This document shows, piece by piece, positions 1-64,000 of a stretch of DNA of 64,000 bases (position 1 is the first letter of the stretch; each line of letters begins with the position of its first letter). Under the pieces are notes generated by a model that saw only the letters and a program-made list of their open reading frames with translations, was not told the DNA's origin and did no database searches. Made by a program: the position numbers and the translations under genes. The DNA is from a virus, in the IMG/VR virus record IMGVR_UViG_3300035698_003705, positions 1 to 64,000 of that record; one strand, 5' to 3'.

Positions 1-2
1 AA

Positions 3-383
3 GAAGCGGCTGCTAAAGAAGCGGCTGCTGAAGAAGCTCCTGTACAGGTAGAAGCTGACATAACAGAAATCCTATCAGAAATAGGATTGGAAAAACCAGT
101 GGTAGTTCAGGTACAGGAAGTAGTAGCGTCTTTACCCGAAGAAATTCCTTGTAGTGTAGTTAGCTTTGAATCTGTTTCAACTTCTGAAGAAGAGATCCTT
201 GCAGGTACAACTAGTGCTGCTGATGTGGATTTGTTCTTAACCAGTGTAGATTTGGGTTATGTGGAACGCCGTACCAAGCAACCGGGGCTGCCAAACCCAA
301 ACCACGTATCAATGACACAAGAAGATATGTTGTCTTTTTTGGATTCTTTTGAAGATTCAGGCGTTCCTGCAGGCGTGGGATGA
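3..383 (+). CDS. C-terminal part of an acidic Ala/Glu-rich protein (partial at left edge)
   Basis: The frame is open from the first bases of the window, so the gene starts upstream and only its last 126 codons are seen. It opens with two near-identical Glu-Ala-Ala repeats (a 15-base DNA repeat, positions 3-32). After that comes an acidic segment with no recognisable domain. The TTG at 87 is not needed as a start because the frame is open before it. Function is unknown. It is followed by a 136-base gap with a GC-rich hairpin and then the replication block. Low-complexity Ala/Glu tracts often link domains, but nothing more can be said from this fragment. Confidence 0.6.
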   Translation, partial: EAAAKEAAAEEAPVQVEADITEILSEIGLEKPVVVQVQEVVASLPEEIPCSVVSFESVSTSEEEILAGTTSAADVDLFLTSVDLGYVERRTKQPGLPNPNHVSMTQEDMLSFLDSFEDSGVPAGVG

Positions 384-400
384 TCCGTAGAGTGTGTATG

Positions 401-416
401 CCCCGCGTGTGCGGGG
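401..416 (+). terminator. GC-rich hairpin between genes, no U-tract
   Basis: Six-base arms CCCCGC and GCGGGG flank a GTGT loop just after the first gene. No run of T follows, so this is a weak terminator or a processing/pausing hairpin rather than a canonical rho-independent terminator. Confidence 0.35.
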
Positions 417-519
417 GGTGTCCCGAGTGGGTCTTCTACTTTTGAAGATTCACACAACAACTGACTCGGACCTAGACTAAGGATGTCAATGTCAAAGTCA
501 AAAAACAAGGAGTGTTACG

Positions 520-1239
520 ATGTCTGAAGAAACAAAAGTTTTCTCATTTGGTAGAAACGATCAGGGTATTACAATGAGATCCAAACCCTGGAAAGCTGAA
601 GCTAATACTATCAGCAGGATCTCAATGGCTTGGTGGCCTCTTAAAGATGATGGCAGTCTAGACATGGGTGAACAAGGAAGCGAGAAGTCCCCAGAGTTTA
701 CGGCAGCTCAAATTAACTACATTGAGGGCTGTGGCAATGTCATCAATGAGGGTCCTGAGTACACTAAGCTGGCACAGGAACCCCCCCGACAGAAGGTTCT
801 TACCTTTATCTTCGTGTGGCCAACCACGAAGAAGGGTGAGATTGACAAGGCGAGACTTGGAGCCGGTGACTATGAGGTTAAGGCATGGGTTTTTGCAGCT
901 GACAAGTACCGCCTCTTGGAGACTAATCACAACCAGTTCCCCTTCAATGAGCATGATATCACTGTGTCTTGCGAAGAGGCCAAATTCCAGAAGCTGTCGT
1001 TTACTCCCTGTAAGAACAACATGCTTCGCACCTTTATGGCAGATGCCAAGGGACAGGCTTTCTTGAAGCCAGGACTTGATGAGCTGGCTTCACTCATTGA
1101 AAAGTCTATGGATTTCCTTGGCCGCAAGATGACCATCGCCCAGATCCAAGAAAAGCTTGGTGTTGGTGGTGCTGCTGCACTTGTAGACAATGCTTCCATT
1201 ATGGATGTTGAAGCTCTTGTGGGGAACCTACTGGACTGA
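520..1239 (+). CDS. Putative replication/recombination-associated protein, possibly ssDNA-binding
   Basis: The 239-residue protein follows a clear ribosome site (AAGGAG at about 507-512). It has a beta-rich, aromatic N-terminal two-thirds and a helical tail ending in acidic/hydrophobic residues (LVGNLLD). No motif is diagnostic. It sits directly before RuvC-like and RecA genes, with its stop overlapping the next start (TGATG). Many phages encode a single-stranded DNA-binding protein at such a position, and an acidic C-terminal tip is common in those proteins. That assignment rests on context only. Existence as a gene is very likely, function is uncertain. Confidence 0.6.
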   Translation: MSEETKVFSFGRNDQGITMRSKPWKAEANTISRISMAWWPLKDDGSLDMGEQGSEKSPEFTAAQINYIEGCGNVINEGPEYTKLAQEPPRQKVLTFIFVWPTTKKGEIDKARLGAGDYEVKAWVFAADKYRLLETNHNQFPFNEHDITVSCEEAKFQKLSFTPCKNNMLRTFMADAKGQAFLKPGLDELASLIEKSMDFLGRKMTIAQIQEKLGVGGAAALVDNASIMDVEALVGNLLD

Positions 1240-1922
1240 TGTCCTCCCTATCACCGATTGTGCTGGGTTTGGATCCCTCACTCACTAACTTTGGGTGGGG
1301 GATCCATGACCCAAACAAACCTTTCGGAGACCCTTTACGGTGTATTGATAGAGGGCGTTTCCAAACTAGTTCAAAGACATTATTTATTGGGCGGTATGTG
1401 GACATCAGAACTAAACTTTTTGATTTGCTTCAAGAAAAGCAGATTCAAAAAATAGGTTTGGAGTATCCAGTTTTTGATAATCTATATTCAGAAGGGATGT
1501 ACGGATTATTTCTCTATACCTGTGAAGCCCTTTACGATTATGGTGCTGATGTGGTTTTCTTTTCTCCAGGCCAAATCAAAGCACATGCAAGGATACTTCT
1601 GAAACGCCCAAAAATCTTGGGCCATCAGTGGAAGATGGAGAAACCTGATATGGTAGAAGCTGCCAAACTAGATACAGGCAGTAAGGCCAACTGGAACCAC
1701 AATGAGGCGGACGCTTATTTGGTGGCTCGGCTGGCATCTCGGTTCTGGCAGTTTCACGGCGGTTTTATAACAGAAGCAGACCTAAGCCCGTTAGAGTTAA
1801 AGCAGTTTACGGAAGTAAAACAGTATGTCAGAGGCAAAAAAGCAGGGTCAACAGTAAAGCGTGGAATCCTATATAGAGAGAATGAACGCTTTTTTCAGTG
1901 GAGTGACGTTAAAAAAGAGTAG
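1239..1922 (+). CDS. RuvC-like Holliday junction resolvase
   Basis: The 227-residue protein has an RNase H-like fold of the RuvC family. It begins with the LGLDPSLTNFGW strand, where Asp12 is the first metal ligand. Glu74 in IGLEYPVF supplies the second acid, and the WNHNEADAYL segment (His153, Glu155, Asp157) supplies the final acids. Such enzymes cut four-way DNA junctions with two metal ions, which phages use to resolve recombination intermediates and debranch DNA before packaging. Its start overlaps the previous stop by one base, and RecA follows after 33 bases, so it sits in a recombination operon. The basic C-terminal tail may bind DNA. Confidence 0.85.
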   Translation: MSSLSPIVLGLDPSLTNFGWGIHDPNKPFGDPLRCIDRGRFQTSSKTLFIGRYVDIRTKLFDLLQEKQIQKIGLEYPVFDNLYSEGMYGLFLYTCEALYDYGADVVFFSPGQIKAHARILLKRPKILGHQWKMEKPDMVEAAKLDTGSKANWNHNEADAYLVARLASRFWQFHGGFITEADLSPLELKQFTEVKQYVRGKKAGSTVKRGILYRENERFFQWSDVKKE

Positions 1923-1928
1923 TGGTGT
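1910..1928 (+). repeat. 19-bp repeat copy 1 (gene-end/intercistronic)
   Basis: TAAAAAAGAGTAGTGGTGT spans the end of the RuvC-like gene and the gap before recA. An identical copy lies at 10462-10480, again at a gene end just before the next ribosome site. The core GAGTAG recurs in other gaps of the replication block (6385, 7786, 9437). Confidence 0.6.
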
Positions 1929-1955
1929 TTACACAACTTGAAGGTAGGAGCTATC

Positions 1956-3212
1956 ATGGCAAAGAAATTAGATAAAGAGAAGTTGGCAAAAACAGTAGTT
2001 CCAAAGAAAAATCAATCTTTGGCTAATGTGCGAGCTGTTATGAACAAGGTTTTTTCAGGTGCGGAGTCGGCTGAGGTTCAGATAGATGAAAGCCGTTTAA
2101 TTCAATCCTTGCCGCACCTACCCACAGGATCTGTAATTATAGATCACTTGATTGGAGGTGTCCCAAACAGATTGGGTATTATGCCTTGTCCTGGATTTCC
2201 CAAGGGGCGTCTGGTAAACCTCTATGGTGCAGAGTCGTCAGGAAAAACAACCTTATGTCTAACAATGGCTGCAGAGACTATTCGGAAGGGTGGGACTGTA
2301 GGTTATATTGACTGGGAGCATAGTGTAGACGTGGCTTATGCTAAGAGTTTGGGGGTGCCTGTTGAGGATGCAGATTCTTTTCTGCTACTTCAGCCTGAAA
2401 CATTTGAGAAGGGTCTTTCATATCTGTGGGGTTTGTGCAAGGGCGGTGTAGACTTGGTTGTGATAGACTCTATTGCTTCCGGTGGTACACAGGCTCAGTG
2501 GGACCAGTCCCTAGCAGATAAGGGCGAGATAGGCCGTGTAGGGGCTAAGGCTGCTAAGTGGAGTGAATACCTACCCCAGCTTAAAGCTATCATTACACGC
2601 TCGAACACTTGTGTTGTAGGTGTTTCACAGCTGCGGTCTAAAATTGACACAGGCCCCAAGAGGGGTTATGGTGGTGAGACTACTCAGGCTCAGGGTGGTA
2701 TGGCTTGGAAGTTCTTTTCAGAAGTACGCTTGGGACTCAAGTGCATAATGAAGGAGAAGGGCAAAGCCTATGATTCTATCACCCATACAAACATTGACAC
2801 TCCTATTGGGAATGTCGTAATTGCTAAAGTGGATAAGTGTAAAGTCTCTGCTTCTCAGGGCCGTCAGGCACGTTTCTATTTGCGTTATGGGGAAGGTATA
2901 GATGATGTGAGATCTATAGTAGAGATTGCAATTTCTAGGGGCTTTATTAAAAAAGCTGGTGCTTGGTTTTCTTGGGAGAGACCAGACGGCTCTGTTCTGA
3001 AGTACTGTGGCATGGAGGAGTTTAAGAAGCATTTGGTTAAAGTCCCAGGAGCTTGGGAAGAACTTCGCAAAATGGCTTTGGCTGCTATGGCAGGGGCACC
3101 GGAAGCAGAACATGTTGATATTGAGGATTTTGATCCTGATGCTGATGTGTTGGCTGAAATCAATGGTATTCTAAATGGGCCGCCCACGGCTGCTGTAGAA
3201 AATAACGACTAG
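1956..3212 (+). CDS. recA: RecA/UvsX-type recombinase
   Basis: This RecA-family recombinase coats single-stranded DNA and drives strand exchange with ATP. The Walker A motif GAESSGKTT is at residues 91-99. The catalytic Glu121 lies in YIDWEHSVD, equivalent to the YIDAEHALD segment of bacterial RecA, and Walker B is LVVIDSIAS. The start chosen is the ATG at 1956, preceded by AGGTAGGAG, rather than the TTG at 1938. At 418 residues it is longer than typical RecA (about 350), with a long N-terminal helical lead and an acidic C-terminal tail that in RecA modulates DNA binding. The neighbours (resolvase, SbcC half, SbcD) support recombination-dependent replication. Confidence 0.93.
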   Translation: MAKKLDKEKLAKTVVPKKNQSLANVRAVMNKVFSGAESAEVQIDESRLIQSLPHLPTGSVIIDHLIGGVPNRLGIMPCPGFPKGRLVNLYGAESSGKTTLCLTMAAETIRKGGTVGYIDWEHSVDVAYAKSLGVPVEDADSFLLLQPETFEKGLSYLWGLCKGGVDLVVIDSIASGGTQAQWDQSLADKGEIGRVGAKAAKWSEYLPQLKAIITRSNTCVVGVSQLRSKIDTGPKRGYGGETTQAQGGMAWKFFSEVRLGLKCIMKEKGKAYDSITHTNIDTPIGNVVIAKVDKCKVSASQGRQARFYLRYGEGIDDVRSIVEIAISRGFIKKAGAWFSWERPDGSVLKYCGMEEFKKHLVKVPGAWEELRKMALAAMAGAPEAEHVDIEDFDPDADVLAEINGILNGPPTAAVENND

Positions 3213-3230
3213 TTAAGAGGGGGTTTTGGA

Positions 3231-4328
3231 ATGCCTGTTAAAGTTCGGATACGTGACTTTCAGTCCTTAGAGGACATCTCTCTAACAGTTGAGGGCCTAA
3301 CTGTATTAGTGGGGCAGAACAACGTAGGGAAGAGTGCTATAGTGCGGGCTATCCGAGGGGCATTCCAGAACACCCGGGGTACAAGTTATATTAGCAACGG
3401 GGCTACTAAAACCATTGTGGATTTGGATTTCTGTGATGGGCACACTTTGACTTGGGAAAAGGGTCGTGGCCCAAAGGACAAACCAACCTACATAATTGAT
3501 GGTGGTAGTCCCATACACCCAGGCCAAGGCGTGCCTAAAGAAGTCTCTACTTTAGGTGTGGCACCCATATCAGTAGCAGGTAAAGAAATATGGCCTCAGA
3601 TCGCACCTCAATTCAAACAAGTCTTTTTATTGGACCAGCCTGGATCTGTTTTAGCGGAAGCAGTTGCTGATATAGACAGGGTCTCACAATTGAATGATGC
3701 CTTGCGGGCAGCCTCCTCAGATAAAAGGGCAACCTCTTCTAAAAGGACTGTTCGTCAAGCAGACCAGGAAGCTTTGGAAAAACAGTTGCTACAATTTGAG
3801 GGTTTAGATGCTTTTGTGAATAAACTCAAGGACTTAGACGAAAAAGCAGTCCTTTTGTCAAGACTCGAAGCTGCAATAAAAGGACTTTATGAATTGCGTT
3901 CTCGTAGACAAGCGGCACAGCAGGCTGTTAAAAGTCTGGAAGGTGTTGAAACACAAAAAGTCGCTGTTGAAGCCCTAACAAAACAGGCCGTGCAACTGCA
4001 AGGTTTGGAATCAGAAATGAGGACTCTGAAAAAACTGCAGGATCAACATTCTCTGTTTTCAAGTAGGGTGGCTAGACTGGTAGGTTTCCTACCACCTTCA
4101 GAGGAAGGTGTTTTTGACAATGCTATAAAAATGGAAGCCGCATTGACTATGGTTCAGGGCTTGGCTTTCAAATATAAAAGCTGTCTGAAACAAATACCTC
4201 CTTTAGAGGTGGAACTGGAAACTACTAAAACCGCTGAAATTCAGGCTACGGCGGATGTTGCCCAGTTCTTGGAATCCTTGGGGCAGTGTCCTATATGTGG
4301 GTCTGTGTGTCAGCACAAGGAGTCCTGA
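3231..4328 (+). CDS. SbcC/Rad50-like ATPase, N-terminal half ending at the zinc hook
   Basis: The 365-residue protein starts like SbcC/Rad50: a DFQSLEDISL strand, then Walker A GQNNVGKS at residues 28-35, and a long charged coiled coil from about residue 150. It ends a few residues after a CPIC zinc-hook motif (Cys353, Cys356). A normal Rad50 chain would turn at this hook and return to a second ATPase lobe carrying the signature, Walker B and H-loop, and none of these is present here. A protein with exactly those missing parts is encoded at 11913-12548. SbcD is encoded 630 bases downstream. I read it as one subunit of a split SbcC. Confidence 0.8.
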   Translation: MPVKVRIRDFQSLEDISLTVEGLTVLVGQNNVGKSAIVRAIRGAFQNTRGTSYISNGATKTIVDLDFCDGHTLTWEKGRGPKDKPTYIIDGGSPIHPGQGVPKEVSTLGVAPISVAGKEIWPQIAPQFKQVFLLDQPGSVLAEAVADIDRVSQLNDALRAASSDKRATSSKRTVRQADQEALEKQLLQFEGLDAFVNKLKDLDEKAVLLSRLEAAIKGLYELRSRRQAAQQAVKSLEGVETQKVAVEALTKQAVQLQGLESEMRTLKKLQDQHSLFSSRVARLVGFLPPSEEGVFDNAIKMEAALTMVQGLAFKYKSCLKQIPPLEVELETTKTAEIQATADVAQFLESLGQCPICGSVCQHKES

Positions 4329-4987
4329 TGATGAATGTGTTATTGTTATGCTACGCTCTTTTATTTGGCCCTCCGAATGTTTCTGAAGTACCGAGACTAG
4401 AAATCCAGTCTCGATCAGAGCAGACAGCAGAGATCCGAGAAGCAATGGCCATGGTGGCTACTGCAGAAAGCAGGTTGAATTTGGAGGAGCTTAATGCTCG
4501 GTGGGTTAGACGAGATAAAAACCCTGAAGTGCAAAATCTTGATGTTATATCAGATGCTATTTGGGTGGCTGCAGAATCGTACAATGTAGACTCTTTCCTT
4601 CTAATCTCTTTAGTGTGGAAGGAGTCAAGATTTAGAGTGAGGGCATTGGGAGACAAAAAGAATGGGGTTTACCGGAGTTGTGGCCTATCGCAGGTAAGAA
4701 CGGATCTAAGGGACCACCGCCGGTTTTGGGACGCTGAAAAAAAGAAGTATGTTGGAAAGATGGTGCCCAGACCAACTTGCGAGCAGTTACTAGATCCCTA
4801 CTTTGCAATTCCTTGGACCGCAATGCATCTAACAACTTTTCCCAAGTTGTCAGATGGGAGGATTAACTTGACACCCTATAATGGGAAGCGCTCAGGAAGA
4901 TTTGTTTGGAAACGAGTATTCTGGCTTAGAAAACAAATAGCAATAAAAGGTGGTTTTGATGGCAGTGAAAGTTGTTTGGCGAACTGA
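4328..4987 (+). CDS. Exported SLT-type lytic transglycosylase
   Basis: The 219-residue protein begins at ATG 4328, which overlaps the previous stop and has AAGGAG upstream. The first 14 residues are hydrophobic (MMNVLLLCYALLFG), consistent with a signal sequence or anchor. The catalytic domain shows a soluble lytic transglycosylase pattern: Glu99 in WKESRF, GLSQV matching the GLMQ motif, and a C-terminal PYNGK matching the YNGG motif. Such enzymes cleave the MurNAc-GlcNAc bond of peptidoglycan. It could act in lysis or be virion-associated for entry. It sits oddly between SbcC-half and SbcD genes rather than in a lysis cassette. Confidence 0.8.
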   Translation: MMNVLLLCYALLFGPPNVSEVPRLEIQSRSEQTAEIREAMAMVATAESRLNLEELNARWVRRDKNPEVQNLDVISDAIWVAAESYNVDSFLLISLVWKESRFRVRALGDKKNGVYRSCGLSQVRTDLRDHRRFWDAEKKKYVGKMVPRPTCEQLLDPYFAIPWTAMHLTTFPKLSDGRINLTPYNGKRSGRFVWKRVFWLRKQIAIKGGFDGSESCLAN

Positions 4988-5933
4988 TATACATCTAGCA
5001 GACCAAGCCCCTGCAGCCAGAACTGATGTTTGGCTGGATACAATGCTGGATAAAATTCAGCAGGTTGGTGGTTTGGCAAAGAGGGTGAAGGCTGATGTTG
5101 TTTTGGATGGTGGGGATCTATTCCATATCAAAAGCCCTACTCGTAACAGCCATGAGCTAGTGCAGTCTGTTGCGGAGGCACACATGCAATACCCCTGCCC
5201 TGTGTGGGGGACTGTTGGGAATCACGATGTGAAGTTTGAAAACATCCTGTATCTAAACGAAAGCCCGCTGGGGGTTCTGTTTAAGACAGGTGTTATACAC
5301 CCCCTATACGAAGCTAACCAAGAACTCATTATAGACAAGGGTGGGGTGAAGATTCGTGTTGTGGGCGTTCCTTACCATGGCACTACTTACGATATGAGTA
5401 GATTCAATATCCAGAAGAAGGATGAGGATTGGCTTGTAGTGGTGGCACATTGCTTAGCTTCCCCTACAGGGCAATCGCTGTTTGGGGCGGAAGATGTTTT
5501 GAAGTATTCTGATTTGGCAAAGCTAAATCCTGATGTCTGGCTGTTTGGCCACTTTCACAAAGACCAAGGGGTTACTGAGATCATCCCCGGCAAGTGGGTG
5601 GTGAACATAGGCAGCCTTTCTAGGGGGACACTATCTGCTGATGATGTGGGTAGGACACCATCTTGTGCTGTACTGAGCTTTGAGAAAACAAAGGTGTCTA
5701 TTGAGAAGGTGCCTTTGAAGGTACAGCCTGCATCTGAAGTTTTCAATCTGGTAGAGAAAGCTAGGGAAGACGCACAAGAGTTTACATTAGATACCTTGGT
5801 GAACTCTCTAAAGGTATCTTTGGCACAAAGAGTGGAAGGATCCCTTTTGGACACTATCCGTTTGCTCCCGGACGTGCCGGATGCTGTAAAGGGGCGTACC
5901 ATCAGCTATCTGGAGGTGGCCGGTGCTAAATGA
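4959..5933 (+). CDS. sbcD: SbcD/Mre11-like nuclease
   Basis: This calcineurin-like metallophosphoesterase has all the Mre11/SbcD motifs in order: TDIHL (Asp10, His12), GGDLF (Asp53), GNHD (88-90), His164 in VVAHC and GHFH (197-200). It is the nuclease partner of SbcC, trimming DNA ends and hairpins with ATP-driven regulation. ATG 4959 is preferred over GTG 4950 because AAAAGGTGG ends six bases before it. The C-terminal 90 residues form the region that in SbcD contacts the SbcC coiled coil. It overlaps both neighbours and completes the split SbcCD set. Confidence 0.88.
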   Translation: MAVKVVWRTDIHLADQAPAARTDVWLDTMLDKIQQVGGLAKRVKADVVLDGGDLFHIKSPTRNSHELVQSVAEAHMQYPCPVWGTVGNHDVKFENILYLNESPLGVLFKTGVIHPLYEANQELIIDKGGVKIRVVGVPYHGTTYDMSRFNIQKKDEDWLVVVAHCLASPTGQSLFGAEDVLKYSDLAKLNPDVWLFGHFHKDQGVTEIIPGKWVVNIGSLSRGTLSADDVGRTPSCAVLSFEKTKVSIEKVPLKVQPASEVFNLVEKAREDAQEFTLDTLVNSLKVSLAQRVEGSLLDTIRLLPDVPDAVKGRTISYLEVAGAK

Positions 5934-6360
5934 TGCCAAACTTTTGATCGAGTTAATCCCTAAGTCCTCTTGGGGTGTTAATTTGCGAACAAGCATCCCA
6001 CAGAAGAATTGGCGGCTGCTCGGAGCAGATTGTATTGATCGTGCAGGCCATAACTGCGAAATCTGTGGGGCACCCGAAAAGAAGGGACGCCCTTTGGAAT
6101 GCCATGAAGTTTGGCAATACGATGAAAAGACTGTTGTTCAAAAGCTAGTTAGGCTGATAGCTTTGTGTAAGGACTGTCATAGAGTCAAACATGCTGGCCG
6201 TGCCCTTAATAATGGAGAGGGCTACTTAGTGACTAGGCATCTGCAAAAAGTTAATGGCTGGACAGATAAGCAGATCCAAGATCACTTAACAGAAACACGT
6301 GAGAAGTGGCTCCGCCACTCAATGCTAGAATGGCTAGTAGATATCAACCTAGTTTTTTAA
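5923..6360 (+). CDS. HNH endonuclease-like protein
   Basis: The 145-residue protein has a zinc-bound HNH core: CEICG, then LECHEVWQYD, then ALCKDCHRVKHAG, giving the CxxC...H...CxxCH ligand set of the McrA-like HNH family. The start is GTG 5923 with GGAGG upstream, overlapping sbcD by 11 bases. The tight coupling with sbcD suggests a constitutive replication or packaging-associated role rather than a recently inserted homing nuclease. A nicking or DNA-processing function is inferred from the fold only. Confidence 0.75.
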   Translation: MLNDAKLLIELIPKSSWGVNLRTSIPQKNWRLLGADCIDRAGHNCEICGAPEKKGRPLECHEVWQYDEKTVVQKLVRLIALCKDCHRVKHAGRALNNGEGYLVTRHLQKVNGWTDKQIQDHLTETREKWLRHSMLEWLVDINLVF

Positions 6361-6390
6361 TCTGGATCATTGCAACCCAACTTTGAGTAG
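6361..6390 (+). promoter_or_regulatory. Recurring intercistronic element (TCTGGATCATT ... GAGTAG)
   Basis: TCTGGATCATT at 6361-6371 is followed 13 bases later by GAGTAG (6385-6390), just before the kinase-phosphatase gene. The same pair occurs at 7762-7791 before the next small gene. Role unknown: possible phage-specific promoter, operator or processing site. Confidence 0.3.
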
Positions 6391-6419
6391 TGTCCTTAGA
6401 CAACACGGAGGGCACTACT

Positions 6420-7418
6420 ATGGATGAAATCGTTATAACTGTCGGGCTCCCTGGGGCTGGTAAGTCAACCCACATTAAATCTTTGGTAGATCAAGGGTAC
6501 ACCAGAATCAATAGAGACTTGGTTGGTGGGGATCTTATCAGTACAAACTCACTTGTCTATCAGAAGCTTAAAAACCTCTATAGAGACAATGGTGTTCGGA
6601 CTTTTGTTCTGGATAATACTTACATATCAAAGTCACACAGGGCTGTTGTTATAGAGGTGGCTCGGGAGTTAGGGCTTCCTGTTAGAGTGCTGTGGCTGCA
6701 AACTACGCTAGAGCAAGCACAGTTTCTTGCCTCTTTGAGGCAGGTTCGTAACTATGGGCATGTTTTGAAGCCTTCAGAGTATGCCAAGTATAGAGAGGAC
6801 CCGGGTGGTTTCCCACCCATTGTGCAGTATTCCTTTAGGAAGCGTTTTGAGGAGCCCTCACTAGCGGAAGGCTTTGCACAGATAGAGATCGCCCCCATGC
6901 AGATCACTTTGGATCCTGCGGTTTATAAAAACAGTGCTTATATTTTTGATTATGATGGTACTTTGAGGTGTACGAAGTCTGGGAATATATACCCAAAAGA
7001 TCCAAGCGATGTTTTGATCCTTAAGGGTAGGGGAAAGGCGTTGCAAAGGCTTCATGCAGATGGTGTTTTAATTCTGGGGGCGTCTAACCAGTCTGGGATT
7101 GCTAAAAAGCCTGGTGACCCTAAATATGTTTCAGAAGAGGCTGCAATCAAGTGTTTTGAGGAAACGAACCGTCTTTTGGGCGTTCCTATTGATTATATGT
7201 ATGCTGCTGATAGGGCTGGTGTGCCTCAATCTTTTTTGAGAAAACCCCTGCCGGGAATGGGTGTAGCCTTCATTGAAAAGTACAAACTAGACCCTAAGCG
7301 GGTTTGTTATGTGGGTGACATGAAGTCTGATAAAACTTTTGCAGATCGCTGTGGTTTTGATTTTATCGAGGCTTTTTATTTTTTCGACTTGGGGGTGCGT
7401 AGTGACTTTCCTAACTAA
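6420..7418 (+). CDS. Polynucleotide 5'-kinase/3'-phosphatase
   Basis: This bifunctional end-healing enzyme has the T4 Pnkp domain order. The N-terminal P-loop kinase has Walker A GLPGAGKST at residues 9-17. The C-terminal HAD phosphatase has IFDYDGTL near residue 177, the SNQSGI motif II segment and a VGDMKSDKTFADRCG motif IV segment. It transfers phosphate to 5'-OH ends and removes 3' or cyclic phosphates from DNA or RNA. ATG 6420 with CGGAGGG upstream is preferred over the TTG at 6390. T4 Pnkp repairs tRNA cut by host anticodon nucleases. An RlaP-type nucleotidyltransferase lies nearby and a 2H phosphoesterase and CCA enzyme further downstream. Confidence 0.88.
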   Translation: MDEIVITVGLPGAGKSTHIKSLVDQGYTRINRDLVGGDLISTNSLVYQKLKNLYRDNGVRTFVLDNTYISKSHRAVVIEVARELGLPVRVLWLQTTLEQAQFLASLRQVRNYGHVLKPSEYAKYREDPGGFPPIVQYSFRKRFEEPSLAEGFAQIEIAPMQITLDPAVYKNSAYIFDYDGTLRCTKSGNIYPKDPSDVLILKGRGKALQRLHADGVLILGASNQSGIAKKPGDPKYVSEEAAIKCFEETNRLLGVPIDYMYAADRAGVPQSFLRKPLPGMGVAFIEKYKLDPKRVCYVGDMKSDKTFADRCGFDFIEAFYFFDLGVRSDFPN

Positions 7419-7779
7419 GCAAGAATATGACAAACAGTTTGCGTCTTTAACAAGGTCTAACCAAAGGCCCTCAAACACTATAAATAGTTTTGGAGTTGCT
7501 GTTAAATGGACAGATTCTTTTGCTCAGATCCGAGAAGTCCACAAAGACTTGGGTTCTAAAAAGGAGACTTTTGTATTTGATTTGCTGTATGTTCCGGGCA
7601 AGTCAAAAGCTTTGGTTAAAATAGTGGTGACAGGATGTGGTTTTTCCCTGTCTGGGAAGGGCTTTTCCTATGCTGTCTACCTGGACTTCCCTGTTGAAAA
7701 ACCCTTCGCAGAGCTTGAAGATATACGGAGTTGGGTGTTGGAGAACATCAAGAAGTCTTTTTCTGGATCATTAAACTGA
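7402..7779 (+). CDS. Hypothetical protein
   Basis: About 125 residues from GTG 7402, which has GGGGGT upstream and overlaps the preceding stop by 17 bases. An upstream TTG or ATG extension would bury it in the kinase-phosphatase gene and add an artificial hydrophobic stretch. It is predicted to be mixed alpha/beta with a central beta-sheet-like segment (FVFDLLYVPGKSKALVKIVV). No family is recognised. Position between two end-healing genes might link it to nucleic acid repair, but that is only context. Confidence 0.6.
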   Translation: MTFLTKQEYDKQFASLTRSNQRPSNTINSFGVAVKWTDSFAQIREVHKDLGSKKETFVFDLLYVPGKSKALVKIVVTGCGFSLSGKGFSYAVYLDFPVEKPFAELEDIRSWVLENIKKSFSGSLN

Positions 7780-7791
7780 GATTCAGAGTAG
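7762..7791 (+). promoter_or_regulatory. Recurring intercistronic element, second copy
   Basis: TCTGGATCATT (7762-7772, still inside the preceding gene end) is followed by GAGTAG at 7786-7791, mirroring the arrangement at 6361-6390. It lies upstream of a well-placed AGGAGA ribosome site for the gene at 7820. Confidence 0.3.
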
Positions 7792-7819
7792 TATGTATGT
7801 AACTAAATAGGAGAACCTT

Positions 7820-8032
7820 ATGAAAACTTTGTCAGAAAAAATCAACGGTGCTAAAAAAGTGTACGACAAAAATAGAAAGGACGTGGGTAAGCTGCTCAAG
7901 GACTTGGACGCAGGCATGAAAAAGCACACTCAAGCTTTCCAGAAGGACTCAGTCAACTGGGGCTATGTTGGGGACATTACTGCTGTTAAGGAAGATCTAC
8001 AAAAGATTGTAGACTTCTTAGCGGATCAGTGA
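7820..8032 (+). CDS. Small helical hypothetical protein
   Basis: The 70-residue, strongly charged, all-helical protein is preceded by AGGAGA. Lys-rich heptad-like spacing suggests a short coiled coil or a nucleic-acid-binding helix pair. Its stop overlaps the start of the RlaP-like gene, so the two are translationally coupled, and it may be an accessory subunit. No family is recognised. Confidence 0.65.
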   Translation: MKTLSEKINGAKKVYDKNRKDVGKLLKDLDAGMKKHTQAFQKDSVNWGYVGDITAVKEDLQKIVDFLADQ

Positions 8033-9114
8033 TGAACTTCTCTGAAGTCTATAAAGGCAACCTTAAGTGGTTGCCTTCTCGGATAATCCTGCTATCTGTT
8101 TCGGGAAGCCGTGCCTACGGTACTTCAAGACCCACGTCTGATTATGACTACAGGGGCGTTGCAGTACCGCCTAGAGCTTATCGTGATGGATTCCTGAATA
8201 GGTTTGAGCAGGCTGAGATCAAAGAGCCCGATATTGTTGTCCATGAGCTTCGGAAGTTTATGAGCTTGGCAGCAGATTGCAACCCAAATATCTGTGAGGT
8301 CTTGTGGGTAGAGCCTGAAGACAGACTGGTTTTTACAGAGGCAGGGCAGCTACTGATAGATCACAGGGAGAAGTTTTTAAGCCAAAAGGCTTCTTTCACA
8401 TATCGTGGTTATGCCATGTCACAACTAAAGAGAATAAGATCTCACAGACAATGGCTTTTAAACCCAATGGAAGTCAAGCCTACCAGAAAAGATTTTGACT
8501 TGCCTGAAAGAACTGTTATTCCAGCAGATCAGTTAGCAGCAGCTAGTTCCAACGTCCAGAAAAAGATGGATACATGGGCGGTGGACTACGGGCCTCTGGA
8601 TGAGGCCGCTAAAATAGCTATTCAAGAGCAAGTCAAGAACTATCTTGTTGACCTGTCTGTAGGTTCAGACGACCACTTCAATAGTGCAGCACGGCTGTTG
8701 GGCTTTTCAGAAAACTTTCTGCTGTTGCTAGAGACTGAGAAACGCTATCATGCAGCTCTTCGGAATTGGCAGCAATATCAGGATTGGAAAACAAACAGGA
8801 ATGAGACACGCGCTGCTTTAGAAGCAAAATTCCATTATGACTCAAAACATGGTATGCACTTGGTCAGGCTTATGAAAACATGCCGTGAGATTTTAACGGA
8901 AGGCAAAATCATAGTTCGCAGACCTGACGCAGCGGAACTTATGGCTATCCGGGATGGGGCTTGGAGTTTTGACAAACTGATAGCTTGGGCAGAAGAACAG
9001 GATTTGGAACTACAGGGAATGGCTGCTAAGTCGCCGCTACCAAAGGCACCTGACAGGGTTTTTCTGGACAATCTATGTCAAGAGGTCACGGCTTTGGTTG
9101 AAAACGAGTGTTGA
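8032..9114 (+). CDS. rlaP: RlaP-type nucleotidyltransferase (RNA repair pathway DNA polymerase beta family)
   Basis: The 360-residue protein begins with a polymerase-beta-type nucleotidyltransferase core: SGSRAYG at residues 24-30 and SDYDYRG, whose Asp37 and Asp39 would bind the catalytic metal. This arrangement and length match the RlaP family, named for its association with RNA ligases in repair operons. The C-terminal half is helical. The start is ATG 8032, overlapping the previous stop. It lies 614 bases downstream of the polynucleotide kinase-phosphatase, supporting an RNA end-repair role. No RNA ligase is visible in this window. The nucleotide transferred and the substrate are unknown. 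Confidence 0.78.
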   Translation: MNFSEVYKGNLKWLPSRIILLSVSGSRAYGTSRPTSDYDYRGVAVPPRAYRDGFLNRFEQAEIKEPDIVVHELRKFMSLAADCNPNICEVLWVEPEDRLVFTEAGQLLIDHREKFLSQKASFTYRGYAMSQLKRIRSHRQWLLNPMEVKPTRKDFDLPERTVIPADQLAAASSNVQKKMDTWAVDYGPLDEAAKIAIQEQVKNYLVDLSVGSDDHFNSAARLLGFSENFLLLLETEKRYHAALRNWQQYQDWKTNRNETRAALEAKFHYDSKHGMHLVRLMKTCREILTEGKIIVRRPDAAELMAIRDGAWSFDKLIAWAEEQDLELQGMAAKSPLPKAPDRVFLDNLCQEVTALVENEC

Positions 9115-9174
9115 TAGCTGTTCCCTTGGTAAAGTAACCATGAGAATAGGACTAACTTGTGAGGTTTATTAAAA

Positions 9175-9423
9175 ATGACAAGAAAAGAACACGGCATTAT
9201 GAAGAAGGCAATGGAAATCCTCAAAAAAGAGTTTGTAAAGAGGGCCCCTGCAGATGGCATAGGAAAAGGCATGGTTACAATACAGACATTTGGAACCTTT
9301 ACTGTCCGGCGTGCCGCATCCCGAAAAGCCCGTAACCCAGCAACAGGAGAGATAGTTATTATTCCTGATAGAACTGTGGTGCGTTTTGCTATGTCAAAAG
9401 CACTTCTTGATGCTTTGAACTGA
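9175..9423 (+). CDS. HU/IHF-like DNA-bending protein
   Basis: The 82-residue protein has a C-terminal half that is a clear HU family match: FGTFTVRRAASRKARNPATG, then a basic beta arm and the VVRFAMSKALLDAL closing helix. The RNPATGE arm tip with its intercalating proline is conserved. The N-terminal helical half is shorter and unlike cellular HU, so dimer packing may differ. HU-like proteins bend and compact DNA, and phages use them in replication or packaging. It is preceded by an A-rich leader and followed by a gap with a GAGTAG element and a short GC hairpin. Confidence 0.85.
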   Translation: MTRKEHGIMKKAMEILKKEFVKRAPADGIGKGMVTIQTFGTFTVRRAASRKARNPATGEIVIIPDRTVVRFAMSKALLDALN

Positions 9424-9502
9424 GAATTCGTTTTTGGAGTAGAGTGCTTAATGAAGGAGCCGGACTATTTCCGGCCCTCTCTAATAAGTTGAGGTGTGTT
9501 AA

Positions 9503-10474
9503 ATGAAAAGACCTTATACATTATACTGGTCAAGTCTCCCCCTATATGAAGGATGCCCCCAAAGATATTTATGGCAAAAGGGCTGGGGTAACATTGATGT
9601 GGGCGGTGGGATGGGTAGAAAGAAACCTAAACCAGTTAAAAAGTCTGAGCACAGTGCTGTTTTAGGGACTGTTATCCAAGCGGTTGTAGAACGTTTTTAC
9701 GAAGACCAGCTTTGGAAGGTGCTTAGCCCCGAGCAGCTCAGGTCCCGTTTACTTGAGATTGCAGACGAAAACCTGAATCTTGAAACTTCCCGTAAATTTA
9801 TAGATTGGCGGATAGCTCCTTCAAGGGACGAAATGCGTCAGACTATCCACGAGGGTGTTTTAGGGTATATGAGAACCTTAAAGGCTCACATGCTTCTAGG
9901 CCCCTATGCCAGAGCAGAAGTTGAACTGCTTGGTTATGTGGACAGGCGTACTCCTGTAGGTGGCCGTGTGGACATGGTCATTAGACGGGATGACACTGGG
10001 ATTACAATGCTTGACGGCAAAAATAGTAAGCGGTACAAAGATGGGAAGGGTGGGCTTATGACCTACACAGATCCCGATCAGTTGCGTTGGTATGCGATGC
10101 TATTCTATCTGTGCTATAAGAAGCTGCCAGACAGACTGGGCTTCTGCTACTTTAGATACCCTTACGGATCCCCTGTATTAGATGTTGATGGCAACCCTAC
10201 AGGGGAACTAGAGCCTGGGGTAACTTGGGTTGACTTCACTAAAGAAGATTTGAAAAGTTTAGCCCAAAGGGCTGTAGACGCACGGAAAGGTATGGAGTAT
10301 GAGAAGTTCGCACCTACTCCAAGTGCAAAGCAATGCCACTTCTGTGATTACGCTACTGTTTGCCCCGAACGTATAGCACAGAAAGCTTCTAGGGCGAGAA
10401 AGCCTAAAGATAAGATTCCACTAAATACAGAAAATCTTGGGGTGTTTACTTTCGGCGGTGCTAAAAAAGAGTAG
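9503..10474 (+). CDS. Cas4/RecB-type PD-(D/E)XK exonuclease with Fe-S cluster
   Basis: The 323-residue protein shows the PDDEXK_1 pattern. The histidine-containing helix is at about 50-62, Asp157 lies in GGRVDMVI, Asp171-Gly-Lys173 is the DxK of the motif, and QLRWYAM (193-199) is the QxxxY helix. Cys18 plus the C-terminal CHFCDYATVC segment supply four cysteines spaced as in Cas4/AddB 4Fe-4S nucleases. It probably resects DNA ends for RecA-mediated recombination. No cas1, cas2 or repeat array is present, so a CRISPR role is not supported. It lies between HU-like and coiled-coil/clamp genes. Confidence 0.85.
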   Translation: MKRPYTLYWSSLPLYEGCPQRYLWQKGWGNIDVGGGMGRKKPKPVKKSEHSAVLGTVIQAVVERFYEDQLWKVLSPEQLRSRLLEIADENLNLETSRKFIDWRIAPSRDEMRQTIHEGVLGYMRTLKAHMLLGPYARAEVELLGYVDRRTPVGGRVDMVIRRDDTGITMLDGKNSKRYKDGKGGLMTYTDPDQLRWYAMLFYLCYKKLPDRLGFCYFRYPYGSPVLDVDGNPTGELEPGVTWVDFTKEDLKSLAQRAVDARKGMEYEKFAPTPSAKQCHFCDYATVCPERIAQKASRARKPKDKIPLNTENLGVFTFGGAKKE

Positions 10475-10480
10475 TGGTGT
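10462..10480 (+). repeat. 19-bp repeat copy 2
   Basis: This stretch is identical to 1910-1928 and again overlaps a Lys-Lys-Glu-stop gene end, followed within 20 bases by an AGGAGG ribosome site. Conservation across the stop codon into the gap suggests a functional element or a recent duplication. Confidence 0.6.
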
Positions 10481-10495
10481 GTAACAGGAGGATAC

Positions 10496-10768
10496 ATGGA
10501 AGCCAAAGAACAGATTAATCAGTTGATTTCTAAAAAAGAGGCTCTTCAGAAAAACATACAAAGGATTCAAGGACGTTTGGATTCTGCAAGAGCTGATTTG
10601 GAGTCTATTGAAGCAGAACTGAAACAGCGGAAGGTTGACCCCGCTAATTTAGATGCTGTGATTCAGCAACTGGAAACGCGGTTTGAAACAGAAATGCAAA
10701 TGTTGCAGAAGCAGACGGCAGAAGCCGAAGCTCAAATAACCCCTTACCTTGAGGAGCAGAGAGTATGA
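10496..10768 (+). CDS. Small coiled-coil protein
   Basis: The 90-residue protein, almost entirely heptad-patterned and Glu/Lys/Gln-rich, reads as one long coiled coil with a break at about residues 50-53 (VDPAN). It is preceded by AGGAGG and its stop overlaps the sliding-clamp start. With both halves of a split SbcC encoded nearby, it could be a coiled-coil partner of that complex or a clamp-associated factor. No family can be named. Confidence 0.7.
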   Translation: MEAKEQINQLISKKEALQKNIQRIQGRLDSARADLESIEAELKQRKVDPANLDAVIQQLETRFETEMQMLQKQTAEAEAQITPYLEEQRV

Positions 10769-11913
10769 AATTTCAAGTTGTGTTAACAGAGTTAGAGGCG
10801 GCCCTTCAGGTTGTATCCCCCGCACTTTCTGGGGACGCCACAGACGTTTTGGGACATTACATTTTCAGGCGATCTGCTGCAGACCCCTCTAAAATGGAAA
10901 TCCTTGCGGCTTCCAGAAGGCTTTGTGCTCTGGCACCCCTTCAGGCAGAGATCCTAGAGGCAACAGATGATGCTATGTGTACTCTTGAAGGCAAAGCCCT
11001 TAAGGATTGGCTTGCTGCTTTCCCTGAAGGTTCCATTGTGTGCTTTGACCATGACGAGGCTACAAAGGAAACCGCGATCTATCCCCGTGGAGAAGATCTC
11101 AAAAAGAACTATTTTCAAGCGTTGGACCCTAAAAGTTATCCTTGGTGGGATAAAAACTTTCTGGCCGCGACTAAGACAATAACAATGTCTGCGTCAAAGC
11201 TTAAAGACGCTGTGACCTTTGCAAAGTCTTTCGTATCAGATGATGATGCGAAGCCAGAACTGACTGTGTGTGAGGTTATAGGCAAAACCCTTATGGCTAC
11301 CACAAATCAAATTCTTTGCATGATCACCATGCCTGAGTTTGAGGGGTCTAAGTTTAGGCTTCACAACAAAGACATCTCAGCAGTAGTTTCGTTCTGCGGT
11401 CTTTGCAAAGAGGGCTCAGTTACGTTGTATGAGCATGACAGGGCCTTCTTCTTGGCCCGTGAAGATGGCGCTCTTATGATGCTGGCACGCTTCAATATAT
11501 CCTATCCTCAGCTGTATCGCCCCAAAGACGTGGATGACTACACCTGGAAGCTTTCAGCACAAGACCTCAAGAGAGCAGTGAAGGCTGTGACCAATGTGTC
11601 TGTCGATGAAGCTGATGCTATCAGGCTTACCAAAGAGTCAAACGGGCCTCTGTTGGTATCCTTTACTACCAGAACCAAAAAGCAAGCTACCTATGATGTG
11701 ACTTGTTTTGAGGAAACTGCAACTGATGGGGCAGAGCCCGTCCCTGAAATCAGCATTTCTAGAAGCAACCTAAAGAGGCTGCTCGGCGTTCTTGAAGGGG
11801 ACACGGTAATCCTGGGTATTAACATCAAGGGCCGTAGAGGCTATTTTAGAGTAGTTGAAACACGTGATGATGTGGAATACTTGATCATGTTGGCTTGGAA
11901 GGCAGTTGACTAA
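10765..11913 (+). CDS. dnaN: DNA polymerase III beta-type sliding clamp
   Basis: At 382 residues it has the length of a bacterial beta clamp, with three repeating beta-alpha-beta-type segments. The opening MKFQVVLTELEAALQVVSPA resembles the first helix of DnaN. The fold pattern and its partner, the DnaX-like loader at 14777, support this call, although sequence similarity to cellular DnaN is weak. A clamp tethers the replicative polymerase to DNA. The polymerase gene is not in this window. It is coupled to the genes on both sides by overlaps of a few bases. Confidence 0.68.
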   Translation: MKFQVVLTELEAALQVVSPALSGDATDVLGHYIFRRSAADPSKMEILAASRRLCALAPLQAEILEATDDAMCTLEGKALKDWLAAFPEGSIVCFDHDEATKETAIYPRGEDLKKNYFQALDPKSYPWWDKNFLAATKTITMSASKLKDAVTFAKSFVSDDDAKPELTVCEVIGKTLMATTNQILCMITMPEFEGSKFRLHNKDISAVVSFCGLCKEGSVTLYEHDRAFFLAREDGALMMLARFNISYPQLYRPKDVDDYTWKLSAQDLKRAVKAVTNVSVDEADAIRLTKESNGPLLVSFTTRTKKQATYDVTCFEETATDGAEPVPEISISRSNLKRLLGVLEGDTVILGINIKGRRGYFRVVETRDDVEYLIMLAWKAVD

Positions 11914-12548
11914 TGTCGCTTACACAGCAAATTACAGATCTTAGGTCAAAAGCTGATCGTATCTTGGGTCTCAGAGATGGGATCCAAGATCGGTTGGATG
12001 GCACTAAAAAAGAACTGCAGTCCTTGTCTTTAGAAGAAACACTATTAGTACAAGTGCAGGCGCTTTTGCAGAAACTAATAGATCAAGAGGTTACAGTAGG
12101 GGTGCAAGCTGTAGAGCAACTCCAGACTGAGGGTCTGAAAGCTGTTTTTGGGGATCAGGACCTAAGTGTGAGATCTGTTGTGGATGTACAGCGTGGTAAA
12201 GTATCTGTTGAGCTAATGACAGTACAGAAGTACCCTGATGGTCAAGAGGTTGATGGTGTGAGTGGTGAAGCTTTTGGCGGGGCTGTTACAACAGTTCAGT
12301 CTGTGCTACTGCGGATAATTATAATGTTGCGGCGTGGCCTACGTCCTTTGATGGTGCTCGACGAAACACTGCCCGCTTTTGATCACAACTATGTAACAAA
12401 CATGGGTACGTTCCTTTCAGTGTTATGTGCCCGTTTGGGTATTGACATTTTGCTGGTAACCCATAATCAAGCCTTGATGGAGGCGGCAGATCATGCTTAT
12501 AGATTGGTTAAGAAAAATAATCTTGTTCGTGTTGAAACTATTCGATAG
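11913..12548 (+). CDS. SbcC/Rad50-like ATPase, C-terminal half
   Basis: The 211-residue protein supplies exactly what the 3231-4328 gene lacks. It has a short leading coiled coil (1-70), an ABC signature-like SGEAFGGA at 118-125, Walker B LMVLDE with Asp150 and Glu151, and an H-loop VTHN at His184. No Walker A is present. It begins with a clean ATG overlapping the clamp stop, so it is not a frameshifted fragment. With the N-half it would rebuild the composite ATPase that partners SbcD. An alternative is that it works alone as an ABC-like subunit. Confidence 0.75.
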   Translation: MSLTQQITDLRSKADRILGLRDGIQDRLDGTKKELQSLSLEETLLVQVQALLQKLIDQEVTVGVQAVEQLQTEGLKAVFGDQDLSVRSVVDVQRGKVSVELMTVQKYPDGQEVDGVSGEAFGGAVTTVQSVLLRIIIMLRRGLRPLMVLDETLPAFDHNYVTNMGTFLSVLCARLGIDILLVTHNQALMEAADHAYRLVKKNNLVRVETIR

Positions 12549-12558
12549 AGGGAACACC

Positions 12559-12984
12559 ATGACTATTGGTACCAGAACAGTACGCCAAGTTAAAGGGCAG
12601 TTGAAGCAGGTGATGTTTAGGCATCTTCAGCAATTGATCAGGGATAATTTTAGGCGGCTGCCTGAAACTTGTAAGCATAACAAGATGATCTCCAAACTGA
12701 ATAGTACAAGAATATGTGGCTGTCCCAATACGGAAACTCTTGCGGGTTATGTCTGTGATTCAAATGTTCCCGATTTACAGAATGCTAAGACATGCCCCTT
12801 TTGGGAACCCTTTCAAGAAGTGTTAGTTATTAAGTCTAACTTTAGAACTCTAATGACCTCGGGGAACAGGGGTCTTATTGCTGCAAGCTATCCAGACATC
12901 GCTGCTTTGATGTGGGTGCTAGATGGTGTGGACTTTACAGAAGAAGTAGCACAAGTAGAACAAGAAGCTGAAAACAATGAGTAA
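12559..12984 (+). CDS. Hypothetical cysteine-containing protein
   Basis: The 141-residue protein starts at ATG 12559 after AGAGGGA. The frame continues upstream into the previous gene, but that segment overlaps coding sequence. Cys residues in TCKHNK, ICGCPN, VCD and TCPFWEPF could ligate zinc or an Fe-S cluster. The N-terminal half is basic and helical. It lies between SbcC-half and primase genes, so a replication accessory role is possible but unproven. Confidence 0.6.
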   Translation: MTIGTRTVRQVKGQLKQVMFRHLQQLIRDNFRRLPETCKHNKMISKLNSTRICGCPNTETLAGYVCDSNVPDLQNAKTCPFWEPFQEVLVIKSNFRTLMTSGNRGLIAASYPDIAALMWVLDGVDFTEEVAQVEQEAENNE

Positions 12985-13558
12985 TCTTTTGACTGTCCAG
13001 CGGTACAAGATGGATCCTTCAAAGAAGGGTGTGCAGCCACTGTATATGGAGTTTCAGGTATCATCTGAGTCAGCTCCCTACCTAGTGACTAATTCAAGGT
13101 CTTTGTGTTGGGTTGAACAGATCCATGCAGGAGGCTTAATTAAGGCTGCAGTCCAAAAGCTCCCGCCTATAGGCGATCTCTACAGAAAGATTCTGCAACA
13201 GGTGGTCACTAGAAGTGATGCTCAGGAGTGGGGCAGCCACCAGGCATATACGGAAGCAGGTTTGAGTAATGCCCTCTCGTATGTAGAGAGCTTTGATTTC
13301 AAAGGCTTAGAGGTATTAGTCTCTACTGGAGTGGTGCTTAGAGATTGGTTTGGAACCCCTGGATCTAAGTATCTTAAAAAGTTTTGCTCATGGCTGCCAG
13401 CAGGCTGTGCGGTAGTTTTACCCCGGGACCGGGGGTTTGTAGGGCACCTGGGCTACTTGAATTCTAATTTGGGAGTAGTAGTAGTTCACAATGCCAGTAG
13501 AGGCATTGCTGTAATTGGTGACCCCTTTGGGTCGGTTTTGAAAAAGGGACCTAAATGA
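12977..13558 (+). CDS. Hypothetical protein of the replication block
   Basis: The 193-residue protein overlaps both neighbours by a few bases and so is part of the same translational unit as the primase. It appears mixed alpha/beta with a Gly-rich, hydrophobic C-terminal part (LGYLNSNLGVVVVHN). No catalytic motif is recognised. Because it sits immediately before a Toprim primase that lacks the usual zinc domain, it might be a primase partner. This is context only. Confidence 0.65.
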   Translation: MSNLLTVQRYKMDPSKKGVQPLYMEFQVSSESAPYLVTNSRSLCWVEQIHAGGLIKAAVQKLPPIGDLYRKILQQVVTRSDAQEWGSHQAYTEAGLSNALSYVESFDFKGLEVLVSTGVVLRDWFGTPGSKYLKKFCSWLPAGCAVVLPRDRGFVGHLGYLNSNLGVVVVHNASRGIAVIGDPFGSVLKKGPK

Positions 13559-14271
13559 CAGATTGGCTACCCACATTTATTGCACAGTGCAGTCTAACCC
13601 CTACGGTAGAAGATTACTTCATGGGCCGTGGTGGTAAGGAGAGTACTTTGGAATCAGAAGGGGTAACTACTGGGGCGTCTGTAAAACAAGAAGTTCCCAA
13701 TGAGACTTTTCGTTTTCAATATGGTAAGTATGGTGAAAAGCTTAAAGGAATGCTGGTTTGTCCTGCTTGGTCGCCATCCGGTCAGATGATTGGTTTTGAG
13801 GCACGGTCAACAACTAAAAAGTTTATTCGTGACTTTAGGCTGCCTGAAGCAAAGTGGCAGCCTTTTTGGTTAGGTCTTCGGGCCGGTATGCCTAAGATAT
13901 GGGCTGGTGGCGACGTGTGGGTTGTAGAGGGCCTTTTTGATAAGGCAGCCTTAGAGTGGGCCGTACCAGAAAAAGACGCTGTACTGGCCTCTGTGCGGGC
14001 AGCTCTGTCTAAAGCACATATAGATTTCTTGCAGCGTTTTTGTAAAGGCTGTGTACACATGGTGTATGATCAGGATCCCACAGGTAGAAAAGCTACTGTG
14101 GGGTGGGTTGATGAAACGGGTAGACGCCGGATGGGTGCTTTAGATCTATTGCGAAAAGCTGGTGTTGAATGTAGAGATGTTCCGTATTCAAGTGCAAAGG
14201 ACCCTGGGGAATTTTGGAACCGGGGTGGGGCAGTGGCTGTGCAAACAGCTTTTAAAGGAGCCCTTAGATAA
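13555..14271 (+). CDS. Toprim-domain DNA primase-like protein (DnaG type, no zinc domain)
   Basis: The 238-residue protein has a catalytic core like DnaG/gp4 primases. MLVCPAWSPSGQMIGFEAR (66-84) matches the N-terminal primase subdomain. Glu125 in VWVVEGLFDK and Asp172/Asp174 in VYDQDPTGR form the Toprim metal site. The N-terminal zinc-binding domain and a C-terminal helicase are both absent, so template recognition must come from another protein. It probably makes RNA primers in a phage replisome with the clamp and clamp loader encoded nearby. Confidence 0.82.
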   Translation: MTDWLPTFIAQCSLTPTVEDYFMGRGGKESTLESEGVTTGASVKQEVPNETFRFQYGKYGEKLKGMLVCPAWSPSGQMIGFEARSTTKKFIRDFRLPEAKWQPFWLGLRAGMPKIWAGGDVWVVEGLFDKAALEWAVPEKDAVLASVRAALSKAHIDFLQRFCKGCVHMVYDQDPTGRKATVGWVDETGRRRMGALDLLRKAGVECRDVPYSSAKDPGEFWNRGGAVAVQTAFKGALR

Positions 14272-14290
14272 CAACTTTTAGGAGGATACT

Positions 14291-14755
14291 ATGTCTGAAA
14301 TGTGGATTGCTGAAAAAGATGTTTACGACATGATGAGGAATCTTGTCGCTAACCACCACCCACACCTTGCTTTGTGCGATGATGAGATTGCAATCTTGCA
14401 CAAGGAGAAGTCGTCTGCAGTAGGAACTGTGGAATTGATTGGGAAGACTTCAAAAGCCCCGCCCATTCTATCTGTGTTGGGTGACACTAAGTGGAAGTTT
14501 CTCATTGTCCTGGCTGCTGATGCTTGGCAGAAGCTTACGGATAAGGAACGAAGAGCTTTGTTGGATCATCACCTGTGTGCATGTAGGGTTGAGGAAAACT
14601 CTGAGACGGGGGCTATCAAGATCTTTGTAGCACCACCTGATGTGTCTTTCTACAAGGGTGAAGTAGAGCGCAATGGTTTCTGGCGGAAGGGTAATACGGA
14701 TGCGGATCCGAATCTTATCAAAGAGCTGTTTGGTGAAGAGTCTAACAACACTTAG
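14291..14755 (+). CDS. Putative phage metallopeptidase-fold protein with degenerate active site
   Basis: The 154-residue protein resembles the phage metallopeptidase family usually found with the segment AADAWxxLTxxxRRALxDHELCHC. Here the equivalent is AADAWQKLTDKERRALLDHHLCAC. The HExxH zinc motif has therefore become HHLCA, losing the catalytic Glu and second His. The beginning (NLVANHHPHLALCDDEIAIL) also fits that family. It is likely a non-catalytic relative with a structural or binding role. It is preceded by AGGAGG and lies between primase and clamp-loader genes. The family assignment is from memory of its motif. Confidence 0.65.
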   Translation: MSEMWIAEKDVYDMMRNLVANHHPHLALCDDEIAILHKEKSSAVGTVELIGKTSKAPPILSVLGDTKWKFLIVLAADAWQKLTDKERRALLDHHLCACRVEENSETGAIKIFVAPPDVSFYKGEVERNGFWRKGNTDADPNLIKELFGEESNNT

Positions 14756-14776
14756 TAGGTAAGGAAACCAGCACCC

Positions 14777-16156
14777 ATGAGCTTTGACACTAAATACAGA
14801 CCTGTTACATTTGATGATGTTTTAGGACAGGAATCTACTGTCAAGATACTTCGTCAGTACATAGCTTCAGGCAAGGGACGGCATCAGTCCTATCTTTTAG
14901 TGGGTCAATGGGGTGGTGGGAAGACTACACTAGGCCGTATTTTAGCAAGGACGCTTCTCTGCGAAGCCCCTACTGAAACTGGAGACCCCTGTGATCAATG
15001 CCCATCCTGTTTAGGTATGATAAACGGCGGAACCTCTTTGGATTTTACAGAGTTTGACGCAGCTACTAATTCAGGTAAAGCGGACATCCAAAAGATCACA
15101 GAGGAAATCCAGTATGATTCTTTCTCGGGGCGTAAGCGTATCTATATTATAGATGAAAGCCACAGACTCTCAAACGAGGCTCTTGATGCTCTTCTGAAAC
15201 CCTTGGAGGAAAGCATCCCAGGATCAGAAGACAAGGGTCTCGTTTGTATTTTCTGTACTACGGAACCTGAGAAGATGCGGGCTACTATCTTTAGCCGTTG
15301 TGCACCTGCCTTTTTGATACAGCCTGTAGAACCTGAAAAGATAGCGGGCCTTATGGCTAAGATATGTGATCAGGAAAAGATTGTATACGATCTTCCTGTT
15401 TTAGTATCTTTGGCTGAAATTACAGAATGCCATATAAGAGATGCTCTTAAAGCTCTTGAGGGTATTTCCATGCTGGGGGCTGTTAGCAAAGAAAACTTAA
15501 TAGCGTATATGCACCTGGACGCAAACGATCTTTATTTAGATGTACTGGATGCTCTTGGGGGCGGTTCCGGGGATGCTTATGCGTTAGTTAAACAGATACT
15601 ACAGAAGACATCCCCCGCACTATGCTATGAACGCCTTGCGGAACTTTCATTGCTTTGTTACAGAGTAATGCTGGGTGGCACAGCCATACCTGTCTATTTG
15701 GATTCTTCTAGAGTACAATCTGTAGGGCTGGTTTGTGGAAGCCGCCTTTTAGATTTCGCTGCTCAGTTTGCTAGCAGGCCAGTCAAACCTACGGTGTCTA
15801 TGCTGCTTTGTGACATAGAAGTAACACAAAAGGGGCACCCACCATTAGGATCTAGGGTCTTTGTTCAACCTGTCATAGCGGCTGCTGTAGAGACACCAAT
15901 AAAACAAAATACAGCAGTTGAAGTACTACCTGCAAAGATTTCTTTGCCAATACCACAAGTTGTGGGTAAAATACCTAATAAGGTGCCTTATACGGGAGAG
16001 CCTTCACTTAGTAGGGGTTCTGTAAATGATGGTGCTGGGCAAACACAAGTTGTACAAGGCCACTTAGAAAAAGGACCGATGACAAAAGATGAGTTTGGCA
16101 CACTTCTAAAATGGGCTCTAGAAGAGGAGCAAAGTAAAAATTGTGGACATACGTGA
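14777..16156 (+). CDS. dnaX: DnaX-like clamp loader ATPase (DNA polymerase III gamma/tau)
   Basis: The 459-residue AAA+ protein has the classic KYRPVTFDDVLGQE opening, Walker A GQWGGGKTT at 43-51, four zinc ligands Cys62/72/75/78, Walker B with DESH at 126-129, and an SRC arginine-finger motif at 173-175. It matches bacterial gamma/tau, which opens the sliding clamp for loading on primed DNA. The C-terminal 100 residues are low-complexity linker and a helix, comparable to a short tau tail. With the beta-like clamp and Toprim primase it indicates a bacterial-type replisome rather than the T4 type. Confidence 0.9.
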   Translation: MSFDTKYRPVTFDDVLGQESTVKILRQYIASGKGRHQSYLLVGQWGGGKTTLGRILARTLLCEAPTETGDPCDQCPSCLGMINGGTSLDFTEFDAATNSGKADIQKITEEIQYDSFSGRKRIYIIDESHRLSNEALDALLKPLEESIPGSEDKGLVCIFCTTEPEKMRATIFSRCAPAFLIQPVEPEKIAGLMAKICDQEKIVYDLPVLVSLAEITECHIRDALKALEGISMLGAVSKENLIAYMHLDANDLYLDVLDALGGGSGDAYALVKQILQKTSPALCYERLAELSLLCYRVMLGGTAIPVYLDSSRVQSVGLVCGSRLLDFAAQFASRPVKPTVSMLLCDIEVTQKGHPPLGSRVFVQPVIAAAVETPIKQNTAVEVLPAKISLPIPQVVGKIPNKVPYTGEPSLSRGSVNDGAGQTQVVQGHLEKGPMTKDEFGTLLKWALEEEQSKNCGHT

Positions 16157-16679
16157 TTCTCAAACTTGGGTTGCATTGGAACTATCTAAGGTAGGTGAAG
16201 AGAAGATTCAAGAAGGACTGTTAGAAAGTACTCTAAGAAAGGATCTGTGTGTTTCAGAGGATTTTCCAATATTCATTCCAGTAGCTTCTTATTTTAAAGG
16301 TACCAAACGAGTTGTAGTAGTTCTAATGGAGGGCTACGCTTTTGTAGGTACTGGGCTCTCTGACACTTGCTACTTCCAATTAGAAAGACAGTCTTATGTT
16401 GAACGTGTATTAACAGCTGAAGTATCTGGGAGGAATAGAGTTTTAACTACTATCCCTAACAAAACCATCCTAGAGTTACAAACAAGACTGCGTAAGATTA
16501 CAACACAAGACATGCCTGTTGGATCAGAAGTGAAAGTCACAGACGGGCCTTATAAAAATTTAAGCGGTACTGTATTAGGGTTGTCCCGCGAGGAAGCCTT
16601 TGTGGAGATCCACTTGCGTTCAATTGAGTTGATAGCTACTATCTCAAGGATGCTTTTAACAGCAGTGGATCCACAATAA
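16143..16679 (+). CDS. NusG/RfaH-like protein with KOW domain
   Basis: The 178-residue protein has an N-terminal NGN-like part with the pattern IFIPVASYF...VVVVLMEGYAFVGT (43-70), matching the P-(x)n-pGYvFv hallmark of NusG. A C-terminal KOW motif at about 126-165 (VGSEVKVTDGPYKNLSGTV) follows. Such proteins bind RNA polymerase and alter pausing or termination. The start is GTG 16143, inside the end of dnaX, with GAGGAG upstream. It lies directly before a sigma-like gene, so the pair may redirect host transcription to late phage genes across the terminators seen here. Confidence 0.75.
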   Translation: MDIRDSQTWVALELSKVGEEKIQEGLLESTLRKDLCVSEDFPIFIPVASYFKGTKRVVVVLMEGYAFVGTGLSDTCYFQLERQSYVERVLTAEVSGRNRVLTTIPNKTILELQTRLRKITTQDMPVGSEVKVTDGPYKNLSGTVLGLSREEAFVEIHLRSIELIATISRMLLTAVDPQ

Positions 16680-16729
16680 GAGGATATAGTTGTACTTCGT
16701 GAGCTACACCACATTATGTGGAGGTGGCC

Positions 16730-17332
16730 ATGTCATGGTCGGGTTGTTATGTATTAGATCCAGTAGAATTAGAAGCACGCTTTGGCGACAGCCTGAGTCT
16801 TTCTTATTTAGACAATATTTTTGTAGAGCCCTCTGAGGAAGATGAAGCTCAAATAGAGCAGATCAAAGAAGTCCTTGAGGCCCTGCCCCCTAGAGAAGCT
16901 GATTTTGTAGACCTCTATTATTTCAAAAATCTAAAACAGACAGACATAGCCTACATTTTTGGGGTTTCACAGCCTACTGTGTGTTATCGTTTGGCTCGGG
17001 CAGCAGACCGTATTCGTTTTTTATTAAACCTTCCCAAAGTAAAAAAAATACAAATGACAGATGATTTACGCGGGTTCTTTGTAGATCCTCTTGATGTACA
17101 AATTATGGTTTTCATGTGGGAGACTACCTGCCAGTCTGAAGTCGCTAAGCGCTTGAATGTGACACAGGGGCTAGTGCGGCACCGCTTTCTTAGGTCACTG
17201 GCTGCTTTAAGGGCGTCTTCTAAGTATGCACGTTATGTAGTCCTATTTGATTATATTGCCGCGAACCTAAATATCCTTAGAGAAGTACAAAGACCTTTGT
17301 CTGGAGAGATCTCAGTTTGGTGTGTTCATTGA
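16730..17332 (+). CDS. Sigma-70 region 4-like transcription factor
   Basis: The 200-residue protein begins at ATG 16730 preceded by GTGGAGGTGG. Its middle (LEALPPREADFVDLYYFKNL then TDIAYIFGVSQPTVCYRL) matches sigma region 4, whose helix-turn-helix binds the -35 element. A second helix-turn-helix follows (SEVAKRLNVTQGLVRHRF). No region 2 for -10 binding is visible, so it may be a phage sigma adaptor or anti-/co-sigma rather than a full sigma factor. Its place at the junction between early and virion genes fits a late-gene switch. Confidence 0.7.
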   Translation: MSWSGCYVLDPVELEARFGDSLSLSYLDNIFVEPSEEDEAQIEQIKEVLEALPPREADFVDLYYFKNLKQTDIAYIFGVSQPTVCYRLARAADRIRFLLNLPKVKKIQMTDDLRGFFVDPLDVQIMVFMWETTCQSEVAKRLNVTQGLVRHRFLRSLAALRASSKYARYVVLFDYIAANLNILREVQRPLSGEISVWCVH

Positions 17333-17390
17333 CGTTTTCGTTTTTTCGTTTATCAAAAAGCAAGATTAGGGTTACTAGTTGGAGGGGCCA

Positions 17391-17711
17391 GTGGATACAG
17401 GTGTAAAAAAACAGGGTGGTAAACAAGTAGTGATGGTCAGAGCAATCGCACAACGATGGCTTAGCAAAGCTGCAACGCCCGAATATAGGCTCCGTGTGCT
17501 TTTTGGAGTTTCACAATATCAGAACCTTGCTAACCTGCTCAGGGCTTTTAGAGATGGGAAGGTCGTGATTGCAGGTGTGGCAGCAATTCCTGACATGGGT
17601 GTTAAAGAAGATTTTGATGGTTTGGAACTTTGGTCCTCGGATACTGTGGCTTTAGAGAAACTGAATCAGTGGTTGACTGCTAAGGGTATGGAAACACGTG
17701 AGGTGAATTAA
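17391..17711 (+). CDS. Hypothetical protein carrying an N-terminal AQRWL tag-like motif
   Basis: The 106-residue protein starts at GTG 17391 with GGAGGGG upstream (a TTG at 17379 would overlap this site). Near its N-terminus is VRAIAQRWLSKAA (Trp23), a version of the recurring K/R-hydrophobic-A-x-R-[YW]-L motif seen at protein ends throughout the virion region. The rest is a small alpha/beta protein of unknown family. It is the first gene after the sigma-like factor and is coupled to the beta-helix gene downstream. Confidence 0.65.
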   Translation: MDTGVKKQGGKQVVMVRAIAQRWLSKAATPEYRLRVLFGVSQYQNLANLLRAFRDGKVVIAGVAAIPDMGVKEDFDGLELWSSDTVALEKLNQWLTAKGMETREVN

Positions 17712-18967
17712 TGGCACAAAGCCCTTTCAAAGTAGACCAGATTAAGATTGAGCCAGGAAGTTCTGGTACAAGACTGATTGATAAAGCAACAGACGGGTCA
17801 TTACAGTTTACGGACAGTTTAATAACCGGTGCTATTACACTATCGCAGTTGGCAGGTTTTAAGACTATTCAGAATATGTTAATAGTTGGCAAAGCCGGTG
17901 CAGGTGTCGCATATACTACTATCCAGTCTGCTTTAGATGTGATTCCGGCATCCAGTTCTTCTCTGAATCCTTATTTTGTATTTGTATGCCCCGGCGTCTA
18001 TACTGAAACCTTGAATATCGCACGCGACGGGGTTTACATCATAGGGTTGGGTGCAACTGTACAGGCTGTTGAAACAACCCCTGATGGTCCTGCTGCTTAT
18101 CATACAGTAGTCATCCAAGCAGCTCTTGGCACTGTGCCAAAGTTAGTAGTGCTTCAGAACCTACCTATTAAGAACATCCACACAAACTATGCGTGTGTTC
18201 GTGTCTTGGGTGCTGCCAGCTCCGAAGTGGGGCTTACAGGCATCTTATTAGATAACTGCGATCTGTATCCTATTGCTACAGGAGGCAACAGAGCTTTGTG
18301 GGCTACTGCTGTAAATAGAGTGGTGCTGCAGGGTGGTTCTCACTTTGATAGCGGCGGGTTTGCTACTAATCTTGTGCAAGAATGTAGTGATGTGTGTTTT
18401 AAGGGTGTAGGTAGTCTTCCTGCTATGAGCTTTAGATGGGATATTACAGAAAGCCTGCCTAGTGCTTCTCATGTCGGCTATGCCATTCAGGGTGGTTACG
18501 GTTTAGGAAGCCTGTCTTCTTTAACACCTAAAATTTCTTTTGTTTCTTCTGTGGCACCAAATCAGGGTGTTTTGTATTTAGACTCTCTTGTAGCTACACC
18601 GGCCCCCACACTATCTATAACAGATGGCATTGCTAAGGCAACAGGATGTCAGTTTGGCACGATAGCTTTGGATGGGGCGGATTTATATTTGGCTGGTTGT
18701 ACTCACGGAGCTTTTACAGCTTCCGGTGGTGCCCGAGTTCAGGAATCAATTGTGACTGGAACGGCTTCTTTTGCTGGTGACACTACCAAAGCAGTAACTT
18801 TTGCAGAAACAGCGATGTCTGCTACTTACACTGTAACTCTAGAATTGAGTGCAGCCCCTGCTAATAACGAGGTGCCTTGGGTGACGGGTAAAACTGTGAC
18901 TGGCTTTACAGTTAATTTTGCGACTGCTCAGACACTAACTGTGTCTTGGTCTGCACAATACAGGTAA
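17711..18967 (+). CDS. Pectate-lyase-like beta-helix virion protein
   Basis: The 418-residue protein has a pectin-lyase-like right-handed beta-helix opening: YTTIQSALDVIP, then VFVCPGVYTETLNI and GVYIIGLG, as in pectinesterase-type repeats. Hydrophobic, Gly/Ser/Thr-rich rungs follow to about residue 330. The last 50 residues (alternating Thr/Val with TYTVTLELSAAP and VTGFTVNFA) form a separate beta domain often found at the end of tail or head fibres. A tailspike, fibre or capsid-surface protein is likely, and enzymatic activity is not shown. It starts the virion gene block. Confidence 0.72.
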   Translation: MAQSPFKVDQIKIEPGSSGTRLIDKATDGSLQFTDSLITGAITLSQLAGFKTIQNMLIVGKAGAGVAYTTIQSALDVIPASSSSLNPYFVFVCPGVYTETLNIARDGVYIIGLGATVQAVETTPDGPAAYHTVVIQAALGTVPKLVVLQNLPIKNIHTNYACVRVLGAASSEVGLTGILLDNCDLYPIATGGNRALWATAVNRVVLQGGSHFDSGGFATNLVQECSDVCFKGVGSLPAMSFRWDITESLPSASHVGYAIQGGYGLGSLSSLTPKISFVSSVAPNQGVLYLDSLVATPAPTLSITDGIAKATGCQFGTIALDGADLYLAGCTHGAFTASGGARVQESIVTGTASFAGDTTKAVTFAETAMSATYTVTLELSAAPANNEVPWVTGKTVTGFTVNFATAQTLTVSWSAQYR

Positions 18968-18977
18968 GGGGTGACGA

Positions 18978-19535
18978 ATGAGTGACTTTTGGGATGAAAT
19001 GAATGAGGCTTACTCAAAAACTTCTGTGCTTGATGATTTTTTAAATTCAAGACAGTGCGGCGAGTCAAGGCATTGTTCTGTGTTAGCTTTGACGGATAGG
19101 ATGCGTGCTGCACATGCACTACCGCTTCCTGTGGATGCAGGTGCTAGAGTTCGCTTTGTTGCAAACTTAGGTTCTGTGTTGACGTATGATAGTATTCCAA
19201 ACCCAAAAGTTGAAGGCACTGTAGTCACAGTTAAAACAGCTGGTGGCCATGCTACTTCTATGGATGATCGTGTTTTTGTATTGTGGGATGACGGACAGTT
19301 CCGGCCTATCTTAGCGGAACACTTGAGGCGTTCAGGTATTACAAGTAAGAAAAGCCACTCTGTTCGTATCGTGGCTTCCAGCATGATGGATTTATCTGCT
19401 TTCTTTGGCCCTACGGCTTCTCAAGATGAACTAGTGCATAAAGCCACGAAGGACCTGTGGTCCTTTCACCAAGAGGGTGGCAATTTTATAGTGGAACGTC
19501 TGTTTGACGATACGGGCAACCCGTTGAAGGATTGA
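18978..19535 (+). CDS. Hypothetical protein with SH3/KOW-like barrel
   Basis: The 185-residue protein has a central segment with small beta-barrel character (GARVRFVANLG ... VEGTVVTVKTAG ... DRVFVLWDDGQFRPILAEHLRR), comparable to the barrel in the protein at 38263. These barrels often mediate protein or nucleic acid contacts. It precedes a similar barrel-type small protein. A role in the head is inferred from position only. Confidence 0.65.
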   Translation: MSDFWDEMNEAYSKTSVLDDFLNSRQCGESRHCSVLALTDRMRAAHALPLPVDAGARVRFVANLGSVLTYDSIPNPKVEGTVVTVKTAGGHATSMDDRVFVLWDDGQFRPILAEHLRRSGITSKKSHSVRIVASSMMDLSAFFGPTASQDELVHKATKDLWSFHQEGGNFIVERLFDDTGNPLKD

Positions 19536-19543
19536 GGTGTTGT

Positions 19544-19948
19544 ATGAAAAAGCAATCTGATCTAACTTTAGAGCAGGCATGGGGCCCAATGTTGCACACA
19601 GCAGCATTCTTAAAGCTTAAAACCGATTTGAAGTTGAAAACAGGTGATGTGATTCCCAGAGGTACTAAAGTACAGGTGAAGTTTCTGGGCATGCGTGAAA
19701 CTCGGGTCTGTGATGTCTTTTTTGACTGGGTTGGCGATTCAGGGAGAGACTATAACAAAGTCCCTGCAAAGCTGGCTGTAAGTAGGCTTTCTGATTTCTT
19801 GACGGGTTTTAGACGCCCCTCAATGACAGCTCTTAGGCGTATGTCTGAAAATGGAATTGCAACAACGCCTACAGGTAAGAGGGTAGAGCCGGACGGGGTA
19901 GGCCCCGATGGATCCCCCAGTTGGCTTTTGGTGCTTGGTTATATCTAA
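19544..19948 (+). CDS. Hypothetical protein
   Basis: The 134-residue basic protein starts at ATG 19544 with GAGGTG upstream. The middle (KLKTGDVIPRGTKVQVKFLGMRETRVCDVFF) again suggests a small beta-barrel. The C-terminal part is Pro/Gly-rich and probably disordered. No family is recognised. It is part of the same virion-gene run as its neighbours. Confidence 0.62.
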   Translation: MKKQSDLTLEQAWGPMLHTAAFLKLKTDLKLKTGDVIPRGTKVQVKFLGMRETRVCDVFFDWVGDSGRDYNKVPAKLAVSRLSDFLTGFRRPSMTALRRMSENGIATTPTGKRVEPDGVGPDGSPSWLLVLGYI

Positions 19949-19993
19949 GCCACTAGACAGGTTATGAATTGTGGTAAGTTGGAGGTCTTAATC

Positions 19994-20575
19994 TTGGATA
20001 AGCAGAAATTAGCTCAGCGATACTTGAAAACAGCAGGAGAAGTTCGCTTCATTAAAGATCGTGGAGGTGATACACATGAATGGGGGTGGGGTACACCGGG
20101 CCCCTCAATTCGTGAGAATACAGAGGGCTTTGAGTTCAACCCTAAGCTGTTGAAACCTTTGGCCTTAACACTGAGGGCAACCATGTCTGCAATGGGCCAC
20201 TCCCTATCTGCATACAATTTGTTTACCAAAATTAAATCTGCTACGGTTTCTCCTGATGGCAGCCTTGGTGGTAAGGGCTATATTGAAAAGATTAAGGATA
20301 TGAGGCGGCAATACATGAATTGCGTTGAAGCACTTTCTGCTTTGTCGGATACATTGTATGATGAGATACACGCACCTCACTGGAACCCTGCTGTTGCAGA
20401 ACAAGACCCCCGAGAAAGGGAGCAGGTAAAAGAAATCATGCAGGATGTGGAAGAAATTAAAGAGTCCCCTGAAGAGTGGGCCAAAGAAGAAGAATCTGAA
20501 ATGGATGAGGAAAAATCAAACACACCCCGTAAGACGGCAGCTTTAGCAAAACGATATCTCCAATGGAGCGTGTAA
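19994..20575 (+). CDS. Hypothetical protein with RYL-type tags at both ends
   Basis: TTG 19994 sits seven bases after GGAGGT and gives an N-terminus MDKQKLAQRYLKTAGEV. ATG 19964 is an in-frame alternative that overlaps the ribosome site. The C-terminus reads TAALAKRYLQWSV. Both ends therefore carry the recurring K/R-L-A-x-R-Y-L motif, and the C-terminal copy is preceded by a K-T-A-A site. The body is helical and ends in an acidic stretch (Glu-rich, about 145-175). It may be a prohead core or scaffold-like protein, and no family is recognised. Confidence 0.68.
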   Translation: MDKQKLAQRYLKTAGEVRFIKDRGGDTHEWGWGTPGPSIRENTEGFEFNPKLLKPLALTLRATMSAMGHSLSAYNLFTKIKSATVSPDGSLGGKGYIEKIKDMRRQYMNCVEALSALSDTLYDEIHAPHWNPAVAEQDPREREQVKEIMQDVEEIKESPEEWAKEEESEMDEEKSNTPRKTAALAKRYLQWSV

Positions 20576-22719
20576 TGAAAACATCTGATGACTGGACTGC
20601 AAACATACAAATGCCAGGACTGCCTGCAGACGAACTAACTATGTCTACTGGTGATACTCTGGGTCTTGATGCTTTTACTTTTGAAGATCCGCCTAAGTCT
20701 GGGTTTGACAGTGCAAGGCTGCCTGAAGTTAGCGGTCTTTCCGAACTGCCTGACGGCTTGATGGGGCAGCCCCTTGAGCCGCTAATTGCACAAGAACTTA
20801 CGGACACAGATGACGGGGCTTACTTTGGTGAAGATGTTGTAGGTGAAAAAACTGCTGCTTTAGTCGATTTGGACTGGTTGGACCCAACTCAGAAACAGGA
20901 TCCCGAGAGGCTACCTGATAATGAAACAAGTTTGAATTCCAAAGATCAGTTGGAAGAAGTTTGGGGTACAGATCATAGGACGGACGGGCTTTTTTTAGTA
21001 CCTAATAGAGACAGGGAAACTGCTCAGTATTTGGAGTCTCTCAAAGAGGATCACAAATCAGGACTGCCCGGAGACAAATCAGCTTCTTTAGAAGACTTAC
21101 AGGATGCTATAAAGCAAGCTTCACGAAGGGTGCATTTTGGAAAGACCCTACATACTATTCAAGAGCAACTAGTGGCTCGTTTAGGCCATGAAGCAAAACG
21201 TACAAGATCTGCTATGTCTTTTTTGAAGGATGATATTGGCTTAGCCGGGAAGGTTTTTATTCGAGCTTCTGTTTTTCCAGGTTTGAAAAATGGAACTTGG
21301 GTGAAAGAAGTTAAGCGTTCTTGCAGAACAGCACGTTATGTTATTACAAACGATGCTGCTGTAGCTACTAAATTAGGAATGCTAATGGTATCCGAAGTGC
21401 CCTGGAAAGAGGCCCTGAGGCATTACAAGCCGTTATTGACTGCAGCAGGATACAAAGTAGCTTCTGCTGAAAACCCCAAAGAAACCCTACGCAGGGCTTT
21501 CCTAGCGGGTCCTCGGATTCAAAAGGTAGAATCCTATAAGCCTGTGATTTCTGCTGAAGCTGAAATGCTCCGTCAACTAGATGCTCCTGCTATTACAGAG
21601 GACTTTGAGACCTCCGAACAACAAGCACGTAAGGCTCGGCGTAAGCAGGCTTTGGTACAGATTGCACGCTGGGTAAAAGCAGGGAGCCTTACCCATGCGG
21701 ATGCTATCCGTTTAGGACAGGCAAAAGCAGATTCACATGTACTACTGGCTACTGCAGGTCGTTTAATGATGGCTAGTCAGCAGGCATCTGTATATTCCGG
21801 TGTTGGTACAGACTTTAAGACGCACACCACACAGGTATGGGCGTCTTTGGAAGATCAGGAAGCACAGTTTGAGAAGGAAAAAACAAAAAAGGTTTTGGCC
21901 CATGCTGTGAAAAAAGGACAGATAACTATTGGGGAAGCTCAGTATATCGCAAGTCTGAAAAAGTCTACCTTGGAGACTGAGGCTCTTATTTCTAAAACAG
22001 CAAAACTTGCGGCACTAAGGCGTCAAGTCGCAAAAACTAAAGTTGCCAAGTCTGTTTATGAAGGGGCCGGTACAGAAATGAAGGAGGTTCTCCGAACAGG
22101 GGCTCCTAAAAGACCCACCATGTCTGTAGAGCAGACTGCTCTTCTTAAAGTGGCTTCTGAGTCTAGAATACAAGCACAGGAATTTACCTCCCTGTTGCGT
22201 TGGGCAAAACAGCGTTTGAATACAGGTGTAGTAGGAGAAAAGCTAGACCTAGAATTGAAGAAACGTTTTGCAAGCCCCCTACTTAAAGCAGCCTCTAGTT
22301 TGTTACAGGATCTCAGGAACAAGCACGAAGGATTAGCAGGGCATCTTTATGTAGACGCTTCTGCTTATAATACTGTTGGTGTTACAGGATGCAAGCAGGC
22401 AGGTTCTAAGTACAGGACCAGTAGTGTCAAATATGTTTTGGCCATGCCTAAGTGTGCTAGCTGCACATTGCACAATGCAGATGATATGTGTCAGTGTTAT
22501 AATAAAAAACTGGTGGCGAAGCCTCCAGTTGCGGATCCAAGAAAATATCAAGCATCCGTTCTCAAGAAAGCATGCACTGTTGCGGCACCCTTAAAGAATG
22601 TGTTTCAACCAGAAGAGTTTGGTTTGCAAAACGATGCTCTAAATGGTGTTTCTTTTGACCCGGGTAAAAATGTAGATTTGATAGAGGACTTTGATTTTGG
22701 TGACGGAATAGAACTGTGA
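20575..22719 (+). CDS. Large helical virion protein of unknown function with internal duplication
   Basis: The 714-residue protein starts at ATG 20575, overlapping the previous stop. An acidic N-terminal region (1-130) contains two K-x-A-[AS]-L sites (EKTAALVDLDW and DKSASLEDLQ). It is followed by mainly helical sequence. A segment is duplicated: SVYSGVGTDFK and SVYEGAGTEMK mark equivalent points of two repeats spanning about 350-500. Near the C-terminus is a Cys cluster (CASCTLHNADDMCQCYN) that could bind zinc. Its location just before terminase suggests an internal head or portal-associated protein. Function is not recognised. Confidence 0.7.
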   Translation: MKTSDDWTANIQMPGLPADELTMSTGDTLGLDAFTFEDPPKSGFDSARLPEVSGLSELPDGLMGQPLEPLIAQELTDTDDGAYFGEDVVGEKTAALVDLDWLDPTQKQDPERLPDNETSLNSKDQLEEVWGTDHRTDGLFLVPNRDRETAQYLESLKEDHKSGLPGDKSASLEDLQDAIKQASRRVHFGKTLHTIQEQLVARLGHEAKRTRSAMSFLKDDIGLAGKVFIRASVFPGLKNGTWVKEVKRSCRTARYVITNDAAVATKLGMLMVSEVPWKEALRHYKPLLTAAGYKVASAENPKETLRRAFLAGPRIQKVESYKPVISAEAEMLRQLDAPAITEDFETSEQQARKARRKQALVQIARWVKAGSLTHADAIRLGQAKADSHVLLATAGRLMMASQQASVYSGVGTDFKTHTTQVWASLEDQEAQFEKEKTKKVLAHAVKKGQITIGEAQYIASLKKSTLETEALISKTAKLAALRRQVAKTKVAKSVYEGAGTEMKEVLRTGAPKRPTMSVEQTALLKVASESRIQAQEFTSLLRWAKQRLNTGVVGEKLDLELKKRFASPLLKAASSLLQDLRNKHEGLAGHLYVDASAYNTVGVTGCKQAGSKYRTSSVKYVLAMPKCASCTLHNADDMCQCYNKKLVAKPPVADPRKYQASVLKKACTVAAPLKNVFQPEEFGLQNDALNGVSFDPGKNVDLIEDFDFGDGIEL

Positions 22720-22727
22720 GGTGCAGA

Positions 22728-23258
22728 ATGGGGATTAAAAGATATATCTGTCCTGGGTCATTTAAGATGCTTATAGGCAGTAAGCCGTTTTGTACTGATC
22801 CTACTTGGCGGGGCTTTACAGAACCTGCCACACGCAGAACAGTTACATGTGGGCCGGTGATTGGCAGCGATGGAGCGGGTATTATTAGTAACCCTACAAG
22901 CGTACCAGGTGTACCACAGGGAGTTACAGGATCTTTCACAGTAGCAGACAACGACTTCTCAACGGGTTGGGTTGTGTTGATTCTGGGTGACTATAGACTG
23001 ATATCTTATGTGGATTTTCAGATTGGTGGTAATGTAGGGGCAACGGCACTTTTAATTGCCAATGCAATTAGTACGTTTGCTGGTTTTTCGGCTACTGCTT
23101 TGGGCCCAGTAGTTACGGTAGTTTATGGGGACCCCTTATCTAAGGTGGAGTTCCGAGCATTACATCGGGGCACAAAGACAAACTTCACTACTTTTAGCCC
23201 AGACAATGGGTTTTTAGGTGGTGGCTCTCCTGTTCTTGGTGCACCCGCTCTTACATGA
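22728..23258 (+). CDS. Hypothetical virion protein
   Basis: The 176-residue protein starts at ATG 22728, eight bases after the previous stop, with GAGGTG upstream. The N-terminal 40 residues contain three cysteines (YICPGSF, FCTDP, VTCGP). The remainder is a Gly/Ser/Val-rich beta-type domain ending in GGGSPVLGAPALT. It resembles small tail or head structural proteins in composition only. Confidence 0.62.
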   Translation: MGIKRYICPGSFKMLIGSKPFCTDPTWRGFTEPATRRTVTCGPVIGSDGAGIISNPTSVPGVPQGVTGSFTVADNDFSTGWVVLILGDYRLISYVDFQIGGNVGATALLIANAISTFAGFSATALGPVVTVVYGDPLSKVEFRALHRGTKTNFTTFSPDNGFLGGGSPVLGAPALT

Positions 23259-23268
23259 GGGTGTCACT

Positions 23269-23946
23269 ATGTCCAATTATAAATTCTCTACAGATCTGAG
23301 TACTAAGGAACTAAAAGAGCTAATACCTCACAATGCTGTAACTGTTCTTGTAGAAACCTTCCAAGGCAAACAGAGATATAAAGCTGTTGACAGCCTTGAA
23401 CCCACAGATAAGATTCAGGTAAACAATCAGGGTATCCCGATCACAATGAAGAAAAAGCCGGGCCGCCCGCAAGCACCTGATATGGTGGCTATCAATCCTG
23501 TTGTAGCAGAGTTGTTGAAGCGAAAAGGCCACACACTCCAAGAAGATCCCATTTTACAAGCTGTTAGGAAGGATTCTGAAAACCCCGATGTTTTACATCA
23601 AGTAGTTTTAGCTTTGGTGAATGAGGCTTCCAGTTTGAGTTGGGAGAGGCAAGAGGCAGAACGTGAGGGGCGTGAGACCAGTAACATTTCTATCCGTAGG
23701 GTAAACACTCTAAAAGCATTAGCTGACACTTGGATGAAACGTAGGGACCAGGTCACTACTAAAGGTGCTGACTTAGGGTCGCCTTCTTACAGGGCATTGC
23801 TTAAATTTCTTTTAGAGACCTTCCAAGAGGCACTCCATGATGCCGGTGTACGGGACGAAATGACGGAAACTGTTTTCGCACGTATGGCAAAAGCTATGGA
23901 TAATGACTGGGAATCAGAAGCAAGAAACCGAATGAAGAACGTGTAG
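23269..23946 (+). CDS. Candidate terminase small subunit
   Basis: The 225-residue protein starts at ATG 23269 (the open frame upstream overlaps the previous gene). It contains an AT-hook-like KKKPGRPQAP at about residue 60, followed by a helical body with many charged residues. It lies 10 bases before the large terminase, the usual place for the small subunit that recognises packaging-initiation DNA. Family similarity could not be confirmed, and it could also be another DNA-binding head protein. Confidence 0.6.
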   Translation: MSNYKFSTDLSTKELKELIPHNAVTVLVETFQGKQRYKAVDSLEPTDKIQVNNQGIPITMKKKPGRPQAPDMVAINPVVAELLKRKGHTLQEDPILQAVRKDSENPDVLHQVVLALVNEASSLSWERQEAEREGRETSNISIRRVNTLKALADTWMKRRDQVTTKGADLGSPSYRALLKFLLETFQEALHDAGVRDEMTETVFARMAKAMDNDWESEARNRMKNV

Positions 23947-23956
23947 GATGGTATAG

Positions 23957-25837
23957 ATGGGATCTACTATTAACAGCAGTTTAGCAGACATTATTATTGG
24001 AGTAGGGCAAGCTGCGAAAAAACAAAATGCTGGTGCTAAAGTTGTTGACATCATAGAGTTTACAGAAGCTGTTTGGGGGCTGAACCCGGATAATAACTTT
24101 TTCCTCTTTCCCGTACAAAGAGTGATTCTTAAAGCCCACTATGGGTTAGAACTAGACGCTAAAAAAACATTTGAGATCTCTGATTGGAAAAAAGAGAATT
24201 TCCGCACGTTTACAGAGAAAAGCTATCTTTCATATCTGTATGAAGAAGGCCGCAGTAACATTAAAGAGGTTGACCACCCCCGAAATGATATGGTCTTGAG
24301 TATTGGCAGACGATCTGGGAAAACCATGATGGCTGCGACTATCAGCTCCTATGAGACATACAAGCTACTTATGAAAGGTGATCCACAAGCTTACTATGGT
24401 CTTCCGGCAGCCAACAACATCCAGATTATTTCAGTTGCTACGGACAAGGATCAGGCTGGCTTGTTGTACCAAGAGGTTTCAGGCCACTTTTCTAACTGTG
24501 CGATTTTTGCACCCTATATGGCTAACAACACTCTCAGCTATGCCAGATTTCAAACACCCAAGGATATTGAGCGTTATGGCTCTTATGCTAAAAACCCAAG
24601 TGCGAAAGCCACCATTAAAATCACATTCAGATCTTGTATTGCTAAAGGCCTTCGTGGTGCTGGTAACCTTATTGTTATCCTCGACGAAATGGCTCACTTT
24701 ACAGATAAAGGACAGTCATCTGCTGAGACTGTACACCAGGCTGTAACACCTTCTACGGCTACTTTTTCTCCCAAGGATCGAAATGACACTAGGATCCCAA
24801 CAGGGCCAAGTGATGGCCGCGTTATTGCAATATCATCACCACTAGGCCGTCAGGGTATGTTCTATAAGCTGTTTCAGATAGGAATGCAGAAGTCTAAAGC
24901 ATCTGATACAATGCTGTGCATCCAAGCCCCCACTTGGGAAGTCAACCCCACTGTTCCTGCCAGCGAGTTTATGAAGTCCTACTTAAAGGATCCTACTCAA
25001 TTCTTTACAGAATTTGGTGCTGAGTTTACAGACCGAACCAAGGGCTTTATTGATAATGCTTCAGATCTTATGGAGTGTGTAGACCCACAGGCAAGACCCC
25101 TTGCACAGGCACCCCCCAGAAGAGCACACTTTGTAGGTGTTGATGTAGGCTTGAAAGGGGACGGGACAGCAGTTGCTATTGGGCATTTAGACCCCAATGA
25201 AAGAATAGTGCTTGATTACTTGGAGCAGCGAAAAGCGGGGGAAGGCCGCTATATAGACAAAGAGAGGCTTGAGCTTGATGACATAGCAGACTGGATTCTG
25301 GAGTTATCTAAAAAGTTTTCTATCGTAGAAGGGCTTTTTGATCACTGGGCTGGAATACCTTTTGAGCAGGCTTTGGCTAAAAGGGGCTTAAAGCAACTTA
25401 AAACAGAACAGATGACAAGAGTTCTGAAGTCAGACATCTGGCGAAATTTCAAGGACATGATGTATGATCATAGGCTTGTTCTTTACAACTGGCCTAAACC
25501 AGACAATGGAGACGAATACTGTGAGTATATTAAAGAGCTGTTGGAACTACAGGTAGAGTATTTTTCTAAATACCTTATAGATGTTGCAGCACCTAATATA
25601 GAAGGCAAGCATGATGATCGTCCAGATGCTCTTGTAAGAATGGTTTGGCTAGCAAGTCTAGCAGTTACCGGGGCTAAGCACATTGCTAGAAGTGGGCTTG
25701 GTAAACAAGGCCCACTTGCACCTGCAGCACAGCAACGTGTGTCAAGCTTTCAGAAACATCGTAACACAGGCCCAAGTCCAAGTAGATGTCCTACTAGGGC
25801 CCAAGCTAGTAGTAGATTCCAAGGCAGGAGAAGATGA
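23957..25837 (+). CDS. terL: Terminase large subunit (ATPase and nuclease)
   Basis: The 626-residue packaging motor has an N-terminal ATPase with a Walker A-like SIGRRSGKT and a Walker B LIVILDEMAHF (catalytic Glu after Asp). A RNase H-fold nuclease follows with GVDVGLKGDGTAVAIG (first Asp) and the closing HDDRPDALVRMVWLA segment. It pumps DNA into the prohead and cuts concatemers. The C-terminal 45 residues are basic and low-complexity. Its stop overlaps the next start (ATGA). This is the anchor gene for calling the block a tailed phage. Confidence 0.93.
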   Translation: MGSTINSSLADIIIGVGQAAKKQNAGAKVVDIIEFTEAVWGLNPDNNFFLFPVQRVILKAHYGLELDAKKTFEISDWKKENFRTFTEKSYLSYLYEEGRSNIKEVDHPRNDMVLSIGRRSGKTMMAATISSYETYKLLMKGDPQAYYGLPAANNIQIISVATDKDQAGLLYQEVSGHFSNCAIFAPYMANNTLSYARFQTPKDIERYGSYAKNPSAKATIKITFRSCIAKGLRGAGNLIVILDEMAHFTDKGQSSAETVHQAVTPSTATFSPKDRNDTRIPTGPSDGRVIAISSPLGRQGMFYKLFQIGMQKSKASDTMLCIQAPTWEVNPTVPASEFMKSYLKDPTQFFTEFGAEFTDRTKGFIDNASDLMECVDPQARPLAQAPPRRAHFVGVDVGLKGDGTAVAIGHLDPNERIVLDYLEQRKAGEGRYIDKERLELDDIADWILELSKKFSIVEGLFDHWAGIPFEQALAKRGLKQLKTEQMTRVLKSDIWRNFKDMMYDHRLVLYNWPKPDNGDEYCEYIKELLELQVEYFSKYLIDVAAPNIEGKHDDRPDALVRMVWLASLAVTGAKHIARSGLGKQGPLAPAAQQRVSSFQKHRNTGPSPSRCPTRAQASSRFQGRRR

Positions 25838-26085
25838 ACGCAGAAGTACCTATCAGAGCAGACTACCGCATTATTCAACAGATACTTTCTTCCAGTCTGT
25901 CTGGTAAGGTAGAGCATGACCCCAAGGAGTATCAAAAAATTGTTGGTGCTTTTAAGGTTGCAGGTGGGTCTTGGGAAAAGGTTTTCAAAGGGAGTGTTGA
26001 TGACATAGTGTTGCTGAAGGACCTTATTAAGAAAGCTTTTGATGCAGGTGACTTGACAAAGAAACATGATTGGGAGGATTTGTGA
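25834..26085 (+). CDS. Small hypothetical protein between terminase and portal
   Basis: An 83-residue helical protein, coupled to terL by a four-base overlap and to the next gene by GTGA. Composition is typical of small head-assembly factors. No domain is recognised. Confidence 0.65.
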   Translation: MNAEVPIRADYRIIQQILSSSLSGKVEHDPKEYQKIVGAFKVAGGSWEKVFKGSVDDIVLLKDLIKKAFDAGDLTKKHDWEDL

Positions 26086-26381
26086 GAAATAGATCGGCAA
26101 ATAGAGAGTTGCTGCAATCCGTACAAGAGGCAGACAACCTGCTTCAGCGGATTAGACTTCAGATCCCAAATGCTTGCCGTCCACAGGTTCGTAAAATGCT
26201 CAGTCAGTTAAGGAATCTTCCGGGCTTGGTAGAGACAGAACTTAAAAGGGAAGCCCGTGACCAAGAAAGAGAAGTGCAGCGTAAGGTGGATCATCAGAGA
26301 AGGATAGATGCACGTCAAAAGCGGAGAGAGTCTACCTGGGTATCCCCAGTGGAGGAGTTGTTAGATGGCGAAGAAGAATAA
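26082..26381 (+). CDS. Small basic coiled-coil protein
   Basis: The 99-residue protein starts at GTG 26082 inside the previous stop, with GGGAGG upstream. It is highly charged and helical (RDQEREVQRKVDHQRR). It overlaps the portal start by 17 bases, so all three genes are co-translated. It may be a portal- or terminase-associated adaptor. No family is named. Confidence 0.65.
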   Translation: MRNRSANRELLQSVQEADNLLQRIRLQIPNACRPQVRKMLSQLRNLPGLVETELKREARDQEREVQRKVDHQRRIDARQKRRESTWVSPVEELLDGEEE

Positions 26382-28056
26382 ACCAGAAGATACTACCCCA
26401 GTCAAAGTAATCGCACCAACTAAAGGTGTTGTTGTGGGCAAGCCGGGGAAGGTTATCACATCAGCTATGCGATCTAAAACAGCCTTTGGTATGACCACGG
26501 GCGGTACAGCTCAGGGTGCTGGTGGTAACTTTTACAGTCCTGAATTGTCAACGGACTTTTTAGAACTACCACAAAGTAGGGAAGAGCAGTTAGAGTTTTA
26601 TCGCTTCTTTGCTAAGTATCATCCTTATGTAAGTCAAGCCCTCAGTTTGATGACTGAACTACCTTTGAGTAAAGTCAGGCTGCGTATGCCGGAAGCTAAA
26701 AACCGGGGTCTAGCTGAAAAAGCCATGCGTTATTGTGAAAACTGGTCCCGTAAAATGCAATTGCTTCAAAGGCTGATGGAAATCACCAGGGAGTATTTCC
26801 TAGCCGGAGAGGCTGCTATATTTGCAGAAGACACAAATCCCGAGATGCCGGACACGGTAAGGGCACAGCAGATACGAGAAATTAAAGAAGACGGGACGCT
26901 TATTGAGAGTTGGGAAGAATATCCGGATGCAGATGCCAAAGCAGTTGCTTGGTTAAAGAAGAACTATAAGGGGTGGACAGCAATTCGCACACTGCCCCCG
27001 GAACAGATTAAAATAGAGTCTTTCCCCTTTACGGATGAGAAGCTGGTAAACCTTGTTCCTGATTCTAAGTCCAAGGCTATTGTGGCAAAAGCCTTGTCAG
27101 GTGACCCCGAGGCTGAACGTATTGCTAACTCAATGCCACAAGAGATTTTAGATGCTATTCAAGATGGGCGGGATATCAATCTAAACACCGATCCAGATGC
27201 GGGTTCCTTCGTGTATATCTTGGCCCGTAACAAAACACAGTATGAACCTAATGGGCACTCTATCCTAGAGTCCTGCATGAGAGCCCTGGTATTTGAGGAC
27301 AAAATTCGTCAAGCTTTGAGTAGCATCGCTTCAAGGCATATGACCCCTTACCGGCTAGTTTATGCCGCAGATATGAATGACGAACAAACAGAGGCGCTCA
27401 GGGATCAGGTAGACCTTGCTATGCAAGATCCTGATTATTCTCTTGTTACAAACTTTGAAGTTACTTGGCAGGAGATGGGGGCAGACCAAAGGCTTCCTGA
27501 TTGGTCCTGGGCACTTGAAATGACACATCAGCACTTATATGCCGGTTTGGGTATGACAGAAGGTTTACTTACAGGTGAATCTAGTTATAGTGGTGACAAG
27601 ATTAGTCTGGAGGTTATCAACACACGCTTCATGCAGCTCCGTGAGTTGCTACAAGACCTTGTAGAGGATTACTTCTTTGCTCCTATGTGTCGGCGTATGG
27701 GTTTTGTAGAAGAGGATGAGGATGGCAACATGGTAGTTCTAACACCTAAGCTATCATTCACAAGGCTAGCTATGCGGGATCAGGCTGAGACTTTTGATGC
27801 TCTGTTCAATCTATATCAGAAGGGTTCAATCAGTATTGACATCATTTTGGACCTCTTTAACATAGACCCTGTTACCACAGAAGAAAAACTGCGTAGGGAT
27901 ATGTTTGGACCTAATGACGCTCTGTTTAATGAGACACTCCGTGGTGTGTATTCCGGTGCTTCTGATAAAATCATAGAAGGCACGGATGCGGTTGAGAAAA
28001 TAGCAGAAGGTATGGGACTTAAGTATACAGCACCTAAAGAAGATGATCGTTTCTAA
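26365..28056 (+). CDS. Portal protein
   Basis: The 563-residue protein directly follows the terminase cluster and has the composition of a portal: an N-terminal disordered tail, then LPQSREEQLEFYRFFAKYHPYVSQALSLM, typical of portal N-terminal helices. It continues with a wing domain and a helical stem and crown (residues about 350-540). Portals form the dodecameric channel through which DNA enters and leaves the head. There is no single diagnostic motif, so the call rests on length, order and pattern. Confidence 0.82.
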   Translation: MAKKNKPEDTTPVKVIAPTKGVVVGKPGKVITSAMRSKTAFGMTTGGTAQGAGGNFYSPELSTDFLELPQSREEQLEFYRFFAKYHPYVSQALSLMTELPLSKVRLRMPEAKNRGLAEKAMRYCENWSRKMQLLQRLMEITREYFLAGEAAIFAEDTNPEMPDTVRAQQIREIKEDGTLIESWEEYPDADAKAVAWLKKNYKGWTAIRTLPPEQIKIESFPFTDEKLVNLVPDSKSKAIVAKALSGDPEAERIANSMPQEILDAIQDGRDINLNTDPDAGSFVYILARNKTQYEPNGHSILESCMRALVFEDKIRQALSSIASRHMTPYRLVYAADMNDEQTEALRDQVDLAMQDPDYSLVTNFEVTWQEMGADQRLPDWSWALEMTHQHLYAGLGMTEGLLTGESSYSGDKISLEVINTRFMQLRELLQDLVEDYFFAPMCRRMGFVEEDEDGNMVVLTPKLSFTRLAMRDQAETFDALFNLYQKGSISIDIILDLFNIDPVTTEEKLRRDMFGPNDALFNETLRGVYSGASDKIIEGTDAVEKIAEGMGLKYTAPKEDDRF

Positions 28057-28062
28057 GCCTAT

Positions 28063-28078
28063 TGAATAAGGTTATTCA
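28063..28078. repeat. Perfect inverted repeat after portal gene
   Basis: TGAATAA and TTATTCA arms flank GG in the short gap before the 2H phosphoesterase gene. It could be a small operator or a weak hairpin. No U-tract follows. Confidence 0.4.
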
Positions 28079-28092
28079 GGAGGGCTTCATCT

Positions 28093-28686
28093 ATGAGTAT
28101 TTCTATTCGAATAGCACAGCAATGGTTGAAACTTAATGCAGAACAAGTGCATTCTGGTTTAGGCTTGTTTATTCCTTTGCCTAAAGACCTTGCTAAACAG
28201 TTCCCTTCTTTAGGATCTGAAGACACTTCTCCAAGTCATGTAACTTTTCTTTATGTTGGGGATATGGTCTCTGAAAAGGAACAGAAGTTCCTTGCTATAA
28301 CAAGAGAAGTGTTTCAACAATTCCAAGGGCCGGTGGAAGCGAGCTTGGACTATTTGGATTATTTCCCACAGCCATCTGAAAATAAAAAGGTTGCTTTGAT
28401 GCGTGTGCGTTTTGGCAAAGACTTGGCTGCTTTAAGGTGGCAGTTGAGAGAAGCACTGTTAGACGCGGGCATAGATGTAAAAGACAGCTTCCCTTTAGTC
28501 TACCAGCCACACGTCACACTTGCATATATGGACGGCTTAGACTCTAAATATACGGGGGGGGTTCCTGAAGGCAACTGGTTTATTACAGGGGCGGAAATAT
28601 GGGGTGATGGCAAAGAGCCCGTCCCTATTCCTTTTGGTTCAACAGCACAGAAGTTGGGTCAACGTTGGCTGCGGGAGAATGATTAG
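28093..28686 (+). CDS. 2H phosphoesterase with tag-like motifs at both ends
   Basis: The 197-residue protein has two HxT motifs, HVT at 49-51 (HVTFLY) and HVT at 140-142 (HVTLAY). These define 2H phosphoesterases, which open 2',3'-cyclic phosphates or 2',5' linkages in RNA or cyclic oligoadenylates. The N-terminus reads SIRIAQQWLKLNA and the C-terminus TAQKLGQRWLREND, both versions of the recurring R-[YW]-L tag. It is encoded among virion genes directly after the portal, unusual for an RNA enzyme. This suggests virion packaging and injection. Substrates could be cleaved tRNA ends or immune second messengers. Confidence 0.85.
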   Translation: MSISIRIAQQWLKLNAEQVHSGLGLFIPLPKDLAKQFPSLGSEDTSPSHVTFLYVGDMVSEKEQKFLAITREVFQQFQGPVEASLDYLDYFPQPSENKKVALMRVRFGKDLAALRWQLREALLDAGIDVKDSFPLVYQPHVTLAYMDGLDSKYTGGVPEGNWFITGAEIWGDGKEPVPIPFGSTAQKLGQRWLREND

Positions 28687-30533
28687 TGAGACACCAGACC
28701 TCAGTTGCTTTGATGAAGTTCCTTTCTGCTGTGGCCCGGAAGTTGGGCGTAGCTGAGCATATTTACGTGGTAGGTGGTGCTGTTCGTAACTTTGTGATGG
28801 ACCCTACGGGGTCAAAGTACCCCATAAAAGATATTGATGTTGTTATAGATTCAGTTGCATTAAAGGGGAGGGACTCTGCTTGGTTTGCGAAACAGCTTGT
28901 TAGTGCTATCCCAGCAGCTACAAGCTTAGTGACTAATAATTATGGTGTGGCTATAATTACAATAAATGGTGATTGGATACTCGGTGGTAGTTCTTTAAAG
29001 GGAGAGGTTGTTGAGATCGCTAATGCCAGAAAAGAGTCATACGGTGAAGCTGGTGGTAAAGGCTATAAACCCCACATGGTAGAGCCTGCTGCAATAGAAC
29101 AGGATGTTATGCGGAGAGAGTTTTCCTTTAATACTTTATTGTGGAGATTGTTGGATTTGGCACATGGGCCTGATAAAGCAGAAATTATTGATTTAACAGG
29201 GTGTGGGCTGCGAGACTTAAAGAATAAGGAGATGCTTTGTCCAAGAGATCCTGATATTGTATTCAAAGATGATCCCAGTCGTATGATTAGAGTCGTGAAG
29301 TTTTTATTGAAGTATGGTTTTAAGATACCCCCGGATGTTAAGGCTTCCATTAAGCGGAACAGCCCCAAGTTGAAAAACATCCCATCTAGCCATTTATCAA
29401 ATATGTTGATCAACACGTTTTTTGAACCAGGCGTCGGAAAACAGGCTTTACTTGAAATGAAGCGGTTGGGTTTGTTAGACACTATAACAGAGATAGCAAG
29501 GACTGACAAAGCATTCCAAGCAGCTTTGGCACACTGGGCGAATAAGAATGCCTCTATACAGTTTGTTTTTGATTTAATGGATTTGGGCATGCCTTCGGGG
29601 AAACGAATCTCATTCCTTGATACGGGGCAACAGAAAAGATTGCGTGAATTGACAGTCCAGATGTCAGCAGATGAGTCTGATGCTTATGTAAGGGTGCTTG
29701 AACAGCCCGGTAAAGTTTTAGACATGCCAGCTTTGATAGCAGAGTTTGGGCTGACAGGTGTTCAAATAAGGACTTTGTTACAGACAGCTAGAGAAGTACT
29801 ACTAGAGAAACCTAACTTAATAAAGAAAACCCACCAACTAGAGGATGCGGTAAGACTTATGATGAATTATTATGGTAAAAAAGCAAATCTCTCGGGCATT
29901 GTAGAAGTGCCCAAGAACACACACCCTGTAACTGTAGACCCACCTAAACCCCCCAACAGAAAAAAGTATCCTTTTGTAGGCTTTATTGACTTTCAAGGTT
30001 TAGAGATTGATGTTGAAAATAAGAAGGGGGATACTCGTAAAGGAGAGAACTCAGATGGTACAGAGTGGGCAACCTATATGCACAACCATTATGGAGAAAT
30101 ACGCGGGACGGAAGGAACAGATGGAGACAAGTTGGATGCGTATGTAGGCCCTAACCATGACAGCTCCCTTGTAGTGGTTGTTCATCAAAACGATCCAGAA
30201 ACAGGAAAGTTTGATGAGGATAAAGTAATGCTTGGTTTTGATTCTACTGAGGAAGCTATTGGAGCATATAAGAAGCAGTATGACCAACCAGGGTTTTTCA
30301 AAGAGGACGAGTATTTGGAGATGCCGATAGGACAGTTTTGGCGTTGGGTACATGAGGAACGGAACAAAGGCAACCCTACTGTAGTAGTAGAGCCACAACC
30401 CAAAGGACGGAAACAGCCCAAAGAGTTTGGACTTTATAGATTGTGGCAGGCAGACCCCGGCAAGAGGCTTGCACCGGCACAGAAGGTAGCTGCTACAAAG
30501 CTATCAAACCGTTATTTAAGCTCTAATTTTTGA
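28686..30533 (+). CDS. CCA-adding-type tRNA nucleotidyltransferase fused to a polyvalent-type pyrophosphatase domain
   Basis: The 615-residue protein starts at GTG 28686, overlapping the previous stop. Residues 1-210 are a class II poly(A)/CCA nucleotidyltransferase head: YVVGGAVRNF (28-36), metal Asps in DIDVVID (49-55), then MRREFSFNTLLW and DDPSRMIRVVKFLLKYGF. Helical neck domains follow to about 410. Residues about 429-558 match the inorganic-pyrophosphatase domain of phage polyvalent proteins (YGEIRGTEGTDGDKLDAYVGP, then DEDKVMLGFDS). The C-terminus KLSNRYLSSNF carries the recurring tag. The pyrophosphatase would pull nucleotide addition forward by removing pyrophosphate. Confidence 0.82.
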   Translation: MRHQTSVALMKFLSAVARKLGVAEHIYVVGGAVRNFVMDPTGSKYPIKDIDVVIDSVALKGRDSAWFAKQLVSAIPAATSLVTNNYGVAIITINGDWILGGSSLKGEVVEIANARKESYGEAGGKGYKPHMVEPAAIEQDVMRREFSFNTLLWRLLDLAHGPDKAEIIDLTGCGLRDLKNKEMLCPRDPDIVFKDDPSRMIRVVKFLLKYGFKIPPDVKASIKRNSPKLKNIPSSHLSNMLINTFFEPGVGKQALLEMKRLGLLDTITEIARTDKAFQAALAHWANKNASIQFVFDLMDLGMPSGKRISFLDTGQQKRLRELTVQMSADESDAYVRVLEQPGKVLDMPALIAEFGLTGVQIRTLLQTAREVLLEKPNLIKKTHQLEDAVRLMMNYYGKKANLSGIVEVPKNTHPVTVDPPKPPNRKKYPFVGFIDFQGLEIDVENKKGDTRKGENSDGTEWATYMHNHYGEIRGTEGTDGDKLDAYVGPNHDSSLVVVVHQNDPETGKFDEDKVMLGFDSTEEAIGAYKKQYDQPGFFKEDEYLEMPIGQFWRWVHEERNKGNPTVVVEPQPKGRKQPKEFGLYRLWQADPGKRLAPAQKVAATKLSNRYLSSNF

Positions 30534-30559
30534 TTAGGTAGGGGGCACACAATATAACA

Positions 30560-32827
30560 ATGACTCCAGTACAGAAGATCACTTCCCGATACCTAGCAGC
30601 TAAAGACAAAATACCTGGTGGTTTAGCTCAAGGTAAAGACCCCTCAGATTTTGACTCTAAGGCTATAGCTCGGGGTGTCAAAGTAGAGATGGAGCACACT
30701 ACGGATAAGGCCATTGCTACTGAGATTGCTATGGATCATCTGACAGAGGATACTGATTATTATGAGAAGCTTGAAAAGATGGAGAAGCAGGCTGCTGAGT
30801 TAGACTACCCTGAGTACAAACTACTTGGTGCTATGGCCAAGGGTACAAAAGTTGGTTGGATTGATGTGGGTTTACTAACTAGAACACTGGAATACCTGGA
30901 TTGGGATGTTGAAGAAACTACTGCTCCAAAACCTCTTGATGATGTAAAAGATGAAAAGACCTTAGCTAATTGGGTGCTTAAATTTAAAGGGGATATAGGG
31001 GGTTATTCAGGAATAAAAGAGCCAGCATTCTTTCGGTTCAAAGAAAAAGAAGGGGCCGAGCAAGCCTTAAAGGATTTATCCTCTGTGGCAACCCGAGTAC
31101 ACACACCGCCTACACATCCTGTTTTAGGTAGCTACTTTGTAAAAGAGATAGGCCCCACATACTTGGATGAAACACGTTCCTTTCCTTCATGGATGTTCAA
31201 GACACAGATTTGGTGGCGGGGTGACTTTGCACTGTCTGTTTCAACAGGTGGTGGCCCAAAGACTTTATTTACCTTTAATACAGATAGGAAAAACAAGAGT
31301 CTGATTTCCAGACCAGCTTTTTGGACTTGGGCTTATAAAAACGGTCTGAAAGAACAGGCACAGAATGTTTTGACTGGTATGGGGGCACACCCCACAAAGC
31401 CATCCAATAGGTCTTTAGAGAATACCGGGACATGTCCAGCTTGTTTTGCCAATGTGAAACTTTCAAGTAGGCGGGTTATGAGGCACGGTTGGTCTGTGCA
31501 AGGTGCAAGACAACGCTTCCAGTACGGCCTGACTTGGCATACAGGGCCTTGCTTTGGAACAGGTTACTTCTCCTTTGAAGAAAGTAACAAAGGCACCACA
31601 GACTATATAGAGTACTTAGAGAAGGTGCTTCTCAAAAAACAAAAAATAGAACCGTCCACTGAGCGAGATATGCGGGGCTTGAAACTAGAGATAGAAGCTC
31701 TTGTAAGAGAGATTGCTAATCTGAAAGTGCGTTTGAAAACTTGGGTTAAAACAGGTGCGAGGCATAACAAAGAGGACTACCACTCATACTTCACAACCTT
31801 GGAAGATGCAGTTAAAACGGCACAAACATTATCCAGAGGGAACAACTCTTCTTTATGGTTAGCATGGTGGGACTTTTATGCCGTGGGGGGGCTTTGGGCA
31901 GACCATGTTATAGAACACCTTGAGATACCGCCGGGGGCAGCTAAGTCCGTGGAAATGGCTATTCGTTTGTTTTCTAAGCAGTACGGTCGTGGGAAAAGTC
32001 CTAAAGATATAAGTGCTTGGTTTGTAGGCAACAAGAAAAGACTCCAAATACTAGATGAGGCAAGGTCATGGCCTGAGAGGTCCGCTGAGAATGATGTTTT
32101 TCAAGAGGGACCCTTTACGGTTCACAATACAGTACAAGCTGCAGGGGCAGAACTTGATCGGGTAAAAGGCATTGTCCATTCTGCTATTAAGGCTGCAAGA
32201 CATACAGGACTACAGGGTTTTGAAAAAGCTCTGTATGGCAACCTTTTTTTAGTAGGGCAGCTTAAACGCCGCACTTATGTTGCTTGGTATGAGCCAGCAA
32301 AGGATTCTTTTTATCTTCGTGCTGGTATGCGGGGCGTCTCAACAGAAGAGTCGGTTCTGAATTTACTTCACGAAGTGGCGCATAGGTACTGGGCTAAACA
32401 ACTGGGCCAAGCAACGAAAAGGGCTTGGCGGCTTCATCACAATAGGATGCTGCAGCATAGTGGTGGTTTTCAAAAAGCAGAAGTAGGAATGGCACTGCCT
32501 TTTTCAGTCAACAATAAAAAGGTACACATTCAGGAAGTGATCCCTTATGAGATCACACTGGTAGACGATGCTACAGGCAAGCTTGTGGGGAAAGTAACTC
32601 CAAGAAAACTATCAGATTGGTTGCGGGATGCAAATATGAAACGTCAGTTCCCAACACTTTATGCAGCAACAAGTGCGGAAGAACACTTTGCAGAAGCTGT
32701 GTCTTTCAGAGCGGTGGGAGAACTGAAAGGGGCTAACCTGACAGCTTATCAGCAAGTCTTAGAGGGAGCTGAAACATCTTCATACCGGCTGGCATCAAGA
32801 TATCTTAGAAGGGAGGCTACCAAGTGA
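30560..32827 (+). CDS. Polyvalent-type protein: DUF5661-like region, zinc finger and zincin metallopeptidase, tagged at both ends
   Basis: The 755-residue protein begins VQKITSRYLAAKD and ends SYRLASRYLRREATK, so both ends carry the RYL tag. Residues about 38-75 (GVKVEMEHTTDKAIATEIAM then DHLTEDTDYYEKL) resemble DUF5661, common in phage polyvalent proteins. A K-Q-A-A site follows at 77-80. CPAC at 292-295 with a later HTGPC may bind zinc. The C-terminal third has an HEVAH zincin motif at 604-608 with a downstream EEHFAEAV segment for a third ligand. It may cleave host proteins after injection. Start is ATG 30560, preceded by a short gap without a strong ribosome site. Confidence 0.75.
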   Translation: MTPVQKITSRYLAAKDKIPGGLAQGKDPSDFDSKAIARGVKVEMEHTTDKAIATEIAMDHLTEDTDYYEKLEKMEKQAAELDYPEYKLLGAMAKGTKVGWIDVGLLTRTLEYLDWDVEETTAPKPLDDVKDEKTLANWVLKFKGDIGGYSGIKEPAFFRFKEKEGAEQALKDLSSVATRVHTPPTHPVLGSYFVKEIGPTYLDETRSFPSWMFKTQIWWRGDFALSVSTGGGPKTLFTFNTDRKNKSLISRPAFWTWAYKNGLKEQAQNVLTGMGAHPTKPSNRSLENTGTCPACFANVKLSSRRVMRHGWSVQGARQRFQYGLTWHTGPCFGTGYFSFEESNKGTTDYIEYLEKVLLKKQKIEPSTERDMRGLKLEIEALVREIANLKVRLKTWVKTGARHNKEDYHSYFTTLEDAVKTAQTLSRGNNSSLWLAWWDFYAVGGLWADHVIEHLEIPPGAAKSVEMAIRLFSKQYGRGKSPKDISAWFVGNKKRLQILDEARSWPERSAENDVFQEGPFTVHNTVQAAGAELDRVKGIVHSAIKAARHTGLQGFEKALYGNLFLVGQLKRRTYVAWYEPAKDSFYLRAGMRGVSTEESVLNLLHEVAHRYWAKQLGQATKRAWRLHHNRMLQHSGGFQKAEVGMALPFSVNNKKVHIQEVIPYEITLVDDATGKLVGKVTPRKLSDWLRDANMKRQFPTLYAATSAEEHFAEAVSFRAVGELKGANLTAYQQVLEGAETSSYRLASRYLRREATK

Positions 32828-35800
32828 CTTTTGAATCGCAAAAACTAGCAGCCCGTTATCTGAATGCAGCAAAGTTAACTAATAGTAAACTTTGTGCTCG
32901 TTATCAAGACAAGAAAGTTGTTAAGACCCAAGACGGGGATGATATGACGGTCTACACATATAGTGACCGGCAAATAGCTAAGCGGGATAAAGATAAGGCA
33001 GAACGCATTGATAAGCTCCGTGGCAGTATTAAGGACTTGCAAGGACAAGTGCGTAAAGATCTTAAATCTAAGGATGAAAAGATCCGGCTGACAGCTTTAG
33101 CAGTAGGGCTCCTTGACGCATCCTTTGAAAGAGTGGGTAACTCAACTTCAGCTAAAGACGGACATTTTGGCGTCACTGGATGGCAAGTAAAACACGTCCA
33201 GTTCAAGGGCGGAAAAGCTGTTATCAAATATGTAGGGAAGTCTGGAGTAGATCAAGAAAAAACTATTGATACTGCAATCTCAGTTCAAGCCCTCAAGGAT
33301 GCTGTCAAAGGCAAAAAGCCCGAGGATGAAGTTTGTGGCAGTGTTAATGCTACTGATGTGAATGCCTATCTTAAGCAGTTCAAGATAACTGCAAAGGATC
33401 TCAGAGGCTACCATGCAAACACTGAAATGCAGAAGCAACTGAAAGCAGTACGGGCTAAAGGTAAAACACTTCTAGCGGACAAAAAAGAACAAGAGAAGCA
33501 ATTAAAAGCGGAGTTTAAGCAGGCACTAGAAGCAACCGCTGAAGCAGTAGGGCACGAACCAGCAACACTTAAATCACAGTATCTAGTCCCAGGGCTAGAG
33601 GAAGAGTACTTGAAGGGCGGGAAGGTTACGGAAAGCCTAAAGAAGAAAGCTACTAGGCCCATACAGATAGACAAGATCTTGATTGATGCTGAAGTCAGGG
33701 GCCTTATTTCAGATTTGAGACGGGAGCTGGGAAGAAGGCATTCTCAAAAAGCACCCTTGGGAAAGCTGGCCCCCAACTATTTTATTCTGCAAAAAGACAT
33801 GGCTTACTTTGAGGGTGCTAAAAATGTTTTGGGGCGAGAGATGGCTGCACCTTTGTTAAGGGTGACTAGTGTTGTTAGCAACCTACCTGATATGATTCTT
33901 TCAGGCGGTGCTGGAAAAACATCTAAGGGGCAGCCAGCTATAGTTATAAATCTAAACGGACGATACACACCCTATCAGTTAGCAGAAGGCATTGTGTTTA
34001 AGAGTTCTGAGTTTAGGAAACTGTTTCTACATGAAATGACACACATACTAGATATATATAAAAAAGGTCCGTCTACGAAGAATGTGCCTACTGATTTAGA
34101 TAGGGTAAAGTATGTGAATAACCCAAAAGAAGTCAGGGCTTATATGCAAGAGATTGTAGATAGGGCTTTGGAAGTGGCACCTAAGTTTAAGGGTCACTTC
34201 CAAAGTAAAGATTTTTTTAGACTTCTTATGAGAGTGACTCCCACTTGGGAAGAGGTTAGTTCTTTGCTAACACATAACAATAAAAAGCTGATCTTAAAGG
34301 CAGTATATAGATCCCTATCAGATGCTGACATGTTGCCGGAGAATGACACCATTAGGAGTCTGACTGCCCGGTGGTTAGAAGCCAGGACAGAACAATGGGG
34401 TTTGCCCGAAGCAGATGATTGGAAGGATGGCTTCTTCTCCCGGAACCCTAAATTACGTTTTTTAAATGGTGTGCGTGTGGGCTTTGTAGAGGGTACCAAA
34501 ACAGGTCCCGAAGCCCAGTGGGTGTCTAAGGGTGTGTTGCTGTATCCGAAGTTCTGGGACCTGCAGAAGCGTGTCCAGGACTTTGTATTTGCCCATGAAC
34601 TAGGACACGGGGTATTAGAGAAATGGGGCTACACGGGTTTGATAAAGGCAGCAGACCAACTGGATCTTGATATTTGGGATACCGCTAAACTGCCTTTTGC
34701 AGCACCTAATTTTGATGAAGCCTTCGCAGACTGTTTTGCTAGTTACTATGTAGATAAAGATGTGCAGCGACGTTACCCCGAATGGTCATCTTTGGTTGCA
34801 CTCGCAAAGAAGACCATTAAACTAGGGACTAAGACACATACTCAAAAAGAAGACGCTGCCGTTGAGGGCTTGTTACATACTAGTCCACAGAAAAAACCAC
34901 CAAGGCAAGACTTACACAGGAACCGTCTTGAAACTGAAGATACAGACTTGGAACCCCAGGGTGCAGAAAACGATGAGGACCTATCATTGAATTATAAACG
35001 AGTAGCCGCAGGATGGTTTAGACAGTTTCAAGCAAAGCATACAAAAACGGTAGAGCATAAGCCTGGAGAAGTGTGGCCTTCTGCAAAGGGTGGCCAGTGG
35101 GTAGCTAAGAATCCAGAGGGCGTAGCACATTCCTTTAAGGATAAACAGCGGGCTAAAGACTACGCTGAAGGCAAAGTAGACCCCGCAGGCACAGAAACCA
35201 AGCCTGTGGAAGATGCTCCTGTAGAGAAAGTAACGCCCGATGAGACAGTAGAACAGGAACAGCCAGAGTCACAGCCAGAGTCACAACCTTTAGAAGGTTG
35301 GAGATCCTATGAAAAGGAACCTAAACTATCGGTAGACAATAAAGACCGGTGGCTAAAGGAACACACAGTGACCACACCTGGTGGCGGCTTGGTAATAGGA
35401 TTGCCTCAGATAGATACAGCACAAGCAAAGAAAATTGGTGTGCCTGTTCTAAAAAATGATGTGCTCCCAAAAGTACGGGCAGCTATTGAGGGTGCTTTGG
35501 AGTCAGGTAAAGAAGTATTTTTTCTGGGTGATAGCTCAGTGCTTCCAGAAGACCTCAAAGATAAGGTCACTCAGGAAGGCTTAACAGATTCAAGTACTTC
35601 CTTAGATAACATGGACTCTCCTATCTGGGAAGACCTCTATAAAACATCCAAGGCAGATAAGGACCTTACACATGCTTCTATAGCTGCGTATCTTTTGGGG
35701 GCAGGGGAACCTGTTGAAAAGCTCCCCATGTTAGATGATAAGGCTAAGAAGCTTCTCAAGAAACGCTTTAGGGTGGATGTAGATAATATAACAGATGAGG

Positions 35801-38253
35801 ACCGTCAAAACCTGCAAGCTATCACTTCCCCTGTAGATTCAGGAGCACCTTCTAACCCTGCTTCAAGGGTTGTAGATGCTATGAATAATCTGCTTGATAA
35901 AAACACGGTTCAAAGAATCCAGAAGTTAGAGGCCGCTGGGAATGTGGTTGTTGCTACACCTGGTGCACCGCACGCCTGGAGTATGAAACCTGTTTTAGAG
36001 AAAGGGTCTGCTCCGGCTAAAAAACCAGAGACTCCTACTAAACCCATTGAAGAAGAAGCACCTGTAGAAACACCTGTAGAAACACCTGTAGAAGCACCTG
36101 TAGAAACACCTGTGGCTCCTGTTAAGAAGGCTCCCAAAAAAGACACGCTGGCAAATATCAAACAGCAGTTGGATTCTTCAGGTCTAGACAAGGCTACTAT
36201 CAAAACCTTAACAGCACGTCTAGGTGACTTGTCTGACAGTGCCTCACAGCAGGTTGTTGATAGCTATAGGAGCAACCTAGCTTCTTTTAGGGGTAGGACC
36301 TTAAATGAAAGCCTTATGGAAGATGTTGCGGATGCTTCTAACAACCTACAGAAGTCAGGGGTTGCTGCAAGTGTTTTAGGAGAAGCATTGGCTGCTCATA
36401 CTTTTGCATACAACACACTAGCTAATCCAGCCATTTTAATTAAAGGGACAAAACCTGAAGTACTTACAGCAAAAGCAGCAGAACACTTTGGGGCCCTCAG
36501 TCCTCTGATTCGTCAAATGGCAATAGGAAGGATGCTGTCCCAAATAAGTGATGCTGGTTCTGAAGAGTACTCTCAACTAGCAAGAGTTCGGGACGGTTTG
36601 TTTATGGCTTCTGTTATTGCAGGAGATGATAAAGCCTATCGCAAAGTTGACGGACAGTCCTTACTACCAGAACCATCAAAGCAACTTAAGTCTCTTGTAA
36701 AGATGCAGCTAGATAGGGGAGAAGATATAGGTGACTTAGCAAAGGCAGACTTTTATGCACCTGAAGGGCGTAATGCTCTGCGAGAGCATATGAAGACGAT
36801 GCCTATAGATGATGTGGCTGAAATTTATAGTGCTGGTGATAAGGATGTTGAAAGCATTATAAAGGATGCTTTCAATAAAGCTACAGCTCCATGGCAAAAA
36901 ACTATGCTGCGGGGGTTTCTGCAAGATTCTGTGATAAACGAAATGACTGTGGTGCACAACCTGATAGCTTCAACTTTTAAGTCAGGTACAGCATCTCCAG
37001 AAGAAGGTGCCTCAAAGACACATAAAAAAGCACTTCCTACTGATCCAGAGGAAATCACTAATCTAATGCGACACTTGATGGACCAGTCTATAAAGTATAA
37101 AGGTGTGGCTGTTTCAGAACTACTGTCTTGTATTACAAAACCAAATAGTACAGAAGAAGGGTGTAGAGAACAGCATAGACAAGGTATATTAAAGCAACTA
37201 GATCCTATCTGGGAAATGCTTCAAAAAGAGTACGACTTAGATCCAGGTAATCCTTCTGTAGCACAGTTGCGTAAAACTTTGTTAGATAGAAACCCTGATG
37301 AGTTAGATAAACTTTTCAGGACTACAGAACAGCATAAAAAGGCGTTTATTTCAATCTTTAGTTTATACGGAGAACATAGTAGCGAGGGGCGTTGTGTCTC
37401 GCGCGGCCTGTTTTCTGATTATTTAATGAGGAGGATTCTCATGGGATCTATGTCGAAAAAGGGTGCTAAGCAAGTTACATCCGCCCTGGATAATGTAGCT
37501 AATTTGTTTCAACAGGATTGGGAAGCCATGGGCGTACCTCAGAAGGTAGCACATGATTTTGCATATCGTTGCGATATCCTTAGTGAGCATTTGGAAAAAC
37601 GCGCGGGCAAAGTTGCCCTGACGGAAGATGACGTTGTTAAAGAAAAGGGTTTTAATCCTGACACTATTGGCGAAGAAGTCAGTGGGCCATTGGAGCAGGA
37701 TTCAGACGAAAGTTTCATGAAGGGTGAGTTCACCCAGCAGGAAAACCGAGAACTTCGGAATCGCTATGAAGATGGTGACCTTGGTGTTGATACAAACCCT
37801 GAACCGGAAGCACCCTCAGCTGGTAAGCAGGCTTCTTTTGCAGACTATGGTATTAAGGTAGCTTCTCAGAATCTGAGCCTTGCTATTAACAAGATTAATC
37901 GTATGGCTTCTGAAGGCATCTCTCCCGTATTGGCTTCTAGTCTGCTCGGCCTTAGCCAAGCTGCTCTGGGCGTTAAGATGGGCCTCTCTACAGGTAAAAC
38001 CTCAGCAGAGAAGGTTGCAGATGTTCTTGAGGCACTATCTGTGCTGAACACTGTTCCTAGTAACAAACTGGCTGAAGCCGTTATTCTAGCTACCAAGGTA
38101 GCAGACGATGACGAAGATGATGATAAGGAAGACAAGGATGATGATAAAGACGAGAAGAAGATTCCCGACTTTATCCAGGAAAAAATAGACGCCAAGGAAG
38201 AGAAGGAAGAGAAAAAAGAAAAGAACGCCCACACTTTTAAGCTTTACGCATAA
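32824..38253 (+). CDS. 1809-residue polyprotein-like virion protein: topoisomerase IB, two zincins, helical C-terminal region
   Basis: The start is GTG 32824. Residues 1-20 carry QKLAARYLNAAK, the recurring tag. Residues 90-265 are a type IB topoisomerase with the full catalytic set Arg103, Lys139, Arg194, His244 and Tyr253, spaced as in vaccinia topoisomerase. A first zincin has HEMTH at 403-407. An internal tag-like SLTARWLEA (512-520) precedes a second zincin with HELGH at 591-595 and DEAFADCFASYY. A further RVAAGWFRQ (726-734) begins the next section. Proline-rich VETP repeats lie near 1079-1098. The remainder is helical, with a K-Q-A-S site near 1665 and an acidic/lysine tail. It probably acts as an injected multi-enzyme protein or precursor. 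Confidence 0.82.
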   Translation: MTFESQKLAARYLNAAKLTNSKLCARYQDKKVVKTQDGDDMTVYTYSDRQIAKRDKDKAERIDKLRGSIKDLQGQVRKDLKSKDEKIRLTALAVGLLDASFERVGNSTSAKDGHFGVTGWQVKHVQFKGGKAVIKYVGKSGVDQEKTIDTAISVQALKDAVKGKKPEDEVCGSVNATDVNAYLKQFKITAKDLRGYHANTEMQKQLKAVRAKGKTLLADKKEQEKQLKAEFKQALEATAEAVGHEPATLKSQYLVPGLEEEYLKGGKVTESLKKKATRPIQIDKILIDAEVRGLISDLRRELGRRHSQKAPLGKLAPNYFILQKDMAYFEGAKNVLGREMAAPLLRVTSVVSNLPDMILSGGAGKTSKGQPAIVINLNGRYTPYQLAEGIVFKSSEFRKLFLHEMTHILDIYKKGPSTKNVPTDLDRVKYVNNPKEVRAYMQEIVDRALEVAPKFKGHFQSKDFFRLLMRVTPTWEEVSSLLTHNNKKLILKAVYRSLSDADMLPENDTIRSLTARWLEARTEQWGLPEADDWKDGFFSRNPKLRFLNGVRVGFVEGTKTGPEAQWVSKGVLLYPKFWDLQKRVQDFVFAHELGHGVLEKWGYTGLIKAADQLDLDIWDTAKLPFAAPNFDEAFADCFASYYVDKDVQRRYPEWSSLVALAKKTIKLGTKTHTQKEDAAVEGLLHTSPQKKPPRQDLHRNRLETEDTDLEPQGAENDEDLSLNYKRVAAGWFRQFQAKHTKTVEHKPGEVWPSAKGGQWVAKNPEGVAHSFKDKQRAKDYAEGKVDPAGTETKPVEDAPVEKVTPDETVEQEQPESQPESQPLEGWRSYEKEPKLSVDNKDRWLKEHTVTTPGGGLVIGLPQIDTAQAKKIGVPVLKNDVLPKVRAAIEGALESGKEVFFLGDSSVLPEDLKDKVTQEGLTDSSTSLDNMDSPIWEDLYKTSKADKDLTHASIAAYLLGAGEPVEKLPMLDDKAKKLLKKRFRVDVDNITDEDRQNLQAITSPVDSGAPSNPASRVVDAMNNLLDKNTVQRIQKLEAAGNVVVATPGAPHAWSMKPVLEKGSAPAKKPETPTKPIEEEAPVETPVETPVEAPVETPVAPVKKAPKKDTLANIKQQLDSSGLDKATIKTLTARLGDLSDSASQQVVDSYRSNLASFRGRTLNESLMEDVADASNNLQKSGVAASVLGEALAAHTFAYNTLANPAILIKGTKPEVLTAKAAEHFGALSPLIRQMAIGRMLSQISDAGSEEYSQLARVRDGLFMASVIAGDDKAYRKVDGQSLLPEPSKQLKSLVKMQLDRGEDIGDLAKADFYAPEGRNALREHMKTMPIDDVAEIYSAGDKDVESIIKDAFNKATAPWQKTMLRGFLQDSVINEMTVVHNLIASTFKSGTASPEEGASKTHKKALPTDPEEITNLMRHLMDQSIKYKGVAVSELLSCITKPNSTEEGCREQHRQGILKQLDPIWEMLQKEYDLDPGNPSVAQLRKTLLDRNPDELDKLFRTTEQHKKAFISIFSLYGEHSSEGRCVSRGLFSDYLMRRILMGSMSKKGAKQVTSALDNVANLFQQDWEAMGVPQKVAHDFAYRCDILSEHLEKRAGKVALTEDDVVKEKGFNPDTIGEEVSGPLEQDSDESFMKGEFTQQENRELRNRYEDGDLGVDTNPEPEAPSAGKQASFADYGIKVASQNLSLAINKINRMASEGISPVLASSLLGLSQAALGVKMGLSTGKTSAEKVADVLEALSVLNTVPSNKLAEAVILATKVADDDEDDDKEDKDDDKDEKKIPDFIQEKIDAKEEKEEKKEKNAHTFKLYA
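36060..36117 (+). repeat. 12-bp coding tandem repeat (Val-Glu-Thr/Ala-Pro)
   Basis: Repeats of ACCTGTAGAAAC and variants encode a (V-E-[TA]-P)n linker inside the 1809-residue protein. It is an interdomain hinge, not a DNA element. Confidence 0.75.
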
Positions 38254-38262
38254 GGCGGTCTA

Positions 38263-38868
38263 ATGGCCAAAATTAAACAAGCATACGTGGATTTTCAACA
38301 GAGAGCTACGGAGTTCTCTGTTGGAGACTCCGTATATCCATTCATGTCTGGAAACAACAACCTGATCGGCACTGTTGTAGCTGTTTGGCCAGCTATAGGT
38401 ATGGTAGATGTTGAGTGGCCCCACGGGTCCCAACGTATGCCTGTAGAGGAACTTGCTAGATATCGGAAGATTGACTTTCAGCCTCCTCAAGTAGGACATG
38501 ATAATGTTCCAGGTGGGGCAGGGACGGTTTCTGTTTCTGGTGGCCCCTACAAGCCAACAAAAGAAGCAAAGACCAAGCTAGTTACTGCTTACTTGAAAAA
38601 AGCTCTTTACTGGGCTGCCCCTGATCGTAAATATCAGGCTTCGCAGGATGAGCTTAGTCAAGGACAGTTTTTGTGCCCCCGTTGTAAGGAGGCCGAACTT
38701 AGGACAGCTTCTTATAAAAGAGAAGGTGGTACAAGTGAACGCTTACTTGCGTGTCCTGCTTGTCTGTTTCTGATTCGTCAGTGTGATGTCAAAGGACACC
38801 CTGAATATGAGGACACTCAAGTCAAAATGCCTTTCACTAGGATTCGTTTGGTTGGGGAAGATAATTAA
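38263..38868 (+). CDS. SH3-barrel plus zinc-ribbon protein with internal tag-like helix
   Basis: The 201-residue protein begins with a small barrel: FSVGDSVYPF, then IGTVVAVWPAIGMVDVEWPHG and a PVEELARY end. A helix containing KTKLVTAYLKKALYWAA at about 105 resembles the recurring tag. A zinc ribbon follows (CPRC then LLACPACLF, about 143-175). Its stop overlaps the prohead protease start. A role in head assembly or a DNA-gate contact is plausible, and nothing more specific is supported. Confidence 0.68.
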   Translation: MAKIKQAYVDFQQRATEFSVGDSVYPFMSGNNNLIGTVVAVWPAIGMVDVEWPHGSQRMPVEELARYRKIDFQPPQVGHDNVPGGAGTVSVSGGPYKPTKEAKTKLVTAYLKKALYWAAPDRKYQASQDELSQGQFLCPRCKEAELRTASYKREGGTSERLLACPACLFLIRQCDVKGHPEYEDTQVKMPFTRIRLVGEDN

Positions 38869-40340
38869 TGGCAATGCTTAAAACAGCCCGTGCACGTGTT
38901 GTACACCCGCACATTAAACCGTCGCAGTGGAATAGAGTTAAGACCGCTTCTAAGTCAACTTCTAAGACTGCTTCAGCGGTGAATGCTGATTTGACGGCTA
39001 AGGCAACAGAACTGTTGGGTGAAGCTTTTGATCCTGATAAATATTTGTTGTCCCACTGCACGATAGTGGCCTCTGTGGACACATATACTCCAGAAGGTAC
39101 TAAGACAGGTACGCTTGTTGAAAGTGGTAAAAAGATTTACCGTAAATTTTCAGATTTTAGAATCACACCTGAAACAGCATCTTTTATAAATCATAACTTT
39201 GATAGCTGGTCACGTGATGTTATTCTAAAGTCATATAAAACCTTCATTGGTGGTCAGAATTATACTGAACACGTTCAGTTGGAGAATCTTTCAAAGGGTC
39301 GTATTATAGATGCTGTTGTTCGTGACGTAGGCTCATCACTATATGTTGACATTCTTGTTGCAACTAACAGAGAGCATACTGAACTTGTTAAGGCTATTGA
39401 ATCAGGTAAGATGGGTACATTATCAATGGGCTGTAGTATCCTGGGATCTAGTTGTACAAAATGTGGTAATTGGGCTCCTGATGAAACAGAAATGTGTGAA
39501 CATGTAAAATATGAGAAGGGCAACACCTTTTTTGATAGTAATGGTGTACAGCATGTTGTAGCTGAGACTTGTGGCCATAGTTCCATTGAAGGTGGCGGCG
39601 TTACATTTATAGAAGCTTCATGGGTAGAGACACCTGCTTTTACAGGGGCCGTGCTCAGGAACATACTGGAACCTACGGAACAGATGGCTGTTCAGGCACA
39701 GAAGATTCTTAGCACACCACCTACTCAATGGGCAGAAGACTCCCAGTTAAAAGCAGCTTCTACAAAGTTAGCTGAATTAGCAGAAGATGAGTGGATGGGT
39801 CAGGAACCTGACGCTACTGAGGAAGCACCCATAGAAGAAGAGGCTGGTCCTGATACAGAAGAAGCACCAGTAGAAGATACTTCCCTGTTGCAAGACGTGG
39901 AAGATGATGCTGCCCTAATAGTAAAGAATAGAATACGAGACAAACTGAAAAAAGAGCTGGGTTTTGAAACTCCCGGCCATGGTGTGTCAGAACTACAGAA
40001 CGATAATCTTAATCAGGTTGCTGCTCTGAGAGTATATAACGCCAGCTTAGATACTTTGACTAGAACAGCATCTTCGGACGCTGCTTTAATAAATGGAATT
40101 GCACACCTCAATAATAGTTTGGGCGTGAATGTTCCTATGGCTCTTTATAGAGCAGCTTTGAAAATAGGTGACCCTGCAGACCACGGTACAGTATTAAAGT
40201 ACAAGAAGGCTTGTAAGCAAGCTTTACTGCGGGAACCTAATAATGTGGAAGCAAAGATGTTGTTGCATCTTGCGTATATACTCCATCAGAGAGGGTCTTT
40301 GATGGACAAGCCTGGCAGTTTTGCCAAAAAAGGAGATTAG
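38868..40340 (+). CDS. Prohead maturation protease
   Basis: The 490-residue protein has a protease core: NYTEHVQLENLSKGRIIDAV (candidate His), then YVDILVATNREH and SGKMGTLSMGCSI with a candidate nucleophile Ser, as in capsid maturation serine proteases. A Cys/His insert (CTKCGNWA...MCEHV...ETCGH) follows. After residue 300 the chain becomes acidic and scaffold-like. It sits between the large internal proteins and the scaffold and capsid genes, the normal position. It would digest scaffold and trim internal proteins during head expansion. Possible self-cleavage sites K-T-A-S lie near residue 35. Confidence 0.78.
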   Translation: MAMLKTARARVVHPHIKPSQWNRVKTASKSTSKTASAVNADLTAKATELLGEAFDPDKYLLSHCTIVASVDTYTPEGTKTGTLVESGKKIYRKFSDFRITPETASFINHNFDSWSRDVILKSYKTFIGGQNYTEHVQLENLSKGRIIDAVVRDVGSSLYVDILVATNREHTELVKAIESGKMGTLSMGCSILGSSCTKCGNWAPDETEMCEHVKYEKGNTFFDSNGVQHVVAETCGHSSIEGGGVTFIEASWVETPAFTGAVLRNILEPTEQMAVQAQKILSTPPTQWAEDSQLKAASTKLAELAEDEWMGQEPDATEEAPIEEEAGPDTEEAPVEDTSLLQDVEDDAALIVKNRIRDKLKKELGFETPGHGVSELQNDNLNQVAALRVYNASLDTLTRTASSDAALINGIAHLNNSLGVNVPMALYRAALKIGDPADHGTVLKYKKACKQALLREPNNVEAKMLLHLAYILHQRGSLMDKPGSFAKKGD

Positions 40341-40342
40341 CC

Positions 40343-41704
40343 ATGAGAGATCGTTTGACACGGCAGACCCGTGAGGCAGCTGCCCCCCCCGCAATTCCTG
40401 GTTACGGAAAAGAAGATCAGGATCACCCAGCCCACCAGGCCGACCCGGACATGCACAAGTATGAAAACGGCGATCCTAATAGTTGGGCAGAAACACCTAA
40501 CCCTCCTCCGTATCCCCAGGGAAACCCTCCGGCACTTCCTGGATACGATTCGGAAGACATGGATCATCCCGCACACGAAAACCCCCCCAGGTCCCCGAAA
40601 GAGGCCCGTGGGCTGCGTGCAACGCTGGAAGCTATTACTGAAGCCCGTGCAAGTAAATGCCTTAAGTTGGCAAATGCTATGCTCTCAGGCCGTAATGTAT
40701 CCGCTTCTGTAGTTGAAGATCAGGCATTTGATATGATGGACTGGTCTGAAAGCAAACTGGCTTCTACTGCTAAGCGTTTCGGTTGCCTGGAAGATGACCT
40801 TGATATGGATGACGGTATGCCCCCAGCAGACGAGACCGTATATGTAGAGGATAACGACTTGGATACTATCCTTGACGCTCCTTCTTATGGTACTGATCCC
40901 ATGTCTGTGTTTGCATCTGAACTGAAGGCTATCCATGAGGAACTTCGTTCTTTGAAGGCTGATCAGAATGACCCCAAAGGCCCTGACGCTGAATCAGAAG
41001 AAACTATCAAAGACGAAGCAGAAGAAACTACTGAATCAGAAGGCAAGCAGGCAGCACGTCTGTTTGTAGCTTCCCTTGCTGCAAATCACGATGGTTTTAT
41101 TACTGCTGCTGATTGGCCCCTTGCTCAGTCTATCTTTGCCGCTGCTGACGAAGATAAAGATGGTATCATAACGGAAGATGAAGCCGTTGATGCTATTGCT
41201 CCTGAAAAGGAAGAAGTTGTAGAGGAAGAAAAAGAAGCTTCTACTCTAACAGCTGAAGAATCAGTACATCTTGCTGAAATGGAAACACAGGCTGCAGGTT
41301 GTGAATTGGCGGAAGAAGAAATTCTAACACCGGAACAGGACGAAGCTGGAATGTTTGCAGCAGATGAAGACGCTATGGGTAATCCCATTCCCATGACAGA
41401 TGACGATGCAATTCTTGCTCAGATTTTTGGCAAGGCTGCTGGTGACGAAGAAGAAGTTGTAGAGGAAGAAGAAGCCAAAACAGCACGTAAAGCAGAAGAC
41501 GAAGAAGAAGTTGAGTTTGAAGGGGACAAGGAAGAAGCTAAAACTGCTGCTCAGAGACCCCAGCCCCAGAAGCCCCTCAATGGTGCTCGCACTGTTGGTC
41601 AGGTAACTAGGACAGCTTCAGCTTCCGCTGTGAAGGAACAGAACGAACTGTCAAAGCTTTGGACATCAGCTCCTGACGTTAGAAGCGCATTTGGCATCGA
41701 CTAA
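40343..41704 (+). CDS. Acidic scaffold/head-core protein with paired EF-hands
   Basis: The 453-residue, strongly acidic protein lies between protease and capsid genes, the usual scaffold position. A canonical EF-hand loop DEDKDGIITEDE at 269-280 has Asp1, Asp3, Asp5, Gly6, Ile8 and Glu12. It is paired with a degenerate loop (NHDGFITAADW) about 20 residues earlier. The N-terminus repeats PPAIPGYGKEDQDHPAH (15-31) and PPALPGYDSEDMDHPAH (62-78). K-x-A-[AS] sites occur several times (KQAA, KEAS, KTAA, RTAS). Calcium may control scaffold assembly or release. The next feature is a terminator. Confidence 0.75.
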   Translation: MRDRLTRQTREAAAPPAIPGYGKEDQDHPAHQADPDMHKYENGDPNSWAETPNPPPYPQGNPPALPGYDSEDMDHPAHENPPRSPKEARGLRATLEAITEARASKCLKLANAMLSGRNVSASVVEDQAFDMMDWSESKLASTAKRFGCLEDDLDMDDGMPPADETVYVEDNDLDTILDAPSYGTDPMSVFASELKAIHEELRSLKADQNDPKGPDAESEETIKDEAEETTESEGKQAARLFVASLAANHDGFITAADWPLAQSIFAAADEDKDGIITEDEAVDAIAPEKEEVVEEEKEASTLTAEESVHLAEMETQAAGCELAEEEILTPEQDEAGMFAADEDAMGNPIPMTDDDAILAQIFGKAAGDEEEVVEEEEAKTARKAEDEEEVEFEGDKEEAKTAAQRPQPQKPLNGARTVGQVTRTASASAVKEQNELSKLWTSAPDVRSAFGID

Positions 41705-41714
41705 TCACACAACC

Positions 41715-41731
41715 CCTATCTAAAAGATAGG
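41715..41731 (+). repeat. Small hairpin upstream of terminator
   Basis: CCTATC and GATAGG arms flank a TAAAA loop, just ahead of the main terminator hairpin. It may be a pause or part of a compound terminator. Confidence 0.4.
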
Positions 41732-41741
41732 ACACTTTAAG

Positions 41742-41775
41742 AAAACAGCCTCCTTTTGGGGGCTGTTTTCGTTTA
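41742..41775 (+). terminator. Rho-independent terminator after scaffold gene
   Basis: A stem AAAACAGCCTCC / GGGGGCTGTTTT with a TTTT loop is followed by TTTTCGTTT. It separates the protease-scaffold unit from the decoration and capsid genes and may adjust their dosage. The 100 bases that follow are AT-rich and may hold a capsid promoter, but no convincing -35/-10 pair was found. Confidence 0.8.
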
Positions 41776-41878
41776 TATCCTTATATAAACTACATATCTA
41801 TAGAAAGGGGTCTCAAGCCCCACTGTTGCTAACTAGGTTGTTAGTGACGGAGAACAGTTTTTTATTGAGGAGGTTATC

Positions 41879-42577
41879 ATGCCACTACCCGGACAGGCCA
41901 GTGGTGGTTGGACCGAGTCAAGCAGCGCTCTCAGGATTTTGAATGTAGGTATTCGAAACTCCCTGGCTCCGTTGACTGACGATGCGTTCACCCAGGCAAA
42001 CCCCGTAGCAGTTGCTACAGGAGTTTCTTCTCGCTTGGACATCACCTTAAACGGTGTGCTAAGCGGCTCTGTGTGCTTTACTAGACCCCTAGACGGCAAT
42101 CAGTTTGTTGGCGGTCCCGGTACCGATGACATTCAGACTCTTTATCGGGCAAACACAATTCAGCAGTGCTATCGGCCTCTGGGTTTGTTCATCAACACTG
42201 CAACCGGCAACCCTTACGAGAATCTACCTGGTGTAGCTTCTGGTGTAGGTCCCTATGTCTCTGGCATGGGAACCTATGGTAGTAGCCTCTATGAGACTGC
42301 CCTGATTGCAGGCGGTGGTGATCCTCTTATTGATACAGGCGATTCAATTCTTACTAGTTATATTACTGGTAATGAACTGATTGCCTCAAGAAACGGCTTT
42401 CTGATGCCTAAGTGGATTCTGAATGCAGCTGGCACTGATTTGGTTACTCATGACCTTCAGGCCGTTACAGCACAGTCCTTTGTGATGTCTGCTGATAGCA
42501 GCTCTACAACCATCGGCATCATCAAGATGGCCCCAGACACTGTCCAGACCGAAGTGGTCTGGGATCAGCGTATATAA
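41879..42577 (+). CDS. Probable head decoration/capsid-associated protein
   Basis: The 232-residue protein has a strong GAGGAGG ribosome site, appropriate for abundant expression. It is Gly/Ser/Thr/Leu-rich and beta-type, with no catalytic motif. It lies between scaffold and major capsid and shares their transcript. Phage decoration or minor capsid proteins are usually found here. It could also be a second shell protein. Confidence 0.65.
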   Translation: MPLPGQASGGWTESSSALRILNVGIRNSLAPLTDDAFTQANPVAVATGVSSRLDITLNGVLSGSVCFTRPLDGNQFVGGPGTDDIQTLYRANTIQQCYRPLGLFINTATGNPYENLPGVASGVGPYVSGMGTYGSSLYETALIAGGGDPLIDTGDSILTSYITGNELIASRNGFLMPKWILNAAGTDLVTHDLQAVTAQSFVMSADSSSTTIGIIKMAPDTVQTEVVWDQRI

Positions 42578-42592
42578 GGGAGGGCAAATAAA

Positions 42593-43471
42593 ATGTCTGA
42601 AGTAACTAATGTTGCCCGACAGCAAGTAATTGGCGAGTATATCAGGACCCCACAGGGTCGTGCTAAACTTGCGGCCTCTATGACCCAACCCTTGCGTATG
42701 CGCCGTGACTATGCCGCCGTTGGCCGTAAAACCTTCTTGGTTGAACAGCTTCCTGACGGTGCCACCCCCGTTTATGACAAAGACCCAGAAATGGTAGCTT
42801 ATGTTGTAGGCGAGGAAGGCGAAAGCATCACCGCCATTGCCAAGTCACGTAGGGTGATTTTCCCCCTATTTGAACTTGCTTCCCTGCCTGAGATCCCCCT
42901 CAGCCAGATTAAAGAAAGACGTTTTGATCTAATCGAACGTTCACTTGATCTTGCCAAGGCTCAGATTCAGGCCGCAGAAGACGAGAGAGTGTTTGCAGTT
43001 CTTGACAGCATCGCTGTTGCAGGCTTTGATTCACTTCCTGGTCAGCTTAACCCGGACATCCCGGTTGTAGCTCCTGTAAGTGCTGCTGTTCTTTCAGATG
43101 CCTTTGGGCTGATTGAACGACATGACCTGCGTGTGGCTCGTGTTTACATGAATGCTCGTGACTATGCGGATCTCCGTAAGTTTGGGCGTGACGTGCTAGA
43201 CATTGAGACTCAGGCCTCTTTGCTGAAGACTGGTCTTATGGCTACCCTTTGGGGAGCACAGATCGTAACATCACGTCTGGTACCCGTGGGAACAATTTAT
43301 TGTTGCTGCGAACCAGAAATGTTTGGACGAATCCCTGTTAGGACCGAACTTACTGTTTTGTCTGCTGATGATCCCAAGGCTCGTACCATTGGTTTCTCAG
43401 TATTCGAAATGCTGGGTTTGGGCGCATTCAATCCTAGAGGATTGACACGTCTAACCATCACACGTGGCTAG
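42593..43471 (+). CDS. Major capsid protein (HK97-like)
   Basis: The 292-residue protein has the pattern of an HK97-fold capsid: an N-terminal helical arm (residues 1-35), an E-loop region with KTFLVEQLPDG, and a spine helix (ERSLDLAKAQIQAAEDERVFAVLDSI). The A-domain includes VYMNARDYADLRKFGRDV and ILGAQIVTSRLVPVGTIY-like strands near 215-245. The C-terminal strand is RGLTRLTITRG. Strong terminators bracket it and the decoration gene. There is no lysine/asparagine crosslink evidence. It may lose a short N-arm on maturation. Confidence 0.82.
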   Translation: MSEVTNVARQQVIGEYIRTPQGRAKLAASMTQPLRMRRDYAAVGRKTFLVEQLPDGATPVYDKDPEMVAYVVGEEGESITAIAKSRRVIFPLFELASLPEIPLSQIKERRFDLIERSLDLAKAQIQAAEDERVFAVLDSIAVAGFDSLPGQLNPDIPVVAPVSAAVLSDAFGLIERHDLRVARVYMNARDYADLRKFGRDVLDIETQASLLKTGLMATLWGAQIVTSRLVPVGTIYCCCEPEMFGRIPVRTELTVLSADDPKARTIGFSVFEMLGLGAFNPRGLTRLTITRG

Positions 43472-43491
43472 TATCCCTAGCTTCTAAGCGG

Positions 43492-43527
43492 AAAAGCCCA
43501 CTGCTCTGAAAAGACAGTGGGCTTTTT
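43492..43527 (+). terminator. Strong rho-independent terminator after major capsid gene
   Basis: GCCCACTG (43496-43503) pairs perfectly with CAGTGGGC (43515-43522), flanked by AAAA on the left and a run of seven T on the right. It ends the capsid transcript and insulates the accessory island that follows. Confidence 0.92.
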
Positions 43528-43618
43528 TATATCTAAAAACATCATTTCCCTGCTTTCCTACAACCCAAGCAAAACATTTCAAATACGATTTTTTCTTTTG
43601 GTGTTTGAAAGAATAACC

Positions 43619-43647
43619 TTGACAAGACCTAATTTTTAAGCGATTAT
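43619..43647 (+). promoter_or_regulatory. Sigma-70 promoter for the nuclease-methyltransferase gene
   Basis: A consensus -35 TTGACA at 43619-43624, a 17-base spacer and a -10 GATTAT at 43642-43647 lie 30 bases before the gene. This marks the downstream gene as independently and probably early expressed from host polymerase. Confidence 0.7.
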
Positions 43648-43677
43648 AGTCTGTGTAAAACTAATGAGGGTGAGCAG

Positions 43678-45840
43678 ATGGTCGATCGTTTTCGTACTTG
43701 TATCTGTTGTAGACAAGGTTTCTATCTAAAAGAGGATGAAAAAAATAACAACCGTTGTTTGGATTGTCGTGAGAAGCGGCGTAATAAATTATGTAAACGT
43801 TGTGGTGCAGAATACCGGGACAGCTCTGAAAAGAACACAAGAAGGCTTTGTGATGATTGCTTGAAAGCCTTGGAACCTAAAAGAGCTTCTGTATCCCATA
43901 GGTTAGAAGCAAATCGTAGGGCTCAAATACGCAGAGGTGAAGGCCGCTTAGATCAGTTTGAAACTTTAAAACCTTATACTAAGACTTGGTGGGGAAGGGT
44001 TGGTGAGATGCTATTTGCCACACTATATCCTGATGCACATGATGCTGTGACTGAGTTTGGGACAAGGTGCCCCTATGACTTCCAGCACCAAGTTTTGGGC
44101 AGAGTCAATGTAAAAACATCTATAGAAACCATTAGTAAGTTTGGTAAATCCAAATGGTGCTTACGAGCTAAAGGTTTCCAAATAGAACATTTTTTTATGG
44201 TTGGGTTTTCTGCTGATAAAAAGACTGTTCAACAGGCATGGTTGTTTCCAACAACAGAGGGGGTAAGTCGGGTTCCTAAAGTCCTCAGTCCTAGTAGTAA
44301 AGAATATGGATCTTATCAAAAAGAGCATGAAGTTTCTTTGGAAACATTAGCAGTACTTAACTGGAGGTTTCAGCAGCTATTGAAGACTGCATTGAATCCA
44401 AACACAGTCCCACCAGCAGACACCTTTAGAGAACCTCAAAACATTATGTTAGGTAGGATTGGAGAGTCTATTTATCAGAAGCTTTTTCTAGACTCCAGAC
44501 ACGAAGCAGCAGTACATCCACGTGCACACTATGATTTTCAAGATGTAGATGGAAATAAAGTCAATGTTAGGGTACGCCGTCTAAACATCAAAGGTCGTTG
44601 GACTTTTTTTCGTAGTCCACATGAAGAGGTAGATCACTATTTTTTCATTGGGATGGATACTGATGGTTCTGAAGTACAGGCATTCTTCAGGGTTCCTGCG
44701 AATGAGATGCCCCCCCAAGGGTTTTCTTATAGACCGGGGGCTGTCTCTAGATGGGACAAGTTCAAATTGTCTTATGTGCTACCTGTTCAGGTGTCTAGTT
44801 TTATAGATATTACTGAAATAGAAACTTTGCAGCTAGAGGTCACGGGGTTGTCCATAACTTCTTCAGTTGGAAGATCCCCGGTAGATGAGGATGCTTTGGC
44901 TACACGGTGTTTACAGTACCACAGGTTTTTGGGATTCCCTTATGTCAAGGTGCCTCCAGATAGGCAGGTGCTACAGGACTTGAGAGCGTTACAAAAATAT
45001 CAGCCAGATGGCATTCGTTGCCCTTCTTGTAAGGCAGGGTTAGAGATATGTTCTGCTTATATGCCACACAGGTTCAAGGCTCGTAATTGTAATGCAGACT
45101 TTTCTGCTTTGGATGCTTTTTTCAATGACACCCGCTTGCTAAAGGCTGTCAAGATGTGCCTTAAGAGTTCCAACGGGACTGTAACACAAGCAAACTTGCG
45201 GTCTGCTTTATCTGCAATAAACAGAACACCTAGCCAGTTTCGTCCTGCTGTAGCCAAAGGTTTAGTAGAGGCTTTCTGCACTATAGGCGGGACTGTGTTT
45301 GATCCTTGTGCGGGTTGGGGCGGGCGTATGCTGGGCACCCTTGCTGTAGGAAGGAGGTATGTTGGGATTGACAGGAATCCTGAAACAGCGGTGGCTCTCT
45401 CGCATTTAGGGGGGCGGCTCTGTGAGCTTTTTAAGATTGATAGTTCCTATGTGGAGATCCAACAAAAGTCATTTCAAGATGTTCCTGATGGTGAAGTGCG
45501 GGCTGATTTTGCTATGACATCACCTCCATACCTAAACCGTGAAATCTATCCCGGGGATCCTGAATTTGATATTACTGTAGATGTTTGGGTTTCAGAGTTT
45601 TTACTTCCTATGTTTATGACAGTTGCTTCAATGCTGCTTCCAGGCGGCCACTTTGCTGTAAACATAGCTAATTTACAGAACCGTACAGGTGGTATTATCC
45701 CCTTAGAGGACATTACTATTAAGGCGGGGCTTGTAACAGGGTTCTCTTTAGCAACTAAATGGCAGATGCAGAAAGGTAGTTTTGGCAAGCAGCAGGCCAT
45801 CCTTTACGAGCCTATTTATATTTTTCGTAAGGAGATATAA
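43678..45840 (+). CDS. Fusion of zinc fingers, duplicated PD-(D/E)XK-like nuclease domains and a DNA methyltransferase
   Basis: The 720-residue protein opens with four CxxC-type pairs (Cys8 to Cys61). Then come two homologous domains. In the first, Glu110 (GRVGE), Asp134 (CPYDF) and Lys146 (VNVK) fit a PD-(D/E)XK site. In the second, Glu263 and Asp286 are kept but the lysine is Arg298. Residues about 535-720 form an S-adenosylmethionine-dependent methyltransferase with FDPCAGWGGRM (motif I) and TSPPY (motif IV), the SPPY form typical of N4-cytosine or N6-adenine enzymes. It resembles single-chain restriction-modification enzymes. It has its own promoter and follows a terminator, so it is a moron-like insertion. 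Confidence 0.75.
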   Translation: MVDRFRTCICCRQGFYLKEDEKNNNRCLDCREKRRNKLCKRCGAEYRDSSEKNTRRLCDDCLKALEPKRASVSHRLEANRRAQIRRGEGRLDQFETLKPYTKTWWGRVGEMLFATLYPDAHDAVTEFGTRCPYDFQHQVLGRVNVKTSIETISKFGKSKWCLRAKGFQIEHFFMVGFSADKKTVQQAWLFPTTEGVSRVPKVLSPSSKEYGSYQKEHEVSLETLAVLNWRFQQLLKTALNPNTVPPADTFREPQNIMLGRIGESIYQKLFLDSRHEAAVHPRAHYDFQDVDGNKVNVRVRRLNIKGRWTFFRSPHEEVDHYFFIGMDTDGSEVQAFFRVPANEMPPQGFSYRPGAVSRWDKFKLSYVLPVQVSSFIDITEIETLQLEVTGLSITSSVGRSPVDEDALATRCLQYHRFLGFPYVKVPPDRQVLQDLRALQKYQPDGIRCPSCKAGLEICSAYMPHRFKARNCNADFSALDAFFNDTRLLKAVKMCLKSSNGTVTQANLRSALSAINRTPSQFRPAVAKGLVEAFCTIGGTVFDPCAGWGGRMLGTLAVGRRYVGIDRNPETAVALSHLGGRLCELFKIDSSYVEIQQKSFQDVPDGEVRADFAMTSPPYLNREIYPGDPEFDITVDVWVSEFLLPMFMTVASMLLPGGHFAVNIANLQNRTGGIIPLEDITIKAGLVTGFSLATKWQMQKGSFGKQQAILYEPIYIFRKEI

Positions 45841-45941
45841 ATGGAACAGATGTAGATGACACCACTGTTTCTGGGAACTTGAAACTGGCAGAAGCTTTGG
45901 ATATGGTTGATAAGGTGTCAGCCTATCTGATACCCGGCTGA
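45831..45941 (+). pseudogene. Possible remnant of a displaced gene end
   Basis: After the preceding gene a different frame reads GDINGTDVDDTTVSGNLKL... and ends ...VSAYLIPG at a stop at 45939. It has protein-like composition but no ATG, GTG or TTG start in a useful position. It may be the tail of a gene truncated when the accessory island inserted. The rest of the gap to 46027 shows nothing recognisable. Confidence 0.3.
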
Positions 45942-46027
45942 GAAGTTTTAATTGGGAACCTGTGTTAGTGTTTGAGAAACCATCGGTATAGTGGCGGGGT
46001 AGACTACCTTGAAAGGGGCCCCTAATA

Positions 46028-46819
46028 ATGCTGATAGTTGGAAGCTGCATAGAAAAGCTAAAAGAACTTGAAGAGAATAGTGTGGATGCACTTATTACAG
46101 ATCCGCCGTATCTTACAACAAACATTCACTTTGATAAGGCAGGTTTAGCTATGGGGTGGGTGCAGGAGGCTTTGCGGGTAGTCAAACCCAATGGTTATCT
46201 AGCTTGCTTTGCTCCTATCCCTATGTCAGCTGAAATCGGAAAGACCTGGTCTATGCGTTTTTCTGGTTGTTGGATTAAAGAAAAAGGTGGGATGCGAACA
46301 CACAATGCAAAGAAGCCTATGCAGCAATCTGAGGTGTATACTGTTTTTGCACACCCGGATCATAAAATTTGTGATTTAACTTGGAACAAGGTTTTTCGTG
46401 AAGGCAACCCTTATGAAAGAGTGCGTAGGAAGACAGGATATAAAAGAGGTGGCACAGATCAGTTAGATAGGGCCTGTCCTAATGGCTGGACTGAGGAAGG
46501 TTTTATCCGTCTAAATACAGGAACAAGGCAGGTTACGGATTGTCTTTATGCAGCCTCAAAAAGCGCTATGAAAAGAAGTGAGAGGACTTCACACCCTACT
46601 CAAAAGCCCCTTGCTATTATGCGGGTTTTAATTGAATGGCTGACTAACCCAGGTGATGTTGTATTGGATCCTTTTATGGGGTCTGGAACAACAGGCGTAG
46701 CTTGTCAGGAATTGAATAGAGAGTTTGTTGGTATAGAGTTAGATCCCGGATACTTTGAGATGGCTTCAAAAAGACTTGAAGCTACAGAATCAATTTTTAG
46801 TTTGCTGCCAGAAAGCTAA
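46028..46819 (+). CDS. DNA adenine-type methyltransferase (DPPY)
   Basis: The 263-residue protein has motif IV DPPYLTT near residue 25 and, at the C-terminal end, the target segment TSHPTQKPLAIMRVLIEWLTN followed by motif I DPFMGSGTTGVACQ, a circularly permuted beta-class order. Beta-class enzymes methylate N6 of adenine or N4 of cytosine. No restriction partner is adjacent, so it probably protects phage DNA from host restriction. Its 3' end overlaps a convergent minus-strand gene by 23 bases. Confidence 0.88.
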   Translation: MLIVGSCIEKLKELEENSVDALITDPPYLTTNIHFDKAGLAMGWVQEALRVVKPNGYLACFAPIPMSAEIGKTWSMRFSGCWIKEKGGMRTHNAKKPMQQSEVYTVFAHPDHKICDLTWNKVFREGNPYERVRRKTGYKRGGTDQLDRACPNGWTEEGFIRLNTGTRQVTDCLYAASKSAMKRSERTSHPTQKPLAIMRVLIEWLTNPGDVVLDPFMGSGTTGVACQELNREFVGIELDPGYFEMASKRLEATESIFSLLPES

Positions 46820-47366
46820 ACACTTCTCTTGCGGATTCGTCGGGAACGCCACCAGCTTTCAGTGTGGGTATAGATAGCCTGAGATACTCAGTACAGAACT
46901 TTTGATCTTCAGCTGGTACACCATAAGCCTTTAGAATATTAGCATAGCGTTTTGTGTCAGGCTCTATTCCGCACAGGTGATATTCCAGAGTCATTGACAC
47001 TCTATAGGCTTCTGCTTCATAGGCAGCTCTCCAAGCAGTATCAGTCAAGTAGTTTAGGGCGAAGCTTATCTGCCCACGTTTGCTTTGAATAACATGTTGG
47101 TGTTCATGCCCGCAAATTACAATCTGGACCCACAGGGGCCATTTTAGAGTCTCTACACCTACTGTGAAAGGTAGATAGATTCTAGTGCCCAGTGTAGTAC
47201 AGAAGCTTTCCATGAACTTTTTGGAGTCTACTATTCCCAGGGCATCTAGAGCCTGTGATACTAGGGTCATTTCTACGGCATCTGTTTTGGCTATGACTTG
47301 TGTGCCGTACTTATGCGACATGTGTTTCCACAGATCTTTTACTTGTTGGGATTCAAAACTTTTCAT
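46797..47366 (-). CDS. Minus-strand zincin-like protein (HEHQH)
   Basis: The 189-residue protein has ICGHEHQHVIQSKRG, an HExxH zinc motif, followed by an acidic helix (RAAYEAEAY) that could give the third ligand. It lacks an obvious signal peptide. It is coupled to the upstream lipoprotein by an ATGA overlap, forming the only convincing minus-strand operon in the window. It may be a peptidase or an inactive relative. Expression on the opposite strand to virion genes suggests a moron, possibly expressed at another stage. Confidence 0.7.
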   Translation of the reverse strand: MKSFESQQVKDLWKHMSHKYGTQVIAKTDAVEMTLVSQALDALGIVDSKKFMESFCTTLGTRIYLPFTVGVETLKWPLWVQIVICGHEHQHVIQSKRGQISFALNYLTDTAWRAAYEAEAYRVSMTLEYHLCGIEPDTKRYANILKAYGVPAEDQKFCTEYLRLSIPTLKAGGVPDESAREVFSFLAAN

Positions 47367-47620
47367 TCTTCACTTCCGTTTGTATATGTGGTCTTTAAGC
47401 AGGCTGGTCCATTTTGAGATTCTTGACAAACCCAGCCTATACCAAGTTTAGGGCAGTCCATTACAGATCGCCACTGGAGATCGGACCCACAAAGTTCAAC
47501 ACGACCTTGATAGCAACGGCTATCTCTAGGGGCCTGACATTTACATAGGTCATCTGTAATAAGAACAGAGGGGCACCCTGTGAAAAAAACTAGAACAAAG
47601 AAAAGTAAAAGCACTTTCAT
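47363..47620 (-). CDS. Cys-rich lipoprotein
   Basis: The 85-residue protein has a signal peptide MKVLLLFFVLVFFTGC with a lipobox ending at Cys16, giving a predicted lipid anchor. The mature part has eight further cysteines in spaced pairs (CKCQ, CYQGRVELCG, DCPKLGIGWVCQ, ACL), suggesting a disulfide-bonded extracellular or periplasmic module. GGAGCC precedes the start. Phage lipoproteins can block superinfection or act as outer-membrane spanin parts. The Cys pattern resembles secreted deltaproteobacterial proteins, a weak host clue. Confidence 0.75.
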   Translation of the reverse strand: MKVLLLFFVLVFFTGCPSVLITDDLCKCQAPRDSRCYQGRVELCGSDLQWRSVMDCPKLGIGWVCQESQNGPACLKTTYTNGSEE

Positions 47621-47666
47621 GTAAGGCTCCTGTGAAAAGACATGCCATCTAAGTGGCTTTCATTGA

Positions 47667-47728
47667 TAGAATAGTGAACGGAACTCGTTTCTTCCCTGAT
47701 ATTTACTATCCTTTAGAGGACTATTCTA
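47667..47728. promoter_or_regulatory. Divergent promoter region with inverted TAGAATAGT/ACTATTCTA repeat
   Basis: The 124-base gap between divergent genes contains a perfect 9-bp inverted repeat at 47667-47675 and 47720-47728. Each arm contains TATTCT read toward its own gene, the same -10 seen in the promoter at 61660. Clear -35 boxes are not visible, so the arms could be operators or extended -10 elements. Confidence 0.4.
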
Positions 47729-47744
47729 AACAAGAGGATGTTAG

Positions 47745-48155
47745 ATGGATACCCTTGGGCGACATGTAATGGTAGAGTTTCGGGGCTGCTCAAAGGAGAA
47801 GCTCAAGGATCCTGCTTTAATCAAGCAACTTCTTTTAGATGGTGCTAAGGCCGCAGGGGCTACTGTTGTGGAAGTGATGGTGTCTGAAAGTGAAACAGGT
47901 GTTTCAGGAATAGTAGTGGTAGAGGAATCCCACCTGTCTATACATACAGATTATGAAGCCGGTGGTGTACTGGCTGATTTCTATACTTGCGGAGAGTGTG
48001 TTCCTGAGGCGGCTTGTGATATAATAGCTAAAGGTTTATACGCCCAAGCATTCGCTTCTGTTATTTGGGAAAGAAGCATTAAAGGGCATCATGTTGCACA
48101 GGAGCCTCAAATCACTACACTTCGGGAAGAGGGTTTAGATGTCAGGAGAATATAG
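47745..48155 (+). CDS. speD: S-adenosylmethionine decarboxylase proenzyme
   Basis: The 136-residue protein has the SpeD self-processing site: ESHLSIHT, where Ser converts to a pyruvoyl group, plus the ADFYTCGEC segment with the catalytic Cys. It decarboxylates S-adenosylmethionine to feed spermidine or spermine synthesis. Length matches the bacterial class. It is an auxiliary metabolic gene. It lies downstream of two methyltransferases that use the same cofactor. Polyamines could help condense packaged DNA, or the enzyme could drain S-adenosylmethionine from host methylation. Its stop region overlaps the next gene. Confidence 0.9.
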   Translation: MDTLGRHVMVEFRGCSKEKLKDPALIKQLLLDGAKAAGATVVEVMVSESETGVSGIVVVEESHLSIHTDYEAGGVLADFYTCGECVPEAACDIIAKGLYAQAFASVIWERSIKGHHVAQEPQITTLREEGLDVRRI

Positions 48156-48660
48156 AAACAGGGATTGCGTAACGATGCACAAGGGGGATACTTTTCCTGT
48201 AGAGATCGACGATGCTTTAGCTGCTACTGGCTGGATGGGTGGTCAGGGTGTCAATTGGGCTCCTATAGCTGGGGATCGTTTCCTGGTAACTAAGTCAGAT
48301 GGCGTATGTGTTGGGTTCTTGCTGAAAGGATCTGAGGAGTCTGGGAACGGTTATACAGCTATATCTGCAAATCAGGTTTTCTATAAGTTTGCAACCTTGT
48401 GTGCTGGAGGGTGGCTTATCTGTACAAAAGCTTTTGAGCGATATACTTGGGCTTCTAGAACGGGAGGCCCGCCTCTTGTTGAAAATACCTATACTGAGAA
48501 TGATAGTCTGGTGTTTAGTTTGAATGGGTTTTGGACCAATGAAGATGAATGGACTTTAGCGGGGGACCCCCGAGCGCCAAACAATTTTTATAGTGGGTTT
48601 GTGGTGCAGGTACCAACAGCAGCAAATGATTATTATATTACGATACAGGTTAAACTATGA
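48139..48660 (+). CDS. Tandem paralogue 1 of a three-gene virion-like family
   Basis: The 173-residue beta-rich protein is the first of three similar genes in a row. Shared landmarks are YRNRDCV near the start, GW-GGQGV at about 33-38, SDG-x-x-GFLLKGS, ERYTWASR and GFWTNEDEWTLAGDPRAP. No enzyme motif is present. Three-fold tandem duplication with divergence suggests surface-exposed adhesins, decoration proteins or immunity-related proteins. It overlaps speD by 17 bases and so is expressed with it. Confidence 0.7.
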   Translation: MSGEYRNRDCVTMHKGDTFPVEIDDALAATGWMGGQGVNWAPIAGDRFLVTKSDGVCVGFLLKGSEESGNGYTAISANQVFYKFATLCAGGWLICTKAFERYTWASRTGGPPLVENTYTENDSLVFSLNGFWTNEDEWTLAGDPRAPNNFYSGFVVQVPTAANDYYITIQVKL

Positions 48661-48675
48661 TGTTAGGATTTTACC

Positions 48676-49197
48676 ATGGAACTCTTTAGAACCCGAAACT
48701 GCGTTGTACACAGGAAGGGAGAAGCTTATACCGTAGGTGTAGATCAGACCTTGATAAATCAAGGGTGGCCTGGGTGCCAGGGTGTGATGTGGACAGACAG
48801 TACAGAGGATGAATTCATGGTGGCTTTTTCGGATGGCCGCTTTGGTGGGTTTTTATTGTGGGGTTCAGATGAAGAGGCCGATAGGTTTCTAGGGACTACA
48901 AGAAATCAATTAGAGGCTGGCTATGGTGTTTTTTGTACAGGCAACTGGCTCCTCTCTACCAATATTTATGAGCAATACACTTGGGCTTCCCGAATAGGTG
49001 GTGGTGCTTTGGTAGCTAACACATATGTAGTAGGTGAGCGTCTGTTGTTTAGTCTTAGAGGATGGCTGACAAGAGAGGACGAATGGACTTTATCTGCGGA
49101 CCCCAGAGCCCCCAACACTTACTATGTAGCCTCAGTGATACAGACACCCTCTATAGATAACAACTATTACTTAATGGTGGAGATGGCACTCGGATGA
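48676..49197 (+). CDS. Tandem paralogue 2
   Basis: The 173-residue relative of the flanking genes shares FRTRNCV, GW-GCQGVMW, SDGRFGGFLLWGS, EQYTWASR and REDEWTLSADPRAP. It has the ATG at 48676 after a short gap. It is closer to paralogue 3 in the SDGRFGGF segment. Function is unknown. Confidence 0.7.
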   Translation: MELFRTRNCVVHRKGEAYTVGVDQTLINQGWPGCQGVMWTDSTEDEFMVAFSDGRFGGFLLWGSDEEADRFLGTTRNQLEAGYGVFCTGNWLLSTNIYEQYTWASRIGGGALVANTYVVGERLLFSLRGWLTREDEWTLSADPRAPNTYYVASVIQTPSIDNNYYLMVEMALG

Positions 49198-49727
49198 CAC
49201 GTAGAATGATGACAGAAGTGTTTAGGTCCCGAGATTGTGTTATGTTTTTCAAAGGGGATCTTTATACTGTAACTGTGGCTCCTGCTATGTTAGCTCAAGG
49301 CTGGCTTGGCGGTCAGGGTGTGATGTGGACTGCGGGAGTTAATGATGAACGCACAGTAACATTCTCGGATGGCCGTTTTGGTGGGTTTGTGCTTTGGGGT
49401 TCTAATGAGGCTGCAGACCAGCATACAGCAATTACAGAAAGCCAAGAAACTTATCGCTTTGCAACCTTTTGCACAGGTGGTTGTCTAATCTCTACTAATA
49501 CTTACGAGCAATACACATGGGCTTCAAGAACGCTAGGGGGTCCACTGGTCCCTATTGTATATCAAGCAAACGACGATCTTTATTTTTCAGTGCGGGGTTG
49601 GTTTACTAATGAAGACGAAGCCACTTTGGCTGCACTTCCGCACGCCCCCGACATACTAGTGGGGTTTGTTTCTCAAATCCCTAAAGAGAATAATCAATTT
49701 TATCTTGGAGTCCAAACAGATATGTAG
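49194..49727 (+). CDS. Tandem paralogue 3
   Basis: The 177-residue relative shares FRSRDCV, GWLGGQGVMW, SDGRFGGFVLWGS, EQYTWASR and NEDEATLAALPHAP. ATG 49194 overlaps the previous stop and has GGAG at a good distance. Alignment with the paralogues would also allow ATG 49206 or 49209. It is followed by a structured intergenic element. Confidence 0.68.
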   Translation: MTRRMMTEVFRSRDCVMFFKGDLYTVTVAPAMLAQGWLGGQGVMWTAGVNDERTVTFSDGRFGGFVLWGSNEAADQHTAITESQETYRFATFCTGGCLISTNTYEQYTWASRTLGGPLVPIVYQANDDLYFSVRGWFTNEDEATLAALPHAPDILVGFVSQIPKENNQFYLGVQTDM

Positions 49728-49734
49728 TGGGTAA

Positions 49735-49773
49735 AGTGATTACCTAAGTACCCTTCTAGGGTTTGGTATCACT
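49735..49773 (+). repeat. Nested hairpin between accessory and virion genes
   Basis: Outer arms AGTGATTACC and GGTATCACT (one bulged base) enclose an inner ACCC/GGGT hairpin. There is no U-tract. It may be an RNA processing or weak termination element before the next virion gene. Confidence 0.4.
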
Positions 49774-49790
49774 ATGCTAGGAGAACAAAC

Positions 49791-50798
49791 ATGTCTTATG
49801 AATTTGAAACTGGTGTCTTTGAAAAATTCCGTGCTGTTAAAACAATTCACCTTGGCCAGTTTAATCTGGATGTTTCTGCCAATGGTGTGATTGAGTTTGA
49901 CGGCCAAACAGTTCGTTTTGGAGGGGAGACATACAACGCCCCTGCAGTCTCTGGTGCTATTAGAGCGGGTTGGTTTGTCCCTGTTATAGATAAAACCACA
50001 ACAGACTACAGACCACTACCTTCAGGCAACAAGTATGCTACAGCAGTACCTATTGAGGACGAGAAAGAAGTAGGTTCTGTAACACGGGCTAAAGAAAAAC
50101 GAGATGCAGCTTGGGCCCAAGCAGTGGGGGCCACTCCAGTTGCTTCTGAGATAGAAGCTCCTAAAGCAGCAGCAGTAATGGTTGAGCCCGAAGCACCTGT
50201 ACTTAAAAAGTATCCTACGGTGCAATCAGACGAGTACACAGACAAGCATTATCAGTTCACGCCTCATGCAGCTTCTAAGAAGAAAGATGCTTCTACAGAG
50301 AAGGACCCTAATTTCTTTGATAACACACCGAAGGATGGGAGCTCCGCTGCACAGGGTGGTGTGGTTGTAGGCAGAATAAAGTCTGCTACCACTACAAGTT
50401 TTGATGCTAGTGATTCAAGGGCTTTGGCAGCAGCAACATCCAAGATTGCTCAGTCTTCGGGTGCTAAGGTTGAAATAGACCCCATGATCAAAGCACGCAA
50501 AGAGGCTCTTAAGGCTCAGAGCCATCCTAATGGTGCAATTGGAGATGTTGATACTGCTATGTCTGGTGATAATTTGGAAGATATCATGCCAAACGCTGTC
50601 TCTACAGGAAAGCCTAAGCCAGGTGTTTCCCGTAGTGATGAACCCTTTCAGTGGGATATGACAGGCCACTGGCGGACCCGTGTGAAGAATGCTGTTCAAA
50701 CTTATGCTGATAGACCTGAAGTTCTTGCACAGATTTACAAAGTCGAATTGGACTCAGTAGTTCAAAATATCCGCAAAGAACTCGCCCGCAAGAAATAG
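49791..50798 (+). CDS. Virion-region protein with folded N-terminus and disordered linker
   Basis: The 335-residue protein starts with a beta-type domain (residues 1-70: FETGVFEKFRAVKTIHLGQF) and then a long Ala/Pro/Lys/Ser-rich disordered region. A helical C-terminus follows (QTYADRPEVLAQIYKVELDSV). It is preceded by AGGAGA. Small K-K/A-S-containing stretches are present. It looks like a head-tail or neck protein, and this cannot be proven from sequence. Confidence 0.68.
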   Translation: MSYEFETGVFEKFRAVKTIHLGQFNLDVSANGVIEFDGQTVRFGGETYNAPAVSGAIRAGWFVPVIDKTTTDYRPLPSGNKYATAVPIEDEKEVGSVTRAKEKRDAAWAQAVGATPVASEIEAPKAAAVMVEPEAPVLKKYPTVQSDEYTDKHYQFTPHAASKKKDASTEKDPNFFDNTPKDGSSAAQGGVVVGRIKSATTTSFDASDSRALAAATSKIAQSSGAKVEIDPMIKARKEALKAQSHPNGAIGDVDTAMSGDNLEDIMPNAVSTGKPKPGVSRSDEPFQWDMTGHWRTRVKNAVQTYADRPEVLAQIYKVELDSVVQNIRKELARKK

Positions 50799-50872
50799 AG
50801 CCAGTACACTAGATCGTTTATGCAATAACCCTTGTTAGACATGGTTTTTACCAAAATGGGGGTTTCCCACCT

Positions 50873-51235
50873 ATGAAAAAAGCTTCCGATAATCAGGTTG
50901 TATGGGCCTTACTCACTGAGGGGGTCACTCAAGCCCGATTAGATGCACACAGGGTACAGCTATTAATAGATAGAGCAGTCAAACTTGTAGAAGCATCATC
51001 AGACAAAGAACATCTCTACCAAGTTGCAGGTGATATAATCCAGGGGCTTCCTGAGAGAATGGGTGCTTTGAAAGGTTCTTTGGATAGAACTAACTGGGCA
51101 CTTGCGAAGATGGGTGCTGAAATCTTTGAGGATATGATGCCACTAGCAGACAAGGCTTTGGTGCAAGAAACCGTAAAGCCTATTCTAGCCAAAAGACTTG
51201 CTGCTAGATATATGAAAGAACGGGGACTATCTTGA
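50873..51235 (+). CDS. Small helical protein with C-terminal RYM tag
   Basis: The 120-residue all-helical protein has a C-terminus KRLAARYMKERGLS, a clear copy of the recurring tag. The N-terminus MKKASDNQ has a K-K-A-S site. It overlaps the next gene by four bases. Its helical body could be an internal head or scaffold component, and no family is recognised. Confidence 0.7.
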   Translation: MKKASDNQVVWALLTEGVTQARLDAHRVQLLIDRAVKLVEASSDKEHLYQVAGDIIQGLPERMGALKGSLDRTNWALAKMGAEIFEDMMPLADKALVQETVKPILAKRLAARYMKERGLS

Positions 51236-52785
51236 AATCTTTACTAGCAGGCTTTCTTGATATGAATGATGTTACGGGGATCAAAACCTTTGCTCCCTTT
51301 ACAGACTACGATCATGCAGAACGGGATCATCAAGACTCAGCACTACCTTCGCCACCGCACTCACGCAGTAAGCCCTTGCCGGGCACACCACAGTTCAATG
51401 TGCCTGGGTCTTCAGAGGATGCCCCTGATGGCAGAAGCCTAAGCAAAGACAGGGTGCGTACTAAAAGTGTTCCTGGTGAAGACTACACACCTAATGACCC
51501 GCAACCACGGACAACGCCTATTCGTAGGCAAACCTTAGCCTTAGAAGAGACTGCTGCAATTAAGGGGCCTACATTCCCAGGGGCAGACAGGCAAAAGGAA
51601 CAGCGTGGGGATGCTAAACGATACTATAAGAAGTATTACCTCAAGAACAAGACTAAGATTAAACGGCGTATGAAACGCTGGCACCGTAAGTGGGATACGA
51701 GACACCAGTTCAAGAAAGATAAAGACCGCAGAAACAATCATCCAAATCGTTTTAACAGATTTCCAGGGGGTTATTCAGATAATGCTGATAGGGCCCAAGA
51801 CACTAGAGACAAGAAAGCTTCGCTGTTCCCGATTCCTTTGTGGTATTTGCCCACACAAGAAGCAGTACAGTTAATAAGTTTGGACCTGAATAGTGGGTCT
51901 GTCAAATTATTGTTTGAGATTGGTGAAGTGAACATTCTTTTGGAAGATCTATTTGAAACTGTGGTCTTTGAGTCGGATGATGACTTGGAAGCTGTTTTTG
52001 AATATCTGGATACAGAATTAGGTTATGTGCCATCCGAAGAAGAAGCACAAGTAGAGCCGGATGACTATGAGGATCTTCTTGAAGACTGGTACTTCAAAGA
52101 CGCTGCTATGATAGAAAAGTTCCCCATGCAGGATTTACCCGCAGATCAGTACTACACTAAGTCTACACCCCGTAGTGAACGTAAAGAACGGGACATGCCC
52201 TTAGAGAAGCAGTTTAACCACGATGTTTTTGATTCTTCTGGGGCATCAGGTAAAACAATACCAGATACAGGAGATCTTATCAATAAGAAGGCGGTCCTGA
52301 TTGCTGAGATTAAAGAGGATTGCGATCCTAAACAATTGACACAAGCTGGAAATCTGAAACCTAAACTGGTAAGGACAGATGTTCCTAATTTGATATGGCT
52401 TTGGGATGTCCCTAGTTCTAAGGGAGGCTACTACAGAGTAAAAGTAAAAGTCTTGAAGCGAGGGAACAACCTCCACGTATCAAACCTAGATGTATTGGTA
52501 ACTTGTGCTTGCCCTTATTGGCAGTGGCAGGGGCCGGAACACTGGGCGAAAGTAGAAGGCTACCTTTATAAGAAGCCTTTAGGTACAGCGTCCCCGCCTA
52601 TCCAGAAGGATCCAGACGGAACACACAGGGCTTGTAAGCATGTGCTGGCAGTGTTTCAGAAGATGGAGAAGTACATCCTGAATAAAAACAGGCCTAAGTT
52701 TAGTTCAAAGGACGTTATTGTTGGTAACATTATGATGCGATATGCACAACGGCTACTGGAGGATGCCTATCATGCCGATGTATGA
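51232..52785 (+). CDS. SWIM-type zinc-finger protein with basic N-terminal region and C-terminal tag-like end
   Basis: The 517-residue protein starts at TTG 51232, overlapping the previous stop. An unstructured N-terminus leads into a very basic segment (KRYYKKYYLKNKTKIKRRMK, about 128-147) likely to bind nucleic acid. A K-K-A-S site is at about 196. The C-terminal third has CAC followed 40 residues later by RACKH, the CxC...CxH signature of SWIM zinc fingers. The end reads MRYAQRLLEDAYHADV, a tag variant. It may be an internal DNA-binding head protein. Confidence 0.7.
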   Translation: MKSLLAGFLDMNDVTGIKTFAPFTDYDHAERDHQDSALPSPPHSRSKPLPGTPQFNVPGSSEDAPDGRSLSKDRVRTKSVPGEDYTPNDPQPRTTPIRRQTLALEETAAIKGPTFPGADRQKEQRGDAKRYYKKYYLKNKTKIKRRMKRWHRKWDTRHQFKKDKDRRNNHPNRFNRFPGGYSDNADRAQDTRDKKASLFPIPLWYLPTQEAVQLISLDLNSGSVKLLFEIGEVNILLEDLFETVVFESDDDLEAVFEYLDTELGYVPSEEEAQVEPDDYEDLLEDWYFKDAAMIEKFPMQDLPADQYYTKSTPRSERKERDMPLEKQFNHDVFDSSGASGKTIPDTGDLINKKAVLIAEIKEDCDPKQLTQAGNLKPKLVRTDVPNLIWLWDVPSSKGGYYRVKVKVLKRGNNLHVSNLDVLVTCACPYWQWQGPEHWAKVEGYLYKKPLGTASPPIQKDPDGTHRACKHVLAVFQKMEKYILNKNRPKFSSKDVIVGNIMMRYAQRLLEDAYHADV

Positions 52786-52975
52786 GTATAAATGTACTGT
52801 TTGTGAAAACTTGTTTGAAAGGCTTCTGAACTTTAAGGAAAGCTCAGAAGACCAGTTCTGTCCAGATCCCGATTGTGGGGCTCTTTGTGAAAAGCAAGTC
52901 CCCAAGACTTCTTTTATACTGAAGGGTGATGGCTGGACGGAAAAGTTCTATCCTAATACTGGAAGGGGCGCTTGA
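52772..52975 (+). CDS. FmdB-like zinc ribbon protein 1
   Basis: The 67-residue protein begins MPMYEYKCTVCENLFE, the FmdB-type zinc-ribbon start, with a second pair CPDPDCG. ATG 52772 is chosen because GGAGG precedes it and the YEYKC motif starts there. It overlaps the previous gene by 14 bases. FmdB-like proteins are small putative regulators or metal-binding adaptors. A paralogue follows immediately. Confidence 0.8.
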   Translation: MPMYEYKCTVCENLFERLLNFKESSEDQFCPDPDCGALCEKQVPKTSFILKGDGWTEKFYPNTGRGA

Positions 52976-52976
52976 A

Positions 52977-53357
52977 ATGCCTATTTATGAATACATATGT
53001 ACAGAGTGTGAAGAACCCTTTGAGAAGGTTCTTCCTTTAGCAGAATATGACACACCCCAGAACTGTCCTGCTTGTGACGCTTTGGGGAAGAGGTCTGTTT
53101 CACACACATCTTTTATATTGGTTGGTGATAACTGGCCAAGCAAAGCTGGGCGGATCAGATCACAGAAGGCTAAACATAATAAAAAGCTAGATCAAAAAAC
53201 AAGGGATCATATAGCACCACTGCCAGATATGATTCCAAATGTGAATGGAGAAGAAGTGGGTTCTTGGGCGGAAGCTCAAAGGCTTGCCTCTAGTAAGGGA
53301 AAAGATACACGAAGCTATGAGGTTTTCGTGCAGAAGGAAAAGAAGAAGAATAAGTGA
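52977..53357 (+). CDS. FmdB-like zinc ribbon protein 2
   Basis: The 126-residue protein begins MPIYEYICTECEEPFE with a second pair CPACD, the same ribbon as the gene before, plus a basic, mainly disordered tail. Both keep a TSFIL-x-GD-x-W segment after the ribbon. ATG 52977 with GGAAGGGG upstream is used. Tandem copies suggest subfunctional zinc-binding adaptors in the virion or transcription. Confidence 0.8.
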   Translation: MPIYEYICTECEEPFEKVLPLAEYDTPQNCPACDALGKRSVSHTSFILVGDNWPSKAGRIRSQKAKHNKKLDQKTRDHIAPLPDMIPNVNGEEVGSWAEAQRLASSKGKDTRSYEVFVQKEKKKNK

Positions 53358-53367
53358 GGGTTTTATT

Positions 53368-54162
53368 ATGAGTGACTCTTTTGGCCCCTTTGATGTTAGA
53401 GTTGGAATTTTAGAGAGATCTAGCCACCTCATTGATTTAGTATTGCGACAGCAACCGGGCAGTACAGCTTTCAGGTTGTTTCACAGTAAGAACCTGGAAG
53501 ATGCCTATGGAACGATGGCTACTTCTGGTTTAGCTGGGACAGGTGGTGCTTTGGCACTGGAAGCCAGGGCTGGTCAACTGGTACAGACAGATACTATCCA
53601 TCGTAAGGGTTGGATAGTAGAAGAAGTCCGGCGTGGCCAAACAAGTTTTAAACTAGACCTTGAAGATCTAAGCTCTTCGGATGAAGTCTTTGCGTACTTC
53701 CGGGTACAAGAGGCCCGTGGTGGCTCCTGGTTAGTCTCTCCCGGCCCTGTGAATATAGCCTACCCTGTTATGGGTCCTATCCTTATAGTGCCCTCAGCAT
53801 CCTTTTTTGCTTCTTCTGCTAGTGTGTTTACAATGCAGGGTCTAGCACCTGGAAACACTACTTGTACAGCAGGGGCCATTCCATTTTTTGATCCAACTGT
53901 ACAGGTACCATTGCCACTTCATATGGTCTTCCCACGGCCTGCTGCTTCTGTGATAATTAAAAACCTAGCTGCTGTAGGAACTGGAATGCTTGTAAGCTTT
54001 GGTTTAGGGCAGCCTATGATAGCTGTTGATGGTGGTCAGTCTACCACTCCAACGGGCGGCGGCTATGCACAACCTGGTGTCCGAGAAGTTATTATTGCTG
54101 CCACAGGTGGTGCTGCAATAAGCTTTTCTATCGAAGCTGTTGTAGGCAACGAGATTAGATAG
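53368..54162 (+). CDS. Hypothetical virion structural protein
   Basis: The 264-residue protein starts at ATG 53368 after GAGGG, downstream of the longer open frame. It is Gly/Ala/Val-rich with many beta-type segments (RGGSWLVSPGPVNIAYPVMGPILIVPSASFF) and no charged linker. It resembles tail-tube-like or decoration proteins by composition only. It precedes the MARAYLVL family. Confidence 0.68.
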   Translation: MSDSFGPFDVRVGILERSSHLIDLVLRQQPGSTAFRLFHSKNLEDAYGTMATSGLAGTGGALALEARAGQLVQTDTIHRKGWIVEEVRRGQTSFKLDLEDLSSSDEVFAYFRVQEARGGSWLVSPGPVNIAYPVMGPILIVPSASFFASSASVFTMQGLAPGNTTCTAGAIPFFDPTVQVPLPLHMVFPRPAASVIIKNLAAVGTGMLVSFGLGQPMIAVDGGQSTTPTGGGYAQPGVREVIIAATGGAAISFSIEAVVGNEIR

Positions 54163-54224
54163 GCAAACTAATGCCCCACATCCCTTATTATTATTTTCTA
54201 TAGGTATGAAAACTTGAACTGCTT

Positions 54225-54238
54225 CCTGCAAACGCAGG
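54225..54238 (+). repeat. Small hairpin before the large repeat protein
   Basis: CCTGC and GCAGG arms flank an AAAC loop, followed by a strong ribosome site. It may affect translation or mark a processing site. Confidence 0.35.
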
Positions 54239-54263
54239 GGGGTGAATTGACAGGAGGTGTTTA

Positions 54264-57200
54264 ATGCCTTATATTTGTTTAGCAAGAGACGATCTTCCAG
54301 GCGGAACCATTCAAGTTCTTGACTTGGCACCTAACACATCATTGGCCATTCCTTCTTTAGGGCAGCCACAAACTTGTTATGTGAACAGAGTACAGACTGA
54401 TGTGGCCTCAGTAGATGCTTCGGGGCATCTAGTCCAGACCAAAGCCGATGGCCTACATGCTTATCTTTGGGATAGAGTAGAGCCGGGCGGTGCTGAACAA
54501 GCAGAAGGGCTTATTACATCAGCAGGCCCCGTGGATGGGGACACGCTTACTCTAGGCGGCGTGGCTTTTGGTTGCGTTGTTAATTTTGCAACAGGGTCAG
54601 TAACCGTTGACCCAGCAGTCCCTGTTTTGATTGGTGATAGCTTTTCAATTAAGGGCATTAACTTTGATGCAGTAACACCATTCCCCTACGGGGAGATTAC
54701 GTGTGGCACTATTACAGCAGGAACAACTTTTACTATTGATGGAAATATTTTAACCGCAGTAGAAGATCTAGCTATTGGTACGGCGCAAACAACCAGTGTT
54801 GTAGATACAGATACTTTTTCTGTGAAGACAGTACCTTTTACGGCTGTTGACAACATAACTACAGGGTCCATTACTGTTGATCCTGCTGCTGATGTCTTAG
54901 CAGGTGACGGCTTTACTATTAAAACAATTGGTTTTTTAGCCGTAGATACAAATCCATATGGCACAATAGATTGTGGGGCTGTTGTAGTAGGTGACACCGT
55001 AACCATTGATGCCACACCCTTTACTGCCATAGAGACCTTTGGTGTAGGCACAGCCCAAATGACAGGTTGTGCAGCGGCGGACAATTTTACAGTAAAAGGC
55101 ATCACTTTTACAGCTCAAAATGGTGCTGCTAATCCTGCACTACAGCAGTTTGATGATGAGGCCGCATCAGGTAGTGCTATTGCAACAGCTACTTCATTGG
55201 CGTTAACTATAAACGATCCTGCTTCACAGGCACTTATTTCTGCTGCTTTGCCTGCATTGGCGATTTGTTCTGCAGCTACCGGAGGAACAGATACTGTAAC
55301 AGTTACTGCTTCAGTTCCTGGTACCCCCGGTGAGTTTCTATTGACTGAGAATACAGCAAGCGTAAGGATAGTTATTTCAGGTGCTGCTATGGTAGCACCT
55401 GCTATTGTAGCCGCAGCAGGAGATTTTGGTTCAGCCTTGCAGTTTGATGGTGTTACTGATCTTGTAGCAACGTCGCTTGCAGATGCTATTGATGCAGGAG
55501 GACTAGCACTAAACGCTTGTGTTGTCGTAGCCAGCCAAGTCCAAGTTGAAGGAAACGTGGCTGGTTTAGTAGGCATTCTGGCTTGGTCTACCACATCTGG
55601 TGTGGTAACACTTGCACCGCTTACTGAAATGGGGATGGCTCTTCCGGTTTACGCAAATGTACCGCATGAGTTTTATGCACAGGATTCTGTTCTTACCGTA
55701 GAAGAGGTTGCAGAATCTATTGCACTCTCTATGGCGGATGCTTCCATTGCTATTGCTATGGACTTGGTTGTGCCGTTAGGCGATCACATTCAGAACATCG
55801 CTCGGACAGGGCGTGTTGTTGATTTTGAGTCTGATGATGTTGGCCTTGTTGATAAGTTTGCTCTGACAGAAACTACGGGTGGTATAAGACTCGCTATTTC
55901 AGGGGCTACTATGGATCTGGTTCTTGCGGATAGTTCTGCTCAAGAATTTGATGGCCTTGCTAACGCAGGCAGTGATATAGTTTCTGCCACTACTTTGGCA
56001 GCTACAATTAACCATGCTAATTCTCAGGCCGCTATTTCTGCTGTAGTTCCGAATCTAATTGTTTGCGCTGCAGCTAATGGTGGTACGGACACTGTAACAC
56101 TAACAGCTTCGGATCCTGGAACACAGGGTGAGTTTGCACTGGCACAAACCGGAGGCACCATTACACTTTCAGGCGCTGCTATGGCACACACACCTCCAAA
56201 CCCCGCAGCCCAAGAGTTTGGCTCTTCTGCTGAGTATGCTGGTGTAGTGGTAAATATCTCAACTGCTCTTAAAGCAGCTATAGATGACCCAGCTTTGAAT
56301 CTTAACTGTGTTGTTAATGGGGCTGTCTTGGAAGTTACGGGGACAGTTGTTGGTGTTGCCGGTGAGTATGACTGGTCTACATCAGCAGCCTTGGAATTGG
56401 TTTTGGACCCCTTAGCGGGGATTCGAACAGCTCTTCCAGACTATACGGCTAACCCCCATCAGTTCCTTTCCAGTGCTGCTGTAGCAGCCGGTGCCCCAGC
56501 TTTAGTCGCTGCTTCTATAGCAGCTTGTATGGCAGACACTTCAGTGGCTACTGCTATGGACTTGCTGGCTCCCTTAGGAGCACATGTTGATACTATTACT
56601 CCAGTCGGTGGGGTTGTAAGTTTTGCTTCAACAATTAGAGGCCTTCTAGGACAGTTTGCTTTGACAGAAAGTACTGCCACTGTAAGACTTACAGTTTCAG
56701 GAGCAAATATGGATCTTGTACTTGCAGACCCTGCAGCTCAAGAGTTTGACGGTTTGCTTGGTGTAGCTTCTAATGCAGATGTTGCTCTTACTTTGACAGA
56801 TGCTATTAATGATGCTGCAAGTATCGTGCTTGTAAGGGCTGCTAATACTAATGTATATGCAGATGCCACAGCAAATGTAGCTACTGTTGAATTGCTTGCA
56901 ATGTTTGACCCGGGCGGTGCACCTGTTGTGCAGTACGGACCGGATGGCAGCTTGACTCTAGCTAGCTCAAGTGCTACACGTTTGGCTTTGAACACAGGAA
57001 CTGTAACAGATCGTATGTACCGTACTAATGAAAATTGGAATGGTACTACGATGACAAACACTGTAACTGCTCTGCTAGCAAGGCTAGATGCAGGTTCGAG
57101 TATGACTTTGAGTGACATTAACACATTGCTTACTGCTCAGGCAGGAACGTCTCTAATTGCAGGAGGCACATCTTCTACAGGTACAGTGGATGACATCCTA

Positions 57201-57638
57201 AACATCTTGGCTGGTAGAGGTTATCGGATTTCAAAAATGAGTTCCGCTAGTACTTTCAATCAGTTTACGACTGTAGCAAACCCCACCTATGAATGGGAAG
57301 CAACCCAACGGGGTGGCTTTACAGAAAACGTTCTTGTGTATGGGGATACAATGCTTCATGGTGAAGTTGTATCCAGTACATTGGGCGGTACAACAGTGGC
57401 AAGGGAGATTACTCCCATACGCCACACAATTGATACAGATGCCTTTAAGATTTCTGTGGCTTCTGGTCAACTTGCTGTTTTTGGTAGTGTAAGTGGGATG
57501 CCGCCGGTAACCTTGTGGCCCGATAGTGACACCCGCCCCTTTTATCCCTGGTTGCATCAAGGAACCTTGCAGTACCCCGCCGTGACAAACGCACGGGTAC
57601 TCACTGTTTATGATGATTCCGGGAATGTATTAGCTTAA
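54264..57638 (+). CDS. Large paralogue of the MARAYLVL family carrying a repeat-rich insertion
   Basis: The 1124-residue protein starts at ATG 54264 with AGGAGG upstream. Residues 1-75 (ARDDLPGGTIQVLDLAPNTS and LHAYLWDRVE) and the last 175 (GTVDDILNILAGRGYRI ... VLTVYDDSGNVLA) match the two 255-residue genes downstream. Between them sits about 800 residues of beta repeats with recurring units such as DSFSIKGINFDAV and FALTE-x-T-x-x-R-L-x-x-SGA-x-M. They include a twice-repeated MDLVLAD-x-x-AQEFDGL. The insertion probably forms an extended spike or fibre on a shared base, perhaps a receptor-binding or decoration fibre. Confidence 0.75.
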   Translation: MPYICLARDDLPGGTIQVLDLAPNTSLAIPSLGQPQTCYVNRVQTDVASVDASGHLVQTKADGLHAYLWDRVEPGGAEQAEGLITSAGPVDGDTLTLGGVAFGCVVNFATGSVTVDPAVPVLIGDSFSIKGINFDAVTPFPYGEITCGTITAGTTFTIDGNILTAVEDLAIGTAQTTSVVDTDTFSVKTVPFTAVDNITTGSITVDPAADVLAGDGFTIKTIGFLAVDTNPYGTIDCGAVVVGDTVTIDATPFTAIETFGVGTAQMTGCAAADNFTVKGITFTAQNGAANPALQQFDDEAASGSAIATATSLALTINDPASQALISAALPALAICSAATGGTDTVTVTASVPGTPGEFLLTENTASVRIVISGAAMVAPAIVAAAGDFGSALQFDGVTDLVATSLADAIDAGGLALNACVVVASQVQVEGNVAGLVGILAWSTTSGVVTLAPLTEMGMALPVYANVPHEFYAQDSVLTVEEVAESIALSMADASIAIAMDLVVPLGDHIQNIARTGRVVDFESDDVGLVDKFALTETTGGIRLAISGATMDLVLADSSAQEFDGLANAGSDIVSATTLAATINHANSQAAISAVVPNLIVCAAANGGTDTVTLTASDPGTQGEFALAQTGGTITLSGAAMAHTPPNPAAQEFGSSAEYAGVVVNISTALKAAIDDPALNLNCVVNGAVLEVTGTVVGVAGEYDWSTSAALELVLDPLAGIRTALPDYTANPHQFLSSAAVAAGAPALVAASIAACMADTSVATAMDLLAPLGAHVDTITPVGGVVSFASTIRGLLGQFALTESTATVRLTVSGANMDLVLADPAAQEFDGLLGVASNADVALTLTDAINDAASIVLVRAANTNVYADATANVATVELLAMFDPGGAPVVQYGPDGSLTLASSSATRLALNTGTVTDRMYRTNENWNGTTMTNTVTALLARLDAGSSMTLSDINTLLTAQAGTSLIAGGTSSTGTVDDILNILAGRGYRISKMSSASTFNQFTTVANPTYEWEATQRGGFTENVLVYGDTMLHGEVVSSTLGGTTVAREITPIRHTIDTDAFKISVASGQLAVFGSVSGMPPVTLWPDSDTRPFYPWLHQGTLQYPAVTNARVLTVYDDSGNVLA

Positions 57639-57649
57639 GGAGGTTTCTC

Positions 57650-58423
57650 ATGGCTAGAGCTTATTTAGTGCTGAATCGAAAAGACATTGAAGATTCTGGT
57701 TTGCAAGTGACGGATCTGTGGCCGAACACTTCGCAGCGGAACGCCGTATATGACCCTATTGGTCAGACCGGTTATTTGGCATTCACCGCACAGAACGACA
57801 CAGTTGTAACGGCTGGTGCAAACGATCTGATGGCAGCTGACACCTATGGTCTTTCTGCATATATGATTGACAATGTGGAAGACAATGATAATGGTGGTGG
57901 CAACATCATTTTGTCAGATGCTTTTGCAAATGCCATTGCTGAAGACATTCTCAATGTTATTATTGCAGGCACAGCACTGACTCTGGCTGCTGTCAATGCT
58001 ATTATTGTAGCTGTTATTACAGGTAGTGCCGCAACAGGCTTGGCAACAGGCAACTCCACAGGAACAGTAGAAGAGATTCTTCATATTCTTGCTGGTGAGG
58101 TTTACAAAGTAGCCGCTACTGCAGCGCTATCTCTTGCAGGCGGCTTTGTAGCACCCCACGTTCGTGTGGGTGGTTTTGTGGCTTCCACGGAATCTGATTA
58201 TAGACATGTACGTGTTTATACAGATACCGGGGCTATTCACATTTCAAGGTTTGCTGGACAGCTGAAACTGTTGGCTGCTGCAACTTTCCTGTTCAACAAT
58301 CCCAGTTTGACCTACGGTGCAGCTGGTACTGCCCTGTTCTCAGACGGTACACACATACTAGCTACCTATCTAGGGGCTGCTGTGGTAGTGTATGATTCAT
58401 TGGGGAATGTGATTATTAACTAA
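57650..58423 (+). CDS. MARAYLVL-family structural protein 1
   Basis: The 257-residue protein has a strong AAGGAGG site. It shares with the next gene MARAYLVL-x-RKD, LQ-x-x-DLWPN, a PGQTGYL-F-TAQ-like segment and a C-terminal YRHVRVYTDTGAIHIS and AAVVVYD-x-x-GNVI block. A hydrophobic Ala/Thr-rich middle (70-150) varies. It is probably a structural virion subunit, possibly a fibre or decoration base. Tandem paralogues suggest hetero-oligomers or host-range variation. Confidence 0.72.
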   Translation: MARAYLVLNRKDIEDSGLQVTDLWPNTSQRNAVYDPIGQTGYLAFTAQNDTVVTAGANDLMAADTYGLSAYMIDNVEDNDNGGGNIILSDAFANAIAEDILNVIIAGTALTLAAVNAIIVAVITGSAATGLATGNSTGTVEEILHILAGEVYKVAATAALSLAGGFVAPHVRVGGFVASTESDYRHVRVYTDTGAIHISRFAGQLKLLAAATFLFNNPSLTYGAAGTALFSDGTHILATYLGAAVVVYDSLGNVIIN

Positions 58424-58431
58424 GTGCTTTT

Positions 58432-58469
58432 AAGTGGTGCTGATAGGGAATGCCTTATCAGCACCACTT
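58432..58469 (+). terminator. Long perfect hairpin between two paralogues, no U-tract
   Basis: AAGTGGTGCTGATA at 58432-58445 pairs perfectly over 14 bases with 58456-58469, with a 10-base loop. No T-run follows. It may slow polymerase, protect the 3' end of the upstream mRNA, or be a processing site that sets the ratio of the two structural proteins. Confidence 0.5.
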
Positions 58470-58501
58470 GAGACACAAACTTAACTTAGGAGGAGTTTAT
58501 T

Positions 58502-59266
58502 ATGGCAAGAGCATATTTAGTGCTAGCAAGAAAAGACATGGAAGATAACAACCTTCAGATCCTGGATCTCTGGCCAAACTCTTCTTTGAGAAACACGTCT
58601 ATTGATCCCGCAGGACAGACTGGCTATCTGGGATTCACTGCCCAAAGTGATACAGTTACTCTAGCCACACCTGTAGCAGTAGATATTTTTGTAGGAGACA
58701 CCTACGGACTTGCTGCTTATATAGCAGACAATGTAGAAGACATGGTTGGTAATCTGGCTTGTACTGCTGCTAAAGCAAATGCGGCTGCAACAGCCCTCTT
58801 GACAATCGCTGCCGCAGGTACAGCCCTTACAGAAACAACCATCAATGCAAGTCTAGCAGCCGATCTCAGTGCTGGTTCTGTGTTGGCTACAGCACCCTCA
58901 ACAGGGACCGTGGCTGAAGTTCTCAGGATCATAAGCGGTGAAGTTTACAAAGTAGCAGACGGGGCTATTATCTCCGGTGCTGCTCACGCATTTGCAGTAC
59001 ATACACGAAAAGGCAGCTTCGTTGCCTCAACAGATTCTCACTACAGAAGTGTTCGGACTTTTATTGATACCGGTGCTCTACACATCTCCAGAGATGTGGG
59101 TGCCCTTAGTAAATTTTGTTCAACAGCATACGTATGGAACAACGGCACCCTTACCTATGGTGTTGGTGGGACCGCCCTGTTCCTTGATAGCACTGCTATC
59201 CCAACAACCCATTTGGGCGCAGCTATTGTAGTGTATGACGCCTCTGGAAACGTTATCACAAACTAG
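58502..59266 (+). CDS. MARAYLVL-family structural protein 2
   Basis: The 254-residue close relative of the previous protein (ARAYLVLARKDMED, LQILDLWPNSSLRN, SAHFAVHTRKGSF-like segment and YDASGNVITN end) has a strong AGGAGG site. The Ala-rich helical middle differs most. A strong terminator follows, so this is the end of the family operon. Confidence 0.72.
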   Translation: MARAYLVLARKDMEDNNLQILDLWPNSSLRNTSIDPAGQTGYLGFTAQSDTVTLATPVAVDIFVGDTYGLAAYIADNVEDMVGNLACTAAKANAAATALLTIAAAGTALTETTINASLAADLSAGSVLATAPSTGTVAEVLRIISGEVYKVADGAIISGAAHAFAVHTRKGSFVASTDSHYRSVRTFIDTGALHISRDVGALSKFCSTAYVWNNGTLTYGVGGTALFLDSTAIPTTHLGAAIVVYDASGNVITN

Positions 59267-59293
59267 CTCCCCTGCAATCTTTTATCTATAGAG

Positions 59294-59331
59294 ACCCCTA
59301 CTTGTAAGAGATCCTTACAAGTAGGGGTTTT
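59294..59331 (+). terminator. Strong rho-independent terminator
   Basis: A 15-bp perfect stem (59294-59308 with 59314-59328) with a short AGATC loop is followed by TTTT. It separates the MARAYLVL operon from the small-gene cluster. Confidence 0.9.
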
Positions 59332-59360
59332 CTCGCATTTAACATAAGGAGTATAAAACT

Positions 59361-59588
59361 ATGGACAATTTCTACAGAACAACAGACCTCTATTATGCAG
59401 CTTATCTTAAAGTAGCTGGGGTTCCCTTCGTTGAAACTACCCGCGAAGGTGATAGAGTGACTTTCGTATTCCAAATTGTGGAAGGTATGCGGGATCTGAA
59501 AAATGGCTTCTATAACAGAACAGCCAAAGTTTCAGCCCTGTCCTTCACAGACGAAATACGAACCATGAAAACCCTTACACACGGGTAA
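59361..59588 (+). CDS. DUF5659-like small protein
   Basis: The 75-residue protein starts FYRTTDLYYAAYLKVAGVPF, has RVTFVFQIVEG in the middle and a helical end, matching the pattern of the phage domain DUF5659 (fyTTDLylAAyL ... FvF). Function is unknown. AAGGAG precedes its ATG. It heads a small cluster of three short genes before the intein-containing structural gene. Confidence 0.7.
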   Translation: MDNFYRTTDLYYAAYLKVAGVPFVETTREGDRVTFVFQIVEGMRDLKNGFYNRTAKVSALSFTDEIRTMKTLTHG

Positions 59589-59606
59589 AGTATTAGAAGG
59601 ACTGCG

Positions 59607-59924
59607 ATGGATGCTTTGTTAGAATACACATGCCTGCCGTCCTTGCCTCTGTTACTGGCTATGTATGCCGTTGCGTACACCATCCAGAACAAGTTGACCC
59701 TGTTGATGGGTCGGTGGCAATGGTTAGATATGATGTTAGAATGTGATTTTTGTTGCGGTGTACATGGAGGATGGATTACTTGGCTTCTTTTCTTTTTGGC
59801 CTTAAACAAGTTTCAGCCCACCTGGTGGCAAAACTTGGCAACAGTTATACTCTGGGCTGCTATAGGAGGTGCCGAATGTGTTTTTTTTCAATGCCTTCCC
59901 AAAGTATGTGGTCCCAGACTATAA
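59607..59924 (+). CDS. Small membrane protein with CxxC motif
   Basis: The 105-residue protein has two or three hydrophobic segments (LPSLPLLLAMYAVAYTI; GGWITWLLFFLAL; LATVILWAAIGGAECV). Between the first two lies CDFCCGVHGGW, with a CxxC pair and a short ECD lead. It is probably an inner-membrane protein. A holin-like or superinfection-related role is possible but unsupported. It is Trp- and Cys-rich. Confidence 0.68.
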   Translation: MDALLEYTCLPSLPLLLAMYAVAYTIQNKLTLLMGRWQWLDMMLECDFCCGVHGGWITWLLFFLALNKFQPTWWQNLATVILWAAIGGAECVFFQCLPKVCGPRL

Positions 59925-59933
59925 GGACGACAG

Positions 59934-60218
59934 ATGAGTACAAAAAAAGATCCAGAGGCTGGTAAATCCTGTAAAGTACTGACACCCTCAGCTAAACTCA
60001 GGGCCGGTACCTATGCTAACGCTTTCAGGATAATCCCAGACGTAGGAGAAGAACTCCTCCTGGACTTTTGCGTATATACACAAACAGAACAAGAAGCCTC
60101 AGTAGTGCAAAGGATAAGAGTAACTAAAAAACTACTCGAAGTTATTAAACACAGAGTGGATGAAGCACTGCTGGTATCAGAACTAGAGGACGAACCAAAC
60201 GACCTTTTCCTTAACTAA
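59934..60218 (+). CDS. DUF3467-like small protein
   Basis: The 94-residue protein has the pattern YANAFRI ... ELLLDFCVYTQTEQEASVVQRIRV and a helical end, resembling the small DUF3467 fold. No catalytic residues are known for that family. It precedes the intein-containing structural protein by 11 bases. The assignment is tentative. Confidence 0.6.
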   Translation: MSTKKDPEAGKSCKVLTPSAKLRAGTYANAFRIIPDVGEELLLDFCVYTQTEQEASVVQRIRVTKKLLEVIKHRVDEALLVSELEDEPNDLFLN

Positions 60219-60229
60219 GGAGCCCGGCA

Positions 60230-61678
60230 ATGGCTACAACATATACCCCAGGTTTCACACTCACTAGAGGCGATCTAGATATTTTCTTGGTAGATAGCGG
60301 AGATAACCCCACGCAAGCAGCGGAAATCTACTTCGCTCTCTATTATGTAGACCCAGGCCCGCCAGAAGTAGAAGTGCTTATAGGCCCAGCTCAAAGGACC
60401 CCAGTAAACCCACAGATAGGCGAATACTACGCAGCACTACAGATACCACCATCTGCTACACTAGGCTCCTACCGCATTAGATGGGACTTCAGAGAGTATA
60501 TATCTAACCCACTAACACAAGTGGTACAAGAGTTTATAGTAGAGTCCCCTACAGGATCACTACACGTTTCAAGCAATACTTCGGCTGAACAAAATATGAT
60601 AGACACACTGAGACTTCTCCTCCGCGATTCTAACCCAGATAAGTTCTATCACTTCAGACCACCTGAGTATGAAGGATCAATAGGACGCTATAACAGAGTC
60701 TTCGGACAGATCTGGGAAGATGCAGAACTGTTCCAATATCTTGGCAGATCCCTAGACTGGTACAATATGTTCCCACCGCTAACACAAGGGATTAGGGACC
60801 TAGACGCTCTTACTGCTCAAATGCCCGCTTGGCGGACTGCTATTGAATGGGGGGCTATCTCACACGCATGTTTTGCTCTCTCTCTGAATTGGGTTGCAGA
60901 TGAGTTTTCTGTTTGTGGCAACAGCCTCGTAACTATTTACTTGCCAGACCTCAGAGTCCTAAACATTCCCATTGAATCGTTATACTCAATCTGTTGCGGC
61001 GACCTTGTGGTATCCCCTATTAAAGAAGCCTTCCAAAAAGGACATCTGTTAGTAGGCACCGTTGACCCTGAGACTGGGGCTATCAGTAAAGCACCCTTTG
61101 TAGATGTGCTACAACACAAATCAGAAAAAAAGCCGCTAGTAAAACTCATACTAGATGATGGCAGGTCCATAGTAACCACAACAGACCACTCACTGTTCCA
61201 ACACGATGGCTGGTCTGGGATCGTTCCCGTTGCAGCAGAGCACCTCAAAGCAGGCTCCTATATCGTAACCGCAAGTGTAGGCGGGCTGGCAGAACGACCC
61301 ATTACTGAAAAGTATGAAGTGACCCCCGAAGAATACACATACGACCTGTCTGTACCAGGAACGGAAAACTTCATTCTGTCCAACGGTATCTTGGCCCACA
61401 ATTCCTATTCCATAGGAGGTGTCAGCCTTGATATTGAAAAATCCTCGAAATATGAATCCCTCAAATCAAACGCAGACTCCATGTTCGATAAAGCAACTGA
61501 GGCCAAAGCCAGGACCGTGAAATTTATTAGAGGGTTGCAGCAGCCCCGCTTTGGGATAGGCGTTAGAAGCGCCTTCGGACCGGCCGTTGGTCGAGGTGTT
61601 CTCTCACCGAGAAGCTTTTTAGTTTTGCCTTTCCTCTTGACATTGCACCCTTTTTTCACTATTCTATTTGGAGGTTAG
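60230..61678 (+). CDS. Phage structural protein interrupted by a mini-intein
   Basis: The 482-codon gene consists of extein 1-226, intein 227-391 and C-extein from Ser392. Joining the exteins gives NWVADEF-SYSIGGVSLDI, a natural-looking segment. The N-extein begins with a beta domain (TRGDLDIFLVDSG) and continues in helices. The 60 residues after the intein are basic and Gly-rich (FIRGLQQPRFGIGVRSAFGP). The last 18 residues are unusually hydrophobic (VLPFLLTLHPFFTILFGG), and their DNA doubles as the promoter of the next gene. The tail may be a readthrough extension made when that gene inserted. Predicted as a baseplate or head protein by position. Confidence 0.78.
   Translation: MATTYTPGFTLTRGDLDIFLVDSGDNPTQAAEIYFALYYVDPGPPEVEVLIGPAQRTPVNPQIGEYYAALQIPPSATLGSYRIRWDFREYISNPLTQVVQEFIVESPTGSLHVSSNTSAEQNMIDTLRLLLRDSNPDKFYHFRPPEYEGSIGRYNRVFGQIWEDAELFQYLGRSLDWYNMFPPLTQGIRDLDALTAQMPAWRTAIEWGAISHACFALSLNWVADEFSVCGNSLVTIYLPDLRVLNIPIESLYSICCGDLVVSPIKEAFQKGHLLVGTVDPETGAISKAPFVDVLQHKSEKKPLVKLILDDGRSIVTTTDHSLFQHDGWSGIVPVAAEHLKAGSYIVTASVGGLAERPITEKYEVTPEEYTYDLSVPGTENFILSNGILAHNSYSIGGVSLDIEKSSKYESLKSNADSMFDKATEAKARTVKFIRGLQQPRFGIGVRSAFGPAVGRGVLSPRSFLVLPFLLTLHPFFTILFGG
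60908..61402 (+). other. Mini-intein (Hint domain, 165 residues, no homing endonuclease)
   Basis: Block A is SVCGNSLV, aligning with the canonical C-[LV]-x-G-D-[TS]-x-[VIL], so the first residue is Ser227 rather than Cys. Block B has TTTDHSLFQ with the usual T-x-x-H. Blocks F and G read YTYDLSVPGTENFILSNGILAHN followed by Ser392 as +1 residue. About 165 residues is mini-intein size, with no LAGLIDADG or HNH insert. Splicing would need Ser1 to initiate an N-O shift. Confidence 0.85.
61637..61665 (+). promoter_or_regulatory. Sigma-70 promoter for the homing-endonuclease candidate
   Basis: TTGACA at 61637-61642, a 17-base spacer and TATTCT at 61660-61665 lie inside the 3' end of the intein-containing gene, 32 bases before the next ATG. 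A host-type promoter embedded in coding sequence fits a selfish element that brought its own promoter. Confidence 0.7.
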
Positions 61679-61697
61679 ACTAACAAGAGGTTTTATT

Positions 61698-63023
61698 ATG
61701 TCAATTTGTCCTTATTGTGGTAGAGAGTTTCCTGGTGCCAAAGTTAATTCTAGGCATCTTTCAAAATGTGACTTTGCTGTAATTGATAAAGGGCCCCCGT
61801 GCCTTTGTGGGCATGTGAGTACCAGCAAGACTCAAATGAAAAGACACCGCAGGGATTGTGCTGTTTGGCAGAGCAGGGATAAAAAGGCTGTCACAAAAGA
61901 GCGGACAAGGCAGACTTGCCTAGAGCGTTATGGTGTCGAGGATGCCACGCAACTCCCAGAATTCCTGGCCAAGCGTGCTGAGACAAATAAAATTAGATAT
62001 GGTGCTGCCAATCCTTTTAGTAAGGAGGCTACTACTTTTTCAAAGGTCCAGAAGGCTTTGGATGGGAAGCGCCCGATCCTTAAGGGAGAGGACAACCCTT
62101 TTGCTAAACCTGAAGTCAAAGAAAAGATTCGTCAGCATTGGCAGGAGCATCATGGGGTGGATAACCCCATGCAAGTGCTCGAAATCAGGAAACGCACCAG
62201 GCAGACCAATTTAGAGCGTTATGGGCAAGAGGAATTATTGGCTTCCCCTGAAATCCGTAAAAAGATCAGGGCTACTTGCGAAGAAATCTATGGGGGTCCC
62301 TCCCCAGCATGTTCCCCCGAAGTTATGCAGAAAGCCCGTGCAACTAATATGGAAAGGTTTGGAGTACCTTGGACTGCTATGGACCCTGATGTTCGGAGGA
62401 AGCAGCTAGAGACAATGGTAGAACACTGGGGGAGCCACTTCTTCGCTTCTGATGAGGGAAAGGCAGCCATCAAGTCTGCGGTCTTTGAAAAGTATGGCAC
62501 AGACCATTACATGAGGACCGAAGGGGCCTGGAAAAGGTTAGAGTCTATTTTTATGGCGAAGTACGGTGTTAAGCATCCTTTACAATTGGAAAGCTTTAGA
62601 GAAAAACAAAGGGCTACTAATACAAGGTTGTACGGAACGCCTTTTGTAGGGCTCAGGAAGAAAGGGGCCAATCTGTTTGAGCAGAAAGTAAATGCTTTAT
62701 GCCCCGAACTACTCTTTACGGGTGACGGGGCTTTCTGGCGAAAACTCCCCACCTTAAATGCTTATAAGAACCCTGACTTTATCTTGCCAGGTCCTGATCC
62801 TCAACACCCCAAACAAGGTGTCACTAAAGTTGTCGAAGCTTTTGGAGATTTCTGGCACTCCCGCATGTTTACAGGCAAAGCCCCCTTCGATCATGAACAA
62901 GAGCTGATACAAGCTTTCAAGGATATCGGAATTGCTTGTCTGGTTGTGTGGGAGTCTGAAGTTAAGAAACAGCCCCAAGAAACAGCTGCACGCCTCGTGT
63001 CCTTTATTACAAGCACCCTTTAG
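61698..63023 (+). CDS. Free-standing homing-endonuclease candidate: zinc fingers, DNA-recognition repeats, Vsr-like nuclease domain
   Basis: The 441-residue protein starts at ATG 61698 with AGAGG upstream. The N-terminus has C2H2-like fingers (CPYCGREF...RHLSKC; CLCGHVSTSK...HRRDC). The middle repeats a unit of the form T-N-x-x-[RK]-Y-G with nearby NP and K-x-R-x-T, at least seven times. This suits a DNA-reading repeat. The C-terminus has DFILPGP then VVEAFGDFWHSRMF and LQ-x-FK-x-GI-x-x-VVWE, resembling Vsr/EDxHD-type endonuclease cores. It lies 296 bases after an intein that lacks a nuclease and has its own promoter. Probably a mobile homing nuclease. Confidence 0.75.
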   Translation: MSICPYCGREFPGAKVNSRHLSKCDFAVIDKGPPCLCGHVSTSKTQMKRHRRDCAVWQSRDKKAVTKERTRQTCLERYGVEDATQLPEFLAKRAETNKIRYGAANPFSKEATTFSKVQKALDGKRPILKGEDNPFAKPEVKEKIRQHWQEHHGVDNPMQVLEIRKRTRQTNLERYGQEELLASPEIRKKIRATCEEIYGGPSPACSPEVMQKARATNMERFGVPWTAMDPDVRRKQLETMVEHWGSHFFASDEGKAAIKSAVFEKYGTDHYMRTEGAWKRLESIFMAKYGVKHPLQLESFREKQRATNTRLYGTPFVGLRKKGANLFEQKVNALCPELLFTGDGAFWRKLPTLNAYKNPDFILPGPDPQHPKQGVTKVVEAFGDFWHSRMFTGKAPFDHEQELIQAFKDIGIACLVVWESEVKKQPQETAARLVSFITSTL

Positions 63024-63170
63024 TAGTACCACAGTGCTGAAAGACTACTGGCATTCCTAATGGGATCTACAGACAAGGCTGCTTGGCAGTAAGCACATTA
63101 GTTTCATTATCAGAATCTATTTATTAGTTAGTGGTTTATCTGTTTTACAGAACCGATGGGGTTTTTACAA

Positions 63171-64000
63171 ATGAGTGATCTAAAGAAAGCAGTTATCAAA
63201 TTGGCTAAAGAAAATCCTGAATTGCGGAAGCATTTAGTCCCTCTCATTAAGAAAGAGGCTGCTATTGGTAAAAAATATGAGCTGACAGATGAGAAGAAAG
63301 GCAGTTTGACTCGCATTAGGGCCCTAAGAGACATTCCTAAACGTAGGGTAAAAACAGGTGACCTTGGAGGGTGGGTTGAATCAGAAGCCAATCTCAGTCA
63401 CGATGGTTTATGCTGGATATATGATAAAGCTAAGGTTTTTGATAGGGCCCTTGTTGATGATGACGCAGGGGTCCATAGCAATGTTCAAGTCAGTGGCAGT
63501 GCTCAAGTCTACGGTAGTGCACACATTTATGATGATGTTCAAGTCAGTGGCAGTGCTCAAGTCTACGGTGAGGCACAGGTCTATGAGGGTGCTAAGGTAT
63601 ACGATGACGCCCATGTATATGGTAGTGCACAGATACTCGGCTCTGCTAAGGTTTTCCACAGAGCCAAGGTGTACGGCAAATCCGCTGTAGGGGGTACTGC
63701 TACGATCTACGGACAGGCTCAAGTTTTTGATTATGCCGGAGTATATGGCGATGCTCGTCTTTATAATGAGGCCAAGGTTTTTGGCAATGCTAGGGTGTAT
63801 GGATCTGCCATATTGTTTGGTAGAGCCATAGTATATAACAATGCCCAGCTATACGGTGATGCTAGGGCATATGACAATGCAGGGCTTTCGGCCTCTTCTA
63901 AAGTATACGACAGTGCTAAGATATATGGTACGGCTAAGGTTCACGGCACTGCGGAAGTGTTTGGTAGGGCACAGGTCTATGAGGGTGCTTTCATTACAGA
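63171..64000 (+). CDS. Left-handed beta-helix-like repeat protein (partial at right edge)
   Basis: The frame opens at ATG 63171 and is open to the window end, so the C-terminus is missing. The N-terminal leader (MSDLKKAVIKLAKENPELRK, then HLVPLIKKEAA) is basic and helical. Next is LTRIRALRDIPKRRVKTGDLGGWVESEANLS, the known cap of a phage repeat family. After that about 25 repeats of the hexapeptide type [YH]-D/G-x-A-x-V follow (VYGSAH, VYGDAR, VYDSAK). Such repeats fold as a triangular beta-helix. It could be a fibre, spike or acyltransferase-like scaffold. The DNA contains a 35-bp exact direct repeat. Confidence 0.78.
   Translation, partial: MSDLKKAVIKLAKENPELRKHLVPLIKKEAAIGKKYELTDEKKGSLTRIRALRDIPKRRVKTGDLGGWVESEANLSHDGLCWIYDKAKVFDRALVDDDAGVHSNVQVSGSAQVYGSAHIYDDVQVSGSAQVYGEAQVYEGAKVYDDAHVYGSAQILGSAKVFHRAKVYGKSAVGGTATIYGQAQVFDYAGVYGDARLYNEAKVFGNARVYGSAILFGRAIVYNNAQLYGDARAYDNAGLSASSKVYDSAKIYGTAKVHGTAEVFGRAQVYEGAFIT
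63481..63515 (+). repeat. 35-bp exact direct repeat, copy 1 (inside beta-helix gene)
   Basis: The same 35 bases recur at 63535-63569, 54 bases apart. They encode the same NVQVSGSAQVYG-type rung. Slippage or recombination between copies would change the number of rungs without shifting the frame. Confidence 0.9.
63535..63569 (+). repeat. 35-bp exact direct repeat, copy 2
   Basis: Identical to 63481-63515, 54 bases (18 codons, three hexapeptide rungs) downstream, so copies are in the same reading frame. Confidence 0.9.

Follow-up and report, generated by a model that had tools for sequence, protein, structure and literature searches.

Layout of the locus

The window analysed here, positions 1 to 64,000 of the 65,365-base IMG/VR record IMGVR_UViG_3300035698_003705, contains a giant open reading frame (ORF) that begins with GTG, has no internal stop and is present on the + strand exactly as an initial annotation of the DNA had given it (Table 1). 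A type IB topoisomerase (TopIB) domain is followed in the encoded protein by two domains with HExxH motifs and, over residues ~690–1809, by additional conserved modules that were absent from that annotation. The virion-region location claimed for the gene is likewise borne out by the gene order, which runs from the terminase large subunit (TerL) and the portal through the TopIB ORF to the head maturation protease and the major capsid protein. Several of the modules fused to TopIB in relatives are separate genes directly upstream in the window, and the 2H, CCA-type nucleotidyltransferase and InPase domains between portal and TopIB (28093–30533) form a possible tRNA-end repair set. Immediately downstream of the major capsid gene lie DNA methyltransferase-like genes (43678–45840 and 46028–46819); in the related giant phage LR745208 (locus L002) a long ORF, 29019–32708, has the corresponding place. 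An intein-splicing domain (PF14890, 1.1e-13) is encoded at 60230–61678.

Table 1. Positions of the features discussed, counted from the first base of the window
Feature	Position	Strand	Basis or remarks
Terminase large subunit (TerL)	23957..25837	+	phrog_2, 1.3e-24
Portal protein	26365..28056	+	phrog_16240, 6.7e-19
2H phosphoesterase-like protein	28093..28686	+	PF13563, 1.4e-7; fused to TopIB in L003
CCA-type nucleotidyltransferase + InPase	28686..30533	+	PF01743 7.6e-11, PF18823 2.9e-40; TopIB fusion partners in L003 (nucleotidyltransferase) and L007 (InPase)
DUF5661 + HEVAH zincin-like protein	30560..32827	+	PF18905 1.5e-10; homologue fused to TopIB in L007
Ribosome-binding-site-like AAGGGAGG	32809..32816	+	sequence; 7 nt upstream of the GTG of the giant ORF
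Giant ORF: TopIB, zincin 1, zincin 2, further modules	32824..38253	+	1809 aa
Motif KLAARYL, N-terminal, residues 7–13	32842..32862	+	motif enrichment
Type IB topoisomerase domain, residues 22–270	32887..33633	+	Pfam, model + Foldseek, 18-row alignment
Catalytic R103 codon	33130..33132	+	invariant in 18 aligned rows
Catalytic K139 codon	33238..33240	+	invariant in 18 aligned rows
Catalytic R194 codon	33403..33405	+	invariant in 18 aligned rows
Catalytic H244 codon	33553..33555	+	invariant in 18 aligned rows
Y253 codon, presumed nucleophile	33580..33582	+	invariant in 18 aligned rows
Probable zincin 1, residues ~275–505	33646..34338	+	H403, E404, H407, third ligand E436; kept in homologues
Motif LTARWL, residues 513–518, between the zincins	34360..34377	+	motif enrichment
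Probable zincin 2, residues 520–670	34381..34833	+	H591, E592, H595, third ligand E632; kept in homologue L026
Conserved small module, residues ~690–830, LNYKRVAxxW + WxAKGGQWxAKNPxG	34891..35313	+	tblastn: L007, L003, L013, L006, L022, L008
Conserved module without assigned function, residues ~1110–1410	36151..37053	+	tblastn: L003, L007, L006
C-terminal module, residues 1520–1809	37381..38250	+	own downstream gene in most relatives (tblastn)
Head maturation protease	38868..40340	+	phrog_18299, 1.1e-10
Major head protein	42593..43471	+	phrog_2522, 1.2e-47

The topoisomerase domain and the two HExxH domains

The five residues initially read as the catalytic set of a TopIB (R103, K139, R194, H244 and Y253) are found at those positions with spacings of 36, 55, 50 and 9. 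Measured against the vaccinia enzyme, in which the catalytic residues are R130, K167, R223, H265 and Y274, the claimed vaccinia-like spacing holds overall but not ahead of the histidine, where the phage domain has 8 extra residues. The pattern is not due to chance, because Pfam family PF01028 matches residues 52–251 (E=2.7e-28; 99.3 bits, family cut-off 23.7), because phmmer searches of the PDB retrieve archaeal TopIB 6z01 as the best match (6.7e-13) along with human, Leishmania, Deinococcus and pox TopIBs, because all 22 Foldseek matches with E<1e-3 between the predicted structure and the PDB are TopIBs, and because the five residues are invariant in 18 of 18 aligned rows. The AlphaFold2 model, built from 17 sequences (pLDDT 82), has the TopIB fold. 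Residues ~22–270 are a genuine type IB topoisomerase domain, which is compact and probably catalytically active, and its chemistry, as far as conserved residues indicate, would be that of the family.

Most of the N-terminal domain of the pox and bacterial enzymes appears to be missing from the model, in which no more than a short beta hairpin comes before the catalytic helices. The apparent loss of this clamp domain, together with the catalytic fold common to TopIBs and tyrosine recombinases, would suit a recombinase-like or inactive DNA-binding domain that is no topoisomerase in practice, but such a domain is very improbable indeed: Foldseek scores TopIBs at ~1e-11 and the best tyrosine recombinase at 3e-3, and a dead domain would lose the residues that are invariant here. 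The same ranking rules out a tyrosine integrase.

Both HExxH motifs of the initial annotation (residues 403–407 and 591–595) lie in the same chain as the TopIB, where composition predicts 0.04. The two domains are probably zincin-like metallopeptidases, because a homologue of each keeps the HExxH and the glutamate that would be the third zinc ligand. Zincin 1 has stand-alone homologues of 264–265 aa in other giant phages, all of which keep the HExxH and the glutamate of (N/D)P(K/G)EVRA; one is encoded in LR745208, far away from the TopIB gene of that phage. Equivalents of H403, E404, H407 and E436 are retained in the homologues L028, L030 and L013, and in the L013 ORF the distant zincin 1-like domain is at the far end. 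For zincin 2 there is a single homologue (L026, 53% identical), which retains the HExxH and NFDEAFAD. Comparison of both domains with curated families gave sub-threshold matches only, zincin 2 had no match in the PDB, a single-sequence scan with zincin 1 found nothing, and the AlphaFold2 model of the zincin region has a pLDDT of 44, too low to be of use.

The idea that the TopIB and the two zincins form a functional unit is not supported by comparison with relatives, in which the TopIB is found alone or with other partners and the zincin 1 homologues stand alone; among the loci compared, the joint fusion of both zincins to TopIB is found only in the window phage. Two zincins as the natural partners of TopIB can also be discarded, since none of the relatives' ORFs carries two HExxH motifs. 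The L007 ORF has an HExxH of the type seen in the gene just upstream of the giant ORF in the window (HEVAH).

Relatives in uncultured giant phages and a recurrent short motif

A single-sequence TopIB scan of viral contigs returned nothing, nor did genome contigs scanned with two sequences; close relatives were found by alignment queries of viral and genome contigs. They belong to uncultured giant phages, namely LR745208.1 (485 kb) and 23 IMG/VR loci (16 distinct) on contigs of up to 618 kb. Besides the window, 16 distinct giant-phage loci and two metagenome-assembled genome (MAG) contigs carry the TopIB. The two MAG contigs (L045 and L046) have the head-gene order of the phage relatives and are probably phage sequence inside bins; both come from bins assigned to bacterial MAGs, one of them with the label Actinomycetota, and as misbinned phage or prophage they could hold a hint of the host. 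In LR745208, TnpB/OrfB-like ORFs read by eye flank the terminase gene (L002 12081–13382, +, and 15550–16833, -), and a GIY-YIG-like homing endonuclease ORF, also read by eye, adjoins the TopIB gene (L002 22259–23119).

TopIB ORFs range from 290 to 3125 aa across the loci, with the TopIB alone in 290–400 aa and multi-module proteins of 1062–3125 aa. The partners are 2H and CCA-nucleotidyltransferase in L003, InPase, DUF5661, a zincin-like domain and RNA ligase in L007, AAT, DUF5661 and a weak acetyltransferase match in L013, and HAD_SAK in LR745208. The TopIB is the constant part, and the partner modules swap between giant phages. Cultured jumbo phages have TopIBs that are only remotely similar, and a phylogenetic tree unites the 19 members in one clade (100/100 support) that a long branch separates from the TopIBs of four such phages; stand-alone and fused forms are interleaved within it, and many inner forks are weakly supported. 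Modules for tRNA-end repair (2H, CCA-nucleotidyltransferase, RNA ligase) are the commonest neighbours or fusion partners of the TopIB, and pox TopIBs are also able to cleave RNA in vitro, both of which would fit a TopIB-fold domain that works alongside these enzymes in nucleic-acid repair or counter-defence. We regard such a role as very improbable, as nothing links the domain to RNA and polyvalent proteins by their definition mix unrelated activities (PMC5512222).

The TopIB gene has head genes around it in 15 of 19 loci and is most often found between the portal and the head maturation protease (between terminase and portal in L018 and L023); in L004, L009, L015 and L016 the nearest 10 kb include no recognised head gene. 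These last four loci favour a late, non-virion topoisomerase that would act in the infected cell and relieve torsion in replication, late transcription or packaging, so that its place in the head block would mean late expression and the zincins would be maturation proteases. Large phage genomes need topology control, and cultured jumbo phages encode TopIBs as free proteins, in some cases close to replication or nucleotide genes (PMC7824862). This is the main rival to the reading of the protein as packaged cargo and deserves considerable weight, though we think it somewhat unlikely: most loci have the TopIB between portal and protease, and it is repeatedly fused in very long proteins to 2H, CCA, InPase and RNA ligase modules that are unrelated to replication.

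A short motif resembling KRVAxRYL (approximate pattern [KR][VIL][AS]x[RK][YFWH][LMVI]) sits at protein ends and module borders. Its counts, which are partly circular because the pattern was shaped on the same sequences, are 5 in the window against 0.20 expected from shuffled sequences, 25 against 1.13 in the relatives (13 against 0.25 for terminal positions) and 10 against 1.16 in the whole of LR745208. Four cultured-phage regions, a small control, gave 0 against 0.20. In the window it is seen at the N- or C-terminus of non-structural proteins encoded at 17379–17711, 19964–20575, 28093–28686, 28686–30533, 30560–32827 and 50873–51235. About half of the ten LR745208 motif proteins scanned are without a clear domain, and a looser form of the motif is carried in that genome by, among others, one ART-PolyVal and one 2H protein, a C39-like peptidase and the homologue of zincin 1. 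A marker of head-cluster proteins only is ruled out by the genome-wide occurrence in LR745208. A possible function of the motif is to signal loading or processing, which would account for its position at protein ends and module borders.

Proposed role and comparison with known systems

We propose, with confidence that is evenly balanced, that the giant ORF encodes a modular polyvalent-type cargo of a giant phage, made with the head, packaged and ejected, whose TopIB relaxes the entering DNA. The protein would be made late, together with the head proteins, and would probably be taken up into the prohead and leave it with the DNA on ejection. The TopIB would nick one strand via Tyr253, let supercoils turn out and reseal the strand, and would so relax the incoming genome at entry and first transcription, like the packaged TopIB of vaccinia; the zincins would most likely cleave the polyprotein into separate units or, once entry has taken place, act against host proteins. 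The vaccinia TopIB is packaged in the virion and serves chiefly in early transcription (PMC12188299 and its refs 72 and 73), and by this analogy use at entry or first transcription is plausible.

Packaging is suggested by the position in the head block, by the polyvalent-type architecture and by the motif. Disparate enzymatic domains (the TopIB and two probable zincins) share one chain beside virion genes, and the polyvalent-type reading is favoured because the ORFs are long and fused, because the partners change and because InPase, DUF5661 and zincin are known polyvalent modules (PMC5512222). Motif-bearing stand-alone proteins of LR745208 that include ART-PolyVal and 2H domains also argue for cargo. 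The reading is weakened by the four loci with no recognised head gene nearby, by the genome-wide spread of the motif in LR745208, by the zincins, which match no family, and by the cultured phage PaBG, whose remote TopIB is not among the structural-proteome proteins named in the available text. Wider still, and in our view unlikely, is the tentative picture of giant phages that carry TopIB in the head as poxviruses do, with a freely combined cargo of TopIB, tRNA-end repair, InPase, zincins and ART that the KRVAxRYL-like motif at protein ends and module borders directs to the prohead or marks for cutting.

TopIB and polyvalent proteins are themselves already known; what is new is a TopIB group that serves as one module in head-linked polyvalent-type proteins of giant phages and is distant from the TopIBs of cultured phages. 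It appears to add a DNA-topology enzyme to the recognised modules of polyvalent proteins, and the presence of TopIB in head-linked cargo-type proteins makes the need for topology help at phage DNA entry testable. If the motif is a loading signal, a shared peptide could predict what uncultured giant phages inject.

Poxvirus TopIBs (vaccinia and variola; PDB 2h7g, 3igc, 1a41) have the same fold, the five catalytic residues and the same separation of 9 between histidine and tyrosine, but identity is ~21% and the phage protein appears to lack the greater part of the N-terminal domain; virions of poxviruses contain the enzyme (PMC12188299), whereas the phage TopIB is one module in a long protein and only a putative virion component. 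Archaeal and eukaryotic TopIBs (6z01, human Top1) give the best PDB sequence matches, although the phage domain is much shorter and without their long insertion between histidine and tyrosine. The TopIBs of cultured jumbo phages (PaBG, Lu11, Motura, RHEph12, PhiXhv) are also phage-encoded and of the same fold (PMC7824862), but they are single proteins of 561–668 aa, ~27% identical and set apart by a very long branch. The polyvalent proteins of Iyer et al. 2017 (PMC5512222) are similarly long, multi-domain and encoded close to virion genes, and zincin and InPase are among their disparate modules; TopIB is not among the modules described in the available part of that work, and the window zincins match no family listed there. 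Finally, the KRVAxRYL-like motif, whose targeting role is putative, differs from the capsid-targeting sequences of T4 internal proteins and P1 DarB (PMC3012670, PMC9024508) in lying at both termini, between modules and genome-wide, and resembles them in being one short sequence common to diverse proteins that are putative cargo.
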